Assembly (NCBI RefSeq): GCF_022848905.1
Contig: NZ_JAFIRA010000001.1
Location: forward strand, 1-64,000
Origin: Thermostichus vulcanus str. 'Rupite'
GTDB lineage: Bacteria > Cyanobacteriota > Cyanobacteriia > Thermostichales > Thermostichaceae
DNA: 64,000 nucleotides
Direction: 5' to 3'
Positions 1 through 64,000 of the stretch are shown in pieces. Under the pieces are notes generated by a model. The model did no database searches. It was not told the origin of the DNA and worked only from the letters and a program-made list of their open reading frames with translations. Position 1 is the stretch's first letter; each line of letters begins with the position of its first letter. The position numbers were made by a program, and so were the translations under genes.

Positions 1-280
1 GCAAGCGACCAAGTGAAAGTGAATGCTGTAAGAGCAGTGGTGAAGCGTGTTTAAGGGCAGTGGCATGACCCTCCGGGTCGTGCGGTTCCCGACAGGGTGC
101 CGTAGGCATAGCACGATACGCGAAGCGCTAGCGGGATGAGCGTCAAAGATTGTTGCTACGTAACGCTACGCGAGCAGCGTGAGCCTCCCAAAATCACTCT
201 TGAGCATTTCTGCCCCACGCCACTCATCTAGGTCAGAGTGCTCCGCACCGCTACGCGATAGACCCCCGACAGAACTGCGA
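1..280. other. Gene-free segment with short palindromic repeats
   Basis: No convincing gene. The stretch holds several short inverted motifs: GACCC..GGGTC near 67-78, and copies of CTACGCG/CGCGTAG-like words near 155-185 and 250-258. The section at 235-261 shares a 17-base core with the inside of the MITE-like element at 15981-16165, in inverse orientation. Part of it may be an old mobile-element end, but no transposase reading frame is visible. Confidence 0.45.
235..261 (-). repeat. Copy of a repeat shared with 16053-16069
   Basis: Read on the minus strand this contains agcggtgcggagcactc, which is identical to positions 16053-16069 on the plus strand; a cgcg lies just before it in both copies. 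It lies about 20 bases past the stop codon of the small minus-strand gene that follows. A related but weaker match (gtggggagcac) sits in the element at 26714-26873. Confidence 0.6.
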
Positions 281-502
281 CTAGAGTTCGGTGTTAAAGT
301 CCGGGATGGTCGGACAGGGATCCCAGCCATAGCCTTCCCGCTGCACAACACCATCCAAAAGAGCATTGATCAGGGAATCTGCCGCCTGCAAATCTTCCTC
401 ATCCGTACAGTGAGCTTCAAACAATTCGTACAAGCAGGTTTCCTGAATGAGGCTCAAACGCCCTGTTTGAAAAGCCTGTTGGGCAATCTCTTTAACGTTC
501 AT
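281..502 (-). CDS. Small conserved hypothetical protein
   Basis: A 73-residue acidic, mostly helical protein starting MNVKEIAQQAFQTGRLS. The frame is open back to a TTG at 523, but the ATG at 502 is the natural start. The N-terminal stretch reads like a conserved cyanobacterial small protein of unknown function that I recall only vaguely. It has no signal peptide, membrane segment or catalytic motif. It stands alone, with repeats downstream and a tRNA gene on the other strand. The protein-like composition and lack of low-complexity sequence make it more likely real than a chance frame. Confidence 0.55.
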   Translation of the reverse strand: MNVKEIAQQAFQTGRLSLIQETCLYELFEAHCTDEEDLQAADSLINALLDGVVQREGYGWDPCPTIPDFNTEL

Positions 503-796
503 AACCTGAGCTAGAACACTCAATGGCTGCTATCTCCATGGTGAAGGGATCCACCTGCAAATTTTTCCGTCAAACCGCGCAACTTGCCTCAGCAGCATGG
601 CAGAAGTTGGGGATAGAGAGAGTGCTACAGCTCCTTTGCTGGTTACTTTGCACAGGGAATGTCTCGCTACGGGAGGTGCGTAGCAAGACCCAAGCCTTGT
701 TGCGAGGAACCCGTGCCAGAGCTGTACTTCGGCTAAAACCAGAGGGATTGGGAGCCCTTTTGCCCCAGGGATATAATGGCTTTGCCGTAATCCCCA

Positions 797-869
797 GCCT
801 TGCTAGCTCAAAGGATAGAGCACCGACCTTCTAAGTCGATGGTTGCAGGTTCGAGTCCTGCGCAAGGCG
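797..869 (+). tRNA. tRNA-Arg (anticodon UCU)
   Basis: A full cloverleaf can be drawn. The acceptor arm is GCCTTGC with GCAAGGC, the D arm GCTC/GAGC, and the anticodon loop CTTCTAA with TCT at its centre. The T arm is GCAGG-TTCGAGT-CCTGC, and the discriminator base is G. The 3' CCA is not encoded. The outermost anticodon-stem pair (C-A) is mismatched. UCU reads AGA and AGG arginine codons. The convergent histidine kinase gene ends only 6 bases beyond the 3' end. Confidence 0.93.
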
Positions 870-875
870 TTGGGT

Positions 876-3536
876 TTACCCCTGATGGGGCAAGCTCTGG
901 ATCTCTCGCAGACTGTCTTGATGGGGGCACCACACCTGAAAGATCACCTGGTCAGAGTGGCTTTCTACCGTCAGGGATCCCTGCAACAACTCCACCGCTT
1001 TCTGGGCTAAGGGCAACCCCAGTCCTGTGCCCCCCACATTACGCCGATCCAGGTGGGTTACGCGGTAAAACTTTTCAAATAGATGGGGCAAGGCTTCTGC
1101 CGGAATTTCCACCCCTGTGTTGCGAACGGTAATCAGCCAGCCGAGGGTACCATTTTGAATAGCCTGGCTTACCCGCAGATGAATTTCTTGCTCAGCGGGA
1201 GTGTATTTACAAGCATTGTTCAAGAGTTCGCTCACCACCCGCGACAAGAGGTTTTCATCCGTATAAAGGGGCAGAAGGCCGGGATCCAGCTGCACTTGAA
1301 AGTGTTGCCGTTGTTCGATGGCTCGCAGCAAAAAGGGAGCTGAGATCTCTTCGATCCACTCTTGGGGTGAGAGGCAAGACAGCTTCAGGGCTTTGTTCCC
1401 TGATTCGATGGCCTGTAGTTCTAACAGATCATTGATTAAATCAATTTCGCGGTTGGTTTCCATCTCCAAAATCTGCAAATAGTGCTTTTCCCGCTCGGTT
1501 AGATTCGCTTTCGACAAGAATCCAATCGCCAATTTCATATTGGTCAGGGGTGTGCGCATTTCATGGGAGACCATGTGCAGGAATTCATCCTTCAGTTGAT
1601 TCAGGGTTTGCAGTTGTTGCACCTGTTGCTGAATAGTTTGGTAAAAGCGGGCTTGACGAATGGCAATGGCGCACTGGCAGGCAACCCGGTAAATAAGGCG
1701 TTGTTCCTGCTCCGTAAACACCTGTCCCGGTGGCCGGGATCCACAGATATCCCCCAAGACCCGGGGATCCCGATCGGGCCGGGTCGGATCCCCGTCATCA
1801 TAAATAGGGGCAATGAGCAGCGTGTAGCGGTCGTGGTCGGGCCAACAGGGATGGTGGAAATGGCTAAAATGACAGACTTGCCCTTGCTGGAGCTGCTTGA
1901 GTACATCCGCAAAATCCACGAACGGGATCTCCAAAGGAAAGCGCCGGATCCCTTCGCCGGCTAAATAGTCCACGGCCAAAACACTGACTTGCCGCTCTGA
2001 ATCGTACAGAGCAATGGCGCAATTGGAGAGGTTCAGGCTGATGGCCAATTCTTGAGCTACTGTCTCCAAAATCTGTTGTTCATCCAAACTGGCGCGAATT
2101 TCTTCGGTGATGAGCTGCAGTAGGGCTTCGTAGTTATAGGCTTGCTGGATTTCCGCATTGCGTACCCGTACCTGATAGTCCAATTCTGCGTTGGTTTGTT
2201 GCAGTCTCTGATAAAGTTCCGCCTGCTGAATGGCCACCACCAAATGATCGCTAATAGCTGTGGCCAGTTCGATATCCTCACTTTCCCAATCGGGATCCGT
2301 CGTCAACCGCTGTAAGGAGAGCCCACCCCATAAATGACCTTGATGGGCGACCGGTACCACGAGCCACGGGCCAAGCTGATATTTCTGTTTTTCTTGCAGG
2401 GCAATTTGAAAGGTGGGGGAGGAATCAGCCACCTGCTCCGGATCCTGCACACAAAAAATTTGCAGCTGCTTCAAATGGTCAATGACCACAAACTCACTGT
2501 TATCGGGCACGCGCAAGTTCAAAGTGCTGGGCAAAGTCTCAAAATCCCCGTCGCTGGCAATGCCCACCCATACCGCTTCAGCGGGCAAATATTGATAGAG
2601 AGTAACCCGCGCTGCTCCCAGAACCTGACGCACCGAACAGACGGCCACCTCGAAAAGGGTGGGTAAATCCAAGGCCGTATTGATCGCTTGAACCAGTTGA
2701 TTGAGTAGCTTTTCCCGCTCAATTCGTTGCTGTAGCCTCAACTCTGTTTGCTTACGAGAGGTGATATCCCGCACAATCACCAGCATCTCGTCTTCCCCAA
2801 AGGGTACAAACCGGGCCTGTCGATATTGAGGGTGTGGAGATGGCCCCGCCCACAGGTATTCCATCTCTTGCACTTGCTGCGTTCCAAAAGCCAGTTCCAG
2901 ATGCTGCAGAATCGCCTCGGCATAAGGATCCGGAAACAGCTCCTGAGGCGTTTTGCCCAGATAAAAATCCGGCGGATGTAGAGTGGGGAAATGGCTGGGG
3001 GGCTTAAATTCTAGACACTTCCCTTGGCGATCCAGGCGAAACAGCATATCCGGGATTGTCTCTAGGATTTGGCGATGGTGTCGTTCCTGCTCGGCTAGGG
3101 CTGCTTCCAGTTGTTTGCGTTCAGAAATATCGAGGGTGACCCCGACAATGTGCTGAGGTTGGCCTTGTCGATCCGCTAAGGCAATCCCCACAGAAAGGTT
3201 CCAGTGCAATTGCTGATCCGCCCAATAGCAGCGATACTCCACCGAAACGTTGGGATCCGAGCGGCTGACGGTAGCAAAAGCCTTCCTGACCTTCTCGCGG
3301 TCTTCGGGGTGGACGCACTCCAAAAACATCTCCAAGGTGAAGTCCTGGTCGGGATCCCATCCATATTTGGCTTTGCATTGGGGTGAAGTAGTCAGTTGCC
3401 AACTGCGCAAATCCACTTGCCAATAGCCCAACTGGGTTGCTTCCAGGGCCAGATGCAGGTAATCTGGGTAGAATCGGTTGTCGCCCGCTTGCACCGGCAC
3501 CAAACGGTATGGAGACGAGGTCAATTCTCCCACCAA
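876..3536 (-). CDS. PAS/GAF multi-sensor histidine kinase
   Basis: An 886-residue soluble sensor kinase. Domains in order: a PAS/PAC pair (about 25-140), a second PAS (about 150-270), a GAF domain (about 290-445), a second GAF (about 475-640), a HisKA dimerisation domain and a HATPase_c domain to the C-terminus. The phospho-acceptor H-box is FLHMVSHEMRTPLTN (about 665). The N-box ELLNNACKYTP and G-box GGTGLGLPL are intact, so it should be active. There is no membrane segment; ligands or chromophore cannot be told, and neither GAF shows an obvious bilin-binding Cys-His pair. No response regulator is adjacent, so it is an orphan kinase. The ATG at 3536 is the first in frame. Confidence 0.92.
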   Translation of the reverse strand: MVGELTSSPYRLVPVQAGDNRFYPDYLHLALEATQLGYWQVDLRSWQLTTSPQCKAKYGWDPDQDFTLEMFLECVHPEDREKVRKAFATVSRSDPNVSVEYRCYWADQQLHWNLSVGIALADRQGQPQHIVGVTLDISERKQLEAALAEQERHHRQILETIPDMLFRLDRQGKCLEFKPPSHFPTLHPPDFYLGKTPQELFPDPYAEAILQHLELAFGTQQVQEMEYLWAGPSPHPQYRQARFVPFGEDEMLVIVRDITSRKQTELRLQQRIEREKLLNQLVQAINTALDLPTLFEVAVCSVRQVLGAARVTLYQYLPAEAVWVGIASDGDFETLPSTLNLRVPDNSEFVVIDHLKQLQIFCVQDPEQVADSSPTFQIALQEKQKYQLGPWLVVPVAHQGHLWGGLSLQRLTTDPDWESEDIELATAISDHLVVAIQQAELYQRLQQTNAELDYQVRVRNAEIQQAYNYEALLQLITEEIRASLDEQQILETVAQELAISLNLSNCAIALYDSERQVSVLAVDYLAGEGIRRFPLEIPFVDFADVLKQLQQGQVCHFSHFHHPCWPDHDRYTLLIAPIYDDGDPTRPDRDPRVLGDICGSRPPGQVFTEQEQRLIYRVACQCAIAIRQARFYQTIQQQVQQLQTLNQLKDEFLHMVSHEMRTPLTNMKLAIGFLSKANLTEREKHYLQILEMETNREIDLINDLLELQAIESGNKALKLSCLSPQEWIEEISAPFLLRAIEQRQHFQVQLDPGLLPLYTDENLLSRVVSELLNNACKYTPAEQEIHLRVSQAIQNGTLGWLITVRNTGVEIPAEALPHLFEKFYRVTHLDRRNVGGTGLGLPLAQKAVELLQGSLTVESHSDQVIFQVWCPHQDSLREIQSLPHQG

Positions 3537-4285
3537 CGGTAAAATCCTCTACGGTTCGTACCCCATTCTGGACGATTTTGATGGGAATTACAGGGATCCC
3601 TGTGTCAGCGATCCTTAACTTTACAGGTAAGGCTTTCAACCCAGAGGGGTAGGACTTCTCAAGTCTTCTCAAAAGGTTAGAGGCGTTTTCGATCTCCAAA
3701 ACCCCGCGCAGAGGAGCAATCCCTTTGCTATAGTGATGAGCAGCCACGTTTCGGATCCGGGTTTCGGGATCCCCCCAGCAGGTGGGGTTAGGGCGAGGTG
3801 CGTTTGTGTTTTTGCGCACCGGGAAGGTATTGCCCAAGGGTAGGGCCTTCTTTGACTGATGTTGCCCTCAGCCTGCATGAAGCGTTTCTCTTTTTTTATG
3901 CTGTCCTATGCGACGTTGAGCCTAAAGTTTCTACTGCAACTAACATTGGGGCTGCTCCCAGCTAAGCCCGTTCAACACTGGACTCGGCTGATTCACATTC
4001 TCTTGAAAGTACCGCTTCCCTCTTCTTTTGGTTAGGGGGAGATTCCTATTGTGGGTTGGGGCGAAAACACTTGCCCCAGGTTTTGGCTTGGGTTTTTGAG
4101 CTGGTGCGTTCAATACTCCGGCCTCCCAGCCTCTCTCCCACCCTGTTTTGCGGGATCCCTGTTGTTCGGGTCGATTCAGTATCGTTTGGCCGTACCCTGT
4201 CGTGGGTATGGGATCCCTGCCGTTCTTATCTTTGATCTTTCCCATCTTTATCCCTCTTTATCCCAAAGAATTCAAGGTACTTTCC
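3537..4285. other. Long intergenic region between divergent genes
   Basis: About 750 bases between the histidine kinase and the amine oxidase, which diverge. Frames here are short and unconvincing. It contains several GGGATCCC copies and T-rich stretches near 3890-3900. Promoters for both genes must lie here but I see no clear consensus boxes. The amine oxidase frame stays open upstream to 4148, so part of this could be coding if that earlier start is used. Confidence 0.5.
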
Positions 4286-6343
4286 GTGGTTTGTGAATTG
4301 TCTCGCAGCCGTGATGGGCAAGTGAAAACCAACTTGCCCAGGCTGTCTACCCAATGCGCCGAGGGCACGTCGGCGCGAACAGAAGCGTCTCAACAACCGC
4401 TCTCTCCGCAACAGCATCCATTGGATCCCCTTACTCCTGAAGAGATCCAGAGCGCCGTTAGTATTCTGCGGCAACAGCAGTCCATTACCCGAGAGTGGCG
4501 ATTTGCCACCATTCAACTGCAAGAACCGGATCGACGCTGGATGTCCACCTGGACACCCGGCATGGCCTGGGATCGGCAGGCTTTTGTGGTGCTTTTGGAT
4601 CGCTCCAGTGGCAGCACCTACGAGGCGGTGGTCTCTCTTACCCGGCAGCAGGTCTGCTCTTGGAAACCCATTCCCGGTGTGCAGCCGGCTCTGATGGATG
4701 ATGAGGTGTACGAATGCGACCGCTTGCTGAAGGAGGATCCCGACTTTTTGGCTGCTTTGGCCCGGCGGGGGATCCAGGATGTCAACCTGGTGATGGTGGA
4801 CTATTGGACGGTTGGCCATTTTGGGATCCCGGAAGAACAAGGGCAGCGGCTGGTGCGGGGGCTGTGTTTTTTGCGGGCGGAACCCTGCGATAACGGCTAT
4901 GCCCGACCGATTGAGGGCCTAAATCCCTGGATTGATCTCAACCGGATGCAGGTGGTGAAGATTGAAGACCGAGGTATTTGGCCGCTGCCGCCGGAATCTT
5001 GCAATTTCGACGAACTGTTTTTCAAGGATTTCCGCAGAGATTTGAAGCCACTGGAAATCACGCAGCCGCAAGGGGTAAGCTTTCAGGTGCAGGGACACCA
5101 CATCCGCTGGCAAAAGTGGGATCTGCGCATCAGCTTCAATCCGCGGGAAGGGCTGGTGCTGCATCAGGTGGGCTATGAAGATCAAGGCTCACCAGAGTCT
5201 GGTGAGCAAAGTCGGGTGCGCCCCATTCTCTACCGCGCCTCAGTGGCGGAGATGGTGGTTCCTTACGGGGATCCGCGCGAACCTCACGTTCGCAAAAACG
5301 CCTTTGATGTGGGGGAATATGCCATCGGTATGCAGGCCAACTCTCTGCAATTGGGGTGCGATTGTTTGGGGGAGATCTACTACTTTGACGCCCATCTGCA
5401 CACCAACAGCGGCGAGCCGATGCTCCTGAAAAATGCGGTGTGTATGCACGAAGAGGACTTTGGCATTCTCTGGAAGCACAGCGACTGGCGCACTGAGCGG
5501 GCTCAGGTACGCCGTTCCCGACGGCTGGTGATTTCTTTCTTCACCACTGTAGGTAATTATGATTACGGCTTTTTTTGGTACTTCTACCAAGACGGCACGA
5601 TTGAGTTTGAGGCGAAGCTAACGGGTATCATCAACACCTGTGCCACCCTGCCCGGAGAAGAACCGGAGTTTGGCACGCTGGTGGCCCCGCAACTCTCTGG
5701 CTTGAACCACCAACACTTTTTCACGGTGCGGCTGGATATGGCGGTGGATGGAGAGCAAAACTCTCTGTATGAGGTGCATTCCGAAGCTCTGCCCCTCGGC
5801 CCAGACAACCCCCATGGCAATGCTTTCCGCGCCCAATCCACGCTGTTGAAAACGGAGCAGGAGGCTGCCCAAACGGTGGATCCCTTGCAGGGTCGCTATT
5901 GGAAAATCGTCAATCCCCAGCGTCGCAACCGCCTCGGCCAAGCGGTGGGGTACAAACTCTTGCCGGGGGAAAATGTGCAACTGCTGGCCCATCCCAACTC
6001 CTGGTTGTACCGACGGGCAGGGTACCTGGCGAACCATCTTTGGGCAACCCCCTATCACCCGGAGGAGAAATTCCCGGCTGGCGACTACCCCAACCAGCAC
6101 CCCGGTGGCGAGGGCTTGGTGAAATGGACGCAAGCGAATCGCGCAATTGAAAATACAGAGTTGGTGCTTTGGTATAGCTTTGGCTGCAACCACTTGCCCC
6201 GCCCAGAGGACTGGCCGGTGATGCCGGTGAGCTACATCGGTTTTATGCTCAAGCCGGTCGGGTTCTTTGACCGCAACCCTGCTTTGGATGTGCCCCCTTC
6301 ACCCCCGAAAACCAAAGGCTGTTGTGGTTCATCTTCAAACTAG
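4286..6343 (+). CDS. Copper-containing primary amine oxidase
   Basis: Oxidatively deaminates primary amines to aldehyde, ammonia and hydrogen peroxide using copper and topaquinone. The cofactor-forming tyrosine lies in the hallmark TVGNYDYGFFW (codon at 5558-5560). Two copper histidines are in GLNHQHFF and the third near the C-terminus in FGCNHLPRPEDWPVMP. The catalytic-base aspartate is probably in YYFDAHLH. About 685 residues from the GTG at 4286, a normal family length. The frame is open to an ATG at 4148, but the extra N-terminal residues look like translated spacer, so the start is uncertain. No transporter or aldehyde dehydrogenase adjoins it, so the substrate is unknown. Confidence 0.92.
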   Translation: MVCELSRSRDGQVKTNLPRLSTQCAEGTSARTEASQQPLSPQQHPLDPLTPEEIQSAVSILRQQQSITREWRFATIQLQEPDRRWMSTWTPGMAWDRQAFVVLLDRSSGSTYEAVVSLTRQQVCSWKPIPGVQPALMDDEVYECDRLLKEDPDFLAALARRGIQDVNLVMVDYWTVGHFGIPEEQGQRLVRGLCFLRAEPCDNGYARPIEGLNPWIDLNRMQVVKIEDRGIWPLPPESCNFDELFFKDFRRDLKPLEITQPQGVSFQVQGHHIRWQKWDLRISFNPREGLVLHQVGYEDQGSPESGEQSRVRPILYRASVAEMVVPYGDPREPHVRKNAFDVGEYAIGMQANSLQLGCDCLGEIYYFDAHLHTNSGEPMLLKNAVCMHEEDFGILWKHSDWRTERAQVRRSRRLVISFFTTVGNYDYGFFWYFYQDGTIEFEAKLTGIINTCATLPGEEPEFGTLVAPQLSGLNHQHFFTVRLDMAVDGEQNSLYEVHSEALPLGPDNPHGNAFRAQSTLLKTEQEAAQTVDPLQGRYWKIVNPQRRNRLGQAVGYKLLPGENVQLLAHPNSWLYRRAGYLANHLWATPYHPEEKFPAGDYPNQHPGGEGLVKWTQANRAIENTELVLWYSFGCNHLPRPEDWPVMPVSYIGFMLKPVGFFDRNPALDVPPSPPKTKGCCGSSSN

Positions 6344-6416
6344 GCCAGGGTTAGATAGGCTACAGGGATCCCACTCATAAGAGGTAGGCGACTGCTGGGA
6401 GGAAGTCATCCTTGAA

Positions 6417-6875
6417 TCAAGGGTTCAGTTTGGCCTTGACCCGCTCCTGCACCCTTTTGCCATCCGCCTGCCCCTTCAGCTGTTGCATGGCAGCACTCAT
6501 CACTTTGCCCATATCTTTGGGGGTTTTCGCCCCCAAGTCGGTGATCAACTGATCCAACACCGCATCCAATTCGGCGTCAGTGAGTTGCCGGGGCAAGTAT
6601 TCCTCTAGGATGGCCAGCTCTTGACTTTCCTGGTCTGCCAAGTCGGTACGGTTGGCCTGTTGATACTGCTGGATCGAGTCCCGCCGTTGTTTGGCCAGTT
6701 GGGAGAGCAGTTCCAATTCTTGTTCAGGAGTAAGAGAGTCTTGGCCGCTGGCCCGCACACTGGATTCTTTTTCCAGAATCAGTTTTTTGATGCTGCGGAC
6801 AGTTTCCAGGCGGGTTTTGTCTTTCGCCTTCATGGCGGCTTTGATGTCTGCGTCAATGCGCTCTCGCAAGCTCAC
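6417..6875 (-). CDS. GatB/YqeY domain protein
   Basis: A helical protein of about 152 residues of the YqeY family, related to the tail domain of the GatB amidotransferase subunit. I chose the GTG at 6875 (VSLRERIDADIKAAMKAKDK) because family members begin at this motif; an in-frame ATG lies 57 bases further upstream. The C-terminal KTPKDMGKVMSAAMQQLKG matches the conserved end of the family, which is linked to tRNA-dependent amidation but has no firmly proven role. The gene diverges from murF, with about 100 bases between. Confidence 0.9.
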   Translation of the reverse strand: MSLRERIDADIKAAMKAKDKTRLETVRSIKKLILEKESSVRASGQDSLTPEQELELLSQLAKQRRDSIQQYQQANRTDLADQESQELAILEEYLPRQLTDAELDAVLDQLITDLGAKTPKDMGKVMSAAMQQLKGQADGKRVQERVKAKLNP

Positions 6876-6979
6876 GGGATCCCTCGTACCCAATTCTCTG
6901 TGCCGCTCTTCTATGCCACTGTTCTGTGTCACGATTGGCAGGCGGGTTTTACTCTGGATCCAGTCTATCCTGCTGCCCC

Positions 6980-8320
6980 ATGCCCACGCTGCAAATGCTG
7001 GCGGATCTGCTCCGTGTCCCTCTCCAGGGGGATCCCAGCCTCCCCTTTCACACCCTTTGCACCGACAGCCGCCACTTACAAGCGGGGGATGTCTTTGTCG
7101 CTTTGCGGGGAGAACGCTTCGATGGTCATGCGTTTATTCCCCAAGCTCTAGCTCAAGGGGCGGTGGCGGTGATCAGTGACCAGCCGGTGGCCGGATCCCA
7201 TTTTCGGGTGGCGGATACGCTGGCGGCTTATCAAAGCATTGCCAGGGGGTGGCGAGAGCAGTTTCCCATCCCTGTGGTGGCGATTACCGGCTCGGCAGGC
7301 AAAACCACAACCAAAGAAATGCTGGCGGCTGCCCTGAGTCGCTACGGAACCGTCTTGAAAAGCCATGCCAACCACAACAACGACATTGGTGTTGCCCAAA
7401 CCCTGCTGCAGATACGACCGGAGCATCAGTTTGTTGTCCTGGAAATGGCCATGCGCGGCCCTGGTGAAATTCTGCGACTGGCTCGGATGGCCCAACCCAC
7501 CCATGCCCTGATCACCCACGTTGGCACTGCTCACATCGGTAGGCTGGGATCCCGTGCCGCCATCGCTGCCGCTAAGTGTGAACTGTTGCAGGAGTTGGGC
7601 CAGGGCGTTGCTTTACTGAATGGCGAGGATCCTCTGCTGCTGGCCACTGCCAAACAGGTCTGGTCAGGAGAAACCCTCACCTACGGCCTCGAACAGGGGG
7701 AGTTCAAAGGAGACTGGGATCCGCTTGCCCAAACCGTGACCCTCAAGGGCTTAACTCTACCCGTACCCTTGCCCGGTCGGCACCATGCCCTGAATTGGAT
7801 GGGGGTTTTGGCCACCGTGTACCGCTTGGGCTTGGATCTGGAGCGGCTACAAGAGCCTGTACACCTGCCCAGTGATTTGCAAGGGCGAAACCGGCTCCTA
7901 AGACTGCCTGGCGATGTGGAAATTTGGGATGAAAGCTACAACGCTTCACCGGAAGCGATGATTGCGGCGCTGAACCTGTTAGCTCAAACCCCTGGGCAAA
8001 GGCGCTGGGCGATCTTGGGCCCGATGCGAGAACTGGGGGAACAGGCTCCTCTTCTGTATGCCGAAGTTGGTCGAGCGGCTGCTCCTTTGGGGTTGGATCG
8101 GGTCTTGCTCCTAGATCCAGACGGGGAAATGCAACCGCTGTTGGACCAAAACCCCGCACCTCACTGCGAGCGCTTCGTTGATGCGACATCTCTACTTCAG
8201 GTGTTGCGGCAGCAGGTCCAAGCAGGGGATCGGCTCCTGTTTAAGGCAGCCCGTGCTGTCGAACTGGAGAGGGTGCTCAACCCGTTTTTGCAAGAGTGGC
8301 GGAGGGGTAGGCTAGGATAG
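6980..8320 (+). CDS. murF: UDP-N-acetylmuramoyl-tripeptide--D-Ala-D-Ala ligase
   Basis: Adds D-Ala-D-Ala to the UDP-MurNAc-tripeptide, the last cytoplasmic step of the peptidoglycan precursor. The N-terminal domain has CTDSRHLQAGDVFVALRGE, typical of Mur ligases. The ATP loop is VVAITGSAGKTTTKEML, followed by KSHANHNNDIG and later EMAMRGPGEI. The C-terminal domain starts at WDESYNASPEAM. About 446 residues from the ATG at 6980 (MPTLQMLADLL), which fits MurF; the frame's earlier ATG at 6926 would add 18 atypical residues. It stands alone on this strand, before the DUF3134 gene. Confidence 0.95.
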   Translation: MPTLQMLADLLRVPLQGDPSLPFHTLCTDSRHLQAGDVFVALRGERFDGHAFIPQALAQGAVAVISDQPVAGSHFRVADTLAAYQSIARGWREQFPIPVVAITGSAGKTTTKEMLAAALSRYGTVLKSHANHNNDIGVAQTLLQIRPEHQFVVLEMAMRGPGEILRLARMAQPTHALITHVGTAHIGRLGSRAAIAAAKCELLQELGQGVALLNGEDPLLLATAKQVWSGETLTYGLEQGEFKGDWDPLAQTVTLKGLTLPVPLPGRHHALNWMGVLATVYRLGLDLERLQEPVHLPSDLQGRNRLLRLPGDVEIWDESYNASPEAMIAALNLLAQTPGQRRWAILGPMRELGEQAPLLYAEVGRAAAPLGLDRVLLLDPDGEMQPLLDQNPAPHCERFVDATSLLQVLRQQVQAGDRLLFKAARAVELERVLNPFLQEWRRGRLG

Positions 8321-8402
8321 GATACGGCTAACCGGGATCCTGACATAGACAGGGATCCCTAGCTTTGCCAGCCTCCTGATTTTCGGCCTTAGCTGCGTAC
8401 TC

Positions 8403-8621
8403 ATGTACAACCCTTCTCTCCGCGAAGAACCCCGCGATCAACCCCCAACGGTGGTGCCCTCCCCCAGCAGCCTTTCGATTATCGATTGGTTGCGCCAAGA
8501 AGGTCGGTTGATCGAGCATCCCATCGAAGTAACGGGGCTGGTCTTGGAAGAAGACATCGACGATATTGACGATCTGATCGGGGATGATTACGGCGACGAC
8601 TTCGATAGCGACGACGAGTGA
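8403..8621 (+). CDS. DUF3134 family protein
   Basis: A 72-residue protein beginning MYNPSLREEPRDQPP, the typical opening of the cyanobacterial DUF3134 family. A central SLSIIDWLRQEGRLIE segment follows. The tail is extremely acidic (IDDIDDLIGDDYGDDFDSDDE), which could bind a basic partner or metal. The function is unknown. It begins about 80 bases after murF and may be co-transcribed with it. Confidence 0.82.
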   Translation: MYNPSLREEPRDQPPTVVPSPSSLSIIDWLRQEGRLIEHPIEVTGLVLEEDIDDIDDLIGDDYGDDFDSDDE

Positions 8622-8957
8622 GCGCCAGCGCCACTCCTGGATTGACTGTGAATTGGATATTCTTATTGAGCGGGCCTTTCCCGTTAAGTTTGTAACAACT
8701 TTCTCAGCTTGACAGGATCCCTCTCAGGCTACCTTGGCTGGCTAATAAAGATCTGGAAGAAAGATCTGGAAGATCTGGCGATCATTTTTGCGACTCTGAC
8801 AACAGGCGATCACAACCCTAGAATCCTTTTCTGCACACGTGTTTGGGCGTTCGGGAATATCTTTTTTTAGGATTTTTTTGGTTTTTTGGGAACTTAATCG
8901 GGATCCCTTGCGTCATAAAGGAATGTAAACCTACTCTTCACGAAGGGTTACAATTCT
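8622..8957. other. Intergenic region with a short direct repeat
   Basis: No gene is visible. It holds a TTGACA hexamer at 8709-8714 without a well-spaced -10 box, the AGATCTGG repeat described separately, and a T-rich stretch before the fasciclin gene (about 8865-8890). It probably carries the fasciclin promoter and leader. Confidence 0.4.
8748..8780 (+). repeat. Triple AGATCTGG direct repeat
   Basis: The word agatctgg occurs three times in about 33 bases (aagatctggaag twice, then agatctggcgatc). The unit contains the palindrome AGATCT, so each copy is also an inverted repeat. It is about 180-210 bases upstream of the fasciclin gene and could be regulator binding sites or simple slippage; no evidence decides. 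Confidence 0.6.
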
Positions 8958-9494
8958 ATGATTCGAAATCTCTTTGCTCTGTCCTTAGCCGTTGCCTCTG
9001 CTACCGCCTTGGCCGTTGCCCCAGGGGTGCAAGCCAGTACCCACGGTGCTGCTACCGAAACCGTCGAAACCGCTGATGCTGCTACCGGTACCATTGTGGA
9101 TGTTGCGGTTGAGGCTGGCTCCTTCACCACCTTGATCCAGGCGTTGGAAGCCGCTGGTTTGGTGGAGACTCTCTCTGGGGAAGGCCCCTTCACCGTGTTT
9201 GCCCCGACCGATGAAGCCTTTGCTGCTCTGCCGGAGGGCACTTTAGAGCAATTGTTGTTGCCGGAAAACCGTGAGCAACTGATCCAGATTCTCACCTACC
9301 ATGTAATCCCTGGTGAAGCGCTCTCCACAGACCTGGAAGCTGGGGAAGTGGCCACTGTCGAGGGATCCCCTGTGGAAATCTCCTTGGCCGATGGCGTGAT
9401 GGTGAACGATGCCAACGTGGTGACGGCAGATATCGAAGCCTCCAACGGCGTCATTCATGTGATCGACAAGGTGATCCTGCCTCCGCAGGAGTGA
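8958..9494 (+). CDS. Secreted fasciclin (FAS1) domain protein
   Basis: A 178-residue protein with a signal peptide ([20 protein letters not shown], cleavage near VQAS) followed by one FAS1 domain. The H1-box region reads [17 protein letters not shown], and the end reads [13 protein letters not shown], both hallmark fasciclin motifs. Such proteins are usually extracellular or periplasmic and are thought to act in adhesion. The segment between signal peptide and domain is rich in Ala, Thr and Glu. A possible terminator follows about 90 bases after the stop. Confidence 0.93.
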
Positions 9495-9579
9495 ACTTGA
9501 ATGGCTTTTGAGATTCTTAGGGTCTATAGGTTCTAGGCTCCCTGGAACTCAGCTTGTAGAAGTCTTAAGGCTCCCACAG

Positions 9580-9605
9580 CCCCTGCCTTTGGTGGTGGGG
9601 GTTTT
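9580..9605 (+). terminator. Possible terminator after the fasciclin gene
   Basis: CCCCTGCC-TTT-GGTGGTGGGG can fold with one mismatch and two G-T pairs and is followed by GTTTT. It sits downstream of the fasciclin stop and before the convergent small gene at 9669-9911. The stem is imperfect and the T tract short. Confidence 0.4.
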
Positions 9606-9668
9606 ATGTTGCCAGGGATCCCAAGCTCTTTCGATCCATCTCCGACTTCAGAATGGGATCCCTGCGGC

Positions 9669-9911
9669 TCAAAGGTCAATGCCGACACTGGAAGCGTAGA
9701 TCGCCTCAACCGCCACCCCAGCGACCCGTTGGGGACGCACAATCATGTACTCGTTGTCCATTTGTTTGGGCAGAGTAATAAAATCTTCGCCACCGACCAT
9801 GAGGTTGTTGATCAATTCGGTGTATTCTCGGGCCTCTCTCACCCGTACCTGCATGGTTTGGCCGCCCTCTAACATGATGTGAACTAGGTACTCGTCGGGT
9901 TTTCTGGCCAT
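9669..9911 (-). CDS. Conserved cyanobacterial small protein
   Basis: An 80-residue protein starting MARKPDEYLVHIMLEGG, with a good AGGAG ribosome site a few bases upstream of the ATG. It looks like a compact beta/alpha fold with no cysteine, signal or membrane segment. I believe similar proteins of unknown function occur across cyanobacteria but cannot name a family. It faces the fasciclin gene and diverges from cyanophycinase. Confidence 0.72.
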   Translation of the reverse strand: MARKPDEYLVHIMLEGGQTMQVRVREAREYTELINNLMVGGEDFITLPKQMDNEYMIVRPQRVAGVAVEAIYASSVGIDL

Positions 9912-10106
9912 GGTTGCTCCTGATGGATGAAGACAAGGGGGTGGGGCTAGAGAGAATCTGGGAGAATCTAGAACTTATTATTCCCACATCTGAGAACCTT
10001 GACCAAGCGATGAAATCTGAGCTGGGCCGCGCCAAACCGGATCACAGGCCGTAGCATAGTGAAAGTGAAATGTGCTCCCTTACTCCATCGGTATCCTTTG
10101 CGCTCC

Positions 10107-11015
10107 ATGCCCAACCTGTCTGATGTCTCTGCTGCCCATCGTGAGCTGGAGTGGAACGTAGTTCGTCCCACTAATACAAACGATGTCTACCCCCTCACCT
10201 ATCCTGCGGTGGAGGATCCCACCACCACTCGTTCAGACATCATCGCGGTTGGGGGAGCCGAGGATAAAGAAAATGAGCGGCACATTCTTTGGGAGTTCTT
10301 TCGGCGTTCGGGCGGAGAATCTGCCCACATCACGATTGTGCCCGCGGCTTCTGGGATCCCGGCGGTGCTGGGGGAGATGTACACCAATATTTTTCAGCAA
10401 ATGGGGGCAGCCAGCCTTCAAGTTTTGGATATTCGCAACCCGTTGGAAGCCAGGGATCCCGATGCCATCCAAAAGGTTCGCCACTCCACCGGCATTTACT
10501 TCACAGGTGGCGATCAGGAGCGCTTGGCGGAGGTACTGGCTCACAGTGATTTAATCGAGGCGATTCGGCAGCAGTGGCAGCGGGGGCAGACGGTGATCGC
10601 CGGCACCAGTGCCGGGGCTTCGGCATTGGGTCAGCAGATGATCTCCCGTGGCTATAGTGGTGAGCCGCCTACCCCGGCGATTGTAACGGTGAAGACGGGG
10701 TTGGGCCTGTTGCCCCGTGTGATCATCGATCAACATTTTCATCAGCGTAATCGCCTGGTACGCCTGGTAACGGCGGTGGCCCACTATCCCCAGTGTTTGG
10801 GTATCGGTATCGACGAGAATACGGCGGTGGTCATTCAAGCCAATGATGTGATGGAGGTGATCGGCCTGGGTACAGTGACGATCGTGGATGGCTCGCAACT
10901 CTACTCGACGGTTCAGGAAACCGACGCAGATCATTTCTTCCGCTTGCACGATGCCCGCATTCACTTTTTGCCGCCGGGATCCCGATTCAATCTCAATACC
11001 CTATCTCCGCTGTGA
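10107..11015 (+). CDS. cphB: Cyanophycinase
   Basis: A serine-type exopeptidase (peptidase S51) that cuts the storage polymer cyanophycin to beta-Asp-Arg dipeptides. The protein reads [21 protein letters not shown] near its start, and the nucleophile serine is in [29 protein letters not shown] is a further family motif. About 302 residues from the ATG at 10107, which has some 30 residues of non-conserved N-terminus; an in-frame start at 10059 also exists. No cyanophycin synthetase is in the window. The stop codon overlaps the GTG start of menD, so the two are co-translated. Confidence 0.93.
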
Positions 11016-12796
11016 AGGCTCTGGATTGGCGCAATACCAATGCCCTCTGGGGATCCCTGTTGGCGGAAACCTTGAGCCGCTTGGGCTGTCGGTTGGCGGT
11101 GGTGTGTCCGGGATCCCGTTCGGCACCGATCACCTGTGCCTTGGCACAACACCCCGACATAGAAGCCATCCCGGTCTTGGATGAGCGTTCGGCAGCTTTT
11201 TTTGCCCTGGGATTGGCGCAGCAGCACCGACAACCGATCCCACTGGTGTGTACCTCCGGCAGTGCCGCCGCCCATTTTTTCCCGGCCCTACTCGAAGCAG
11301 CAGAAAGCGGCATTCCAATGCTGATCTTGACGGCGGATCGCCCCCCGGAGCTGCGCCACTGTCGCTCTGGGCAAACCCTCGATCAGCTCAAGCTTTATGG
11401 TCACTATCCCAACTGGCAAGCGGAATTAGCTCTCCCAGCCGCCGATCTCGGCCAATTGAGCTATCTACGCCAAACCCTGATCCACGCTTGGGAACGAACG
11501 CTTTACCCCTTTCCCGGCCCGGTGCACCTGAATGTGCCCTTTCGGGATCCCTTAGCTCCGGTCGCAGATGGCAGCACGGAGGCTTTGGCCAGTCTCTTGG
11601 ACGAACCTGGTTTTGAAGAAACCTTTTTTCAGGGGGTAACTCCTTGGTCAACCCCCCCCAGAAATTGGATCAATCTGAACCAGCAGCCCTTTTGGCAAGA
11701 GTGGCAACGCTGTGAACGGGGGGTGATCCTGGCGGGGCCGGCACAACCTCAGGATCCCCACGCCTATGCCGAGGCCGTAGCCCGTTTGGCCATGACGCTG
11801 GCTTGGCCCGTCTTGGCGGAGGGCCTTTCCCCTTTGCGCAACTATGCCCACCTCAATCCCTATCTCATCACCACCTATGACCTGCTGCTGCGCCGGGAAC
11901 GCCCTCCCCTTTGGCCTGAACAGGTGATCCAACTGGGATCCCTGCCGACTAGTAAAGAGCTGCGGCAAACCTTGGCGGCTTTGCGTCCGCGCACTTGGCG
12001 GCTTGACCCGCGGCCCGAGAATGGGGATCCCCTGCACAACCCCACCACTCATATCCCGCTGGCGGTGGAAGATTTGGCCATGGGAATCCCGGGTGGGGAG
12101 GCCCGAGCTCCCTCCCACTTTTTGCAAACCTGGCTCAGGGCAGAAGCCCAAGTCCGCGCAGCCTTGGACGAGACATTGGCTAACTTACCGGGGTGGTTTG
12201 AGGGGAAAGTGGCTTGGTGGCTGGCCCAACATTTACCCGCCCACACCCCGCTCTTTATCGCCAACAGTACGCCGGTGCGGGATGTGGAATGGTTTTGGCC
12301 CCCCAACGCTCGCTGTATTCAGCCCTATTTCAATCGCGGGGCCAATGGAATTGATGGCCTGCTCTCCACGGCGTTTGGGGTAGCCCATCGCCATCGCCCG
12401 ACGGTGCTACTGACGGGGGATTTGGCCTTTTTGCACGATAGCAACGGCCTACAACTGAGTCGCCACTTGCAGGGATCCCTGACTGTTGTGCTCATCAACA
12501 ACCGCGGCGGTGGAATTTTCGAGTTTTTACCCATTGCGGAAGTGGGACGGCAGGGGGTGGATCCGCCCTTTGAACCCTATTTTGCCACGCCTCAAGCCAC
12601 CGATTTTGCCCTCCTGTGTCAAGCCCACGGCATCGACCACTGCTTTGTCCAGGGTTGGGAGCATTTGGCCCAATGCTTGGATCCCTTGCCGGGTCAGGGG
12701 GTGCGGATCCTAGAGATCCTTACGGATCGGCGAGCCGATGCCGATTATCGTCGGCAGTTGTTTCGGTGTTTGGCAGATCTGCCATCCAATCCTTAA
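11012..12796 (+). CDS. menD: SEPHCHC synthase (MenD)
   Basis: Thiamine-diphosphate enzyme condensing isochorismate and 2-oxoglutarate, the first committed step to phylloquinone, the photosystem I quinone. The N-terminal domain has [15 protein letters not shown] and [20 protein letters not shown]. The cofactor-binding part has [16 protein letters not shown] and [16 protein letters not shown]. At 594 residues it is full length. The start is a GTG whose last three bases form the cyanophycinase stop. The 3' end overlaps the convergent miaA gene by 77 bases. Confidence 0.95.
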
Positions 12797-13808
12797 CCCG
12801 CTGCTCAATTTGGTCTGGCAAATCCTCAGCCTCGCAATCCAGCCACTGGATCCCCGGCATGGCTCGAAACCAGGTCATCTGCCGTTTGGCAAACTGGCGG
12901 GTATGCTGCACAATCAGGGGCTGCAACTCAGCCTCCGAGATCCGCCCCTCTAGGTAGGCAGAAATTTCCGCGTAGCCCAAAGTGTTCAACAGCGGCAGAT
13001 CCGGCCCATAGCGCTCTCGCAGCTGTTTGACCTCCTCGATCCAGCCCGACTGAAACATCTGTGCAGTGCGCTGCGCAATGCGAGCCTGTAAACGGGGCAT
13101 GGGGCAGTGCAAACCCAGCATCAAAATGGGGTATTGAGGCGGCTGGGCTTGGCGCAGGCTAGAGGCGGTTTTCCCGGTGGTGTAGATAATCTCCAAAGCG
13201 CGAAGGGTGCGCACCGCATCATGGGGGTGAATGTGCTGAGCGGCAGCGGGATCCAACTGTTGCAGCCAGGCGTAGCGAATCTCGGCGGGCCAAGTTTCCA
13301 GTTGCGCCCGCAAGTGGGGTTGCGGGGGGACAGCCGGGATCCCTAAGCCGGCGGTGATGGATTGGATATAAAGGCCGGTGCCACCCACCAGAATCGGGGT
13401 CTGTCCCTGCTGATGGGCTTGGGCGATGCGAACTTGGGCCGCTTGTTGAAACTCCGCGACGGTGAAGGTCTCCCTGGGATCCGCCAGATCGATCAACTCG
13501 TGGGGCCAGCAGGCCTGCTCTGCCAGGGTGGGTTTGGCAGTACCAATATCGAATTCACGGTAGACCTGACGGGAATCGGCATTCAACAACGGGGATCCCA
13601 GCCGTTGGGCCAGCAGCAGCGCCTGGCGAGATTTCCCGGTTGCCGTGGGGCCGCCGATGACAATTAAACCCGGTTGAGTAGGAAGAGCCGGGATCCCTTC
13701 CCCAAGAGCAACCCCGTTTTGGTACTCTTGGATACTGCAAATACGTTCATATTGAGAAGCTGATGAAATTCCACTATGGGTTTTGCCTCTGTGGGTAGAA
13801 TAGAGCAT
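12720..13808 (-). CDS. miaA: tRNA dimethylallyltransferase
   Basis: Transfers dimethylallyl to A37 of tRNAs that read UNN codons. The P-loop is [18 protein letters not shown], followed by [19 protein letters not shown] and [15 protein letters not shown], all diagnostic. I chose the ATG at 13808. The earlier ATG at 13856 would overlap the divergent gene, and even from 13808 there are about 45 residues before the P-loop, more than usual, so the true start could be an unrecognised later codon. The C-terminus overlaps the menD 3' end on the other strand by 77 bases. Confidence 0.93.
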
Positions 13809-13837
13809 CTCCAGCCTCGTTCTTTTCCAGTTCGCCG

Positions 13838-14677
13838 GTGATCTCATCCTACGCACCTACTTTGCCTCGCTGTATCGATTATTGGCCACGCCTGAGGCTG
13901 AGCAGGCTACTGCTGAAAAGTCTCTGTGGAGCTACCTGGCTAGGGATCCTGGGGGCTCTGCTGCTGTGGGATTGTCGCCCTGCTTTTGCAGAAGCCCTGG
14001 TTCTCAAACAGGGAGAATTGCGAGCCTTACCCCTCTTGCAAACCCGGGCTCGATTGCCGTTGCAACCGCTAGAAATGCTCTATCTGGGGATGGTGGAGGA
14101 GCGCTTCTTGAATTATGCCCGCGCCAATAACTGGGAAACGATCTCCAGCGACCGCGAGGATCCCCGCTGGACCCGTTGGCAGCTGCGCCCCGGTGGGGAA
14201 GCCCTTTACCTGGCGGATGCCTCTCTGCTACGGGATCCCTTGGAGACCCCCATCTATGCGCGAGGCTTTTTTGTACAAGCCTATTTTGTCGGCGGGCGGC
14301 TGGTGGGGATGCACCTGATTCAAAACCCAGAGGAGCCGGGCTTTAATTTGAAGGAACTGCAGAAGCTCGTCCGTGCCTGGTTCCCCGATAATCGCTTGAT
14401 GTTGTATTACCAAGTATTGCCGGAGGATCCGAATCAGCAGGTGTTGGGGGCCTACTTGGGCACCATTCCCTCTGCCTATATTGCCGATATTCAGCGCAAC
14501 CGTGTGCCCTTTTGTCAGACCTTTTTAACGCCCACTTCGCCGCAGCCGATCACCCCACCCCTGAACGATCTGCCTCCCCATTGCTTGAATAGGACGGATT
14601 CCGCCCAAATGGACTCTGATCAAACGGAAGTCAACGGGGCAACAGCCCTCGGCGAGGGATCCCTTCTGGTGCGCTAA
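13838..14677 (+). CDS. Secreted or anchored hypothetical protein
   Basis: A 279-residue protein with an N-terminal hydrophobic segment (LCGATWLGILGALLLWDC, then a possible cleavage after PAFA). The mature part is a mixed alpha/beta domain with conserved-looking stretches such as EMLYLGMVEERFLNYARANNW and a polar C-terminal tail. I recognise no family; it is probably cyanobacteria-specific and periplasmic or lumenal. It diverges from miaA, with about 30 bases between the chosen starts, and converges on rpe 2 bases after its stop. Confidence 0.7.
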   Translation: MISSYAPTLPRCIDYWPRLRLSRLLLKSLCGATWLGILGALLLWDCRPAFAEALVLKQGELRALPLLQTRARLPLQPLEMLYLGMVEERFLNYARANNWETISSDREDPRWTRWQLRPGGEALYLADASLLRDPLETPIYARGFFVQAYFVGGRLVGMHLIQNPEEPGFNLKELQKLVRAWFPDNRLMLYYQVLPEDPNQQVLGAYLGTIPSAYIADIQRNRVPFCQTFLTPTSPQPITPPLNDLPPHCLNRTDSAQMDSDQTEVNGATALGEGSLLVR

Positions 14678-14679
14678 CT

Positions 14680-15390
14680 TCAGACAGTTACCAATTCGGG
14701 ACGACGACTGTTGCGGATGCCGCGAATCGCTTCTCCGTAATCCTTGGCCTTAAACACGGCTGAACCTGCCACAATTGCATTGGCCCCCGCTTCAATCACC
14801 TGCCAGGCATTACTTCCCTTCAGACCCCCATCCACCTCAATCCAGGGATCCAACCCGCGCTCATCGCACAGGGCCCGTAACTGGCGAATCTTGGGCACTA
14901 CCGCCGGAATGAAACTTTGACCGCCAAACCCGGGGTTGACGCTCATAATCAGCACCAAGTCCACCAGATCCAACACGTACTGGATCAAATCCAAAGAACT
15001 GGCGGGATTAAGCACCACGCCCGCCTGCTTGCCCAAATCCTTAATCTGGCTCAGGGTACGGTGCAAGTGGATGGTCGAGCTCGACTCCGCATGAACAGAG
15101 ATGATATCGGCCCCGGCCTTGGCAAAATCCGCCACATAGTTCTCCGGTTGCACGATCATCAGATGCACATCCAGGGGCTTGGTCGTCACCGGGCGCAGCG
15201 CTTCCACCACCAAAGGACCAATGGTGATATTCGGCACAAAGCGGCCATCCATAACATCCACATGGATCCAGTCCGCCCCTGCCTCATCCACGGCCCGCAC
15301 CTCGTCCCCCAGACGGCTAAAGTCTGCCGAAAGAATGGAAGGGGCAACCACAATCGGCTTTTGCCCAGAGGTCGCTGACGGCTTGATCAT
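14680..15390 (-). CDS. rpe: Ribulose-phosphate 3-epimerase
   Basis: Interconverts ribulose-5-phosphate and xylulose-5-phosphate in the Calvin cycle and pentose-phosphate pathway. The TIM-barrel motifs are [49 protein letters not shown] and [12 protein letters not shown]. The catalytic aspartates and metal-binding histidines lie in the second motif and in [10 protein letters not shown]. From the ATG at 15390 the protein has 236 residues; the frame runs upstream to 15468 but that extra part is not family-like. Confidence 0.96.
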
Positions 15391-15503
15391 GATGAATATC
15401 CGGGTTGCGTAAACAGAGGAACAGTGGGATCTGCTCCTCCATGGTACGAGCTTTGATTCCCTTTGCAAAGCGTCACATTCCCTCTCAGGCTGACACTTGG
15501 GGC

Positions 15504-15764
15504 TCAGGGCTCTAGGGGGGAGGGGGATTCTTGCGATCGGATCCCGACAAAACCGGCGTCGGCAAACCGCAGCACCTGCAAAACTTGGGCAATGCGCCGC
15601 AGAGGACCGAACCGTTCAGAGGTACTTTGGGGCTCTGGAGCAGACTGCTCAGAAGGGACGGGATCCAGTTGCAACGTCGTAGAAAGCTGCTGGAGCTGCA
15701 TATAAATGCTGTTCACCGCCAGCATCGCCAAGACTGTGCCGAAAAACTTGGTGCGGGATCCCAT
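15504..15764 (-). CDS. Possible small membrane-anchored protein
   Basis: An 86-residue frame with a hydrophobic N-terminus ([16 protein letters not shown]) followed by a polar, Pro/Ser-rich segment and a short basic-hydrophobic end. There is no clear ribosome site before the ATG. It may be a real small secreted or anchored protein in the spacer downstream of the MITE-like element, or a chance frame. No family is recognised. Confidence 0.3.
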
Positions 15765-15980
15765 AGGTCAACTCGTGCGGGAAAGCAGTAAAGTGTAGCC
15801 GTTACCGGTGCAGCAGCAAGGCTTATCTAGCTCCAACTTAGCCCACAGGTTCACCCTTTGCCTCAGCGTTCCGATCCGGTGCCCTCAACACCTCACTCAA
15901 CCTCACTTAGCAGCGAGAGCTGAGGATCCCTAGTGTTGGATAACGATGAAAGCCAGCGGCGGTAGACAACCTATGCGGCT

Positions 15981-16165
15981 TACAGCCCTTTACGCCAAGG
16001 GCACGCTAGCGCGACCGTTAGTCACCTAGCACGGGGGAATCCCCTTCGCGACAGCGGTGCGGAGCACTCCAGCGCTTTCAAAATAGGGTAAGGACACAAA
16101 GGACACAACTGTTGTTGTAGCAAACCCACGTTCACTTTAGGGATGCGGAGCATTAAAGGGCTGTA
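15981..16165. mobile_element. MITE-like element, copy B (185 bp)
   Basis: Bounded by perfect 12-base inverted repeats, tacagcccttta at the left and taaagggctgta at the right. The outer TA on each side could be the duplicated target. The interior has no coding frame. It shares pieces with copy A at 26714-26873: the ends, a cttcgcg...ggagcac stretch, and a tgttgt...gcaaaccc stretch near the right end. Size, terminal repeats and TA ends resemble non-autonomous relatives of IS630/Tc1-mariner elements; that family link is an inference. Confidence 0.65.
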
Positions 16166-16172
16166 ACCAGAG

Positions 16173-16202
16173 CTTTTAGACCGTCCGCTTTTAGACCGTC
16201 CG
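16173..16202. repeat. 15-bp tandem repeat next to the MITE-like element
   Basis: The unit cttttagaccgtccg occurs twice without a gap (16173-16187 and 16188-16202). A partial third copy, ttagaccgt, is at 16216-16224, adjoining the end of the aspartic protease gene. Confidence 0.75.
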
Positions 16203-16224
16203 CTGCGCTGAGGTGTTAGACCGT

Positions 16225-16632
16225 TTACGGCGACTTGGGTTTAACCTCGAACTCCATTTTGGAACGGTAGAAACATACGTCAAATTCCATAAAAAAATTG
16301 GTTTGTCCCAGAATCAGCGGCGCATTCGGGCTTTTAGTCCAGGCAAAGGCCAGTTGAACTGGAGCGATATCTCCAACCTGAACCATCGCAGAGAATGGTG
16401 CAGCTGGTTGGCTGCCCAAATTTCCTGCCAGTTGAATGATGGCTCTACTGTCGTCCCAGGTGGCCCCAAGCTGTAGACCCATTTCATAGGGCATAACGTT
16501 GACAGTTGCGCCGCTGTCAACCAAACCAAAGGCTTCAATTGTACGCCCCTCGCGACGAAGAATGAGTGGTACCCGTGGAAGACTGTCGAACTCGTTTTGG
16601 GAGGGATCGGTAGTCGAATAGCGGAAACGCAT
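16225..16632 (-). CDS. Retropepsin-like aspartic protease
   Basis: A 135-residue single-domain protein of the retropepsin-like (clan AA) type. The catalytic motif is LVDSGATVNVMPYEMG, with the family's second signature near the C-terminus in PLILGQTNFFMEFDVCFY. Such proteins act as homodimers, each chain giving one aspartate. It starts 5 bases after the small gene upstream on the same strand, so the two form an operon. The pairing recalls two-gene cassettes in other cyanobacteria, possibly toxin-antitoxin-like. The substrate is unknown. Confidence 0.8.
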   Translation of the reverse strand: MRFRYSTTDPSQNEFDSLPRVPLILRREGRTIEAFGLVDSGATVNVMPYEMGLQLGATWDDSRAIIQLAGNLGSQPAAPFSAMVQVGDIAPVQLAFAWTKSPNAPLILGQTNFFMEFDVCFYRSKMEFEVKPKSP

Positions 16633-16637
16633 GACAA

Positions 16638-16859
16638 TTAAGCCTGATCCGCTGACTCTAAAGCTTGCATTAACGTAGCGCCAGCCCCAAAGCTGTTGTA
16701 TGGGGTCGGTAAATCATAGGTTTTGAAGGGTTCTAAGGGCGAGATATCCCCTGCTGCTTCTAGCTCCTCTGCCAAAATCCGAATCAGCTTCAGCTTCTCG
16801 ATGATGGAGAGTTGGCGAACAGATGGTAGAACTTCAGACAAAGTCATATAGATTTCCAT
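16638..16859 (-). CDS. Small helical partner of the aspartic protease
   Basis: A 73-residue protein with a helical N-terminus (SVRQLSIIEKLKLIRILAEELE) and a C-terminal PYNSFGAGATLMQALESADQ motif that I associate with a recurring small cyanobacterial protein. The first half resembles antitoxin-like dimerisation segments. An in-frame ATG at 16847 has a better-placed GGAA and is an alternative start. It is the first gene of a two-gene unit with the protease. Confidence 0.62.
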   Translation of the reverse strand: MEIYMTLSEVLPSVRQLSIIEKLKLIRILAEELEAAGDISPLEPFKTYDLPTPYNSFGAGATLMQALESADQA

Positions 16860-17094
16860 GCTTCAAAGACTTATGCTTTAAGTTTAGTGGCAAACAAGCT
16901 GAATTATCCAGTTCCATCGTTTGTACTGCTTCAAGCCGCTTAGGCAAACTGCCTCACATAAACTCAAAATATTGTAAGCCACTAATGATTGACCAATTTT
17001 ATTGCAACTTTTTTAGCAGCGATTGTAATCATAAGGGCGCATCATTAGTCATTATTTGACTTACATAATGCCACCATAGTAATGCTTCAACTAA
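16860..17094. other. AT-rich intergenic stretch
   Basis: No gene is seen. It is visibly richer in A and T than its surroundings and lacks GGGATCCC. It lies between the decayed small gene and the protease operon and probably holds the promoter of the latter. Confidence 0.4.
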
Positions 17095-17347
17095 TTAGCT
17101 TTTTTTCTTTTTACCTAAATTACTTCCAAAAACAGCCAGATCCGGATCACCCTTTGCTTTCCATTGCTCGAATACTTTTGAAAGATTCTGATCGGATTCC
17201 CGTTTTTACAGCTCTTTCGATTTATCAATGACAGTTCTCAGGGATTCTGAAAGATATACTCCTAACTTGATCAATGCATCTCCTGCTTGTGCGATGTTCA
17301 AGGTTTTTAAGTATCTCAAGAAGCTGGTTCTTTGTATTTTCGCTCAT
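17095..17347 (-). pseudogene. Decayed small gene with two frameshifts
   Basis: On the minus strand an ATG at 17347 opens MSENTKNQLLEILKNLE. After a shift of frame the sequence continues AQAGDALIKLGVYLSESL and ends in a stop. After a second shift it resumes RESDQNLSKVFEQWKAKGDP and ends in a lysine-rich tail and a stop at 17095. Read together these give a coherent protein of about 80 residues split over three frames, as expected of a recently broken gene. I do not recognise the family. Sequencing error or programmed shifts are possible but less likely. Confidence 0.6.
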
Positions 17348-17645
17348 GGAGATATTTAGTTCATGGGAGCATGTACTGTAAATTCTTCAAGCAATCAAAA
17401 AACAAGAATTAGTTTTGTCTGAGACCAAATATGGATAGGAAGTTGCGGTCTAACGACTTAAATCACCTGCCCCCAGGGATCCCTCACCACCGGCAAAAAT
17501 CTAGCACAGGCTCAGGTGCAGTGCCTTGTTATGTTGGGTCACTCATCATCACAGAAGCATCGGGATCCTCAGTGACCAGCCCCCCAGGGATCCCTTATTC
17601 CAAAATCCACTAATCTTCCAGGGCTGACAACATAAACGGCTTGGG
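17348..17645. other. Intergenic stretch without features
   Basis: Nothing gene-like apart from short frames. It contains two GGGATCCC copies near 17477 and 17588 and is otherwise unremarkable. Confidence 0.4.
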
Positions 17646-18254
17646 TTAGCGAATTTGCCGTTGCCGTACCTGCTGCCGCAAACATTGCTGGGCCAGGAGG
17701 CTGGGTTCTTGCAGGTCATAAGCACCGATCAAGTCCCCTCGACCATCCGCCAAAAACAGCACCGCCTGCCGTCGGGGATCCGTACTGGGCAGCATTTGCC
17801 GGACTAGATCCTTAAGGGGGGTCACGGATTCTCCAGAAAAATCCACCGCCAAATAGGGGGATCCCGTCTGAGAAACCGGGTAGTCCCGCCGCAGAATCCG
17901 CAACACCAGGTCTCGAAAGGCCGCCATCCCCGTGCCATCGATCAAGATCACCTGGCGGAACCCTTCGTACTGACCAAACTCCAGATCCATGCGCCGCGAC
18001 ATTTCCACCGATTGTTGCGCGGTGGTGCGATTGGTCAGGATCACCGCCTGTAAACCCTGCGGAAATTCTGTCAAATCAAGGGGATCCCCGTTAATGCTCT
18101 CGGGCCGGATCGACAGGACTAGAGAACCAACGCTGTCTGGACAAGCGGATACGGATTCTGCCGAGGCAATCGAGGGGAAACAACCCAAACTGAGGCAACT
18201 GATCCACAAAGCAACCGCAAGCGAGGGGCGGCAGAGGCGCGACAACAAGAGCAT
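17646..18254 (-). CDS. Secreted hypothetical protein
   Basis: A 202-residue protein from the ATG at 18254, with a signal peptide (LAVALWISCLSLGCFP, likely cleavage after IASA). The mature part has alternating strands and helices (AVILTNRTTAQQSVEMSRRM, VILIDGTGMAAFRDLVLRIL, AVLFLADGRGDLIGAYDL) that look like a thioredoxin-like or nucleotide-type fold, but without a CxxC motif. The role is unknown. It diverges from the hydrolase gene with essentially no spacer. The frame extends upstream into that gene, but the signal peptide fixes the start. Confidence 0.7.
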   Translation of the reverse strand: MLLLSRLCRPSLAVALWISCLSLGCFPSIASAESVSACPDSVGSLVLSIRPESINGDPLDLTEFPQGLQAVILTNRTTAQQSVEMSRRMDLEFGQYEGFRQVILIDGTGMAAFRDLVLRILRRDYPVSQTGSPYLAVDFSGESVTPLKDLVRQMLPSTDPRRQAVLFLADGRGDLIGAYDLQEPSLLAQQCLRQQVRQRQIR

Positions 18255-19226
18255 TTGAGAGAAGAAGTAAGATGGATATTGGTAACCCTGCAATATTTCT
18301 ACATCTTTCTCACTGTGTTGACTGCTTCTCCTGCCGGTTTGGCGGCTGATGCCATCGCGCCTTTTGCTCCCCAAATCTGGAACTGGCGCGGACATCCCAT
18401 TCGCTATGCGGTACAGGGTTCGGGATCCCCGTTGGTGTTGGTGCATGGGTTTGGGGCTTCGATTGGCCATTGGCGGCACAATATCCCCGTCCTAGCTGCG
18501 GCAGGATATCGAGTTTATGCTCTGGATTTGCTTGGGTTTGGCGGCTCTGCAAAACCGGCTCTGCCCTACAGCTTGGATCTGTGGGTGGAGTTGCTGGTGG
18601 ATTTTTGGCAGCAGCACATTCAGCAGCCCACGGTGTTTATTGGCAATTCCATCGGCGCCCTGCTTAGTCTGATCATGGCCGCCCAACACCCCGAACTAAC
18701 GGCAGGGGCTGTATTGCTCAACTGTGCCGGGGGACTGAACCACCGTTCCCACGAACTGAACCCTGTCTTCCGGTTTGTCATGGGTGCCTTCACAGCTCTG
18801 GTGGCTTCCCCGATTACTGGCCGGTTTCTATTTGATCGGGTGCGCCAGCGCCAGCGCATCCGCGAAACCCTGAAACAGGTGTACCGCAACCCCGCTGCCA
18901 TTACCGATGAGCTGGTGGAGATTCTCTACGTCCCCTCTTGCGATGTGGGTGCTCAGCAGGTGTTTGCCTCCATTCTTACCGCTCCGCCTGGCCCGTCCCC
19001 TGAAGATCTGTTGCCGCAAGTGCGATGTCCGCTGTTGGTACTCTGGGGAGAAGCGGATCCTTGGACACCGATTCAAAGGGGCCGTGGCTTTCAAAACTAT
19101 GTCAACGGGATCGACTACCAATTTTTGCCCATCCCCGACACCGGCCATTGTCCCCACGATGAGCGCCCAGAGGTGATCAATCCCTTAATCTTGGACTGGT
19201 TACCCAAGGCTTTTACAACCGTTTGA
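18255..19226 (+). CDS. Alpha/beta-fold hydrolase
   Basis: A protein of about 320 residues with an N-terminal hydrophobic stretch, then an alpha/beta hydrolase domain. The oxyanion region is LVLVHGFGASIGHWRHN, the nucleophile elbow GNSIGALLSL, the acid in LLVLWGEADPWTP, and the base histidine in PDTGHCPHDERP. The architecture resembles the pheophytinase-like and haloperoxidase-like hydrolases common in cyanobacteria; the substrate is unknown. The start is uncertain: TTG at 18255 (adjoining the divergent start) or TTG at 18279; no ATG is available. Confidence 0.88.
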   Translation: MREEVRWILVTLQYFYIFLTVLTASPAGLAADAIAPFAPQIWNWRGHPIRYAVQGSGSPLVLVHGFGASIGHWRHNIPVLAAAGYRVYALDLLGFGGSAKPALPYSLDLWVELLVDFWQQHIQQPTVFIGNSIGALLSLIMAAQHPELTAGAVLLNCAGGLNHRSHELNPVFRFVMGAFTALVASPITGRFLFDRVRQRQRIRETLKQVYRNPAAITDELVEILYVPSCDVGAQQVFASILTAPPGPSPEDLLPQVRCPLLVLWGEADPWTPIQRGRGFQNYVNGIDYQFLPIPDTGHCPHDERPEVINPLILDWLPKAFTTV

Positions 19227-19235
19227 TGGGTTTTT

Positions 19236-19691
19236 TCAAGCCTTTTTTGAAACCCCTTTGGCGGATAGACCCAACCAGCCCCGAATCTTTTCCATCCAAA
19301 CCTGAATCGGCGAAGGCTTGGGGCGGATTGCCAGTTGAATGGGTTCATCCTGATAGTCTTTGTCCTTGAGACGAAACCCGAACTCGAGGTCATCTTTGAC
19401 CTTGCTCAGGCGGGGGAACAACCGCAGGGCGGCTTTTTTGAGTTCCTCTTCGTTCTGGAAAATCGCCTGATGAATCGCGCTAGAACGCCCTACCGCCAGG
19501 GATCCCACCGGCAACCAAGGATTGGGTTTCCCAGGTGTTGCTTTGCCGGAACGGGCAAAAATGTTGAACTCTGGCATCCCCTTCGATTGCAGCTCGTCGT
19601 AGCGTTTGGCCGCTTGTTTGCGTTTGACAGCATTGGGGTTGGGGGGGGTCTTTGTGGGCTTGGATTTGCTGAAACCCTTGGACTGACTCAT
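19236..19691 (-). CDS. HHL1-like protein
   Basis: A 151-residue basic protein beginning MSQSKGFSKSKPTKTPPN, with the middle AKRYDELQSKGMPEFNIFAR and WLPVGSLAVGRSSAIHQAIF followed by NEEELKKAALRLFPRLSK. I associate this pattern with the cyanobacterial homologues of plant HHL1, a protein needed for photosystem II repair under high light. The plant role is established; the role here is inferred. The plant protein has a membrane helix; this one shows only a weak amphipathic C-terminal segment. It converges on the hydrolase gene, with 9 bases between the stops. Confidence 0.65.
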   Translation of the reverse strand: MSQSKGFSKSKPTKTPPNPNAVKRKQAAKRYDELQSKGMPEFNIFARSGKATPGKPNPWLPVGSLAVGRSSAIHQAIFQNEEELKKAALRLFPRLSKVKDDLEFGFRLKDKDYQDEPIQLAIRPKPSPIQVWMEKIRGWLGLSAKGVSKKA

Positions 19692-19950
19692 ACCACAGCA
19701 GTTGGGAAGGTGGATTTTTGCAGCTTAGCGCACAAGTGGTGCCTACTCTCCGCCTGGGCTGCTCGGTCAGGGTTCATTCCTCCGACCGTTGCCTGGGTTC
19801 CTAAGGTGACTCTACTCTGCACCTGATTTCGGGATCCCCAGCGCATTTTGTTCCAGAATGAGAGAAGTTTATTTTTCTTTGCAATGGTCTGGACGGCGTT
19901 TTGGAGTTCCAGATCGGGATCCCAGGCAGCACGGATGCGAGGGTAGAGCG

Positions 19951-21378
19951 ATGCGGGTGGCAATTATTGGGGCAGGGTTGGCCGGCTTGGTGACGGCAGT
20001 GGATTTGGTGGAAGCTGGACATGAGGTACAGCTCTACGAATCGCGTCCCTTCGTGGGTGGCAAGGTGGGATCCTGGCAGGATGCGGATGGCAACCACATT
20101 GAGATGGGCCTCCACGTCTTCTTTTTCAACTACAGCAACCTGTTTGCCCTGATGAAAAAGGTGGGCGCCTTTGAGAATCTCCTGCCGAAGGAGCATATGC
20201 ACACCTTTATCAACCGGGGTGGAGCCGTCGAAACCCTCGATTTTCGCTTTCCTTTGGGAGCGCCTTTTAACGGTCTCAAAGCCTTTTTTACGACCGGACA
20301 ACTATCTTGGGTGGACAAGCTACGCAATGCTCTGGCTCTGGGCACCAGCCCTTTGATTCGTGGCTTGCTGGACTACGAAGGGGCGATGAAGCAAATCCGG
20401 GCCTTGGATCGGATTAGTTTTGCCGATTGGTTTCGGGGGCATGGGGGATCCGAGGGCAGCCTGAAACGGATGTGGAACCCGATTGCCTACGCGCTGGGCT
20501 TCATCGATACCGAGAACATTTCTGCCCGCTGTATGCTGACGATTTTCCAGATGTTTGCCAGCAACACAGAAGCCTCGAAGTTGAATCTGCTCAAGGGATC
20601 CCCCGATACCTATCTCACTCAGCCGATTGTCAGATATATCCAAGCCCATGGGGGCCAAATTCACACCCGTCGGGGGGTAAGCCAAATCCAGGTGGAAGCA
20701 ACGGATCCCTACAAGGTGACGGGCTTGCTGCTGGCGGATGGGGAGCGAGTCGAGGCGGATGTTTATGTCTGTGCGGCGGCGGTGGAGGGGGCAAAACGGC
20801 TTATCCCGGCGGTATGGCGGCAATGGTCTCAGTTCGACAACCTCTACAAGCTGGAATCGGTACCCGTGGCAACGGTGCAGTTGCGCTTTGATGGCTGGGT
20901 GACGGAGCTGAACCCGCAGGGCAAGGTGAAACGAGCTGTGGATCACCCGCAAGCGGTGGGCATCGACAACCTGCTCTACACCGCCGACGCGGATTTTTCT
21001 TGTTTTGCTGACTTGGCTCTCAGTAGCCCTGCCGACTATTACAAACCTGGTCAGGGATCCCTGTTGCAATGTGTGCTGACGCCAGGGGATGCGTTTATTC
21101 CTATGTCCAATGAGAAAATTGCTCAGCATGTGTTGCATCAAGTCCACGCCCTTTTCCCGTCGTCGCGGCAACTGAACATGACCTGGTACAGCGTCGTCAA
21201 ATTGGCCCAATCGTTGTATCGGGAAGCCCCTGGTATGGATCCCTACCGTCCGCAGCAAAAAACACCGGTACCCAATTTCTTTTTGGCTGGTAGCTACACC
21301 GCCCAAGACTACATCGACAGCATGGAAGGGGCGACCCTCTCCGGGCACTTGGCAGCCCAGGCGATTTTGGCAGGTTAG
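19951..21378 (+). CDS. crtQ: Zeta-carotene desaturase
   Basis: Desaturates 9,9'-di-cis-zeta-carotene toward lycopene. The FAD-binding motif [20 protein letters not shown] starts at residue 3, followed by [22 protein letters not shown]. The C-terminal FAD motif is [44 protein letters not shown] supports the desaturase of the plant type rather than CrtI. The protein has 475 residues from the ATG at 19951; the frame continues upstream to 19858 without conservation. Plants call it ZDS. It stands alone. Confidence 0.94.
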
Positions 21379-21692
21379 GTTGTCGAGAATCGGAAAATCC
21401 AGGCACCCCTGCAACAGCCGCATCGGCCAATCCATCGACTGCCCTTTTTTCTGAGTCCCTGAGCAGGGATTGAACACAACCTTTGTGGGAGCCAACACGC
21501 CTTCCCGTTGGCGGAGCCTGCCTAGGCTGTCTTGGCGATCGGATTCCCAGGACAGCCCATGACTTTCTCCATCACTGGCAGAAGAGGCAAACAGATCCCC
21601 CTGCGGCTTTCCTTGCCCAGTGCTTCTAGTTTTTGGTAAAAATCACCATAACCTGTTATAGTGAAACTCACCATAACTTAGGAGGCAGAGCC

Positions 21693-21950
21693 ATGTCTGG
21701 ATCGGATCCCTCTTCATCGGGTGGTGGAAACAGGGCAACCCCCTCAGGGTTTGGGCAAGTGCGGCAAGCTTGGGCCTTGTGGCTCTATCCGTTGCTGTGG
21801 CTACTGACGTTCGTAGGCATTCGCTCCTCAGAGCCGCAGATTTTCGGCATCCCGGCTTGGTACCTGGGGGCGGGGCTGATCATCCTGTTGTTGGTGCCCC
21901 TGAATCTTTACGTTGTCCAGATGTGTTGGCCAAGGATGCGAGATGATTGA
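21693..21950 (+). CDS. Small membrane partner of the symporter
   Basis: An 85-residue protein with two predicted membrane helices (LYPLLWLLTFVGI and YLGAGLIILLLVPLNLYVV) that resembles the DUF3311-type or YhdT-like small proteins encoded next to SSS-family symporters. A strong AGGAGG sits about 7 bases before the ATG at 21693. Its stop overlaps the ATG of the symporter by 8 bases, so the two are co-translated and probably form one transporter. Confidence 0.8.
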   Translation: MSGSDPSSSGGGNRATPSGFGQVRQAWALWLYPLLWLLTFVGIRSSEPQIFGIPAWYLGAGLIILLLVPLNLYVVQMCWPRMRDD

Positions 21951-23433
21951 TACCGTTTTGAGCTTTGGAATCGTTGGGGCTTACCTGCTGCTGCTGGCGG
22001 GTATTGGCTTTTGGAGTTACCGCCACGCTGGGCAGGATCCGGTCAGCTATTTCTTGGCGGGGCGCGGCTTGGGATCCCTGCTGCTCACCCTGACGATGTT
22101 GGCAACTCTCCTCAGTGCTTTTACCTTTATCGGTGTCCCGGCGGATGGCTACACCCACGGGCTGGGTATTTTTTTGGGGGTTGGAGTAACCACTGCTTTC
22201 ATTTCTGTACTGTTTTTTGTCCTCGGTTACCGGCTCTGGCTAGCAGCCAAACATTTTCAGTTCATCACCCCATCTGAGTTTTTTGGCCATCGCTTCAATA
22301 GCCCCCTGCTGGCTGCCCTCTATTCCATCAGTGCTTTGCTCTTTACAGCCCCCTACATCAGCATTCAGATCATTGGGGGTGCCCGCACCCTATCGGTCGT
22401 GTTGGGAGATGGATTGCCCTACTGGCCCTTGGCCGTCCTTGTGGCGGTGGTGATTTTGGCCTATGTGCTCCTGGGTGGATCCCAGGCGGTGGTGTGGACG
22501 GACACGCTGCAGGGGGTGATTTTGATTGGGGGTATGTTGGTGGCTTTTGTGGCCATTGCTGGATCCCTGGGTGGAGATGCGGGTGCACAGTTGGATCCCT
22601 GGCTGAGTCTGCCGGGGCCAACTGAACGCTGGAGTTGGCAGCGGTTAATTGGTTATCAATTGATGCTCTTCATGGCTACTCCCCTGTTCCCGCAAATTTT
22701 TCAACGCTTCTATATGGCCAAAAATGCCCAGGTCTTCAAAACCATGATGGTGGTATGGCCACTGTTGATCCTGGTGATTTTCTTTCCGGCCACCTTGATT
22801 GGAGTGTGGGGGCGATTGGCATTTCCCAACTTAGAATCCGCCGATCAAATTATGCCCTTGATGTTACAAACCTTACCATCGGGTTTGGCTGCTTTGGTGA
22901 TCGCGGCAGCCTTAGCAGCCTTGATGTCCACCGCCGACTCACAATTGCTCACCACCAGTTCATTGGTGACCCGAGATTGGGTCTTGACCTACTTCAATCG
23001 ACACCTATCACCCACCCAAGAAGCCCGCTTGGGTCGGATCGTTGTGCTGCTGATTGCTTTGGTGTCCTTTGCCATTGCCCTCAATCCCCCAGGAGTCATC
23101 GTAGAAATTGCCACCTGGAGCTTTCAGGGGAGTGCCATGTTATTCCCGGTTTTGATCGCCGGTTTGTATTGGAAGCGCGCCACTCGGGCAGGGGCAGTGG
23201 CTGGCGGGGTCGTATCGAGCGCCTTGACTTTGGGCTGGCTGGCCGGGGTGTTGCCCCAGGAGTGGAGGTGGGGTTGGCTACCGGTGATCCCAGCGGTGCT
23301 GGTGGGTAGCGTCGTCCTGATCGGCGTTAGTCTGCTCACTCCACCTCCTCAGGAGCGGGTGGCAGAGTACTATGAAGGCCCCTGGGCAGAACGGGCGCAA
23401 AAGGTAGGGGAGACGACGGGATCCCTCTCCTAA
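21943..23433 (+). CDS. Sodium:solute symporter (SSS family)
   Basis: A protein of about 496 residues with roughly 13 membrane helices. Family hallmarks are FWSYRHAGQDPVSYFLAGRG near the start, LPYWPLAVLVAVVILAYVLLGGSQAVVWTDTLQG (positions about 157-190) and AAALAALMSTADSQLLTTSS. The last contains conserved Ser/Thr residues linked to the second sodium site. The substrate cannot be told. The ATG at 21943 lies inside the end of the small membrane gene. Confidence 0.92.
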   Translation: MIDTVLSFGIVGAYLLLLAGIGFWSYRHAGQDPVSYFLAGRGLGSLLLTLTMLATLLSAFTFIGVPADGYTHGLGIFLGVGVTTAFISVLFFVLGYRLWLAAKHFQFITPSEFFGHRFNSPLLAALYSISALLFTAPYISIQIIGGARTLSVVLGDGLPYWPLAVLVAVVILAYVLLGGSQAVVWTDTLQGVILIGGMLVAFVAIAGSLGGDAGAQLDPWLSLPGPTERWSWQRLIGYQLMLFMATPLFPQIFQRFYMAKNAQVFKTMMVVWPLLILVIFFPATLIGVWGRLAFPNLESADQIMPLMLQTLPSGLAALVIAAALAALMSTADSQLLTTSSLVTRDWVLTYFNRHLSPTQEARLGRIVVLLIALVSFAIALNPPGVIVEIATWSFQGSAMLFPVLIAGLYWKRATRAGAVAGGVVSSALTLGWLAGVLPQEWRWGWLPVIPAVLVGSVVLIGVSLLTPPPQERVAEYYEGPWAERAQKVGETTGSLS

Positions 23434-23782
23434 TCCCTTTGATGCCTAGCTTCCCAAGGCATTTATGCAGTTCCTGATGTTTCCTGATGGATGAGTCCAT
23501 CCTGGAATATGGAAAGGTGGATGCCCAGGGGATTCCTGGGGGCCACTCACCGACGGTTCTCTCAGTTGTTGCCCGAAGTGGGTTCTCCTCGTTTTTGCAG
23601 GGTGGGTCAGTTAGTCAGTAAGATAGGCTGACCCCGCATTACTGGCATCAAAAGGAACCAGGCTTCTCTTGATTTTGTTCTACAGTTTGGGAGCCTTGGC
23701 TTTCTGTCCTGATCGACCCTCCGCTTTGCTCTAGCATGGATCCATTGCCTGAGGCTGGTGGGGCCAATCCCTCGTTTTTTGC
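23434..23782. other. Leader region upstream of ribBA
   Basis: About 350 bases with no gene. It contains a perfect 7-bp stem (gggtcag / ctgaccc) at 23604-23634 with a 17-base loop. I looked for an FMN riboswitch before ribBA and found none of its conserved sequence blocks. Confidence 0.45.
23604..23634 (+). other. Stem-loop upstream of ribBA
   Basis: GGGTCAG pairs perfectly with CTGACCC across a 17-base loop, about 150 bases before the ribBA start. No T tract follows, so it is unlikely to be an intrinsic terminator. Its role is unknown. Confidence 0.4.
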
Positions 23783-25021
23783 ATGAGTGCTATTCCCCAA
23801 GTAGAACCTGACCTGATCTTCCACTCGATTCCTGAAGCCCTTGAAGACCTCAAGTCTGGTCGGATGATCATTGTGGTCGATGACGAAAATCGGGAAAACG
23901 AAGGGGATCTGATCTGTGCGGCCCAGTTTGCCACTCCTCAGGTGATCAACTTCATGGCCACCCATGCGCGGGGGTTAATTTGTCTTGCCATGCAGGGATC
24001 CCGGCTGGATGAGCTGAATATCCCTCTGATGGTGGGGCAAAACACCGACAGCAACCAAACTGCTTTTACCGTCAGCATTGATGCTGGGCCAGAGGCTGGG
24101 GTATCCACAGGTATTTCTGCTACCGACCGCTCACGCACCATCCAAGCAGCCATTAACCCCAATACCCGACCGCAAGACCTACGCCGACCGGGACATGTCT
24201 TTCCTTTGCGGGCTCGGGAAGGAGGGGTCCTAAAACGGGCCGGGCATACCGAAGCTGCGGTGGATCTGTCGATTTTGGCGGGGTTGTATCCGGCAGGGGT
24301 GATCTGTGAAATTCAAAACCCAGATGGATCGATGGCGCGACTGCCCCAGTTGATCAACTACGCCCGCCAGCACAATCTGAAGATCATCACCATTGCCCAT
24401 CTGATTGAGTATCGTCTGCAGACTGAGCAGTTGGTGTATCGGGAGGCTACGGCTACTCTGCCTACAGAATTCGGGCGGTTTCAGGTGATTGGCTACTGGG
24501 ACACCCTGAATCAGGTGGAACATTTGGCCCTTATCAAAGGGGATCCAGCCCAGTTTGCCGCCGAGCCTGTGTTGGTACGGGTGCATGTGGAATGCCCGCT
24601 GGGGGATGCACTGGGATCCCTGCGGTGTGATTGTCGTCGCCAGTTGACGGCAGCGCTGAAGATGATCGATCACCAAGGCAAAGGGGTACTGGTTTACCTG
24701 CGTCAGCAAGTGCAGGGGATCACCCCCATTCAGCAGATCAAAACCTATGCCCTGCAAGACCTGGGATTAACGGGATCCGTTACCCTGTGGGCCGCTACGG
24801 GGGAACGCGCTGGTGGGAAAGAGTCTTTGTCGCCTCCACCTATAGATTTACGGGATTACGGCATCGGGGCGCAGATCCTACGGGAGGTGGGGGTACGCAA
24901 AATGCGCCTGATCACCAATACCCCGCGTCATATCAGTGGGTTGCATGGCTTTGGCCTAGAAGTCGCCGAACGGGTGCCTTTGCTGGTGGAGGAGCAGGAT
25001 CCCAGTCGGTTTGATCGGTAA
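23783..25021 (+). CDS. ribBA: RibBA with a degenerate GTP cyclohydrolase II half
   Basis: A 412-residue two-domain riboflavin-pathway protein. The N-terminal DHBP synthase half is intact: VDDENRENEGDLI, TDRSRTIQAAINP and the AGHTEAAVDL motif. The C-terminal half keeps the zinc-ligand pattern ECPLGDALGSLRCDC and DLRDYGIGAQIL. The normal EGRGIGL catalytic and GTP-binding motif, however, reads QVQGITP, so the conserved arginine is glutamine. The next segment (GSVTLWAATGERAGGKES) is unlike the usual DTVEAN block. Thus DHBP synthase activity is expected, while cyclohydrolase II activity is doubtful. The reading frame is unbroken. Confidence 0.9.
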   Translation: MSAIPQVEPDLIFHSIPEALEDLKSGRMIIVVDDENRENEGDLICAAQFATPQVINFMATHARGLICLAMQGSRLDELNIPLMVGQNTDSNQTAFTVSIDAGPEAGVSTGISATDRSRTIQAAINPNTRPQDLRRPGHVFPLRAREGGVLKRAGHTEAAVDLSILAGLYPAGVICEIQNPDGSMARLPQLINYARQHNLKIITIAHLIEYRLQTEQLVYREATATLPTEFGRFQVIGYWDTLNQVEHLALIKGDPAQFAAEPVLVRVHVECPLGDALGSLRCDCRRQLTAALKMIDHQGKGVLVYLRQQVQGITPIQQIKTYALQDLGLTGSVTLWAATGERAGGKESLSPPPIDLRDYGIGAQILREVGVRKMRLITNTPRHISGLHGFGLEVAERVPLLVEEQDPSRFDR

Positions 25022-25153
25022 GGTTCGATCAATAACTCGTCAGTGACAAGGAAAAACCGTTGCCTTAGCCACCCTCAGTCAAGCCTGTGTGATAATTCTT
25101 AACAGTTGCTTTGTTGTGTGGATCCATTAGCCACTGTTTCGGGAGCCTCTGTT

Positions 25154-25972
25154 GTGAAGAGTACGGTAGTCCTGCCCTGGAGCTATCAGCAAATTTGGGC
25201 GGATAGTTTGACGGTCTTTTGGCGGGATTGGCTGGATCTGCGCGGGCGAGTTTGGCAGGTATTGGCCTCTGGCCTGGTGGCACCTTTGATTTACATCCTC
25301 GCTTTCGGTGTCGGTTTAGGGGGATCCCTGGGAGCGGGCGGGTTAGCCTCGGTAGCGGGATCCAGTGGGGCGGGTTCTTATCTGCGCTTTATCTTGCCGG
25401 GAATGGTGGCTTTGTCAGCCATGACCATTAGCTTTGCGGGCACGACCTTCTCCATTTGTGGGGCGCGTCTTTTCACCAAGAGCTTTGAGGAATTGTTGCT
25501 ATTGCCGGTACACCCCCTCTCGCTGCACCTTGGTAAAGTGATGGCGGGTATTGCCCGGGGCCTGATTACCGCTTTGGGGGTCTTGGTCATTGGGGTGCTG
25601 GGTACAGGAGCTTGGGGGTTGCTGAATCCGTTGGCGCTCCTGATTTTGCTTTTAAACTGTGCCGTCTTTGCCGGAATTGGGGTGATTGCTGGGTTGAAGG
25701 TACCGAGCTTGGAGAGTGTGGGGGTGCTCACCAATTTCTTGATTACCCCGATGTCCTTTTTGGGGGCGACCTTTTTTGATCCCAGCCAATTGCCCAGTTT
25801 TATGCAGGTGTTGGTGTATTGCTTGCCTCTCTCCTATGCCAGTGTGGGGATGCGGGCAGCGGCCTATCAGCCTCTTTCGCAGTTCCCTTGGTACACCGTT
25901 GTGGTGCTGGCGGTGTTGGCGGTGATCCTGGCTTTTGTAGGAGCCTACCAATTCTCTCATCAGCAGGATTAG
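25154..25972 (+). CDS. ABC-2 type transporter permease
   Basis: A membrane protein of about 272 residues with six hydrophobic segments, beginning (GTG at 25154) with a cytoplasmic DSLTVFWRDWLDLRGRVWQV. The ABC-2 signature region is LPLSYASVGMRAAAYQPLS near the C-terminus. A glycine-rich stretch (GVGLGGSLGAGGLASVAGSSGAG) follows the first helix. Similar permeases (NodJ/DrrB type) export lipids, drugs or polysaccharides. No ATPase is directly adjacent; the orphan ABC ATPase at 26907 is of the importer (SsuB/TauB) type and an unlikely partner. Confidence 0.88.
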   Translation: MKSTVVLPWSYQQIWADSLTVFWRDWLDLRGRVWQVLASGLVAPLIYILAFGVGLGGSLGAGGLASVAGSSGAGSYLRFILPGMVALSAMTISFAGTTFSICGARLFTKSFEELLLLPVHPLSLHLGKVMAGIARGLITALGVLVIGVLGTGAWGLLNPLALLILLLNCAVFAGIGVIAGLKVPSLESVGVLTNFLITPMSFLGATFFDPSQLPSFMQVLVYCLPLSYASVGMRAAAYQPLSQFPWYTVVVLAVLAVILAFVGAYQFSHQQD

Positions 25973-25981
25973 GTTGAATCC

Positions 25982-26197
25982 ATGCCACAACCGGTCAAAG
26001 CAGGGTTGATTCAACTGTCTGTGCCAGCGGATGGGGTGGAGCGATCCGTCAGCCAATTTCTGGTCAAGGGATCCCGGGATCAAGACCAACTGGTGGTAGC
26101 GGATTTGGATTTGGATCAGGTGCGGCAAGTGCGGGAGCTGTGGCAGTTTTTCCGGGATCGTCGTCTAGATTTGTATGGCGATTTGATCAAACCCTAA
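25982..26197 (+). pseudogene. Nitrilase-family gene with the middle deleted
   Basis: The 71-residue frame joins two ends of a carbon-nitrogen hydrolase. MPQPVKAGLIQLSVPADG is the typical N-terminus of N-carbamoylputrescine amidase or beta-ureidopropionase-like enzymes. SRDQDQLVVADLDLDQVRQV followed by LWQFFRDRRLDLYG is their typical C-terminus. About 220 central residues, including the Glu-Lys-Cys catalytic triad, are missing without loss of frame. The junction lies at GGGATCCCGGGATC (about 26068-26081). It cannot be a working hydrolase; it is most likely an internal-deletion remnant. Confidence 0.72.
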
Positions 26198-26327
26198 AAC
26201 CGTCTTCAGCTTTGTCCATGCTCAGGGGCTGGGGATGGGTGGGTGTGTTAATCTTAACTCGGTGGGTGGTGCGCCATCTGCCCCTTTCAGCGATTATCCA
26301 GCTATCGATCCGAGTTGAGGTTAGCAG

Positions 26328-26663
26328 ATGAACGGCGAGCCATTCGACGATTTGCGCGATGCCATGAGCACCTCGGGTCGCTCCACGAAAAAGGCCGCCC
26401 GGCGGGGGGCTTACGAAACAGCTCAAGCGGTGGGAGAAGAGCGGCGACGCATCCGTATTCGCACCCTCGATGGCACAGATATTCGCGGGGAAGTGTTTTT
26501 GGAAGGCACCGAGTTCGAGCGGCGGGTTTCTAGCTTGCTCAACGATGAACGAACCTTTGTGGCCGTGACGGATTCAGAAATGTTTGTCAATGGTCGCCGG
26601 GTTGCCCATGCGGAGTTTATTTGCGTCAACAAAAACGCCATCTCTTACGTGCTAGAAGAATGA
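26328..26663 (+). CDS. Conserved hypothetical, DUF6812-like
   Basis: A 111-residue protein with a basic N-terminal linker and a C-terminal beta-rich domain (RRIRIRTLDGTDIRGEVFLE, then RRVSSLLNDERTFVAVTDSE). The pattern of a small beta-barrel with RxSxLLN and FIAV/FVAVTD resembles the DUF6812 proteins of unknown function. It superficially recalls an Sm/Hfq fold but lacks Hfq motifs. It stands alone, with the MITE-like element downstream. Confidence 0.6.
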   Translation: MNGEPFDDLRDAMSTSGRSTKKAARRGAYETAQAVGEERRRIRIRTLDGTDIRGEVFLEGTEFERRVSSLLNDERTFVAVTDSEMFVNGRRVAHAEFICVNKNAISYVLEE

Positions 26664-26713
26664 GAGCTCATGAGAGCTGCTCTCAGGCTGGTCAATCGTT
26701 CTGCTGGCGTCTC

Positions 26714-26873
26714 TACAGCCCTTTCTCTAGGCATCTCCCACAAGGATTAAGTCGAAATCTCACTTTCCTTTCGCGCTACGCGCCGTGGGGAGCACGAACG
26801 GGTCGGCAGGACAGAGTCCTTTGAGGTATCAGGGCCAAAAGCCCTGTTGTGGCAAACCCGCGAAAGGGCTGTA
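26714..26873. mobile_element. MITE-like element, copy A (160 bp)
   Basis: Bounded by perfect 12-base inverted repeats, tacagccctttc at the left and gaaagggctgta at the right, with TA as the outermost dinucleotide on both sides. It is non-coding and shares motifs with copy B at 15981-16165. It sits immediately upstream of the orphan ABC ATPase gene (start 26907, or 26874 if the earlier ATG is used), so it could influence that gene's transcription. Confidence 0.68.
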
Positions 26874-26906
26874 ATGGTGGATAACTTTTCCGCCCTGTTT
26901 TGTTCC

Positions 26907-27725
26907 ATGAATCCTTCTCTCCTTTCCACCGACCTGCACCCCCGCGAAGTGGGATCCTTAGTCAGCCTACGAGGTGTGGGCAAACGCTACCCCAGCCCAA
27001 CCGGAGAGGTAGTGGCGCTGCGGGATGTCAATCTGGAGGTGCAACAGGGGGAATTTATCGCCTTGATCGGCCCCTCTGGCTGTGGCAAAACCACGTTGCT
27101 GCGCATTCTGGCGGATCTGGAGCAGCCCAGCGAGGGATCCCTTTCTATTGCTGGACGAACCCCACAACAGGCGCGGCAGGATCGCCTTTACGGCTATATT
27201 TTCCAGGCTCCCACCCTACTGGAATGGCGGACAGCCCTGCAAAATGTGATGTTGCCTTTGCAGGTGATGCATCTGTCTCAAGGGGAGCGACAAGAACGGG
27301 CTAAGGCGATGCTGAAACGGGTGGGGCTAGAGAATTTCTTACACAACTATCCTTGGCAACTGTCGGGAGGGATGCAACAGCGGGTGTCGATTGCCCGTGC
27401 TCTGGCCTTTGATCCGGAGCTGCTGTTTATGGACGAACCTTTTGGGGCCTTGGATGAAATCACCCGCGAGAAAATGAACCTGGAATTGCTCCGCCTTTGG
27501 GAAAGCACGCAAAAGACCGTTTTCTTCGTGACCCACTCCATTCAAGAGGCCGTGTTTCTCTCCACAAGGGTGGTGGTGATGACCCCCAATCCCGGCCAAA
27601 TTGCCAAGGTGATCCCGGTGGACTTGCCCCAACCACGGGGGTTCGAAACCTGGCGCTCACCGCGTTTTTTTGAGCTGACGGGTGCAGTGCTAGAAAGCTT
27701 GCGGGCGGTTTACGGACAGGACTAG
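26907..27725 (+). CDS. ABC transporter ATP-binding protein, SsuB/TauB type
   Basis: A protein of about 272 residues with all ATPase motifs: Walker A LIGPSGCGKTTLLRI, signature LSGGMQQRVSIARAL, Walker B LLFMDEPFGALDE, and the H-loop in VFFVTHSIQEAVFLS. Sequence and length fit the nitrate/sulfonate/taurine (NitT/TauT) import ATPases. Neither a permease nor a binding protein of that family is adjacent, so it is an orphan here. I chose ATG 26907 (MNPSLLSTDLHP); an ATG at 26874 begins exactly where the MITE-like element ends. Confidence 0.9.
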   Translation: MNPSLLSTDLHPREVGSLVSLRGVGKRYPSPTGEVVALRDVNLEVQQGEFIALIGPSGCGKTTLLRILADLEQPSEGSLSIAGRTPQQARQDRLYGYIFQAPTLLEWRTALQNVMLPLQVMHLSQGERQERAKAMLKRVGLENFLHNYPWQLSGGMQQRVSIARALAFDPELLFMDEPFGALDEITREKMNLELLRLWESTQKTVFFVTHSIQEAVFLSTRVVVMTPNPGQIAKVIPVDLPQPRGFETWRSPRFFELTGAVLESLRAVYGQD

Positions 27726-27809
27726 ACATCTCCCCAATCCTCAGGAACCCAGCTCATCTCTTCTCCTCCCTGCAACGGTAGGATGAGACAGATTCGGCCC
27801 CAAGCACCC

Positions 27810-28328
27810 ATGAGTAGCACCCGCCATTTCCCCTTCGAGCGTGTTCGTGAGCACCTACTGTTTCAATCGCTAGAGGATGCCGAGTGGCAAGCCCTGACTA
27901 CAGCGCTGTTGCCCAGTCGCTTTCAACCGGGCCACGTGATTTTTCAGGAAGGGGATCCCAGCAGCGATCTGTATGTGATTCTCAGTGGGGTAGTGGAGCT
28001 GCGGCGGCAATACGTGCGGCACCCAGGGGACTATTTGCTGGCCACTTTGCATGCCGGGCGGGTGTTTGGGGAGCTTTCCCTCCTGACGGGGCGACGGCGC
28101 TCCTTTACCGCTGTGAGCCTAATGGAAGTGCAAACCCTCCGCCTCTCCACAGAAGGGTTAATCCTGTTGCCCTTGGAAGTCCAGGTGAAACTGTACCGCG
28201 CCTGGAGCAGCATCATTAGCGAACGCTTGTACTGGATAGACAGTATGTTTACGGATCTATTGGAACAGCGGGGAGTGGAAAATGTCGCCTCGGCCATGGC
28301 TCTGCTCCATCAGCGATATCCTTCTTGA
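27810..28328 (+). CDS. Cyclic-nucleotide-binding domain protein
   Basis: A protein of about 172 residues with one cNMP-binding beta-roll (about 20-135). Family motifs are FQPGHVIFQEGDPSSDLYVILSG-like glycines and the phosphate-binding cassette region GRVFGELSLLTGRRRSFTAV. In the cassette the usual Arg lies in GRRRS. The C-terminal 35 residues are helical (RLYWIDSMFTDLLEQRG) and contain no helix-turn-helix, so it is not a CRP-type transcription factor. It might bind cAMP or c-di-GMP and act through protein contacts. It stands alone upstream of gap2. Confidence 0.85.
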   Translation: MSSTRHFPFERVREHLLFQSLEDAEWQALTTALLPSRFQPGHVIFQEGDPSSDLYVILSGVVELRRQYVRHPGDYLLATLHAGRVFGELSLLTGRRRSFTAVSLMEVQTLRLSTEGLILLPLEVQVKLYRAWSSIISERLYWIDSMFTDLLEQRGVENVASAMALLHQRYPS

Positions 28329-28486
28329 AGGGCTGCGGATCTCTTCCCAGACAGTGGTTTAGCCTCCCCTGTTCCTAGCGATTTAACCCAGGGATCCCAA
28401 ATTTTATCTTCAGAATATTCAGGGCTTGCGATATCATGTGCTAAGCAGCAGCCCCTAAAGAATTTCAAGCAGCGAGGTCAGGAGCA

Positions 28487-29506
28487 GTGGTCAGGGTAGC
28501 AATCAACGGATTTGGTCGCATCGGTCGCAACTTCTTGCGCTGTTGGTTAGGTCGCGCTCAGTCCAATCTGGACATCGTGGCCATCAATGACACTTCGGAT
28601 GCTCGCACTGCTGCCCACCTGCTCAAATACGATTCCATCCTGGGGCCGCTGCAAGGGGCGGAAGTTGAGCCCACTGAGCGGGGGTTGGTGGTGAATGGCA
28701 AACACATCAACACCGTTTCCGATCGCAACCCCAGTAACTTGCCCTGGAAAGATTGGAATGTAGATTTGGTGATCGAGGCTACGGGGGTCTTCGTCAACTA
28801 TGAGGGTGCCTCCAAGCATATCGAAGCCGGGGCCAAAAAGGTGATGATTACGGCTCCAGCCAAAGGCAGCGACATTCCTACTTTTGTGTACGGGGTAAAC
28901 CAAGCTACTTATGATCCCGTGCGGCACAACATCGTCAGCAATGCCAGCTGCACCACCAATTGCTTGACCCCGATCATCAAGGTCCTGCTGGAAAAATTTG
29001 GCATCGTCCGGGCCACCATGACCACCACCCACAGTTACACCGGCGATCAGCGCATTTTGGACGGTGGACACCGGGATCTGCGACGGGCACGGGCGGCTGC
29101 TTTAAGCATGGTGCCCACCACCACGGGGGCAGCTAAGGCCGTGGCGCTGGTGATTCCCGAACTGAAGGGCAAACTGAGCGGGGTTGCGGTACGAGTTCCC
29201 ACCCCCAATGTTTCTTTGGTGGATTTGGTCGTGCAAACCGAGAAGAGCGTCATTGCTGAAGAGGTGAATGATGCCCTTAAGGAAGCCTCTTTAACCACCA
29301 TGAAAGGGATCCTCGCCTATTCCGATATTCCGTTGGTGTCGATTGACTATCGCGGCCATGACTGCTCGGCCATTGTGGATGCGGAAATGACCAATGTGCT
29401 GGGTGGCGATTTGGTTAAGGTGATGGCCTGGTACGACAACGAGTGGGGCTACTCTCAGCGGGTGGTGGATCTGGCGGAATACATGGCGGCTCACTGGGTG
29501 GAATAG
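28487..29506 (+). CDS. gap2: Glyceraldehyde-3-phosphate dehydrogenase, Gap2 type
   Basis: A 339-residue Calvin-cycle enzyme using NADPH or NADH. The nucleotide fold opens [19 protein letters not shown]. The active-site cysteine is in [13 protein letters not shown] and the catalytic histidine in [33 protein letters not shown] and [16 protein letters not shown] are conserved. The [13 protein letters not shown] region with HRDLRRAR is typical of the photosynthetic Gap2 isoform. The start is GTG at 28487. Its 3' end overlaps the convergent galE by 16 bases. Confidence 0.96.
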
Positions 29507-30477
29507 GGCTGCTGCTGATGCCAACGCCAGGCGGTTTCAATGATCTGGGTTAAGTCGGCATAGGCGGGTTTCCAGCCTAGATCCTGCATGATGGCGCTGG
29601 CATCGCCTACTAAGCGCGGGGGATCCCCTGGACGACGTGCCCCAATTTGAACCGGGATCCTTTTTTGGGTGACGGCTTCGGCGGTGGCAATCACGTCTTT
29701 GACCGAAAAGCCTTGCCCATTCCCCAGGTTGTAGGCGGGTTGCACAGGCTGATGGGTGGTCAAGGCTTCTACAGCGAGGACATGGGCTTGGGCCAAGTCA
29801 CTGACGTGAATATAATCCCGAATACAAGTGCCGTCTGGGGTGTCGTAGTCATCCCCAAAAATGGTGATGTGGGGCCGCTGCCCACTGGCTGCATCCAATA
29901 CCAAGGGGATCAGATGGGTTTCCGGGTCGTGGGCCTCTCCAATTTCCCCATCGGGATCCGCCCCTGCTGCGTTGAAATAGCGTAGGCTAATCGATTGGAT
30001 CCCGTAAGCAAGGCGAAAATCCCGCAGCATTTGTTCCACCATCAGCTTGCTCTGGCCGTAGGGGTTGATGGGGCGTTGGGGATGGCTTTCTGGGATTGGG
30101 ATCTGTTCGGGTATACCGTAAGAGGCACAGGTGCTGGAGAAAACAATGTAAGGGATGCCGTGATCCCGCATCGCCTCTAGCAAACTGAGGGATCCCCCCA
30201 CATTATTGCGATAGTACTTGGCTGGATCTTTGACCGACTCTCCCACGTAGGCATAGGCGGCAAAGTGGATCACCCCTTCCGGTTGATACTGATTGATCAC
30301 CTGATCCAGTCGCTCCCGGTCAGCAATATCGCCCTTTTCCAAAGGCCCCCAGCGAACAGCCCAGGGGTGCCCATACACCAAATTGTCGAAGGTGATCGGG
30401 GTATGGCCGGAGGCAGCCAAGGCTTTGCAGGTGTGGCTACCGATATAGCCGGCACCGCCTGTAACCAAGAAACGCAT
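29491..30477 (-). CDS. galE: UDP-glucose 4-epimerase
   Basis: Interconverts UDP-glucose and UDP-galactose, supplying galactose units for the polysaccharide locus. The NAD fold is [20 protein letters not shown]; the catalytic motif is [10 protein letters not shown] with Tyr and Lys in [29 protein letters not shown] is typical. It has 328 residues from the ATG at 30477. It is the last gene of the leftward polysaccharide operon and overlaps the end of gap2. Confidence 0.95.
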
Positions 30478-30551
30478 AGACAGACCGTCAGTGGAGGATC
30501 CCACTTAGAATAAAGGAACAAAACACCTACTCTAAACTCACTAGCGACTCA

Positions 30552-31646
30552 CTAGCGCGTTAGCAAGTCGATCACCCGCCAAAGGTTACCAATACTGGTG
30601 AGTGGTCGCAAAAGAATATTGATCGGGTTGAGGGCAATGTCCAAGCTGTCGGACATCTGGGCGGCACCAGAGGGGCGAACCACGATCACATCCGAATTGC
30701 GTAGGGGAGGGTTGCTTTCCTCGCTAATGCCCTGAGCAAAATCGACCCCAATCTGCCGTGCTTCCACACTGCCATCTGGATTGAGCCGAATCAGTTCCAC
30801 GGTCTGTTGGGCTTTGGGGGTCAATCCTCCGGCAGCCAAAATGGCCACATTCAAGGAGGCATTCGGGCTGAGGCTGACTGCTCCAGGACGAGTGACTTCA
30901 CCGACGACATTGATGGTGATTGTGTCTGGGGCAAAATTGGCGGCACTGAGCTGGCTAATTTCAGCCGGGCTAACCTGGCTGGCGACCGGAACCCGAATCG
31001 TGTCGCCGTCGTAGATGATCGGATCTTCGCTGGCTGCTCCGTTCTGTAGCAGCTCCCAGAGGTTGACTTGCAACGTTTGCTCGCTGCCATTCCGGGTTTG
31101 TCGGCGGATCTCGATGTTGCGAATATCAGCTTTTTGAGTGATGCCGCCCGCCAGTTGGAGCAGTTGGGTCAAGCGAGGCACATCTTCCCTTAAGGTGGTT
31201 GCCCCCACCTCCAGCACCTCAGAGGCACCGGTCGTGCCCTGCTTGGGAGACACGGTGTAGCCCCCCGGTCGGTTTACTTCCCCCACCACATTGATCCGAA
31301 AACCGCGGGTATCGAGAAGGCTGACACTGACCGAAGGGTATTTCAAATAGAAGGCAAATTTTTGTTCCAAGTCTCCAGCCGCTTGTTGGAGCGTCAGCCC
31401 CTCCACCGGTACCGTGCCGACTAGAGGCAGAGCCAAGGTGCCATCCAATAACACCTGCTGATCCCCACTGAGGCTAGGCTCATTCAAAACCGTTACCCGT
31501 ACCCGATCTCCAGGCCCCAGAATATAGGCCCGCTCCTGCCAAGTGAGGCGACTATCCAGGCTGAGGGGAGGTTCAACCGCTAGGGCCACCCCAGGAAAAC
31601 AGCTTAAACCCAGAGCGCAGGCAAGAAGCCAACCATGCTGTTTCAT
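30552..31646 (-). CDS. Polysaccharide export protein (Wza-like)
   Basis: A 364-residue protein with a cleavable signal peptide (LLACALGLSCFPGVALA) and no lipobox. A poly-export domain follows (ILGPGDRVRVTVLNEPSLSG), then two SLBB-type repeats (INVVGEVNRPGGYTVSP and INVVGEVTRPGAVSLSP). It should form the outer-membrane exit pore for the exopolysaccharide, partnering with the Wzc-like protein at 37559. Lack of the Wza lipid anchor is common in cyanobacterial members. Confidence 0.92.
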   Translation of the reverse strand: MKQHGWLLACALGLSCFPGVALAVEPPLSLDSRLTWQERAYILGPGDRVRVTVLNEPSLSGDQQVLLDGTLALPLVGTVPVEGLTLQQAAGDLEQKFAFYLKYPSVSVSLLDTRGFRINVVGEVNRPGGYTVSPKQGTTGASEVLEVGATTLREDVPRLTQLLQLAGGITQKADIRNIEIRRQTRNGSEQTLQVNLWELLQNGAASEDPIIYDGDTIRVPVASQVSPAEISQLSAANFAPDTITINVVGEVTRPGAVSLSPNASLNVAILAAGGLTPKAQQTVELIRLNPDGSVEARQIGVDFAQGISEESNPPLRNSDVIVVRPSGAAQMSDSLDIALNPINILLRPLTSIGNLWRVIDLLTR

Positions 31647-31737
31647 GTCAGGGATCCTCTTCTCCACTTCAGACTGTTCAAGCTCATTGTTTGGGAATCC
31701 TTAGCTGTAACCTGTTGCAAGGTTCTTTCCCTTCACT

Positions 31738-33216
31738 TCAACGCCCCATGCCAAGGTAGGTAAACCCTGCCTGACGCATCTGCTGCGGCGAGAAAAAGTT
31801 ACGGCCATCCACGATCAAGGCTCGCCGCATCCCCGCCGCCAAACGGTCAAAGTCCACACTGGCAAACTCTGGCCATTCCGTTACCAAAACCAAAGCATCA
31901 CAGCCTTGGGCCAAACTCAGGGCATCGCTCTCCAATTGCACCCCCGCCAGGGATCCCTGATTGGATTGAATCATCGGGTCGTAGGCTTTGACCTTGGCGC
32001 CTAGTTTCAGCAGTTGCTCGATCACCGTCAGGGAAGGGGCATCCCGCATGTCGTCGGTATTGGGTTTGAAGGTGAGCCCCAACAGGCCAATGGTTTTTCC
32101 CTTCAAGACCTTCAATTCTTGCTGGAGCTTTTCCACTATCCGTAACCGCTGCTGACGATTCGTTTCGATCACCGCTTCCAAGATGGGAGTAGCACAGTGG
32201 TAATCTGCCCCCGTTCGCACCAAGGCCGATACGTCCTTGGGGAAACAGCTCCCCCCCCAGCCAATGCCGGCATTGAGAAACTTAGGGCCAATGCGAGAGT
32301 CAAGGCCAATTCCTCTGGCCACCTCTGTAACATCGGCCCCCACCCGTTCACAAATGGTGGCTACTTCGTTGATGAAGCTAATCTTGGTGGCCAAAAAGGC
32401 GTTGGCGGCATATTTCACCATTTCTGCAGAGGCCAAATCCGTCACCAAAAAGGGTACCGGCGGTTGTGCCTCGGGGGTTGCCTCGGGATCCCAGCTGTGG
32501 TTGATGATCGGTTCATAAAGTTGCCGCATGATCGCTATGGCAGTGGGGCTATCCGAGCCGATGACAATGCGGTCGGGATGGAAGGTATCCCAAATGGCGC
32601 TGCCTTCTCTTAAAAATTCCGGATTGCTGACCACATCAAAGTGGGGCAACACAGACTGCAAATCGAAGCGCCGTGGATTGCTATGGGATCCCGCCAACAC
32701 TGAACTGCCCACCCATAGTTCCTCTTTGGCTGCCTGGGCGGCTCCATCCAGAATCATCATGCGCACCCAATCCCCAGAGCCAATTGGCACCGTGGACTTA
32801 TTGACAATCACTCGGTAACGAGAGCGCGTTTGGGTACGGATTAAGCCCTGCCCAATGCCACGGGCCACGGCTTCCACGTACTGCAAATTCGGATCCCCGG
32901 AGGGCAAAGCCGGAGTGCCAACCGTAATGAAGATAATGTCCCCGAATTCAATGCCACGGTTGAGGTCAGTGGTGAATTGAATGAACCCCGGAGGAGTGGA
33001 GGCAGCTTCATGATCTGCTTTAGGGTCTATGGGTCTGTAAGAGTGACGGAAGACAATCGACTCCAACCCTGGTTCGTAAATTGGAATTTTTCCAGCTTGT
33101 AGAGCCGCAACTTTGTCACGGTTATTGTCCACACAGATCACCTGATGGCCAATTTGAGCCAAACAGGCGCCTGTTACCAAACCTACATAACCCGTGCCAA
33201 TTACGGTTACATTCAT
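31738..33216 (-). CDS. ugd: UDP-glucose 6-dehydrogenase
   Basis: Oxidises UDP-glucose to UDP-glucuronate for the acidic polysaccharide. The NAD motif is MNVTVIGTGYVGLVTGACLAQ (about residues 1-21) and the catalytic cysteine is in GWGGSCFPKDVSAL. GLLGLTFKPNTDDMRDAPS and a C-terminal UDP-binding domain complete it. With 492 residues it is longer than the roughly 440-460 usual; the extra residues lie around YRPIDPKADHEAASTPP and the central domain. A GGTGAG ribosome site precedes the ATG at 33216. Confidence 0.94.
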   Translation of the reverse strand: MNVTVIGTGYVGLVTGACLAQIGHQVICVDNNRDKVAALQAGKIPIYEPGLESIVFRHSYRPIDPKADHEAASTPPGFIQFTTDLNRGIEFGDIIFITVGTPALPSGDPNLQYVEAVARGIGQGLIRTQTRSRYRVIVNKSTVPIGSGDWVRMMILDGAAQAAKEELWVGSSVLAGSHSNPRRFDLQSVLPHFDVVSNPEFLREGSAIWDTFHPDRIVIGSDSPTAIAIMRQLYEPIINHSWDPEATPEAQPPVPFLVTDLASAEMVKYAANAFLATKISFINEVATICERVGADVTEVARGIGLDSRIGPKFLNAGIGWGGSCFPKDVSALVRTGADYHCATPILEAVIETNRQQRLRIVEKLQQELKVLKGKTIGLLGLTFKPNTDDMRDAPSLTVIEQLLKLGAKVKAYDPMIQSNQGSLAGVQLESDALSLAQGCDALVLVTEWPEFASVDFDRLAAGMRRALIVDGRNFFSPQQMRQAGFTYLGMGR

Positions 33217-33321
33217 GGTTGGGCTCACCTTTTTAACATGCATCGAACAAACTACGGATTTTCCTGCTCTATACCTGTAAGAGCTGAAACTAAGCAGGAG
33301 CTTTGTCGGGTCATGGATTTA

Positions 33322-33597
33322 TCAACCTGTTTGTCTCCAGGCCAAATTGGGTTCAGCAGGCCGAAAGACTTCAGAGGTGGCGCAGTAGGTGCCCAAAAAG
33401 CTCTCACGCTTGACGCTAGAACTGCTGCTGGAGCCATTTCCGCTCAAGACCCGGCACCGATAAATGTGAATCTCCCCTTGCCGCAAGAAAATACCATTGC
33501 AGAGCAGGTGTTCTAGAGAAGCTCCCGCCCCAACAGGCTTAGCCCGACTGGGATCCCCTTCAGAACTGGCAGGGTAGGCTATGTACAAATAACTCAT
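33322..33597 (-). CDS. 91-residue unknown protein in the polysaccharide operon
   Basis: Begins MSYLYIAYPASSEGDPS, followed by HLLCNGIFLRQGEIHIYRCR, a serine run (GNGSSSSSSVKRES) and an end with one further cysteine and several prolines. The ATG follows the stop of the sugar transferase by 11 bases, and its GAGGA ribosome site overlaps that stop, which argues for a real, translationally coupled gene. There is no signal peptide or membrane helix. I recognise no family. Its place between the PqqD-like/HepC-like genes and ugd makes a link with the PqqD-like protein worth testing. Confidence 0.6.
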   Translation of the reverse strand: MSYLYIAYPASSEGDPSRAKPVGAGASLEHLLCNGIFLRQGEIHIYRCRVLSGNGSSSSSSVKRESFLGTYCATSEVFRPAEPNLAWRQTG

Positions 33598-33608
33598 AAT
33601 CAAATTCC

Positions 33609-34550
33609 TCAAAACGCGCCGAAACCAGTTGCAACCTTGGGCAATGTTTGTAGAAGAATGGACAGATCTTTGAGCAAAGACCAGTGGCCTAAGTACTGCA
33701 AATCCATGCGGTTGACGACCTCCAAATCCAGTTGGGTTGAACGTGCCGAAACCTGCCATGCGCCAGTGATCCCTGGCAAGGCGAGCATCCGATGTCGGCA
33801 GGAGGCGGGGATCCGAATTGCGTCGTAAATAGCCCAGGGACGGGGCCCCACCAGACTCATCTGCCCTAGCACTACATTGAACAGTTGGGGTAACTCATCG
33901 ATGCTGTACTTGCGCATCCAGCGCCCGATTGGGGTAATACGAGGGTCATCCTGGCGCTTGTGCAAACCATTTTGGTTCCCCATGACCTGATGGTGGAATT
34001 TGTCTGCATTCGGCACCATGGTGCGGAACTTGATGATGCGAAATAATCTGCCCCCATGCCCAACCCGCCATTGCTTGAAGAAGAAAGGGCCAGGAGAAGA
34101 GATGAGCATCAGCGCCATCACTCCGAGAAAAACTGGGATCAAGCACAACAAACCGAAAGCCGCCGCCAGACGATCCGACCAACGCTTCACTTGCCAGGGC
34201 AGTGGATGACGGTGCTCCGGCAGCCAAAACAGGGACGGGGTGCTTAACTGCATGGCTGCTGGCCGACCGGTCTGGGCTGCCAAATCGGCCCAAAGATTGA
34301 TATCCTGCTGGGGCAGAGACGGATCCAGAAAAAGTTGTCGGGCAGAACTGTACTGTAGCCAACTGAGAACGGCTGGGCGGGGATCCCAATCCGTCATGGA
34401 ATCCCGTTGCCACTGGGGCGCAGGCTGAACAAATAGGGATCCCTTGAACTGCTTCAGGATCCAGCAGTGAAAATGGAAGCTGAGCAACATCTCCTCTGGT
34501 AAAAGCGCTGGAGAGGGCCTTGCTGCCTGTAGAACCAACTCTGAAACCAT
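33609..34550 (-). CDS. Initiating sugar transferase, HepC-like
   Basis: A polyprenyl-phosphate sugar-phosphate transferase of the bacterial sugar transferase (WcaJ/RfbP core) type, starting polysaccharide assembly on the lipid carrier. One membrane helix (about 145-165), then KQWRVGHGGRLFRIIKFRTM, DDPRITPIGRWMRKYSIDEL and GQMSLVGPRPWAIYDA. The N-terminal 130 residues replace the multi-helix region of WcaJ and resemble the cyanobacterial HepC group. It has 313 residues from the ATG at 34550. It is the second gene of the leftward operon after the PqqD-like gene. Confidence 0.9.
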   Translation of the reverse strand: MVSELVLQAARPSPALLPEEMLLSFHFHCWILKQFKGSLFVQPAPQWQRDSMTDWDPRPAVLSWLQYSSARQLFLDPSLPQQDINLWADLAAQTGRPAAMQLSTPSLFWLPEHRHPLPWQVKRWSDRLAAAFGLLCLIPVFLGVMALMLISSPGPFFFKQWRVGHGGRLFRIIKFRTMVPNADKFHHQVMGNQNGLHKRQDDPRITPIGRWMRKYSIDELPQLFNVVLGQMSLVGPRPWAIYDAIRIPASCRHRMLALPGITGAWQVSARSTQLDLEVVNRMDLQYLGHWSLLKDLSILLQTLPKVATGFGAF

Positions 34551-34601
34551 AATCAAGCCGATGAGAGGATGTGAAGGAAAGATGGACGGTTGGGATCCCA
34601 A

Positions 34602-34916
34602 TCAAGGACAGGCTGCGGTTACAACCTGAATTAACCCTTCCGAAGCAAGCGATCGGGCTAGATCCAGCACCTCCTGTTCGCACACCTGCGGATCCACCTC
34701 GTAGTCCTCTAGCAAGCAGTTGAGAAGATGACCGATTCGAATTGGGCTCTTCATGAGAGTCCAAATATGAAAGCCAATAGGGTTGAAGCCGTAGTAAACC
34801 CCAGAATCCAAATCCAGTAAGACAGCTCCATCTTCCAGAGAGGAGGAAACCTGATTGCCGGCACACACAACAGTGCTGTCAACCGTGATAGCAGGTGCAG
34901 TTTTCAACACGCTCAT
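34602..34916 (-). CDS. PqqD-family (RRE-type) protein
   Basis: A 104-residue protein with the PqqD winged-helix pattern: SSSLEDGAVLLDLDSGVYYGF, then NPIGFHIWTLMKSP and CEQEVLDLARSLASEGLI. PqqD-like domains bind leader peptides of ribosomally made peptides, or act as the B1 protein of lasso peptide systems. No radical SAM enzyme, B2 protease, cyclase or kinase partner is seen in the window; neighbours are polysaccharide genes. A GGAG ribosome site precedes the ATG at 34916. It is the first gene of the leftward operon. Confidence 0.85.
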   Translation of the reverse strand: MSVLKTAPAITVDSTVVCAGNQVSSSLEDGAVLLDLDSGVYYGFNPIGFHIWTLMKSPIRIGHLLNCLLEDYEVDPQVCEQEVLDLARSLASEGLIQVVTAACP

Positions 34917-35332
34917 GGTTAAACTCCACAGTGTCAAATCCGCTCAGATCACCGCAAGGGACGATGGCAACTCAAGCAACAGAGCCACTGCACGCCAGCA
35001 AAAGACCTCGGAGGCAGAGCGGAATACTCTCTGAGTTTGCCCAGTCCTGAAGAAAAGAGCATCTTTCTTTATATTTTCTTTAGGTTTACTCGCGATCTGC
35101 TCACAGGAAGCATTTTCTCAGTGTCTATCTACTCTTTTCGGGGGGTGGCCCCTTTGCGGTTCGGCCAAATATAAATAAATTCTTAAGAAAGATAGGTCTC
35201 GATGATGGCTCATGTCTTACTTGCAATGTCTGCCTCCACAGGCTCTGTTGCCGAACGGTGGGTAGTGCTTAGGAGTTCAGGTTGGGTTAAAGGCTTTGGC
35301 CTTGGTAGGTTCTGGTCGAGCTGGTTTTCCGG
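34917..35332. promoter_or_regulatory. Divergent promoter region of the polysaccharide locus
   Basis: About 415 bases between the leftward (PqqD-like first) and rightward (WecB-like first) operons. No gene is seen. It is AT-rich around 35060-35100 and 35165-35195, includes a 10-base palindrome ttcttaagaa at 35180-35189 and a GGGG/CCCC hairpin near 35140-35153. Promoters for both operons and any regulator sites must lie here; exact boxes are not assignable by eye. Confidence 0.55.
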
Positions 35333-36421
35333 ATGATGTCCACTCATTTGCAAATTCTGCCGCCCTCTGTTCCGACGAAAGTGTTGGGGCAGGTGTTTGC
35401 TGTGGACTTGCTGGGGCGTCAACTGCACTGCATGACGGCTCCCGCTTTGGTGGAAGAAATCTGGCAAGCCTGTCGCTACAACCAGCGGCGGGTGATTGCC
35501 CACTGCAATGTGCATGGGTTCAATCTTTCAATGATCTGCCCCCGGTTCTATCGCTTCTTGCAATCAGCGGATATTGTCCATTGCGACGGTATTGGCATTC
35601 TCAAGGCGATTGGCTACTTGGGCAAGCTGAAGCTGCCTGTAGAGTATCGAGTCTCTTACACCATCCTCATGCCACTCCTGCTGGAGCGTTGCCAACGGGA
35701 AGGATTGTCTCTGTACTTGCTGGGGGGGAGCCCAACTCATTTGGAGAAGGCTCTGAGCCATTTGCGGCTGCTTTATCCTCGTCTGCAGGTAACAGGGCAC
35801 CATGGTTACTTTGCTGCAGAGGATCCCGAAGAGAATGCAGCCATTGTGGAATCGATTCGCGCCAGCGGCTGCCAGATCTTGATCGTCGGCATGGGTATGC
35901 CCAGACAAGAGTACTGGATTGAACACCATCGGGATCACCTGGCTGTGAATGCAATTCTTTCCGGTGGGGCAGTGATTGACCGCTTGGCGGGAGTCGTACC
36001 CGATTGTCCGAAGTGGCTATCCGATGTGGGCTTGGAGTGGTTGTATCGGCTGTCTCGTGAGCCACGGCGATTATCCGTCCGCTATCTGCTGGGAAACCCT
36101 ACGTTTGTCTTGACGTTGGCTTTGGCTCGCTTACAAGGGTTTCGGGTGTCTTGGGTTGAGCAAACTGATCCCGCAGAACGGACTCTTCCGGTCTCCTCCT
36201 CTTGGCGAGTGCAGTCTCCTGAAGAAGCCAAGATTCGCCTTTTGGGTCAAATGCTGACTGAGTCAGGGATCCTCAAACCCACCCAAGTGGAGCAAGCCCT
36301 GGTGGAGCACCAGTTGACAGGCAGGCCGTTTCGAGAGGTTGTCTTACACCACGGTTGGGCACTGGAAGCAGCCTTGGAAGTAGTGACCGAGAAGTTGCTG
36401 CGGACGGAGATACCCAGGTGA
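35333..36421 (+). CDS. WecB/TagA/CpsF transferase with C-terminal extension
   Basis: A 362-residue protein. Residues about 1-260 are a GT26-family N-acetylmannosamine or glucuronic-acid type transferase (IVHCDGIGILKAIGYLG, QILIVGMGMPRQEYWIEHH, AILSGGAVIDRLAGVVPDCP). Residues about 300-360 (IRLLGQMLTESGILKPTQVE, then HQLTGRPFREVVLHHGWALE) look like the N-terminal domain of type II/IV secretion ATPases (T2SSE_N/MshEN). That domain binds partners or c-di-GMP in some proteins. The fusion is unusual. It is the first gene of the rightward operon. Confidence 0.87.
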   Translation: MMSTHLQILPPSVPTKVLGQVFAVDLLGRQLHCMTAPALVEEIWQACRYNQRRVIAHCNVHGFNLSMICPRFYRFLQSADIVHCDGIGILKAIGYLGKLKLPVEYRVSYTILMPLLLERCQREGLSLYLLGGSPTHLEKALSHLRLLYPRLQVTGHHGYFAAEDPEENAAIVESIRASGCQILIVGMGMPRQEYWIEHHRDHLAVNAILSGGAVIDRLAGVVPDCPKWLSDVGLEWLYRLSREPRRLSVRYLLGNPTFVLTLALARLQGFRVSWVEQTDPAERTLPVSSSWRVQSPEEAKIRLLGQMLTESGILKPTQVEQALVEHQLTGRPFREVVLHHGWALEAALEVVTEKLLRTEIPR

Positions 36422-36467
36422 TCAGGGCTGAAGGTTTGAGGGGTTCAGCAGAACTGTTGGGGGTGCG

Positions 36468-37562
36468 ATGAAGATCTGGCATGCTCTTTACCAATCGAAA
36501 ACCGGCACAGGCACCCTTCAAGTGGTGCTGGACTTACAGGCATCGGCACAGGCAGCAGGCCACACGGTATCCATCCTCGCTAGAGATGCACAGGTGTTTG
36601 CAGAAGCCGGGGCAGAACGGTTTTTCACGGGCAACAAGCTTTGGGATTGGCTGCGGTTTGGGCAGCGAATCGCCCAAGATTCTCCTGATCTGGTGCATGT
36701 GCATGATCGCTATTGCTCCCTGCTGTTGCGAGGGATCCCGAATCGCCCCCCCAGTGTGCAAACCAACCACATTGCCTATACCACCCGTCGCCGCTTCACG
36801 CTTTTGGCAGATGTTGTGGTTGGGTGCTCTGAGGCGATGGATCGTCACCATGCTGAGTTTTTTAACCTGCCATCTCACCGTCGAGCCGTTATTCAAAATG
36901 GCATCACAGCCCGTTTGCCCGATCCAGAGCAGGTGGCCCAGTTGCGGCAATCTTTGCCAGGACAGGGAAAAAAGCTTTGCCTGACGGTTGCCCGACTGGA
37001 ACCGGAAAAAGGACACCGCTATTTGCTAGAGGCTATTGCTGGACTGGATCCCGCTCTGCGCAAAGAATGGCGGTTTGTAATGGCGGGTTCTGGCTCTCTG
37101 GAAAATGCTCTCCAGAAGCAAGCGCAGCAGTTGGGCTTGGACGCCGACGTGTTTTGGGTCGGCCACACGTCTCAGGTGCCGGAGTGGCTGGCTTTGGCTG
37201 AGGTGTTCGTCTTGCCTTCTCTCCTAGAAGGGTTGCCTCTTTCTCTTCTGGAAGCGATGGCGGCTGGGCTGGCTTGTTTGGCAACAGATGTGGGTGGTAC
37301 TGCTGAGGCCTTGCATCCGCAGCGAAATGGGTTGTTGATCCCGCCAGAAGATGTGCCTGCCCTACGGGAAGGGTTGACCCAACTGTTGGGAAATGCCCAA
37401 CTGCGCAGACAGCTTGGGCAAGCTGCTCATGCCGATTACCAGCGCCATTGGCGGTTTGAGCGCACTTGGCAACAGTACGAAGCTCTCTATCAGCGCTTGC
37501 ACTGCGCCGCCTTGCATTCCCCTACTCTCTCACCTGATTCTCTTACCCCGCGACTGCCATGA
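36468..37562 (+). CDS. Glycosyltransferase family 4
   Basis: A 364-residue GT-B-fold transferase beginning MKIWHALYQSKTGTGTLQVV. The donor-site half has LTVARLEPEKGHRYLLEAI, followed by FVLPSLLEGLPLSLLEAMAA with the E-x7-E motif. It adds a sugar to the growing repeat unit; donor and linkage are unknown. Its stop overlaps the start of the Wzc-like gene by 4 bases. Confidence 0.92.
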   Translation: MKIWHALYQSKTGTGTLQVVLDLQASAQAAGHTVSILARDAQVFAEAGAERFFTGNKLWDWLRFGQRIAQDSPDLVHVHDRYCSLLLRGIPNRPPSVQTNHIAYTTRRRFTLLADVVVGCSEAMDRHHAEFFNLPSHRRAVIQNGITARLPDPEQVAQLRQSLPGQGKKLCLTVARLEPEKGHRYLLEAIAGLDPALRKEWRFVMAGSGSLENALQKQAQQLGLDADVFWVGHTSQVPEWLALAEVFVLPSLLEGLPLSLLEAMAAGLACLATDVGGTAEALHPQRNGLLIPPEDVPALREGLTQLLGNAQLRRQLGQAAHADYQRHWRFERTWQQYEALYQRLHCAALHSPTLSPDSLTPRLP

Positions 37563-39715
37563 CTTTTGATTCCGCCTACGCTATGCCTGTGCGTCGTCCC
37601 CTGCCGGAACGGGTAATCCGTGCTTTCTTACCAGAATCTTGGTTGTTTCTGCTGGTTCTGATCGCCGTGTTGGGGCCGGCGGTGTACTGGATTCGGCGCA
37701 TCCCTCCCATTTACCAGGCCCATTCGGAATTGTTGATTGAGTCCCCGCGCAGTGTGGAGCGCTTGGTTTCAGGGGCGAATAACTCGGGGGTGAGTAACCT
37801 CGATACAGTTGGGGATCGGGTTAACCCGATCAACAACCAAATCGCCCTGATCCGTTCCACTCCCATTTTTGAAAAGGCTCTTGAGCAGGCAGGGCTGGAG
37901 CGGCAAGAGGTTCCCCAAGGGGCGCTCGGAGTGAAGCTGCTAGGGGGGACTGACCTAGTGGAAATCAGCTATTCCTCCACAGATCCAGAATTGCCACCGA
38001 AGGTTGTCGCTGCCATCACTGAGGTTTACATACAAGAAAACCTACGACTGAACCGAGAGAGAGCATCTCAGGCGCGGCGAGCCCTGGAACGCCAATTACC
38101 AGAGCTACAGGAGGATCTGCGCAAAGCCCAAGATGCGCTAGAAGCCTTCCAACAGGAAAATCGTTTTTTGGGCGGTGGTAATGAAACAGCGGATGTGGCT
38201 CGTACCCTGAATGACATGCGCCAGCGGGTGCAAGCGGCTCAGGTGGAGCTTTCTTCAACCGTACAGCGGATGGAAAGCCTGCAAAGTCAGCTTCCAGAGG
38301 ATCCCGATGCTGCATTACGGATTGTCGGTCTGAGTCGGGATCCCAACTTTCAAGCGTTGCGAGCAGATCTGGTCAAAGCAGAGACGGAATTGGCTCAGTT
38401 GCAATCCCGGTACACTGATCAAAATCCCCAGGTGCTCAGTGCTTTGGAAAAAAGAGAGCGCTTAGCCAATCTGCTTCGAGACTATTCCATACGGGCTTTG
38501 GGGGAGCAAGCCGGATCCGATCTGGCCATTCCGGATCCCGTTCAGCAGGGTTTGGTTGAGAAATGGTTTGAGCTTGGGGTAGAACGTGCGGCTCAAAATG
38601 CCCGCCTAGGTCAACTAAACAGCCAGTTTGCGGAGATTCAGAGCCGTTATGATGCGTTGCCTCAGTTGGTGAAAGAGCATACCCAGCTGCAACTGGCTTT
38701 GGATCGAGCCCGCCAGACCTACTTGATCTTCAGCGAAAACCTTGCCTCTAGCCGTATTCTCGAGCAACAAAGCTTGGGTAATGTGCGGGTGATTGAGCCC
38801 CCCAGTCAGCGAAGCGTTCCGATTGGCCCCAATCGCAAACCTCTTTATGCTGTGGCACTGGTTTTAGGCACTCTCACAGGACTGGGGGCAGTATGGGCTA
38901 AGGTCGCCACCAACAACAGGCTGTGTACTCTACCGGAGTTGCGAGATATTCTGCCGTTGCCTGTCCTCAGTGCGGTGCCCTGGGGGGGAGTTGAGAAGCT
39001 GGCGGCTAGTGCCGGAAGGGACAACCCTCTGCTGGATGGCTATCAAACTTTGCAAGCCCACATGCGTATGCTGCCTCGAGAAGTGCATACCATTGCCATT
39101 GCCAGTTGGTCTCGCCCCGAAGGGAGTGGGCTGGTGGCTGAAAACCTAGCCCTGCTGGAAGCGCAAATTCGTCGCCGAGTTTTGCTGGTACGGGCCAATA
39201 CCCATGAGATGGGATCCCCTCATTTGAGCCGTTTTGATGCCACTACTCTGGAGGAGCGAGATTTAAAAGATCCGGCAGAAGAGGAACGGCAATGGCGGGA
39301 GTGGCTACAAACTCAAACCGCAGAGAACCCCAATGGTTCTAAGACCGGTGCCGAATTACGCGGATTCGATGTGTTGACTTATCAAGTGGGGCTTTCCGTT
39401 TCTGCCTACAAAAAATGGTCAATGCTTTTGGATCGGTTGCGCAAGCGGTATGACTTGGTGATTTTGGATTGTCCACCCGTTTCCCAAGGCTCAGCCGCGA
39501 CGTTACTGGCTTCTTTGTGTGATGGAGTACTCTGGGTCGCAGCTCCGCGGCAATTGGGGCGAAGGGGAGCAGCAGCAGCAGCGGAAACCTTACGGACTTG
39601 GGATACCCGCCTACTGGGTCAAGTTGTGGTGGGAACAGGTGCTCATGCTGTTGTCAATGGACATCCTCGATTGGGCAAACCCAAAGCCCAAAGCCTATTG
39701 ACTGAGGGAGTTTAG
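37559..39715 (+). CDS. Wzc-like chain-length protein with degenerate kinase
   Basis: A 718-residue inner-membrane protein. First helix at about 27-44, Wzz-type domain with long coiled coils (about 160-270 and 340-400), second helix at about 430-447, then a cytoplasmic BY-kinase-like domain. In that domain the P-loop expected as PGEGKST reads RPEGSGL, lacking the lysine (39097-39150). The expected LLIDAD reads LLVRAN, and there is no C-terminal tyrosine cluster. Only the Walker-B-like VILDCPP remains. It should act in chain length and export scaffolding but not as a kinase. Confidence 0.9.
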   Translation: MTFDSAYAMPVRRPLPERVIRAFLPESWLFLLVLIAVLGPAVYWIRRIPPIYQAHSELLIESPRSVERLVSGANNSGVSNLDTVGDRVNPINNQIALIRSTPIFEKALEQAGLERQEVPQGALGVKLLGGTDLVEISYSSTDPELPPKVVAAITEVYIQENLRLNRERASQARRALERQLPELQEDLRKAQDALEAFQQENRFLGGGNETADVARTLNDMRQRVQAAQVELSSTVQRMESLQSQLPEDPDAALRIVGLSRDPNFQALRADLVKAETELAQLQSRYTDQNPQVLSALEKRERLANLLRDYSIRALGEQAGSDLAIPDPVQQGLVEKWFELGVERAAQNARLGQLNSQFAEIQSRYDALPQLVKEHTQLQLALDRARQTYLIFSENLASSRILEQQSLGNVRVIEPPSQRSVPIGPNRKPLYAVALVLGTLTGLGAVWAKVATNNRLCTLPELRDILPLPVLSAVPWGGVEKLAASAGRDNPLLDGYQTLQAHMRMLPREVHTIAIASWSRPEGSGLVAENLALLEAQIRRRVLLVRANTHEMGSPHLSRFDATTLEERDLKDPAEEERQWREWLQTQTAENPNGSKTGAELRGFDVLTYQVGLSVSAYKKWSMLLDRLRKRYDLVILDCPPVSQGSAATLLASLCDGVLWVAAPRQLGRRGAAAAAETLRTWDTRLLGQVVVGTGAHAVVNGHPRLGKPKAQSLLTEGV

Positions 39716-39720
39716 TAGCC

Positions 39721-41073
39721 ATGTTAAAGGCTCCCCTTCCCCAGTCTTTGAAGGCTGAGGCCGAGTGGCTTCCTGAGTTGTTCAGCCAGGGAATGCCTGA
39801 TCAACACGCCGAAAGCGTGATCTTTTGGACGATTGCTTTGGTGCCGCTTTGGTGGATTCTGGGCATTCAAATTATGGTTTACCCACTGGTGGGGGGATAT
39901 TTGCTGTTGCGCAGTTGGTATCGCCCACAGCCAGTTCCATTGTTGGTGGGATGGCACCTCTGGTGTGGTTACATCGTCGCCTGGCTGGTTTCGCTGCTGA
40001 TTAATTTGGCTTTAGGGGTAGCAGAGGTAGGTCGTAGCCTCACGGCTTTGGGAGCGATCTTGGGCGTTTGGGTGCTGACGGTGGCGGTTTGGTACGCTGT
40101 GCGTCGGTTGCGGGTTCGTTTTCAAGTGGTGGTCAGAGCGGCCTGCATTGTCGGTCTATGCCAGCTGATCGCGGTTGTGATCGGGGAAGGGTACTTACGC
40201 CTGACGGGATCCCTTTTGGAAACCCGCAGCCTTGTGACTATAGTGTGGCCTTCGATACCGGCTCGGGTTTTCTTTGAGGCACAGCTTTATGGCCTGGATC
40301 GAATCGCCTGGGAGGTGGATCCCGTTTTGGTGCCACGTCTGAAGTCATTTTACTATTGGTCTCCCCTAGCTGGGACGATGAGTTTGATTCTCAGTCAGAT
40401 TGCATTAACGGAGGAGAGTCGATTTTGGCGGTGGGTTGGACTCATCGGTGCAGTGCTAACGCTTCGGTTCTCAGCAGCTCGTATGGCTCAACTGGCTTTT
40501 GGGGCAGCAACTCTGATCAGTCTCTGGTTTGGCAGTCGCTGGGGACGTCGAATCATGAACTGGTTGGCGATTCCCCTGGCAGCAACTTCTCCATTTTTAA
40601 TTGGCGGCTTTACCTGGTATCTCTTCAATTATCGACGGGACTCCTTCACGCTACGTCAGGAGATGTATCGGGAGGCTTTTGAAGCCTTTCTGGATTCTCC
40701 TTTTTTTGGCTATGGGGCTCAAGGGCATTCCAGGATTACCCACCACCCGCTGGGATCCCACTCCCAGGTTCTTTCTTCTCTTTATCAAACTGGGGCGATT
40801 GGCTCCACTTTGCTTATTTTGGCTTGGCTGGCTATAGCTGTAGCGTTGGTGAATTGGGTATTAAAACATCCTCATTTATCACCCTGTTTGGGAGCTTGGG
40901 TTGGGCTTACGTTTGTCATGCTCACCGAGGAGTATCACGCTGCAAGTGTTACTGCTTTTACTCTATCGGCTTGGTTGGGTTGTGCCTGGAATTGGGGGGA
41001 GCAGGCTATTCGTCGTCAGTGGTTACCGCCATGGTGGCAAGAACCTCCTTTCCCATGGCAACAGCGCGTTTAA
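39721..41073 (+). CDS. O-antigen ligase/polymerase-like membrane protein (Wzy)
   Basis: A 450-residue protein with about 11 hydrophobic segments. A large loop carries the O-antigen ligase pattern FFGYGAQGHSRITHHPLGSH followed by SQVLSSLYQTGAIGSTLLIL. In this locus it is the natural candidate for the Wzy polymerase that joins repeat units in the periplasm. It starts 5 bases after the Wzc-like stop and is surely in the same operon. Confidence 0.88.
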   Translation: MLKAPLPQSLKAEAEWLPELFSQGMPDQHAESVIFWTIALVPLWWILGIQIMVYPLVGGYLLLRSWYRPQPVPLLVGWHLWCGYIVAWLVSLLINLALGVAEVGRSLTALGAILGVWVLTVAVWYAVRRLRVRFQVVVRAACIVGLCQLIAVVIGEGYLRLTGSLLETRSLVTIVWPSIPARVFFEAQLYGLDRIAWEVDPVLVPRLKSFYYWSPLAGTMSLILSQIALTEESRFWRWVGLIGAVLTLRFSAARMAQLAFGAATLISLWFGSRWGRRIMNWLAIPLAATSPFLIGGFTWYLFNYRRDSFTLRQEMYREAFEAFLDSPFFGYGAQGHSRITHHPLGSHSQVLSSLYQTGAIGSTLLILAWLAIAVALVNWVLKHPHLSPCLGAWVGLTFVMLTEEYHAASVTAFTLSAWLGCAWNWGEQAIRRQWLPPWWQEPPFPWQQRV

Positions 41074-41117
41074 AAGATACTCTTTTGGGCTTAATCTAAA
41101 ACTCAACGGGTGCTGTC

Positions 41118-42086
41118 ATGCTGAACCGTTTTCTTCGTAAATCTAGTTTCCTGAGTATTAAAGGGATGAGCATTGCAGTTGCCCTGATGACTGCGTCCAT
41201 TGTTTTTGCTTGCTCTGGTTCAATTACAGGAATATCAAGCAAGTTGTTTGTAAGAGTTGATCCATTTTATGGAGTAGAAGTGGGAAATGATGCCAACGTG
41301 TCTAGAATTATTTCTGTCTTACAGGATTTGAAGATCAGTACAGTTCGTCTCTGGGCTAATGTAAATTGGAATGAGCGCCGTGAACCTACTAGTGGTGTTT
41401 TTGATCGAGCCCGACAGTTAAAGCAAGCTGGATTCAGGGTCATTGTTCTATTCCAAAACCGTGAAGTTCCTTCCTCTACAACTGCGGTCAAATCTTATTT
41501 TGATTGGGTACAAACTCTGCCAGGCATTAGAGAGTCTATCGATATCTGGGAGATTCTCAATGAGTTGGAGGGTAGCAAGTATTGGTTAGGAACGGGTAGT
41601 CAGTATGTGCAGTTGGTGCTCAAGCCAGCCTGGGAATCATTACATGCTCATAGGGAGAAGGTTCTTGGAGGATCTTTCTCCGCTTGGCAGGAAACAGGTT
41701 GGAATACCAGTGTTACACAAGAGTACTTAGCAGCAGGGTATCTGAACTACGTAGACTATGCTGGCAGTCATCCTTATACCTTTACAGTTGAGCAGATGAA
41801 GCGGCACTTAAATGAAGTGAAGCAATTATACGGATCCAAGCCAATCATCATCACTGAATGGAACTTTTTGCCACAGGCTCGAGCTGATCACCGTAGGGAT
41901 TATCAGAAGTGGCGGCAGATGCTAGACGAGGTGCTGCCTTACGTAAAGGGGCAGGTCTTGACCGTTTGCTATTTCCGTCTACATCAGTTGCGTAGTGAGG
42001 GTGGCTGGCCTGGTTTGATCGATTACGAAAATCGTCCAGTTAATCCCTTCTATGAAATGTATCGTTCTTGGACTCGATCAGTTTAG
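41118..42086 (+). CDS. Lipoprotein glycoside hydrolase (TIM barrel)
   Basis: A 322-residue protein with a lipoprotein signal (GMSIAVALMTASIVFAC, lipobox VFAC). The mature part fits a clan-A glycosidase barrel: the acid/base is the Glu of WEILNELEG and the nucleophile the Glu of IIITEWNFLPQ, with GSHPYTF between. It probably trims or cuts the polysaccharide made here, as seen with hydrolases in other export loci. The exact GH family is not assigned. AT content rises sharply from this gene onward. Confidence 0.85.
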   Translation: MLNRFLRKSSFLSIKGMSIAVALMTASIVFACSGSITGISSKLFVRVDPFYGVEVGNDANVSRIISVLQDLKISTVRLWANVNWNERREPTSGVFDRARQLKQAGFRVIVLFQNREVPSSTTAVKSYFDWVQTLPGIRESIDIWEILNELEGSKYWLGTGSQYVQLVLKPAWESLHAHREKVLGGSFSAWQETGWNTSVTQEYLAAGYLNYVDYAGSHPYTFTVEQMKRHLNEVKQLYGSKPIIITEWNFLPQARADHRRDYQKWRQMLDEVLPYVKGQVLTVCYFRLHQLRSEGGWPGLIDYENRPVNPFYEMYRSWTRSV

Positions 42087-42127
42087 CTGCTTGACTTGTT
42101 CAACCTTTGCTTTCTCCCCTCAACCTT

Positions 42128-43078
42128 ATGAATCCCACTCCAACAGTAAGTGTCATTGTTCCTGCCTACAATGTGCAGCAGTATATCACTGAGGCTCTTC
42201 AGTCTCTTATTTGTCAGACCTGGCAGGACTTTGAAGTGTTGATTGTTAATGACGGTTCCACAGATAGCACTGCAGAGGTTGTAGAAACTTGGTGTCAAAG
42301 GGATCCCCGCTTCCATCTTCTATCAAAACCAAATGGGGGACTAGCTTCTGCTCGCAATTGGGGAATTCGTCACGCTCATGGTGAGTTAATTGCTCTACTG
42401 GATGCTGATGATCGCTATCTTCCCCAAAAGATAGCTAGCCATGTTGAGATATTGCAACGACATTTAGATGTTGGTGTTGTTTACAGCGCCTCGAAGGTGA
42501 TTCGGGACGATGGGCGTCCAACTTGGCTAACTCTAAGTGGTCGCCCAGTACATTCAGATCCTCTACTGGCCATGCTTTGTAAGAATTTTATCGGTCACGG
42601 CTCAAATGCAATATTTCGAAGAGAACTGTTTGATCAAATTGGAGGGTTTGATGAAAGCTTACGAAGCTGTGAAGATCTTGACTTTTGGATTAAAGTAGCA
42701 GAACAGGGATCCCATCGTTTTTACAGACATCCACAAGCTTTATGTGAATACCGAGTTCGACCCAGTGGATTATCATTCAATGTCAAAAAAATGCAGGAAT
42801 GTGGTGAACAAGTCTTACAAGCTGCTTTTAACCGTTCTAAAGAGAAGGTGGAGCCAATGATGCCTACAGCTTACGCTTTTTTCTATCGTCTCCTAGCTCG
42901 CTTGGCTTTGACAGCTCAAGAACCTGGGTTAGCCAAAGAGTATATTGCTAAGGCTATTGCTAGTGACAGATCCATTTTCTGGCGGGATCCCCGCTCATTG
43001 CTAACGTTAATTGCTGTTCGTTTGCAGTCTGTTTCACGCCCCTTGATTCAGTTTTCTTTGGATCCTCGTTCTTCCTAA
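42128..43078 (+). CDS. Glycosyltransferase family 2 (first)
   Basis: A 316-residue GT-A enzyme starting MNPTPTVSVIVPAYNVQQYI, with the nucleotide motif EVLIVNDGSTDSTAEV and the DxD-type motif IALLDADDRYLP. The acceptor region reads GGFDESLRSCEDLDFW. The C-terminal part has a positively charged helix pair. The ATG at 42128 is preferred over the upstream TTG at 42107. It adds one sugar of the repeat unit. Confidence 0.92.
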   Translation: MNPTPTVSVIVPAYNVQQYITEALQSLICQTWQDFEVLIVNDGSTDSTAEVVETWCQRDPRFHLLSKPNGGLASARNWGIRHAHGELIALLDADDRYLPQKIASHVEILQRHLDVGVVYSASKVIRDDGRPTWLTLSGRPVHSDPLLAMLCKNFIGHGSNAIFRRELFDQIGGFDESLRSCEDLDFWIKVAEQGSHRFYRHPQALCEYRVRPSGLSFNVKKMQECGEQVLQAAFNRSKEKVEPMMPTAYAFFYRLLARLALTAQEPGLAKEYIAKAIASDRSIFWRDPRSLLTLIAVRLQSVSRPLIQFSLDPRSS

Positions 43079-43128
43079 GTTTTCCAGCTTTGCCTGAAAA
43101 TAGTCATTATCTAAAAAAAAAAGCCTCT

Positions 43129-44637
43129 ATGACGACCCTTGAAGCATCACCTCCAGACAACTTGCGTTCTCGCCTTTTCAGTGGACTACGTTGGAAGGTG
43201 GGATCCCAAGTAATGCAGCAGTTATTAAATTTGGGTAGCGCAGTGGTGATGGCCCGTTTGCTTTCACCTGAGGATTTCGGTTTGCTGTCCATGGCAAGTG
43301 TATTCACAGGGATTGTTTATGTAGTATTAGATCTAGGACTGGGAGCAGCACTAGTTCAACGTAAAAACATAGAGCCACAGCATGTTTCTAGTATTTTTTG
43401 GATGAATGTAAGTGTAGGGCTTTGCCTTTCTCTCATGGGGATTGCCCTCTCCTGGCCAATTGCTATCTTCTACAAAACTCCAGCAGTGCAATGGGTTATT
43501 GCAGCCCTAGCTTGTTGCTTCTCAATTGCTGCATTGGGTAGTACTCAGGAAGCTCTGCTCACCAGAAAAATGCACTTTCGAGCACTAGAATTTCGTCGGA
43601 TGTTAAGCCATCTTGTGGGTATAATTACGGGCTTAATAATGGCATATTTAGGTTGGGGAGTCTGGAGCTTGGTGGGCCGTATTGTCATAACCAGTTTGTT
43701 AGGAACAGCGTTGCTTTGGTATATCTCAAGTTGGCGACCCACTTGGAAATTTCGTTGGGTAGATGTACGGGAGATGAGTGGCTTTAGCAACGATGTCTTA
43801 GGAGGAAACCTATTGGGATATGTGGGGCGGAATGCCGACAACCTCTTGATTGGAAGATTCCTGGGTGCTATTGAGCTAGGCTTCTATAGTATGGCTTACA
43901 ATTTGATGACAGCTCCGTTGGATCGGATTGCTCAGGTGTTAGCAGGAGTCCTGTTCCCGGCTCTATCTCGACAACAGGAGAATCTGAGTAAAGTCAAGCA
44001 GAGTTGGTTTAGAGCCAGCCAGTTGGTTGTAGCAGTGGTTATCCCCCTTGTTGTCGGACTCATCCTTTTGGCACCTGAATTGGTACAGGTATTCTATGGC
44101 GAAAAATGGCTGCCGGCAGTACCTATTTTGCAGATCTTAGCAGTACGAGCTTTGGTAGTCAGCTTGAAGGCCCTTGATGGAACGGTTTTAATGGCGATTG
44201 GTCAAACTCGCTTGCGACTCAACATGATTGCTCTGTCGGTAGGAGTAGCTGTTTTATCCTTCTTGATTGGGATCCCATTTGGTATTCGGGGTGTGGCTTT
44301 GAGTTTCACCAGCTTCACTTCTCTCATATCGATGATCGGCTTGTATCTGACTCTAAAGTGCGTCAATTCTAGCTTCGTTGCCTACTTCGGCAACTTAAGT
44401 GGAATCCTGTTTGCTACAGCTGGAATGACGGTTGGTGTCTTTACAATGAAGCTGATTTGGCTAGATTCTGCGGTCAATCTACTGATGACAGCTATTTTGC
44501 TGGGAGGAATTCTTTACTTGAGATTGTTGCAGCTGATGGCTCCAGACGTAATTCAGCAAGGGATTGGCATTTTGCCCAACCACTGGGCGAATAAGTTTTT
44601 GCGTTTTAGCACTCGTTCTAATTCACAGGTTCCTTAA
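43129..44637 (+). CDS. Polysaccharide flippase (Wzx-like)
   Basis: A 502-residue membrane protein with about 12-14 helices of the MOP/PST family. Typical pieces are GLRWKVGSQVMQQLLNLGSA at the start, VVMARLLSPEDFGLLSMASV and FLGAIELGFYSMAYNLMTAP. It should flip the lipid-linked repeat unit to the periplasm for the Wzy-like polymerase. The ATG at 43129 fits the family start; the open frame begins at 43090. Confidence 0.93.
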   Translation: MTTLEASPPDNLRSRLFSGLRWKVGSQVMQQLLNLGSAVVMARLLSPEDFGLLSMASVFTGIVYVVLDLGLGAALVQRKNIEPQHVSSIFWMNVSVGLCLSLMGIALSWPIAIFYKTPAVQWVIAALACCFSIAALGSTQEALLTRKMHFRALEFRRMLSHLVGIITGLIMAYLGWGVWSLVGRIVITSLLGTALLWYISSWRPTWKFRWVDVREMSGFSNDVLGGNLLGYVGRNADNLLIGRFLGAIELGFYSMAYNLMTAPLDRIAQVLAGVLFPALSRQQENLSKVKQSWFRASQLVVAVVIPLVVGLILLAPELVQVFYGEKWLPAVPILQILAVRALVVSLKALDGTVLMAIGQTRLRLNMIALSVGVAVLSFLIGIPFGIRGVALSFTSFTSLISMIGLYLTLKCVNSSFVAYFGNLSGILFATAGMTVGVFTMKLIWLDSAVNLLMTAILLGGILYLRLLQLMAPDVIQQGIGILPNHWANKFLRFSTRSNSQVP

Positions 44638-44680
44638 TCATTCTCTAATCACCCCCCTTTTTCTTAAGAGGAGACTCTAG

Positions 44681-45610
44681 ATGCAAGTGCAGAAAAGAAT
44701 ACCTTGGCCCTTAGTATCAGTGGTCATTCCCGTTTTTAATGGAGAGAAGATGTTACCAAGTCTGCTAGACTCTCTTAAAACATTAGAGTACCCAAGCGAC
44801 AGGCTTGAGATTCTTTTGATCGACAACAATTCGAAAGATGGAACAGCAAAATTGCTCCAAGAAAGTGGCCATCGGATTTTATTTGAGGCTGTACCAGGGT
44901 GTGGTACTGCTCGCAATCGAGGCATTCAAGAAGCACGAGGAGAATACATTGCTTGTACGGATGTAGATTGTGTGTTAGATCCACGGTGGATTCAAGATTT
45001 ACTGGAAGGTTTTACAAATCAGCAAATAGGTGCTGTTGCTGGCACAATAAAGCCTTATAGAATAGACCATCCAGTCATTCGATATGAAGCTTTGACCCTA
45101 CGTAGTCCCAGTCACTGTCCAGAACATCATCTGTTTCTGCCTACAGCCTGTACGGCGAACGTCATGTATAGGGCCGAAGTCTTTCAGCAAGTTGGTTTGT
45201 TACTGAATCAATCTGGCGGAGAGGAGGTGGATCTAAATTGGAGGATGCAAAGTCAAACGCCTTATCGAATTAATTTCTTGCAACAGGGTGGGATTGTCTA
45301 TCATCGCTACCGTGAAGATATAAGATCACTTTGCCGATCACAAAAATACAAAGCCCGTACATTGGTCGAATTACATCACCGATGGAATCTTAAAGTTCCA
45401 ACTGGAAGAAAGGAGTTATCAAGGTCAATTTTATCTTTGCTAGCTTTTTTACCACGTTGTTTCAGTCGTGTTTTTGAGTTGATCAAGTATAAGCCTATTA
45501 CTGTGGCATTTAGAGATAGTTTTCTGGAAGCTTGGCTAGATGTTTGTGTTCCTTGGACTCGCTATCTAGGAATTCGAGAGGGTTGGGCAAAATTACTGGA
45601 TTCATTATAG
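44681..45610 (+). CDS. Glycosyltransferase family 2 (second)
   Basis: A 309-residue GT-A enzyme, beginning around LVSVVIPVFNGEKMLPSLLD, with ILLIDNNSKDGTAKLL and the metal motif ACTDVDCVLDPRW. HRNRG-type motif GTARNRGIQEARGEY is present. The basic C-terminus may contact the membrane. AT-rich. Confidence 0.92.
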   Translation: MQVQKRIPWPLVSVVIPVFNGEKMLPSLLDSLKTLEYPSDRLEILLIDNNSKDGTAKLLQESGHRILFEAVPGCGTARNRGIQEARGEYIACTDVDCVLDPRWIQDLLEGFTNQQIGAVAGTIKPYRIDHPVIRYEALTLRSPSHCPEHHLFLPTACTANVMYRAEVFQQVGLLLNQSGGEEVDLNWRMQSQTPYRINFLQQGGIVYHRYREDIRSLCRSQKYKARTLVELHHRWNLKVPTGRKELSRSILSLLAFLPRCFSRVFELIKYKPITVAFRDSFLEAWLDVCVPWTRYLGIREGWAKLLDSL

Positions 45611-45661
45611 GCAAGTTCCCTAAATGGCAATCGCAATATCAAGGCTCCTAAGGTTTATTCC

Positions 45662-46726
45662 ATGCACATGACTCCTTTACACTCTAAACCCATCAGGCTC
45701 ACCGAAAAGAAATATCGTGTCCTTCATGTTGTCAAAGATGATAAAATGGGAGGAGTAAAATCGAATCTGCAAGGATTTATCAACTCTGATTTATCGTATT
45801 ACTTTGATTTTGAAATCGTAATTTTTGATGTGGAGAAGCTTCGCCTGCATTCATTTCAGGGCTTGACAGAGCCAGATTTGATTGTTTATCACCCTACCTG
45901 TCGTCTAAAGGGATTGCCGGACTTACTGCGGCTTAAAACTCGCTTCCCAAAAGCAAAGTTAATCATTCACGAGCATGCCTATTCGCAAGAGTATGAAAAA
46001 CACAACGTTCCTCAGGTGTGGAGGTTTCGCAACATATTACGAGTCTTTTATCGTTTGGCGAACCAGGTGGTAGCCATCTCGCAGTCTCAAGCAGATTGGA
46101 TGTTGAAGAACCACTTGGTTTTACCGCATCAATTGAGGCTCATTCATCAATGTCCTCCCCTTGATCGCTTTACTAAGTTGTCTCCCAAATCTAGAAAAGG
46201 AGATTTAATCTTAGGTGCCTATGGTCGCTTTTGCACCCAGAAAGGATTCAAAGTGCTTATTCAAGCTATGGAGCAGGTTCCAGACCTACCCATCAGGCTA
46301 TTACTAGGGGGATCTGGAGAGCTAGAGAGATCTTTACATCAAATGGCCAGACACCTGTCATCGGTAACTTTTTTGGGGCAAGTGGAAGATGTACCAGGCT
46401 TTCTAGAACGTTGCGATGCAGTGGTCATTCCCTCCCTCTGGGAACCTTGGGGAAATGTTTGTCTAGAGGCAAGAGCTGCAGGTAAGCCTATCATCGCCAG
46501 TCAGGTTGATGGCTTGGTGGAACAGGTACAGAACCCTGAAGGAGAATGTGGATTATTGGTCACCCCCAATAATCCAACTGAACTGGCCAAAGGGATCCGA
46601 ATCATGACTTTAGCTTCTCCTTGGCAGCTTAGAAAGTGGGGAGAAACAGGAAAGCTTTCCACAAGGGGAGGACATCATAACTATTTGCAATCATGGAAAG
46701 AATTAATGTGTGAGGTATTACACTAA
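45662..46726 (+). CDS. Glycosyltransferase family 4 (second)
   Basis: A 354-residue GT-B enzyme. It has a Rossmann start (YRVLHVVKDDKMGGVKSNLQ), a donor-site motif LGAYGRFCTQKGFKVLIQAM, and VIPSLWEPWGNVCLEARAAG as the E-x7-E region. The final base of its stop codon is the A of the MBOAT gene's ATG (TAATG), indicating translational coupling with the O-acetylation gene. Confidence 0.9.
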   Translation: MHMTPLHSKPIRLTEKKYRVLHVVKDDKMGGVKSNLQGFINSDLSYYFDFEIVIFDVEKLRLHSFQGLTEPDLIVYHPTCRLKGLPDLLRLKTRFPKAKLIIHEHAYSQEYEKHNVPQVWRFRNILRVFYRLANQVVAISQSQADWMLKNHLVLPHQLRLIHQCPPLDRFTKLSPKSRKGDLILGAYGRFCTQKGFKVLIQAMEQVPDLPIRLLLGGSGELERSLHQMARHLSSVTFLGQVEDVPGFLERCDAVVIPSLWEPWGNVCLEARAAGKPIIASQVDGLVEQVQNPEGECGLLVTPNNPTELAKGIRIMTLASPWQLRKWGETGKLSTRGGHHNYLQSWKELMCEVLH

Positions 46727-48204
46727 TGCTATTTAATTCATTTCCTTTTATTTTTTTATTCTTGCCTCTTTCTTTAGGAGGTTACTTTTGGATAGGACGT
46801 TTAGGTTCATTAACTCTCTCAAAAGGGTGGCTGTTATTGTCTTCCCTGATATTTTATGGTTATTGGAATGTTGTATTTTTGCCTTTAATATCTATTTCGA
46901 TAATGGTAAATTATCTTCTGGGAAATAGACTTCATGAGGTGAGGTGTAATCAAAGGCTTTCGAGAATATTTCTGTATTTTGGTCTCCTGTTCAATATCGG
47001 TCTCATCGCATATTATAAATATACAGTCTTCCTCATGTCTTGGTTGCCCCCCTCAAAGTTATCCGTGTGGATAACACAACTGTTACACCCAGACAACATT
47101 ATTCTTCCCCTGGCAATTTCTTTCTACACATTCCAGCAAATATCCTATTTGGTAGATGCATATCGAGGAGTCATACCGAATTACTCTCTTCTTGACTATA
47201 GTTTGTTTGTGCTTTTTTTTCCACAATTGATTGCTGGGCCTATCGTCCATCACTATGAAGTCATACCTCAATTTAATAGATTGCGGAACCTGTTGTTCTG
47301 CCAGAAAAACTTTGCCATTGGCTGTATAGTGTTTGTTATTGGCTTGTCAAAAAAAGTTCTTATTGCTGATAGCTTAGCAGGTTGGGTGACCTTACCCTTT
47401 AATCATGCTGCTGAGTTGAGTTTTATAGAGGCATGGACGGCAGCGTTAAGTTACACCTATCAACTCTACTTCGATTTTTCTGGTTACTGTGACATGGCTC
47501 TTGGCCTTGGGCTAATGTTAAATGTAAAGTTGCCAATCAACTTTAACTCACCTTATAAATCTACTTCAATTGTTGAGTTTTGGCGTCGATGGCACATTAC
47601 GTTGTCAAATTTCTTGAGAGATTATCTCTATATTCCATTGGGAGGTAACCGTCTTGGAGAATCTCGCAGAGTCATCAATCTCATGATTACAATGTTACTG
47701 GGAGGTTTGTGGCATGGAGCTGGGTGGACATACATAGCCTGGGGTGGGTTTCACGGAGTATGCCTTAGTATCAACCACATATGGAAAAAAGTAGGTTTTT
47801 ATTTACCAAAGCAAATTTCATGGTTGGTCACTTTCTTGGCTGTAATAATTGGTTGGGTTATTTTTAGGGCCCAATCTCTCGGAGATGCGGGTCATATCCT
47901 ATGGGCAATGACAGGTATTGAGGGGATATTGCTGCCTGGAAAATATCGCGGATTAGTAAGCAATCTAGAAATGTTTGGGATCCGATTCAATAACTTTCCT
48001 AGCCTGGATTACTTTCCAGGTGGTTTGGAGAGCATTGTTATTTTGTTTATTGTAACCTTGTGGGTTGTATTTCTGCCTAATACACAGGAGTTGATTCAAA
48101 AGTTTAAACCACGGTGGTGGTGGAGTTTACTTCTCGGTTTCCTAGCTATGCTAACACTACTGTCAATGAGTCGAGTTACTGAATTTCTTTACTTTCAGTT
48201 TTGA
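46726..48204 (+). CDS. MBOAT O-acyltransferase (AlgI-like)
   Basis: A 492-residue membrane protein with about ten helices. MBOAT hallmarks are PLAISFYTFQQISYLVDAYRG-like sequence, FWRRWHITLSNFLRDYLYIP and the active histidine in GGLWHGAGWTYIAWGGFHG. Proteins of this group pass acetyl groups across the membrane to polysaccharides. The next gene encodes the periplasmic partner, so this polysaccharide is probably O-acetylated. Confidence 0.94.
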   Translation: MLFNSFPFIFLFLPLSLGGYFWIGRLGSLTLSKGWLLLSSLIFYGYWNVVFLPLISISIMVNYLLGNRLHEVRCNQRLSRIFLYFGLLFNIGLIAYYKYTVFLMSWLPPSKLSVWITQLLHPDNIILPLAISFYTFQQISYLVDAYRGVIPNYSLLDYSLFVLFFPQLIAGPIVHHYEVIPQFNRLRNLLFCQKNFAIGCIVFVIGLSKKVLIADSLAGWVTLPFNHAAELSFIEAWTAALSYTYQLYFDFSGYCDMALGLGLMLNVKLPINFNSPYKSTSIVEFWRRWHITLSNFLRDYLYIPLGGNRLGESRRVINLMITMLLGGLWHGAGWTYIAWGGFHGVCLSINHIWKKVGFYLPKQISWLVTFLAVIIGWVIFRAQSLGDAGHILWAMTGIEGILLPGKYRGLVSNLEMFGIRFNNFPSLDYFPGGLESIVILFIVTLWVVFLPNTQELIQKFKPRWWWSLLLGFLAMLTLLSMSRVTEFLYFQF

Positions 48205-48259
48205 GTGGATCGTGTTCGACTGTAGATGCTAAATAGAGTCATGGATAGGAGGGGTGGTT

Positions 48260-49483
48260 ATGGCTAAACACAGCTTTCGCAAATTTAATAATACTTTCAT
48301 GACAATGTCATTTTTAGCAGTGTGTACGATAAGCTTATTTAACTTAACTATTGACCCTTTGGGTGTGATTGGTTCACCATCCATAGCAGGCGTAAATGCT
48401 ATCAAACCGAAAACACTCAATAACAGTAGATTATTTAAGGCTGTCGATATGGCTAGGATTCGACCGAAAAGCATCTTGTTGGGTTCCTCTCGTACCGACA
48501 TTGGCCTTGATCCTTCCCATCCGGCGTTGATCCAGCCAGCATACAATTTGGGACTAACAGCGCCTAATATTTACGAGTTGCGGCGCTATTTTGAGCATGC
48601 TTTGACGATTCAGCCTGAATTGGAGCAGGTGGTGATTGGACTTGACTTTCAAATGTTTAATGATTTGCGGACTCCTCAACCAGATTTTAGAGATCAGCGG
48701 CTAGGCCATGTTGGAATAATCGGGTCGGACTTATTAGATGTAACTCTCTCATTAGATGCTTTGAGCGCCAGCTGGGAAACTTTGCTAAGGAATCGAAACC
48801 CTAACCTACCAAGATCAGTACGAGTAAATGGAATGATGGTTCGAAAACCAGGAGAGGTTGATTTAAGAGTTTTCTTTGAGACTATTGCAAGGGCTCAACG
48901 TCAGTATCAGGATGGAGTTTACAAAGGATTTAGCAGTTATGAGAACTCATTGACCCATCTGGAAGCAATTGTAGAAACTTGTGCCGATCGAGGAATTCAG
49001 TTATTTTTGTTTATTTCACCTGCACACGCTACGGAATGGGAATCCATTTACAATTTAGGCCTGTGGCCGCTATTCGAGCAATGGAAGAGAGATATCGTTG
49101 GGTTGCATCCAGTATGGGATTTCTCAGGCTATAACAGCGTTACCAGTGAAGTCATTAGCCCTGGCATGATTTACTATACCGATAGCTCTCACTACACACC
49201 ATCAGCAGGACAGCTAGTATTAAATAGGATTTTTAATCATCAACTTGAATCGGTTCCTTACGACTTTGGGCGATATTTGATTCCAGAGATGTTAACTTTC
49301 CATCAAGAAGCTATAGCTAATGAACGTTTAATATGGCATGAAAAACAGCCGGATCTAGCTCGTGTAGTTGCTGATATTAAACGTTATGAAGAAACTCGAT
49401 ACGCTGAAGAAGTGTATCCTCTAAATCTAGCCACTATCATGCAAGCTCAAATTGTATCAGAAGAACCTTTGCTACATCCTTAG
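48260..49483 (+). CDS. SGNH-like partner of the O-acetyltransferase
   Basis: A protein of about 407 residues with an N-terminal membrane anchor (FMTMSFLAVCTISLFNL) and a periplasmic domain. The nucleophile motif is SILLGSSRTDIGLD and the Asp/His motif YYTDSSHYTPSAGQ, as in AlgJ/AlgX/DltD-like proteins. It should transfer acetyl from the MBOAT protein to the polymer. An AGGAGG ribosome site supports the ATG at 48260 rather than the GTG at 48254. Confidence 0.82.
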   Translation: MAKHSFRKFNNTFMTMSFLAVCTISLFNLTIDPLGVIGSPSIAGVNAIKPKTLNNSRLFKAVDMARIRPKSILLGSSRTDIGLDPSHPALIQPAYNLGLTAPNIYELRRYFEHALTIQPELEQVVIGLDFQMFNDLRTPQPDFRDQRLGHVGIIGSDLLDVTLSLDALSASWETLLRNRNPNLPRSVRVNGMMVRKPGEVDLRVFFETIARAQRQYQDGVYKGFSSYENSLTHLEAIVETCADRGIQLFLFISPAHATEWESIYNLGLWPLFEQWKRDIVGLHPVWDFSGYNSVTSEVISPGMIYYTDSSHYTPSAGQLVLNRIFNHQLESVPYDFGRYLIPEMLTFHQEAIANERLIWHEKQPDLARVVADIKRYEETRYAEEVYPLNLATIMQAQIVSEEPLLHP

Positions 49484-49514
49484 CTATTTGCATAGGGTTT
49501 TTAGGAGAACAGTA

Positions 49515-50486
49515 ATGTCTTTAATTTCCGTCATCATTCCTGCGTACAATGCAGCTCCAACTTTAGAAGCAACTTTGCGCTCTGCCATGAATCAGAGTTT
49601 TGTGGATTTAGAAATTCTAATTATTGACGATGGCTCCGAGGATGAAACTGTTGCTATTGCCAATCAGTTAGCGAGAGAAGACAATCGTATACATGTATTC
49701 AATTACCCAAACGGTGGTGTTTCAGCCAGTCGCAATCGAGGGATCCATCACTCTCAGGGCCAATATATTTCCTTTTTAGATGCAGATGATCTTTGGACTC
49801 CGAATAAATTGTCAGCACAATATCAGGCGCTACAGGTTCACCCTCAGGCTTCTGTAGCCTACAGTTGGACTGATAATATTGATGACAAGGGCAATTTAAT
49901 TCAGGAAGGGATTCGAACTCAGGCTACGGGTTACATATTACCTGAATTGCTACAGGTGAATTTACTGCAAAATGGGTCAAATCCTCTAATCAGACGTCAT
50001 GCTTTGGAAGCTGTGGGGGGCTTTGATGAATCATTGCTCAATGCTGATGACTGGGATATGTGGCTGCGGTTGGCACAGCACTACGAATTTGTACTTGTAG
50101 CTGAACCTCAAGTGCTTTATCGACGTAGTGTGACTTCTAAATCATCTAAGGTTTTAAGAATGGAGCAGAATGCAAGACGTGTCATTGACAAAGCGTATAC
50201 TAAAGCCCCAAAACAATTACAGCCTTTAAAGGCAAAGAGTTTGGCTAACCTTTACAAGTACCTAGCTTATAAGGCACTCCAAGATGTTCCTCCTTCTCTC
50301 GACAGAAAAAGGGCTTTGTCCGCTCTAAGATTTTTGCTAACTTGTTGTTATTATCAGCCGGCGCTGTTGAAAGAGTGGAAACCACTTTTGAAGATGACTC
50401 TTCGCAGTATTGCCTTTCTTTCACTTCCTCCCAAGCATGCTGAAACAGTTATCACACAATTTATTCCCTCACACATGCCATTTTAG
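49515..50486 (+). CDS. Glycosyltransferase family 2 (third)
   Basis: A 323-residue GT-A enzyme starting MSLISVIIPAYNAAPTLEAT, with EILIIDDGSEDETVAIA, ISFLDADDLWTPNKL and GGFDESLLNADDWDMWLR. An AGGAGA ribosome site precedes the ATG at 49515. The C-terminal 90 residues form a helical region typical of cyanobacterial GT2 proteins. Confidence 0.93.
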   Translation: MSLISVIIPAYNAAPTLEATLRSAMNQSFVDLEILIIDDGSEDETVAIANQLAREDNRIHVFNYPNGGVSASRNRGIHHSQGQYISFLDADDLWTPNKLSAQYQALQVHPQASVAYSWTDNIDDKGNLIQEGIRTQATGYILPELLQVNLLQNGSNPLIRRHALEAVGGFDESLLNADDWDMWLRLAQHYEFVLVAEPQVLYRRSVTSKSSKVLRMEQNARRVIDKAYTKAPKQLQPLKAKSLANLYKYLAYKALQDVPPSLDRKRALSALRFLLTCCYYQPALLKEWKPLLKMTLRSIAFLSLPPKHAETVITQFIPSHMPF

Positions 50487-50540
50487 TTTTGATTTTTGTT
50501 GGTAAATCTACTTGCGTGTCTAAAGGAGGAAATGTATCTC

Positions 50541-51818
50541 ATGCTTCAACCTATAAAAGTAGTCGAATTAGAACTTACTCAACACCTTCCAGAGCTACTG
50601 GGCTTAGAGAAGTATGGCTCAATACAGGCATTAGTGCGTTTTCAGGGGATCCCTCTTACCTACCTGAAAATTCCCGTCAATAGAGGAAACTGTTCACCAG
50701 CTGAAATAAGGAATGCGTTACTTCAACACCCTGACTTAAATTCGGATGAGATAGAGCAGTTGTTGCTGAATCCGATCTCTTACAGGAAGGCTAGTGAGTC
50801 AATTTTACTGCAAAAAGACGACATCATTCATAACTATAGATTCAATACCGACGGCCTCCAGGTACGGGATCCTTGGTCAAGCGTAACTGTAGCAATTTGC
50901 ACCCGAGATCGCCCAGAAGAACTAAAACAATGTTTAGAGTCTTTGTTGAAACTAGATTATCCTTCTCTAGAGATTTTAGTTGTCGATAACGCTCCAAGTA
51001 GTAGTGAAACGCAAGAGTTAATACGATGTCATTACCCACAAGTTCGTTACATTCAAGAACCTCAGCCTGGCCTTTCATCCGCTCGAAATTGTGCCATTCG
51101 TGAGACCACTACTGAAATTCTTGCCTTTACAGATGATGATGTTATAGTCGATAAGAACTGGGTGCGCGAATTGTCTCAGGTGTTCCAGTTGTACCCAGAA
51201 GTGATGGCAGTTACAGGATTAATTGCTCCCTATGAACTGGAGACGGAAGCACAAATTCTATTCGAAAGGCGAAATGGTTTTGGGAGAGGATTTCAGCGAA
51301 CATGGGTTCAAGTAAACACTCCTCCTGGAAAATCAATAGCAGACACATGGTTTTTAACTGCAAAATGGGGGGCTGGTGCAAATATGGCATTTCGTCGTCA
51401 TTTTTTTATTCAAGAAGGGGGATTTACACTTTCATTGGGTGCCGGGTCTCCCGGACAAGGAGGGGAGGATCTTGAGATGTTCTTTAGGGTGCTTAAATGT
51501 AGATATGCTTTGGTTTATGAACCAAGAGCCCTAGTTTGGCATCGTCACCGAAGACGAACTGATCAACTAAAAAAGCAAATGCTTAGCTATGGAATTGGTT
51601 CATCTTTTTATTGTATTTATTGTGCTAAGACCTATCCTGAAGAGCGATGGGCAATCTTGAGGAAATGGTTTTATTTAATATGGAGTTGGCATTTGCGCCG
51701 ACTCTTGAGAGCTTTTGTTCGAAATGAAGATTTTCCCAGGCTGTTTATCTTTATTGAGTTCTTAGGAGTATGGTTAGGGCTTTGGCAGTCTCTTAATATT
51801 CTTTTTCAGGAAAGGTGA
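50541..51818 (+). CDS. Glycosyltransferase family 2 (fourth) with N-terminal domain
   Basis: A 425-residue protein. The first 100 residues (VVELELTQHLPELLGLEKYG) form an extra domain seen in some cyanobacterial transferases. The GT-A core has VAICTRDRPEELKQCLESLL, EILVVDNAP and the metal motif LAFTDDDVIVDKNW. A strong AAGGAGGA at 50523-50530 is well placed for the ATG at 50541 and too close for the ATG at 50532. Confidence 0.9.
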   Translation: MLQPIKVVELELTQHLPELLGLEKYGSIQALVRFQGIPLTYLKIPVNRGNCSPAEIRNALLQHPDLNSDEIEQLLLNPISYRKASESILLQKDDIIHNYRFNTDGLQVRDPWSSVTVAICTRDRPEELKQCLESLLKLDYPSLEILVVDNAPSSSETQELIRCHYPQVRYIQEPQPGLSSARNCAIRETTTEILAFTDDDVIVDKNWVRELSQVFQLYPEVMAVTGLIAPYELETEAQILFERRNGFGRGFQRTWVQVNTPPGKSIADTWFLTAKWGAGANMAFRRHFFIQEGGFTLSLGAGSPGQGGEDLEMFFRVLKCRYALVYEPRALVWHRHRRRTDQLKKQMLSYGIGSSFYCIYCAKTYPEERWAILRKWFYLIWSWHLRRLLRAFVRNEDFPRLFIFIEFLGVWLGLWQSLNILFQER

Positions 51819-51917
51819 GACTATAAATTTCTCTCTTGGTTATTACAGACTGTATTTAACTTAAACAAGTAAAAAACTGGAATAGTCTTGTTTTGTGGCA
51901 TCAACAAGGAAGCTGAA

Positions 51918-52811
51918 ATGCAAGATCGATTAGAAGTCTCAAAGGTTAATGATCTAATTTTCGATATCGGCATGCATAAAGGAGAAGATACTGACTTTTA
52001 CTTAAAAAGAGGATTCCGAGTCATTGCCTTCGAGGCTAATCCCGATATGATTGCTTTTTGCGAGCGGCGTTTCGATCATTTTCTAGCGAATGGAAAATTA
52101 ATCATAGTTGGTGGCGCAATAATAGGGTCAAAGGATCTTATTCCAGGACAAGAAACTGTTAAATTTTATAAGAATAATTCTCTTTCAGTTTGGGGTACTG
52201 TTTGTACAGACTGGGCGGAAAGAAATATTCATCGAGGGACAACGAGTACAGTTGTAGAAGTTCCCGTTATAAACTTTACGAGTATTATTCAAAAATATGG
52301 AATGCCTCACTACATGAAAATTGATATTGAGGGTTGCGATATTATTTGTATTGAAGCACTTAAGCAGTTCCAAGTGGTTCCTGACTATATTTCCCTTGAG
52401 TCCTCTAAAACCTCCTTTTCACAGATTAAAGAAGAGGTCGAAATGCTGTCAGAATTAGGCTATCTTTCTTTTCAAGCAGTAGAACAATCCTCTATACCCC
52501 ATACTCAAAAATGGATAGGTGAATACATGGAGCATACCTTTGAAGAAGGCTCGTCAGGACTTTTTGGGGCTGATCTTCCAAATTGCTGGAAAACCAAGGA
52601 CGAAATTCTCTCGCAATATAGAGTTGTATCGCTTGGATATAAGCTTCTAGGAGACTTTGGTCTATTAAATTCCTGGAAATTTCCCGGTTCTTTTTTATTT
52701 AGAGGGGTGACTCGAAGGGCTATTCAATTTTTAACCAAGGCACCCGTTCCAGGATGGTATGATACACACGCAGCACTTGCCTTACCTGCAACTGATAGGA
52801 TCCGCAGGTAG
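51918..52811 (+). CDS. FkbM-family methyltransferase
   Basis: A protein of about 297 residues. The SAM-binding motif is LIFDIGMHKGEDTDFYLKRG with FRVIAFEANPDM, and YMKIDIEGCDIICIEAL is the FkbM signature. Such enzymes O-methylate sugars or other hydroxyls, so it may decorate the polysaccharide. The ATG at 51918 is chosen by the position of the domain; the frame is open from 51888. It is the last gene of the rightward operon; convergent treY follows after about 90 bases. Confidence 0.88.
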   Translation: MQDRLEVSKVNDLIFDIGMHKGEDTDFYLKRGFRVIAFEANPDMIAFCERRFDHFLANGKLIIVGGAIIGSKDLIPGQETVKFYKNNSLSVWGTVCTDWAERNIHRGTTSTVVEVPVINFTSIIQKYGMPHYMKIDIEGCDIICIEALKQFQVVPDYISLESSKTSFSQIKEEVEMLSELGYLSFQAVEQSSIPHTQKWIGEYMEHTFEEGSSGLFGADLPNCWKTKDEILSQYRVVSLGYKLLGDFGLLNSWKFPGSFLFRGVTRRAIQFLTKAPVPGWYDTHAALALPATDRIRR

Positions 52812-52900
52812 TCCTCTTGTAAGAAGTAATTAAGACGTAGAGACTCTATGTAGAATACACGAAAAAATTTTGGCCTGTTAATTGCTTAGATCTTGGACAC

Positions 52901-55702
52901 CTAACGGGACTGACCGCACAGTAGAGCTACTGGGAAAGTCTTTAAGATCGCCCCAATAGGTATGTCCTCCCCTGCAGAGATTTCTTCTTCACTGAGTCCA
53001 TTTACCCACTCCACTCGTTTCCATCGAGGCAAATGGATGTGGGTATCTTTCCAAATCGCTTCTCCACATGGATCCTGGGTTTCATCAATTAATTGCGTTA
53101 ACAAACGCGGTACGACTGTGATTAACACTTGCTTACCGTGATGACGGGCAAACGCTACTACATGCTCCTGATGGGATCCACTTACCTGTATGGGTGTGTA
53201 CCCACCTTCATGAAAGAGTTGTGGCTGTTTCTGACGTATTTTTAGAACTTGATGCAACAAAAATAATTTAATACGTCCATCGCTTCGATGCAGCAATAAA
53301 TCTTCTATCAGTCCTCTAGGTTCTTGCTTGGCACGTCGCTGAATCTCCTCAAGATAAGCCATGCGGCGAGAAAAATCGACAGGTCGGCGGTTATCCGGAT
53401 CCACCATGCTTAAATCCCACAGTTCTGTACCTTGATAAATATCTGGGATTCCAGGGCTGGTAAGTTTAACAAGGGTTTGGGAGAGAGAATTAAAGATACC
53501 GAAATGGGCGATTTTGCGCTGAAAGGGTAGAAAAGACTCTAGAAAGGGGTTTGGAGCCTGCAGGATTTGCTCAATAAAAGAGGTTGTCGCCTCTTCATAG
53601 TCTGTATCTGGTCTTAACCAGGCGGTATGAACCTTGGCTTCTCGCACTGCTTTGATCAAATAGTCCTTCACCCGTTGCACAAACTGTGGTACCTCTTCCT
53701 GTTGAAAGGGATAGGATCCCAGTAGAGTTTGATAGAGAAAATATTCATCGTTACGATCCGGTAATTCTGAGCGCTTAAAATTTTTGCTACGAACTTTGTA
53801 GTTGATATTGAGTTCATGCCAGAGTTTAATGTTTCTCTCCCACTCAGCTGGGATTTCTGAAAGGACATTTAGACGAGCCCGTGTATCTTCGCCACGCTTA
53901 GTATCGTGAGTAGCGGAAGCGTTCATGGCCAGAGGCCAGTGAGCTGCACGTTCTTGGTTAAAACGATGGAACTCCTGCACCGAAACACCAAATCGACAGG
54001 GATCCCCGCCCACTTCATTAAGAGATAGCAAGCGATTGTATACATAAAAGGCAGTATCTTCTACCCCTTTAGCCATGAGAGGACCAGCCAACTGTTGCAG
54101 GCGCATGGCAAAATATATTTGTTCATTTTTTTCTTGCTCTGATAAATTATCCAGAAACTCGAGACAGAGAAAGCGCTGAATAAAGTTCAGTTCGTTTACC
54201 AAGATAGGTAAATTTTCCTTGGCCTGTTCTACCGCTTGGCGAATGATCTCTTGGCCTGTAGCATCAAGGATGCCTTCACGGATATAAACTCGATAAACCG
54301 GAAAACACACCAACACCTCCACCAAAGCCCGACGCAAACTGTAGAGAGTAAAGTCATTGGCGTAGCGGTGATGGCTAGTGATCTGCTTGAGCAGGAAAGC
54401 TAAATTATCCATGTCACCGGATAGGTTACGCTCAATAATGAGACGTTTTTTCTCTTCAATGACCTGCTCTGGCAACTGTTGTAACCTCGTAAAGTTATGG
54501 TAAAGGCTGTCAAAAGCATCTACATTTTGCTCCTGACAAAAGAGACCGTTCATTTTATTCAGAAAATCATAGCCTGTCGTACCCTGAACGGGCCACTGTT
54601 GAGGCAGCTTCTCCTCAGACTCGAGAATTTTTTCTACTACAATGTAAGTTTCTGAGCAGCGTTCCCGCAGTCGATGCAGATATTCCTCTGGGTCAAACAA
54701 GCCATCAATGTGGTCAATACGTAGACCTGTGAATCGACCTTGCTCTACTAGTTTTAGGATGAGCTGATGGGTTTTACGAAATACCTCTCGATCTTCTATC
54801 CGTAGTGAGATCAGTTCATTGATGGTAAAAAATCGGCGGTAGTTAATTTCCTCGGCTCCCACCTTCCAGAACGAGATGCGGAAGTTTTGTCGAGCCAAGA
54901 GGCTATCCAACAGATCAAAGCTTGAGGGATCTCCTGGCTTACCGTTAAAGGTGGCAATATTCTCATCAAAGAAATTTTGAACCGGTTGACTAGATGTGTA
55001 GAGTTCCCAGAGAGAATGTTTAGCAAAGTTTATTTGATCTGTGCGCTCCAGGAGATCTTCTTTGCTGGGAATAAACCGTAGGCTAAACAAAATCCCAAGT
55101 AGTTTGATATAATCTGGATGGCTACGACCTAGCTTTCGACGTAGTTTGCCCAGATTGTAGGTAAAGACATCTGCATAGGTATCGATGTTAAGAGGAAATC
55201 TTAGGGTATAGTAGTTGATACTTAAGCCATCGGCGTCATAGCGCAGTTGAATTTGACCGGATTCTAGACATTTATCATAAAAGTCCCCCAGAAAAGGTGC
55301 CAGTATTCTACCTTGGATCCCTAAGTAGGAATGGTTCCAATTCACATCGAAATAATCAATAAAATCTGAGTTTGGGCCACTCTCTAAAACATCCATCAAC
55401 ATGTGATTTTGGCCATCATAAGCCATATGGTTAGGCACAATATCCTGCACCCAACCCATTTGCTGTTGGTTCAGAGCCTCCCAGAGTTCCTCAAACTTCT
55501 CGCCACCTCCCAACTCTGGATTGATTTGGCCGGGATCCACCACGTCGTAACCATGGGTACTGCCCTTGCGGGCTTGAAAAATGGGGGAGGCATAGAGATC
55601 AGAAATGCCCAAGGCTTTCAGATAGGGAACAATCTGCCGTGCTGCCTCGAAGTCAAACCCAGCATGGAACTGGATGCGATAGGTGGAAGTAGGGATCCGC
55701 AT
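52901..55702 (-). CDS. treY: Malto-oligosyltrehalose synthase
   Basis: Converts the reducing end of maltodextrin to trehalose, a GH13 family enzyme. Catalytic blocks: WVQDIVPNHMAYDGQN, GLRIDHIDGLFDPEEY with the nucleophile Asp, IVVEKILESEEKLP with the acid Glu, and NASATHDTKRGEDTRARL. It has 933 residues from the ATG at 55702, which is preceded by GAGGT; the frame runs further up to 55786. The partner TreZ hydrolase is not in the window. Codon use is AT-rich compared with the genes to its right. Confidence 0.95.
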   Translation of the reverse strand: MRIPTSTYRIQFHAGFDFEAARQIVPYLKALGISDLYASPIFQARKGSTHGYDVVDPGQINPELGGGEKFEELWEALNQQQMGWVQDIVPNHMAYDGQNHMLMDVLESGPNSDFIDYFDVNWNHSYLGIQGRILAPFLGDFYDKCLESGQIQLRYDADGLSINYYTLRFPLNIDTYADVFTYNLGKLRRKLGRSHPDYIKLLGILFSLRFIPSKEDLLERTDQINFAKHSLWELYTSSQPVQNFFDENIATFNGKPGDPSSFDLLDSLLARQNFRISFWKVGAEEINYRRFFTINELISLRIEDREVFRKTHQLILKLVEQGRFTGLRIDHIDGLFDPEEYLHRLRERCSETYIVVEKILESEEKLPQQWPVQGTTGYDFLNKMNGLFCQEQNVDAFDSLYHNFTRLQQLPEQVIEEKKRLIIERNLSGDMDNLAFLLKQITSHHRYANDFTLYSLRRALVEVLVCFPVYRVYIREGILDATGQEIIRQAVEQAKENLPILVNELNFIQRFLCLEFLDNLSEQEKNEQIYFAMRLQQLAGPLMAKGVEDTAFYVYNRLLSLNEVGGDPCRFGVSVQEFHRFNQERAAHWPLAMNASATHDTKRGEDTRARLNVLSEIPAEWERNIKLWHELNINYKVRSKNFKRSELPDRNDEYFLYQTLLGSYPFQQEEVPQFVQRVKDYLIKAVREAKVHTAWLRPDTDYEEATTSFIEQILQAPNPFLESFLPFQRKIAHFGIFNSLSQTLVKLTSPGIPDIYQGTELWDLSMVDPDNRRPVDFSRRMAYLEEIQRRAKQEPRGLIEDLLLHRSDGRIKLFLLHQVLKIRQKQPQLFHEGGYTPIQVSGSHQEHVVAFARHHGKQVLITVVPRLLTQLIDETQDPCGEAIWKDTHIHLPRWKRVEWVNGLSEEEISAGEDIPIGAILKTFPVALLCGQSR

Positions 55703-55848
55703 AATGACCTCAGAAAAGACAACAAGCCCTGTGAACGCCACAAGGGAAGAGATGTTACCAGGGTAGCGGCTAAGATGGAGAGGCACATGACCGGTAGGGG
55801 TCTGAGTTCGTCAATGACAGGTTGTAGGGGCCGGAGAACTTCAAGACT

Positions 55849-56523
55849 ATGACTGCGAGGAATTGGGCCGGGATCCTCATCCTAAGTGGGTCAATATGGA
55901 GCGGCCTTGGGGCTGTTGTCTGGAGTCAAAGCGAGTTTCGGGTGGCGAATGAACCCGTTCTGACGCTGCGTACCCCTGATGCCCCCTCCCGGTTACGCTT
56001 GCTGGAGCAACGATTTCAAGAGATCCTTTCCCAAGCCACCAGTCCTCAGTTGCAGGTCAGCCTAGAAACCCCCAGCCCAGATCCTCCAGCAACTCCCTCT
56101 GCAGATCCACAATCCCAACCGACTCACATCTTGTTGAATGGGCTGCTGCTGCTGGAAGTTACTCCTGCTGATGCAGAGGCCAACTCCACTCCTCAACCTG
56201 TTGATTTGGCGCGGGTTTGGGGGGATCGTCTACAAACCGTGTTAAACCAAAACCAACGGCAACTCTTCTTTGCCTTGGGCCTACCTCAACAACTTAGCTG
56301 GAGAGGCCGATTCTACAATCGCGCTGACCAAGCTGCTGTTGATTTGGGTCGATTTGTTACCGATGGCAGCCGCATTCAGGATCACATTGTCTACTGGGAG
56401 ATCCCGGCTGGAGAGGATCCCTTTGGTTTTACCTACAAGCCGCTTCTGCCGGATCCCCCTCCAGAGCGGTTGTTTTTGTTGAATCGCTATCGCCAGTTTG
56501 TGCCCTACGAGTTATCGTCCTAA
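55849..56523 (+). CDS. Secreted hypothetical protein
   Basis: A 224-residue protein with a hydrophobic N-terminal signal or anchor (AGILILSGSIWSGLGAVVW). A proline-rich spacer (about residues 70-90) and a C-terminal domain follow (VWGDRLQTVLNQNQRQLFFA, then WRGRFYNRADQAAVDLGRF). I recognise no family; it seems cyanobacterial and periplasmic or lumenal. It is followed after 23 bases by the M48 protease and may be co-transcribed with it. Confidence 0.72.
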   Translation: MTARNWAGILILSGSIWSGLGAVVWSQSEFRVANEPVLTLRTPDAPSRLRLLEQRFQEILSQATSPQLQVSLETPSPDPPATPSADPQSQPTHILLNGLLLLEVTPADAEANSTPQPVDLARVWGDRLQTVLNQNQRQLFFALGLPQQLSWRGRFYNRADQAAVDLGRFVTDGSRIQDHIVYWEIPAGEDPFGFTYKPLLPDPPPERLFLLNRYRQFVPYELSS

Positions 56524-56546
56524 GCATTTTTTCTCCCCTCCTTACT

Positions 56547-57380
56547 ATGCGGCCAATGCAACGAGAACCTCATATCCTGTTGGGCCTACGGGCAGATCAG
56601 TTTCGTCATCCTGTCGATTTGCAAGCGACCCGCTCCCTACAACAGCTGCCAGGACTGGGCTTGCTGATTCAAAATCTCTTAGGTTCGACTGCGGAACAGG
56701 TATTTTATCTGGATAACATTGCCTCCAGTATTCAAATTAACGAGCATCAGTTACCAGAAATCCACCAGCTTTTGGTGCAAGCTTGCCGTATTTTGGATTT
56801 GGAAGTTCCCCAACTATATGTGCGGCAAAACCCTGTTCCTAATGCCTATACCTTTGCCATGCAGGGGAAGAAGCCTTTCATCGTTTTACACAGTTCGCTT
56901 CTGGATTTGCTGGAGCCACCTGAGATCCAGGCTGTTCTAGCCCATGAGCTAGGTCACCTGAAATGTAATCACGGTGTCTACCTGACGATGGCTAACATCT
57001 TGATGCTTTCCACCAGTTTGATTCCCTTTGGCGGGTTGTTTTACCAGGCCTTGCAAGACCAACTGATGCACTGGGTTCGTTGTGCGGAATTTACCTGTGA
57101 CCGGGCCGCTTTGCTGGTGACACAGGAAGCCAAGACAGTGATTTCGGTGTTGATGAAACTGTGTGGGGGATCCCCGCAATTGGCAGCAAAGCTGAATGTA
57201 GATGCGTTTCTGGAACAAGCCCGCACCTATGACGAGCTGGATGACGATCTCTGGCAGGTGGAACTGAAGCAAATGCAAAATGTCGGGCGCACCCATCCCC
57301 TGCCGGTGCTACGGGCACGAGAGATCGATCGTTGGTTTCGCAGCAATACCTATCAACAAATTTTGGAGTTGCATGGCTAA
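56547..57380 (+). CDS. M48-family zinc metalloprotease
   Basis: A 277-residue protease related to HtpX/Oma1. The zinc motif is VLAHELGHLKCNHGVYLTMA; the third ligand is the Glu in CAEFTCDRAALLV. Membrane segments: a hydrophobic stretch at about 150-175 (ILMLSTSLIPFGGLF), fewer than in HtpX. Cyanobacterial members with this pattern have no firm role; membrane-protein quality control is a reasonable guess. Confidence 0.92.
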   Translation: MRPMQREPHILLGLRADQFRHPVDLQATRSLQQLPGLGLLIQNLLGSTAEQVFYLDNIASSIQINEHQLPEIHQLLVQACRILDLEVPQLYVRQNPVPNAYTFAMQGKKPFIVLHSSLLDLLEPPEIQAVLAHELGHLKCNHGVYLTMANILMLSTSLIPFGGLFYQALQDQLMHWVRCAEFTCDRAALLVTQEAKTVISVLMKLCGGSPQLAAKLNVDAFLEQARTYDELDDDLWQVELKQMQNVGRTHPLPVLRAREIDRWFRSNTYQQILELHG

Positions 57381-57397
57381 GTTAATCCCCCATCTTC

Positions 57398-58333
57398 ATG
57401 ATGGATCCCGTTAAACCTCTCGCCGGCCCACCCTTGATTTTGGGGGAAGTCCTCTTGGATCAGTTTCCCAACCGGGCGGTGTTGGGGGGCGCGCCCTTTA
57501 ATGTGGCCTGGAATCTGAAAGGCTTGGGAGCCGAGCCAATTTTCCTCAGTCGTATCGGTCAAGACGCTGCCGGAGAGCAGGTGTGGGCAGCCATGCACCG
57601 GCAGGGATTGAGTAGCATCGCCCTACAACGGGATCCCACCCATCCCACCGGCGCAGTTCAGGTGGAGCTGGATGGGCAAGGGATCCCTTCTTATCGGATC
57701 CTGGCCAACCAAGCCTACGATTACATTGAGCTGGATGCGGAACAGCTGCGAACCTTAAGGCCCAGCTTACTGTATCGAGGCAGCTTGGCTGCTCGCACAG
57801 AAGCCGCCCATCGACGGATTCAGATCCTGATCCAAGCGCTGAATTGCCCTGTCTTTCTGGATCTGAACTTGCGGGATCCCTGGTGGAACCCAGGGCGGAT
57901 CCGGGAAATGATCCGCAGCTGTGATTGGCTGAAACTCAACCAAGAGGAATTGGTGCAAGTGGCCAATTTGGAAGGGATCCCTGCTGAAAATCCGCTTGAC
58001 CAGGCTCAGACCTTACGGGAGAACCTGAACCTGAACAAGATTTTCCTCACCCTTGGAGCAGCCGGTGCGAGGCTGATCACCTCCACGCATATCCATCGGG
58101 TAGATCCGGTACCCGTCCCTCAAATGGTGGATACGGTTGGGGCTGGGGATGCCTTTAGTGCCGTGGTGATTCTGGGGTTACTGCAGGGATGGTCTGAGGT
58201 GGCTCTGTTGGAGCGGGCGGTGATGTTTGCCGCTGCGGTGTGTGGGATCCGGGGGGGGACACCTCAGGATCCCGAGTTTTATCTGCCGTTTCGGCGGGAG
58301 TGGGGATTGGGAGTGGGGGCACCTGCAGAGTAA
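57398..58333 (+). CDS. PfkB-family sugar kinase
   Basis: A 311-residue carbohydrate kinase similar to fructokinase or ribokinase. VLGGAPFNVAWNLKGLGAEP is the N-terminal glycine motif, and MVDTVGAGDAFSAVVILGLL holds the catalytic aspartate and anion hole. FLDLNLRDPWWNPGRI resembles the plant/cyanobacterial fructokinases. The substrate is not certain. Confidence 0.9.
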   Translation: MMDPVKPLAGPPLILGEVLLDQFPNRAVLGGAPFNVAWNLKGLGAEPIFLSRIGQDAAGEQVWAAMHRQGLSSIALQRDPTHPTGAVQVELDGQGIPSYRILANQAYDYIELDAEQLRTLRPSLLYRGSLAARTEAAHRRIQILIQALNCPVFLDLNLRDPWWNPGRIREMIRSCDWLKLNQEELVQVANLEGIPAENPLDQAQTLRENLNLNKIFLTLGAAGARLITSTHIHRVDPVPVPQMVDTVGAGDAFSAVVILGLLQGWSEVALLERAVMFAAAVCGIRGGTPQDPEFYLPFRREWGLGVGAPAE

Positions 58334-58397
58334 GGTTCTGCCAATTGAGAGCTTTTGGAGTGCCTCCCAAAAGCGGCACCCAACTTTTGCTGTTTTG

Positions 58398-60122
58398 CTA
58401 TTGAAACTGGCGCAAATGGAACTGAGCATAACGGCCTCCTTTACCCAATAACTCCCCATGGTTGCCCTGCTCCAAAAGCTGCCCCTGTTCCAGGACAAAA
58501 ATACGATGGGCTGTGCGCACCGTTGAGAGCCGATGGGCAATCACAAACACGGTGCAGCGGTGCATCAGCCGTTGCAAAGCTTCCTGCACCAGAGCTTCTG
58601 ACTCGTTGTCTAGAGCAGAAGTGGCCTCATCCAAAATCAGAATCTTCGGGTTAAGCAAGACCGCCCGCGCAATCGCCAGCCGTTGCCGCTGTCCTCCCGA
58701 GAGGGTTACCCCCCGTTCCCCCACCAAGGTGGCATAACCATCCGGCAGACTTTCGATGAAGGTGTGGATATTGGCCACTTGGGCCGCCTGACGTACGGCT
58801 TCTAGGTCAAAGTGCTCCTGGCCATAGGCGATGTTGCTGGCGATGGTTCCAGAGAACAGGGTGATCTCCTGGGGAACAATGCCGATCTGACGGCGCAAAC
58901 TCTGGAGGGTAACCGTGCGAATATCAATGCCGTCGATGCGGATACACCCCTGTTGCGGATCATAGAAGCGAGGGATCAAGCTCACCAAAGTGGATTTTCC
59001 GGCACCAGAGGATCCCACTAGAGCGACAATCTCGCCGGGAGAGACCTTAAAGCTGAGCTGTTTGAGCACCGGCTGATCGGGTTTGTAGCGAAAAGACACC
59101 TGATCAAACTCCACCCACCCCTGAATCGGGGGTAAAGGTTTGGCTCCCGGTAGATCGCACACTTGGGAGCGAATATCCAAGAGCTCGAAAATCCGCTCTA
59201 CCGAAGCCTCTCCCTGTTTCAACTCGCTGTAGTTGTTGGTGATATGCACAATCGGGTCGATCAGCATCGCGATCCCGGCAATAAAACCCAAAAACTGGCT
59301 GCCGGTTAGGTTGCCCTGGCTAATCTGCCACCCGCCAACCCAAAACACCCCCAAAACGCTCATGGCGTAGAGGAATCCCACTACTGGGTCTTGAATCGCC
59401 TTCACCTGCTCCGTTTGAAACCGGGCCAGACGGTTGCTTTCGGCAATGGTACTAAAGCGGCGGATTTCATATTCCTCTGCAGCAAAGGCGCGAATCAGGC
59501 CAATCCCGGCAAAAACTTCTGTCAAAAGGGCGGCCAGATCCGACATGCTCTCCTGGTTGAGGCGGGAGCGAAACAAAAGCCGATCCCCAAACCAGCTGAT
59601 CAAGGCTCCCATGAGGGGGGCGATCACCAAGGTGGTCAGGGTTAGGATCCCGTTGAGGTAAAACAGGTAGCCCACCACCGCCACAATGGTGAGCACACTC
59701 GGAATGAAGCGATGGAAAAACCGCTGCACCACTTCCCCGACCCGATCCAGATCCCCCGTGAGACGATAGACCAAGTCCCCAGTGCGGCTGCCGGAAAAAT
59801 AGTCCAGATCCAAGGCCTGTAAGTGGGCATACAGCCGCTGCCGCAACTCCAGCACCATTTGCAGTGAAGCTCGCGCCATCAGGGCGTCCTGGCCATACTG
59901 AAAAGCGCCACGCACCAGAAAAAACACCACCCCAATTAGGGCTAGCAGGCGCAGTTGACCCAAATCTCCTGCCCCAATCGACCGCGCCACCCACTCGATC
60001 AGATAGGCAAGCGCAGGCATGGTCAGCACAAAGCCGAGGGTACACATTAGCCCCAACAGCAGCATCCACAAATGGGGCTGGATAAAGGGAATTAGGCGAC
60101 GATAGCTACGACCCGGATGCAC
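58398..60122 (-). CDS. ABC exporter half-transporter (MsbA/MDR-like)
   Basis: A 574-residue protein with six membrane helices and a C-terminal ATPase. Walker A is LVGSSGAGKSTLVSLIPRF, the signature VTLSGGQRQRLAIARAVLLN, Walker B ILILDEATSALDNE, with an intact H-loop in VFVIAHRLSTVRT. It works as a dimer exporting lipid or a hydrophobic compound; the substrate is unknown. The gene for the diguanylate cyclase lies 36 bases upstream on the same strand. Confidence 0.95.
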   Translation of the reverse strand: MHPGRSYRRLIPFIQPHLWMLLLGLMCTLGFVLTMPALAYLIEWVARSIGAGDLGQLRLLALIGVVFFLVRGAFQYGQDALMARASLQMVLELRQRLYAHLQALDLDYFSGSRTGDLVYRLTGDLDRVGEVVQRFFHRFIPSVLTIVAVVGYLFYLNGILTLTTLVIAPLMGALISWFGDRLLFRSRLNQESMSDLAALLTEVFAGIGLIRAFAAEEYEIRRFSTIAESNRLARFQTEQVKAIQDPVVGFLYAMSVLGVFWVGGWQISQGNLTGSQFLGFIAGIAMLIDPIVHITNNYSELKQGEASVERIFELLDIRSQVCDLPGAKPLPPIQGWVEFDQVSFRYKPDQPVLKQLSFKVSPGEIVALVGSSGAGKSTLVSLIPRFYDPQQGCIRIDGIDIRTVTLQSLRRQIGIVPQEITLFSGTIASNIAYGQEHFDLEAVRQAAQVANIHTFIESLPDGYATLVGERGVTLSGGQRQRLAIARAVLLNPKILILDEATSALDNESEALVQEALQRLMHRCTVFVIAHRLSTVRTAHRIFVLEQGQLLEQGNHGELLGKGGRYAQFHLRQFQ

Positions 60123-60158
60123 AAATGACGAACCAAAAGGGCCTCTGACCCAACCAGC

Positions 60159-62174
60159 TTACAGGATAGTGCTGCGAACTGTTGTCGGGATCTCGTTGAT
60201 CGGGCTGTAGAGTTGGAAGCCATTGCGACTGTTTTCCTTCACCCGGTAAAGGGCCAAATCGGCATGGTGTAGCAGAGTACACGCCTCCACCCCATCCTGG
60301 GGGTAGAGGGCAATGCCAATACTGCAGGTGACAGCAATGGCATGACCTTGGCAACAGATGGGCTTCTGAAAAGTATCGAGAATCCGTTGGGCCAGACGCA
60401 TGGCTACTATAGGGTTACCAATTTGGGGCAGCAACAGGGTAAACTCATCTCCTCCCCAGCGGGCTACCGTATCTCCCGAGCGAACACACTCCGTCAGGCG
60501 CTGGGCAACCCCCCGCAACAGATCATCTCCCACACTATGGCCAAAGGTATCGTTGATGTCTTTGAAGCGATCCAAATCCACAAAAAGGAGCGCCAGCATT
60601 TCATGGCGGTATTGCTTGAGGACTTGCTGCAATTGATCGCTGAACCGTTCGCGGTTAACCAATCCGGTTAGAGCATCATGATGAGCCCGAAACTCGATGT
60701 GGGCCAGGTTTTGCTTTTGGGCAGTAATGTCTTCCGAGATGCCTTCGTAACCGAGAATGTTCCCTTCGCCATCTTTCACCAAGCGGGCATTTTCTCGTAC
60801 CCAAATGATCGAGCCATCCCGCCGTCGAATCTGATACTCGAAGCCGCGCACGGATCCCTGCTCATGCAACAGACGTACAAATTCTTCTCGCTGACTGGGA
60901 TCCACATAAAGCTGAGTGCCGACATTCTTGACTTCCTGCATCAATGCTTCCGGGGAGTCGTAGCCACAGATTTGAGCCAGCGCCGGGTTGGCAGAAAGGT
61001 AGCGGCCTGCGGCATCGGTGAAGAAGATTCCCTCGACAGCATTTTCGAAAAAGTTGCGATAACGTTCTTCTGCTTGGCGAAGAGCTTCTTCCATCTGCCG
61101 ACGTTCTGAGATTTCCAAGGCCAGGGATACCAAATCCGCCAGGGATCCGGCAAAGTTCTGTTCCTCTAACGTCCAGTGGCGGGGAAACCCGACGTGACCG
61201 TGACAGAGAATGCCCACCATCTGCCCTTCGAGTCGAATCGGGGCATCCAACATCGAGACGACCCCGATCCCAGTCAGGTAGGAATTGCGAAACTCAACCG
61301 TGCGGGGATCCTCAGCCACTTGGTCGGCAGCGATGGTGCGTTCTTGCTCCAAGGCATGAAAATAGCGGGGATAGTCTTTGGCCCAGATCTCCGCTCCCTG
61401 GGTGTGGGATCCCTCGGGGTTGTTCTGGTTGATCTCAAATTGATTGACGCAGCGAATGCTCGAGCGTTCCGGTGTGTAAAGCCAAACCCCCACCCGTTCT
61501 ACTCGCAACGTATGGGCAGCCGTGGTACAAATCTCCCGCAAAGCCGCCTGTAGATCCCCTTGGTTGAGGGCCTTGTGACGGGTGAGGGCCATCAGAGCGC
61601 GATTTTGCTCCAATAACCGCTCTTGGCTGCGTTGCAAGGCCCATTCCACCTGTTTACGCTCGGTGATGTCCTGGCAGGAGCCGACAATTTGGCGAATCGG
61701 CTTTTCCCCTTCCAGGACGGGTGAGAGGGTCACAATCAAGATATGGGTTTGCTCTTGGTCTGGGGTACTGGCGGGATCCACTAAGCTCAGTTCGAAGCTG
61801 ACCCGCCTGCGGTGTTTGATACAGTGTTGGGTGTGCAATTGTATCTGGGCTGCTGTGGAAGCGGTTAGACAAGACAGTAAGTCCTCCCCTTCAACCGGCC
61901 CGGAGAGGAGAAAGAACATCCTGCGAAAGGCAGGGTTACAGACAAGAAATCGGTAGCGCGGCTGGGAGGTGCCCTGACTTTCTCCTTCTGGGAGATGCTC
62001 CAGAATAAACAGTCCATCGCTCACACTTTCAAACAGGGTGCGTAGCATGGCTCGGCCCCGCTCCTGCATCGGACGACCCCGATACAGCACCTGTGGGTTC
62101 CACAGCTCGCTGGGTGCCAACGTGTCATAGACGCTGGGATCCTCACCGGGCCAGGTATTCGAAGTCTCACCCAT
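60159..62174 (-). CDS. PAS/GAF diguanylate cyclase
   Basis: A 671-residue cytosolic enzyme making cyclic di-GMP. Domains in order: PAS (about 35-170), GAF (about 195-355), PAS/PAC (about 365-490) and GGDEF (about 505-660). The active motif ARWGGDEFTLLLPQIG is intact, and an inhibitory RxxD site (RSGD) sits five residues before it, so product inhibition is likely. There is no EAL domain. It may signal to the polysaccharide locus through c-di-GMP, but nothing in the sequence proves that. Confidence 0.93.
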   Translation of the reverse strand: MGETSNTWPGEDPSVYDTLAPSELWNPQVLYRGRPMQERGRAMLRTLFESVSDGLFILEHLPEGESQGTSQPRYRFLVCNPAFRRMFFLLSGPVEGEDLLSCLTASTAAQIQLHTQHCIKHRRRVSFELSLVDPASTPDQEQTHILIVTLSPVLEGEKPIRQIVGSCQDITERKQVEWALQRSQERLLEQNRALMALTRHKALNQGDLQAALREICTTAAHTLRVERVGVWLYTPERSSIRCVNQFEINQNNPEGSHTQGAEIWAKDYPRYFHALEQERTIAADQVAEDPRTVEFRNSYLTGIGVVSMLDAPIRLEGQMVGILCHGHVGFPRHWTLEEQNFAGSLADLVSLALEISERRQMEEALRQAEERYRNFFENAVEGIFFTDAAGRYLSANPALAQICGYDSPEALMQEVKNVGTQLYVDPSQREEFVRLLHEQGSVRGFEYQIRRRDGSIIWVRENARLVKDGEGNILGYEGISEDITAQKQNLAHIEFRAHHDALTGLVNRERFSDQLQQVLKQYRHEMLALLFVDLDRFKDINDTFGHSVGDDLLRGVAQRLTECVRSGDTVARWGGDEFTLLLPQIGNPIVAMRLAQRILDTFQKPICCQGHAIAVTCSIGIALYPQDGVEACTLLHHADLALYRVKENSRNGFQLYSPINEIPTTVRSTIL

Positions 62175-62458
62175 AGGCCAGAAGCACCTGCTGTCTGCCT
62201 CATCAATGCTGAGGGAGAAGGAACCGCAGCAGCATGGCGTAGCGCAGACTACGATACAGCTTTATTTTCCAAGATTATCCTGTGGGGCTGTGTATTAGTT
62301 GACACAAAAACCTACAGATTCCCTTCAGCCCTAATCAGGGTTTGCCAGATATTTCCTTGAATCCACAAGGCTCGCAACCCCGTTCCTTTCCCCTCTTGAG
62401 TGGGGGGATCCCTGTGGCAGGATTGTGGGGTCGCTATCGTTTGTGGAGAGGGATCCCG
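62175..62458. other. Spacer between the diguanylate cyclase and the Rrf2 gene
   Basis: About 280 bases between divergent genes, with no gene evident. The Rrf2 frame is open back to 62342 but that part is not conserved-looking. Rrf2 regulators often control themselves, so an operator may lie here, but I cannot point to one. Confidence 0.4.
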
Positions 62459-62938
62459 GTGCGCTTGACCACACGGGCTACCTATAGCATCAGGGCACTG
62501 CTGGATTTGGCCATGCTCGGATCGGGGCAAACGGCTTCGGTACGGGCCATCGCCGAGCGACAACACATCCCGGCTCCCTATCTGGAAAAGCTGCTGATTG
62601 AGCTGCGTCAGGCGGGTTTGGTGCGTTCGCAGCGGGGGGCGCAAGGGGGGTATCAGTTGGCGCGGGCGCCACGCCGGATCCCATTGAGTGCCATTTTGAC
62701 GGCGGTGGGAGAATCTCTGGATCCCGTGGCCAAAGAAGGTTCTGATGTCGAAGGAAAGTCCTCTGGTCAAGGCGGAGATCAGGCTTTGGAACGGCTGGAC
62801 TGGGTTACAGAAGCCTTGTGGGAGCGGATTGCACGGCGGGTTCAACAGGTTTTAGACGAGACGACCTTGGAAGATCTCTACTTTGATGCCCGCAGTTGGC
62901 AGGCAGCCCAAGATCAGGAGAGTGGGTTTGTGGTCTGA
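62459..62938 (+). CDS. Rrf2-family transcriptional regulator
   Basis: A 159-residue regulator starting at GTG (RLTTRATYSIRALLDLAML), the family's usual N-terminus. The winged-helix has QHIPAPYLEKLLIELRQAGL and VRSQRGAQGGYQLAR. There is no cysteine in the protein, so it cannot bind an iron-sulfur cluster as IscR does. A longer linker (KEGSDVEGKSSGQGGDQ) sits where the cluster loop would be. It overlaps cobD by 17 bases and is co-translated with it. Confidence 0.9.
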   Translation: MRLTTRATYSIRALLDLAMLGSGQTASVRAIAERQHIPAPYLEKLLIELRQAGLVRSQRGAQGGYQLARAPRRIPLSAILTAVGESLDPVAKEGSDVEGKSSGQGGDQALERLDWVTEALWERIARRVQQVLDETTLEDLYFDARSWQAAQDQESGFVV

Positions 62939-63920
62939 ATGGTTTTTCCCGGCTCAACGGACGGCCTGGGTTGTACTGGCTGCATCGCTGGGGCTGGACT
63001 ATCTGCTGGCGGATCCCTGGGGTTGGCCACACCCAGTGCGAGTGATGGGGGCGGCGATCACGGTCGGGCAGCGGTGGATCCTCAAATACTGTCGCACGGC
63101 TCAAGCCCAGCGGTGGGGGGGGGCTGGACTGGCCTTGGTTTTGGTCATGGGATCCTACGGGGTGGGTTGGGGACTCATGGCTGTGGGCGATTGGATTCAT
63201 CCTTGGGTCGGGATCCTGGTTCAGATCATTCTCCTGGCCAGTTGTTTGGGGGGGCGCAGCCTGCGGTTGGCGGCTTTGGAGGTGTTGGATCCCTTGGAGA
63301 AAGGGGATCTGCCGGGGGCTCGGCAACGGCTTAGCCGCTATGTGGGGCGGGATACCGAAAATTTATCGGCAGCAGAGATTTTACGGGCAGTCCTCGAAAC
63401 GGTAGCGGAAAATACCCCGGATGGGGCAACCGCACCTTTGTTCTACGCTTTCTTGGGCGGGGCCCCCTTGGCACTGGCCTACAAAGCCGTCAGCACCCTG
63501 GACTCAATGGTGGGTTATCGTCGGGCTCCCTTTACTCACCTGGGCCTGGTCTCGGCCCGATGTGAAGATGGGTTGACCTGGTTGCCCTGTCGCTTAACGG
63601 TGCTGACGTTAGCGCTGCTCAGTCGGGATCCCTGCTCCTTCTGGGCCCGCTGTCGTCAAGATGCGCGGGCGGATCCCAGTCCCAATTCGGGATGGAGTGA
63701 GGCGGCCTTTGCCTGGAGGCTGGGGATCCAATTGGGGGGAACCAATGTTTACCAAGGGATCCCAAAAGAGAAACCCAAATTAGGGATCCCAGCTCGAGCT
63801 TTATCCCCGCAAGTGGTGCTGGAAAGCTTGGGGATCCTGCGACAGATTTTGCTGATCTGGGGAGGAGGAATGACAGGGATCTTGTTGATGCCGCACTTGC
63901 TCCCTCTGGTTTTGGGCTGA
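62922..63920 (+). CDS. cobD: Adenosylcobinamide-phosphate synthase
   Basis: The CobD/CbiB enzyme attaches the aminopropanol side chain in (pseudo)cobalamin synthesis. It has about 332 residues and several membrane helices. Family motifs: GLDYLLADPWGWPHPVRVMG, AVLETVAENTPDGATAPLFY and LALAYKAVSTLDSMVGYR. The GTG at 62922 fits the family start and lies inside the end of the Rrf2 gene. No cobalamin riboswitch is visible; the Rrf2 overlap suggests shared control. Confidence 0.94.
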   Translation: MGLWSEWFFPAQRTAWVVLAASLGLDYLLADPWGWPHPVRVMGAAITVGQRWILKYCRTAQAQRWGGAGLALVLVMGSYGVGWGLMAVGDWIHPWVGILVQIILLASCLGGRSLRLAALEVLDPLEKGDLPGARQRLSRYVGRDTENLSAAEILRAVLETVAENTPDGATAPLFYAFLGGAPLALAYKAVSTLDSMVGYRRAPFTHLGLVSARCEDGLTWLPCRLTVLTLALLSRDPCSFWARCRQDARADPSPNSGWSEAAFAWRLGIQLGGTNVYQGIPKEKPKLGIPARALSPQVVLESLGILRQILLIWGGGMTGILLMPHLLPLVLG

Positions 63921-64000
63921 AGACTGTGGGGCTGATTCCCACGGATTACCACTGCAACCGTTGCCCGCGCGAGAGCAAGTAATTTTGCAACTCTGCCATT

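Follow-up and report, generated by a model that had tools for sequence, protein, structure and literature searches.

The glycosyltransferase gene and its surroundings

The window, i.e. the whole 64,000-nucleotide stretch of DNA that was analysed, contains a cluster of polysaccharide genes on both strands, and the gene studied here is the first of the plus-strand row. The following features were located.

29491..33243, minus strand: GalE-like epimerase, SLBB polysaccharide export protein and UDP-glucose dehydrogenase
33609..34937, minus strand: initiating sugar transferase (Bac_transf, PF02397) and PqqD-like protein, divergent partners of the gene
35333..36421, plus strand: ORF of 362 aa with an ATG start, predicted WecG/TagA/CpsF (GT26) glycosyltransferase with a C-terminal MshEN_N-like domain
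35402..36133, plus strand: residues 24-267, GT-E catalytic core and C-terminal appendage (PF03808, TagA match, invariant columns)
36134..36217, plus strand: residues 268-295, linker (low model confidence, faster evolving with a dN/dS of 0.19)
36218..36406, plus strand: residues 296-358, MshEN_N-like four-helix domain (NF053729, structure matches, dN/dS 0.04 against the same-genus ortholog)
36468..52811, plus strand: downstream polysaccharide genes (GT4, Wzc-like, Wzy-like, glycosidase-like, GT2, Wzx-like, further GTs, MBOAT acyltransferase, FkbM methyltransferase)
60159..62174, minus strand: PAS-GAF-GGDEF diguanylate cyclase (the genome holds eight GGDEF loci in all)

This arrangement agrees with the preliminary description of the stretch, which had placed a glycan-assembly enzyme at the head of the operon. 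Gene order is collinear over the compared part of the cluster in a genome of the same genus (G003), and in relatives the member of this transferase clade usually lies next to the same GT2. The cluster would correspond to an exopolysaccharide pathway of the Wzx/Wzy type. Neither a c-di-GMP riboswitch nor any other known RNA was found by Rfam over 28-53 kb. The diguanylate cyclase, to which the preliminary description had also pointed, is present but carries almost no weight, being one of eight and about 24 kb from the gene. Eight GGDEF loci in 3.7 Mb give by our estimate a chance of ~13% per 64 kb, and co-occurrence was rejected as evidence. Two other features of the cluster were recorded. An ORF of 409 aa (48254-49483) has no Pfam match, and the PqqD-like protein (34602-34937), directly before the initiating sugar transferase, is an unusual partner for a polysaccharide cluster.

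PF03808 (WecG/TagA/CpsF) matched residues 79-251 with an E value of 1.2e-51 (175.3 bits, cut-off 27.4) and was the sole Pfam match in the ORF, the C-terminal part giving none. TIGR00696 was also above its threshold (115.2 bits, cut-off 69). TagA was matched by sequence (7MPK, E 5.7e-28), and the GT core was superposed on the same structure with an rmsd of 1.9 Å and a TM score of 0.92 on the target. The GT-E fold was found in this way against 14 TagA/TarA chains (E < 1e-11, TM ~0.92 on the target, rmsd 1.5-1.9 Å), and TagA with UDP-sugar (7MPK, 5WFG) was among the matches in this rmsd range. Asp65 of TagA, the general base, corresponds to D85, and Arg214, Arg221 and Arg224 of the TagA appendage correspond to R239, R246 and R250; all four residues were invariant in an alignment of 22 relatives. 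Thr37 of TagA is replaced by His57 at the equivalent position. In the full-length model (pLDDT 90.2, pTM 0.77) a flexible linker connects the GT core to the four-helix tail. Judged by family cut-offs, modelled GT-E fold, catalytic Asp and appendage Arg together, the protein is a member of GT26.

The active site of TagA is completed by a C-terminal appendage, in which the active-site arginines sit. The appendage also serves as membrane anchor, is folded in the active monomer only and governs the dimer-to-monomer activation (PMC6493773). In the window protein the MshEN_N-like tail is attached directly after this TagA-type appendage. Such a position plausibly suits a regulatory module, which might act on the enzyme from there.

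Fold of the tail and its c-di-GMP signature

The C-terminal 68 residues were matched by the NCBIfam model NF053729 ('c-di-GMP_motif, MshE-related') with an E value of 5.9e-8 at 32.4 bits. The scores (28-32 bits) fell below the curated cut-off of 38 bits, which related GT26-MshEN fusions exceeded. A phmmer search of the tail against the PDB gave Thermus PilF (3e-6) and Vibrio cholerae MshE (0.007); with a profile of fused domains the values were 3.6e-24 for PilF and 6e-10 for MshE (5HTL). Modelled alone with AlphaFold (pLDDT 87.1), the tail formed helices at positions 5-19, 25-38, 42-49 and 54-67. Its top Foldseek match was 5HTL, MshE with c-di-GMP (rmsd 0.9 Å over 54 columns, probability 1.00). 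The same chain headed the VIA-align list with a Z score of 9.5, followed by fumarase-type helix bundles (Z <= 7.5). Because such bundles reach 7.5, the Z score was considered insufficient alone, and sequence and structure were used jointly to decide. The PilB-PilZ complex 7LKO was also among the structural matches. On sequence and model together, the T2SSE_N/MshEN-like extension is genuine and beyond chance. The fusion of a WecB/CpsF transferase to a secretion-ATPase-N-like domain, as first described, was thus borne out by PF03808, NF053729, the PDB matches and the model, and the predicted structure did match MshEN.

The MshEN motif is defined as two half-motifs of 24 residues separated by a five-residue spacer, and MshEN domains were gathered by Wang et al. 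with a relaxed pattern (PMC5013675). The tail was compared with the strict tandem half-motif RLGxx(LVI)(LVI)xxG(LVI)(LVI)xxxxLxxxLxxQ and with the relaxed form from Wang et al. 2016. Binding by MshE depends above all on hydrophobic and Gly positions, and a change of Arg9 or Gln32 costs at most fivefold in affinity (PMC5013675). For this reason no residues other than the hydrophobic ones and the Gly were treated as strongly diagnostic. The G40I and G11L proteins were not stabilized by c-di-GMP, G40I showing little or no binding, and XpsE has lost c-di-GMP binding with changes including R38G, G40L, L58C and Q61V (PMC5013675). In the tail the half-motifs were located as follows, with changes given in MshE numbering.

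36239..36310, plus strand: half-motif I, residues 303-326 (LLGQMLTESGILKPTQVEQALVEH), 8 of 12 strict positions; signature Arg to Leu (R9L) and Gln to His (Q32H)
36326..36397, plus strand: half-motif II, residues 332-355 (PFREVVLHHGWALEAALEVVTEKL), 5 of 12 strict positions; R38P, L39F, G40R (R334), L58T and Q61L

In the window protein and its same-genus ortholog, both half-motifs have lost their c-di-GMP contacts. Tested with the relaxed consensus, each half showed three violations and neither passed. What is retained is part of motif I, together with the two glycines that initiate helices. Among 40 modules picked for comparison, which are not a random sample, the Gly of the second motif (with a shift of one residue allowed) was absent only from one degenerate repeat and from the window protein and its ortholog. 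The C-terminal pattern noted earlier therefore stands for one half-motif; the second half is poorly kept, and there the binding signature fails.

The tail of the window protein could still bind c-di-GMP, perhaps in an altered mode, and switch the glycosyltransferase allosterically as in NfrB, a precedent for a glycosyltransferase with a C-terminal MshEN module (PMC8669469). Its fold matches c-di-GMP-bound MshE and PilF, the remnants of motif I and the two glycines are in place, and the genome encodes eight GGDEF proteins as well as other MshEN proteins. However, both half-motifs fail the relaxed consensus, the five changes of half-motif II hit the second guanine site and the two of half-motif I hit the first, and G40I alone abolished detectable stabilization of MshE (PMC5013675). 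We regard binding of c-di-GMP by the window protein as most improbable. Because the contacts are lost in both half-motifs, the direct second-messenger control proposed in the preliminary description is unlikely, and a binding assay is predicted to be negative. The protein would act in the manner of a regulated glycosyltransferase with two domains, and it belongs to GT26. Since the motif test failed, it should not be filed as an MshEN c-di-GMP receptor.

Selection on the tail and occurrence of the fusion in cyanobacteria

Compared with the G003 ortholog, the dN/dS of the tail was 0.042 (bootstrap 5-95% 0.01-0.10), against 0.068 for the GT core and 0.19 for the linker; the values come from this one pair, with four nonsynonymous differences. 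They speak for strong purifying selection on the tail, on a basis that is thin, and the extension is conserved in this relative. The branch of the window tail in the domain tree is very long, at 2.1 changes per column, which leaves the exact ancestry of the tail uncertain. Such a branch is as expected from fast change followed by renewed constraint. Because the domain appears to be under strong purifying selection, it probably does another job, e.g. docking. The altered pocket might hold some other ligand, such as a different nucleotide: many pocket positions have changed jointly in a domain that is still constrained, but no known MshEN domain with a different main ligand was found, and we consider this very unlikely.

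Relatives were retrieved by an alignment query of genome contigs; a single-sequence query gave no match. The GT clade of the window protein contained 45 rows (support 100/99). Fused forms in this clade were the window pair, L041, L051/L107, L054 and Iningainema tapete (L087). In Calothrix rhizosoleniae (L088) and Alkalinema RU_4_3 (L111) a frame change or an insert separates GT and module, and bare GT forms lay between the fused and split ones. One or two modules were present in each case, in scattered cyanobacterial lineages, and several were near-canonical. L041 has two of these (11/12 and 8/12 positions) and L054 has one. The Iningainema module carries G11A and has lost RLG, and from these residues it is read as a second independent decay. 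In the domain tree seven modules of the clade grouped together (91/82), the window pair and L041 being unplaced. For the window's own clade, one gain followed by losses and several gains are both compatible with the tree. The Myxacorys protein stops inside an apparent half-motif I, and possible remnants of the tail in L096, L042 and L049, each too short to score, are suggestive only. Split or disrupted GT26-MshEN genes were recorded at L068:2893-4356, L111:4185-4655 and L088:5817-6170, by decay or sequencing error. The frame-disrupted GT with modules in L068, which is of the same genus as L041, may be an assembly error.

The scatter of fused, split and bare forms in the clade, the out-of-frame or displaced modules of Alkalinema and Calothrix, the truncated Myxacorys protein and the long branch of the window tail would all suit a functionless remnant that is decaying and heading for loss. 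Against this, the dN/dS of the domain in the window/G003 pair is as low as that of the GT core and below that of the linker, and the four-helix model is confident. A decaying remnant is therefore thought unlikely, and retention of the tail under selection is preferred.

Further fusions were also found.

L067:4257-5618, L168 and L169 (genomes G099, G090 and G197): second GT26-MshEN clade; L067 adjoins an initiating sugar transferase
L031:2773-4131 (genome G008): further GT26-MshEN fusion with two modules; overlaps the gene of an initiating sugar transferase

The second GT26 clade is distant from the first, and its three members carry two C-terminal MshEN modules each, some near-canonical. Their domains cluster in the tree with those of larger multi-module ORFs. 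One origin for all fusions was considered and rejected, since the domains of L067, L168 and L169 are nearer to these larger ORFs and their GTs are distant. As read from the trees, the GT26-MshEN fusion is recurrent in cyanobacteria and the second clade acquired its modules independently. The survey of other genomes suggested in the preliminary description thus gave further fusions, in two separate cyanobacterial GT26 clades. Control by c-di-GMP may hold in relatives of the window's clade and in the second clade, their motifs being near-canonical, and the L067/L168/L169 clade is a better test case for it than the window gene. Other MshEN proteins are encoded in the window's own genome. A 789-aa open frame (G000:C6:44420-46621) has MshEN modules at both ends, an arrangement of which L037 holds relatives, and MshEN modules were also seen in two short open frames, G000:C21:13271-13606 (182 aa) and G000:C37:34377-34526 (252 aa).

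Proposed role and comparison with known systems

The reading that we favour, and consider fairly probable, is that of a GT26 transferase with a tail of MshEN_N fold, in which the c-di-GMP contacts have been lost and the tail is kept by selection as a ligand-independent docking or oligomerization part. The enzyme would probably add the second sugar to the primer that the adjacent Bac_transf protein makes on polyprenyl diphosphate; this role as second transferase is what we presume from knowledge of the family. Several relatives probably have a tail that still senses c-di-GMP and that would adjust the enzyme by way of the appendage. In the window genome and its same-genus relative, where the contacts are gone, selection would retain the tail, most likely for docking or oligomerization, as in XpsE or in the N-domain of PilB with PilZ. 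We infer from the relatives that the ancestral module bound c-di-GMP. A wider scenario is possible, although we hold it with some doubt: early-acting cyanobacterial GT26 enzymes would have captured MshEN repeatedly, which would place a committed step of the Wzx/Wzy route under direct c-di-GMP control, and in the lineage of the window protein the module would later have been freed from c-di-GMP and taken up for a different regulatory task.

The best-known cases of direct c-di-GMP control of polysaccharide enzymes are synthase-type systems (cellulose, PGA, NfrB). With an MshEN module on a GT26 enzyme, the signal would act early in the Wzx/Wzy route. Because TagA-type enzymes are already controlled by the appendage that bears the module, this mechanism can be tested directly, and near-canonical and signature-less modules on orthologous enzymes offer a natural contrast of module function with and without ligand. 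Wang et al. already noted that glycosyltransferase domains can be fusion partners of MshEN (PMC5013675). No report of the GT26 fusion was found in the literature searched on WecG together with MshEN and on c-di-GMP with CpsF or TagA in cyanobacteria, although the fusion may be among the MshEN architectures of Supplementary Table 4 in PMC5013675.

TagA/TarA of Thermoanaerobacter italicus (GT26; 5WB4, 7MPK; PMC6493773) has the fold, the catalytic Asp and the appendage with conserved Arg in common with the window protein, but TagA ends at the appendage whereas the window protein continues into the MshEN_N-like domain. The N-terminal domain of V. cholerae MshE (5HTL; PMC5013675) shares the four-helix MshEN_N fold and the 24-5-24 layout. 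MshE is a secretion ATPase, however, and the window protein lacks the signature residues and the MshEN_C part. The N-domain of XpsE/GspE from Xanthomonas campestris has an MshEN-like fold and has lost its c-di-GMP contacts by comparable changes, and the MshEN-like N-domain of X. citri PilB was solved with its partner PilZ (7LKO); both proteins are secretion or pilus ATPases, whereas the window protein is a glycosyltransferase. The nearest functional precedent is NfrB of E. coli, which likewise serves exopolysaccharide synthesis and combines a glycosyltransferase with MshEN at the C terminus (PMC8669469, PMC8669472). The NfrB family model NF012033 did not match over the full length, only the MshEN part being aligned (11.8-16.5 bits against 537). 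The glycosyltransferase-dependent function of NfrB requires its C-terminal c-di-GMP-binding MshEN (PMC8669469). NfrB belongs to another family (GT2), works as an exopolysaccharide synthase in the inner membrane and has an MshEN that binds c-di-GMP with a Kd of 1.0 µM, whereas the window protein belongs to GT26, lies in a Wzx/Wzy-type cluster and has lost the contacts.
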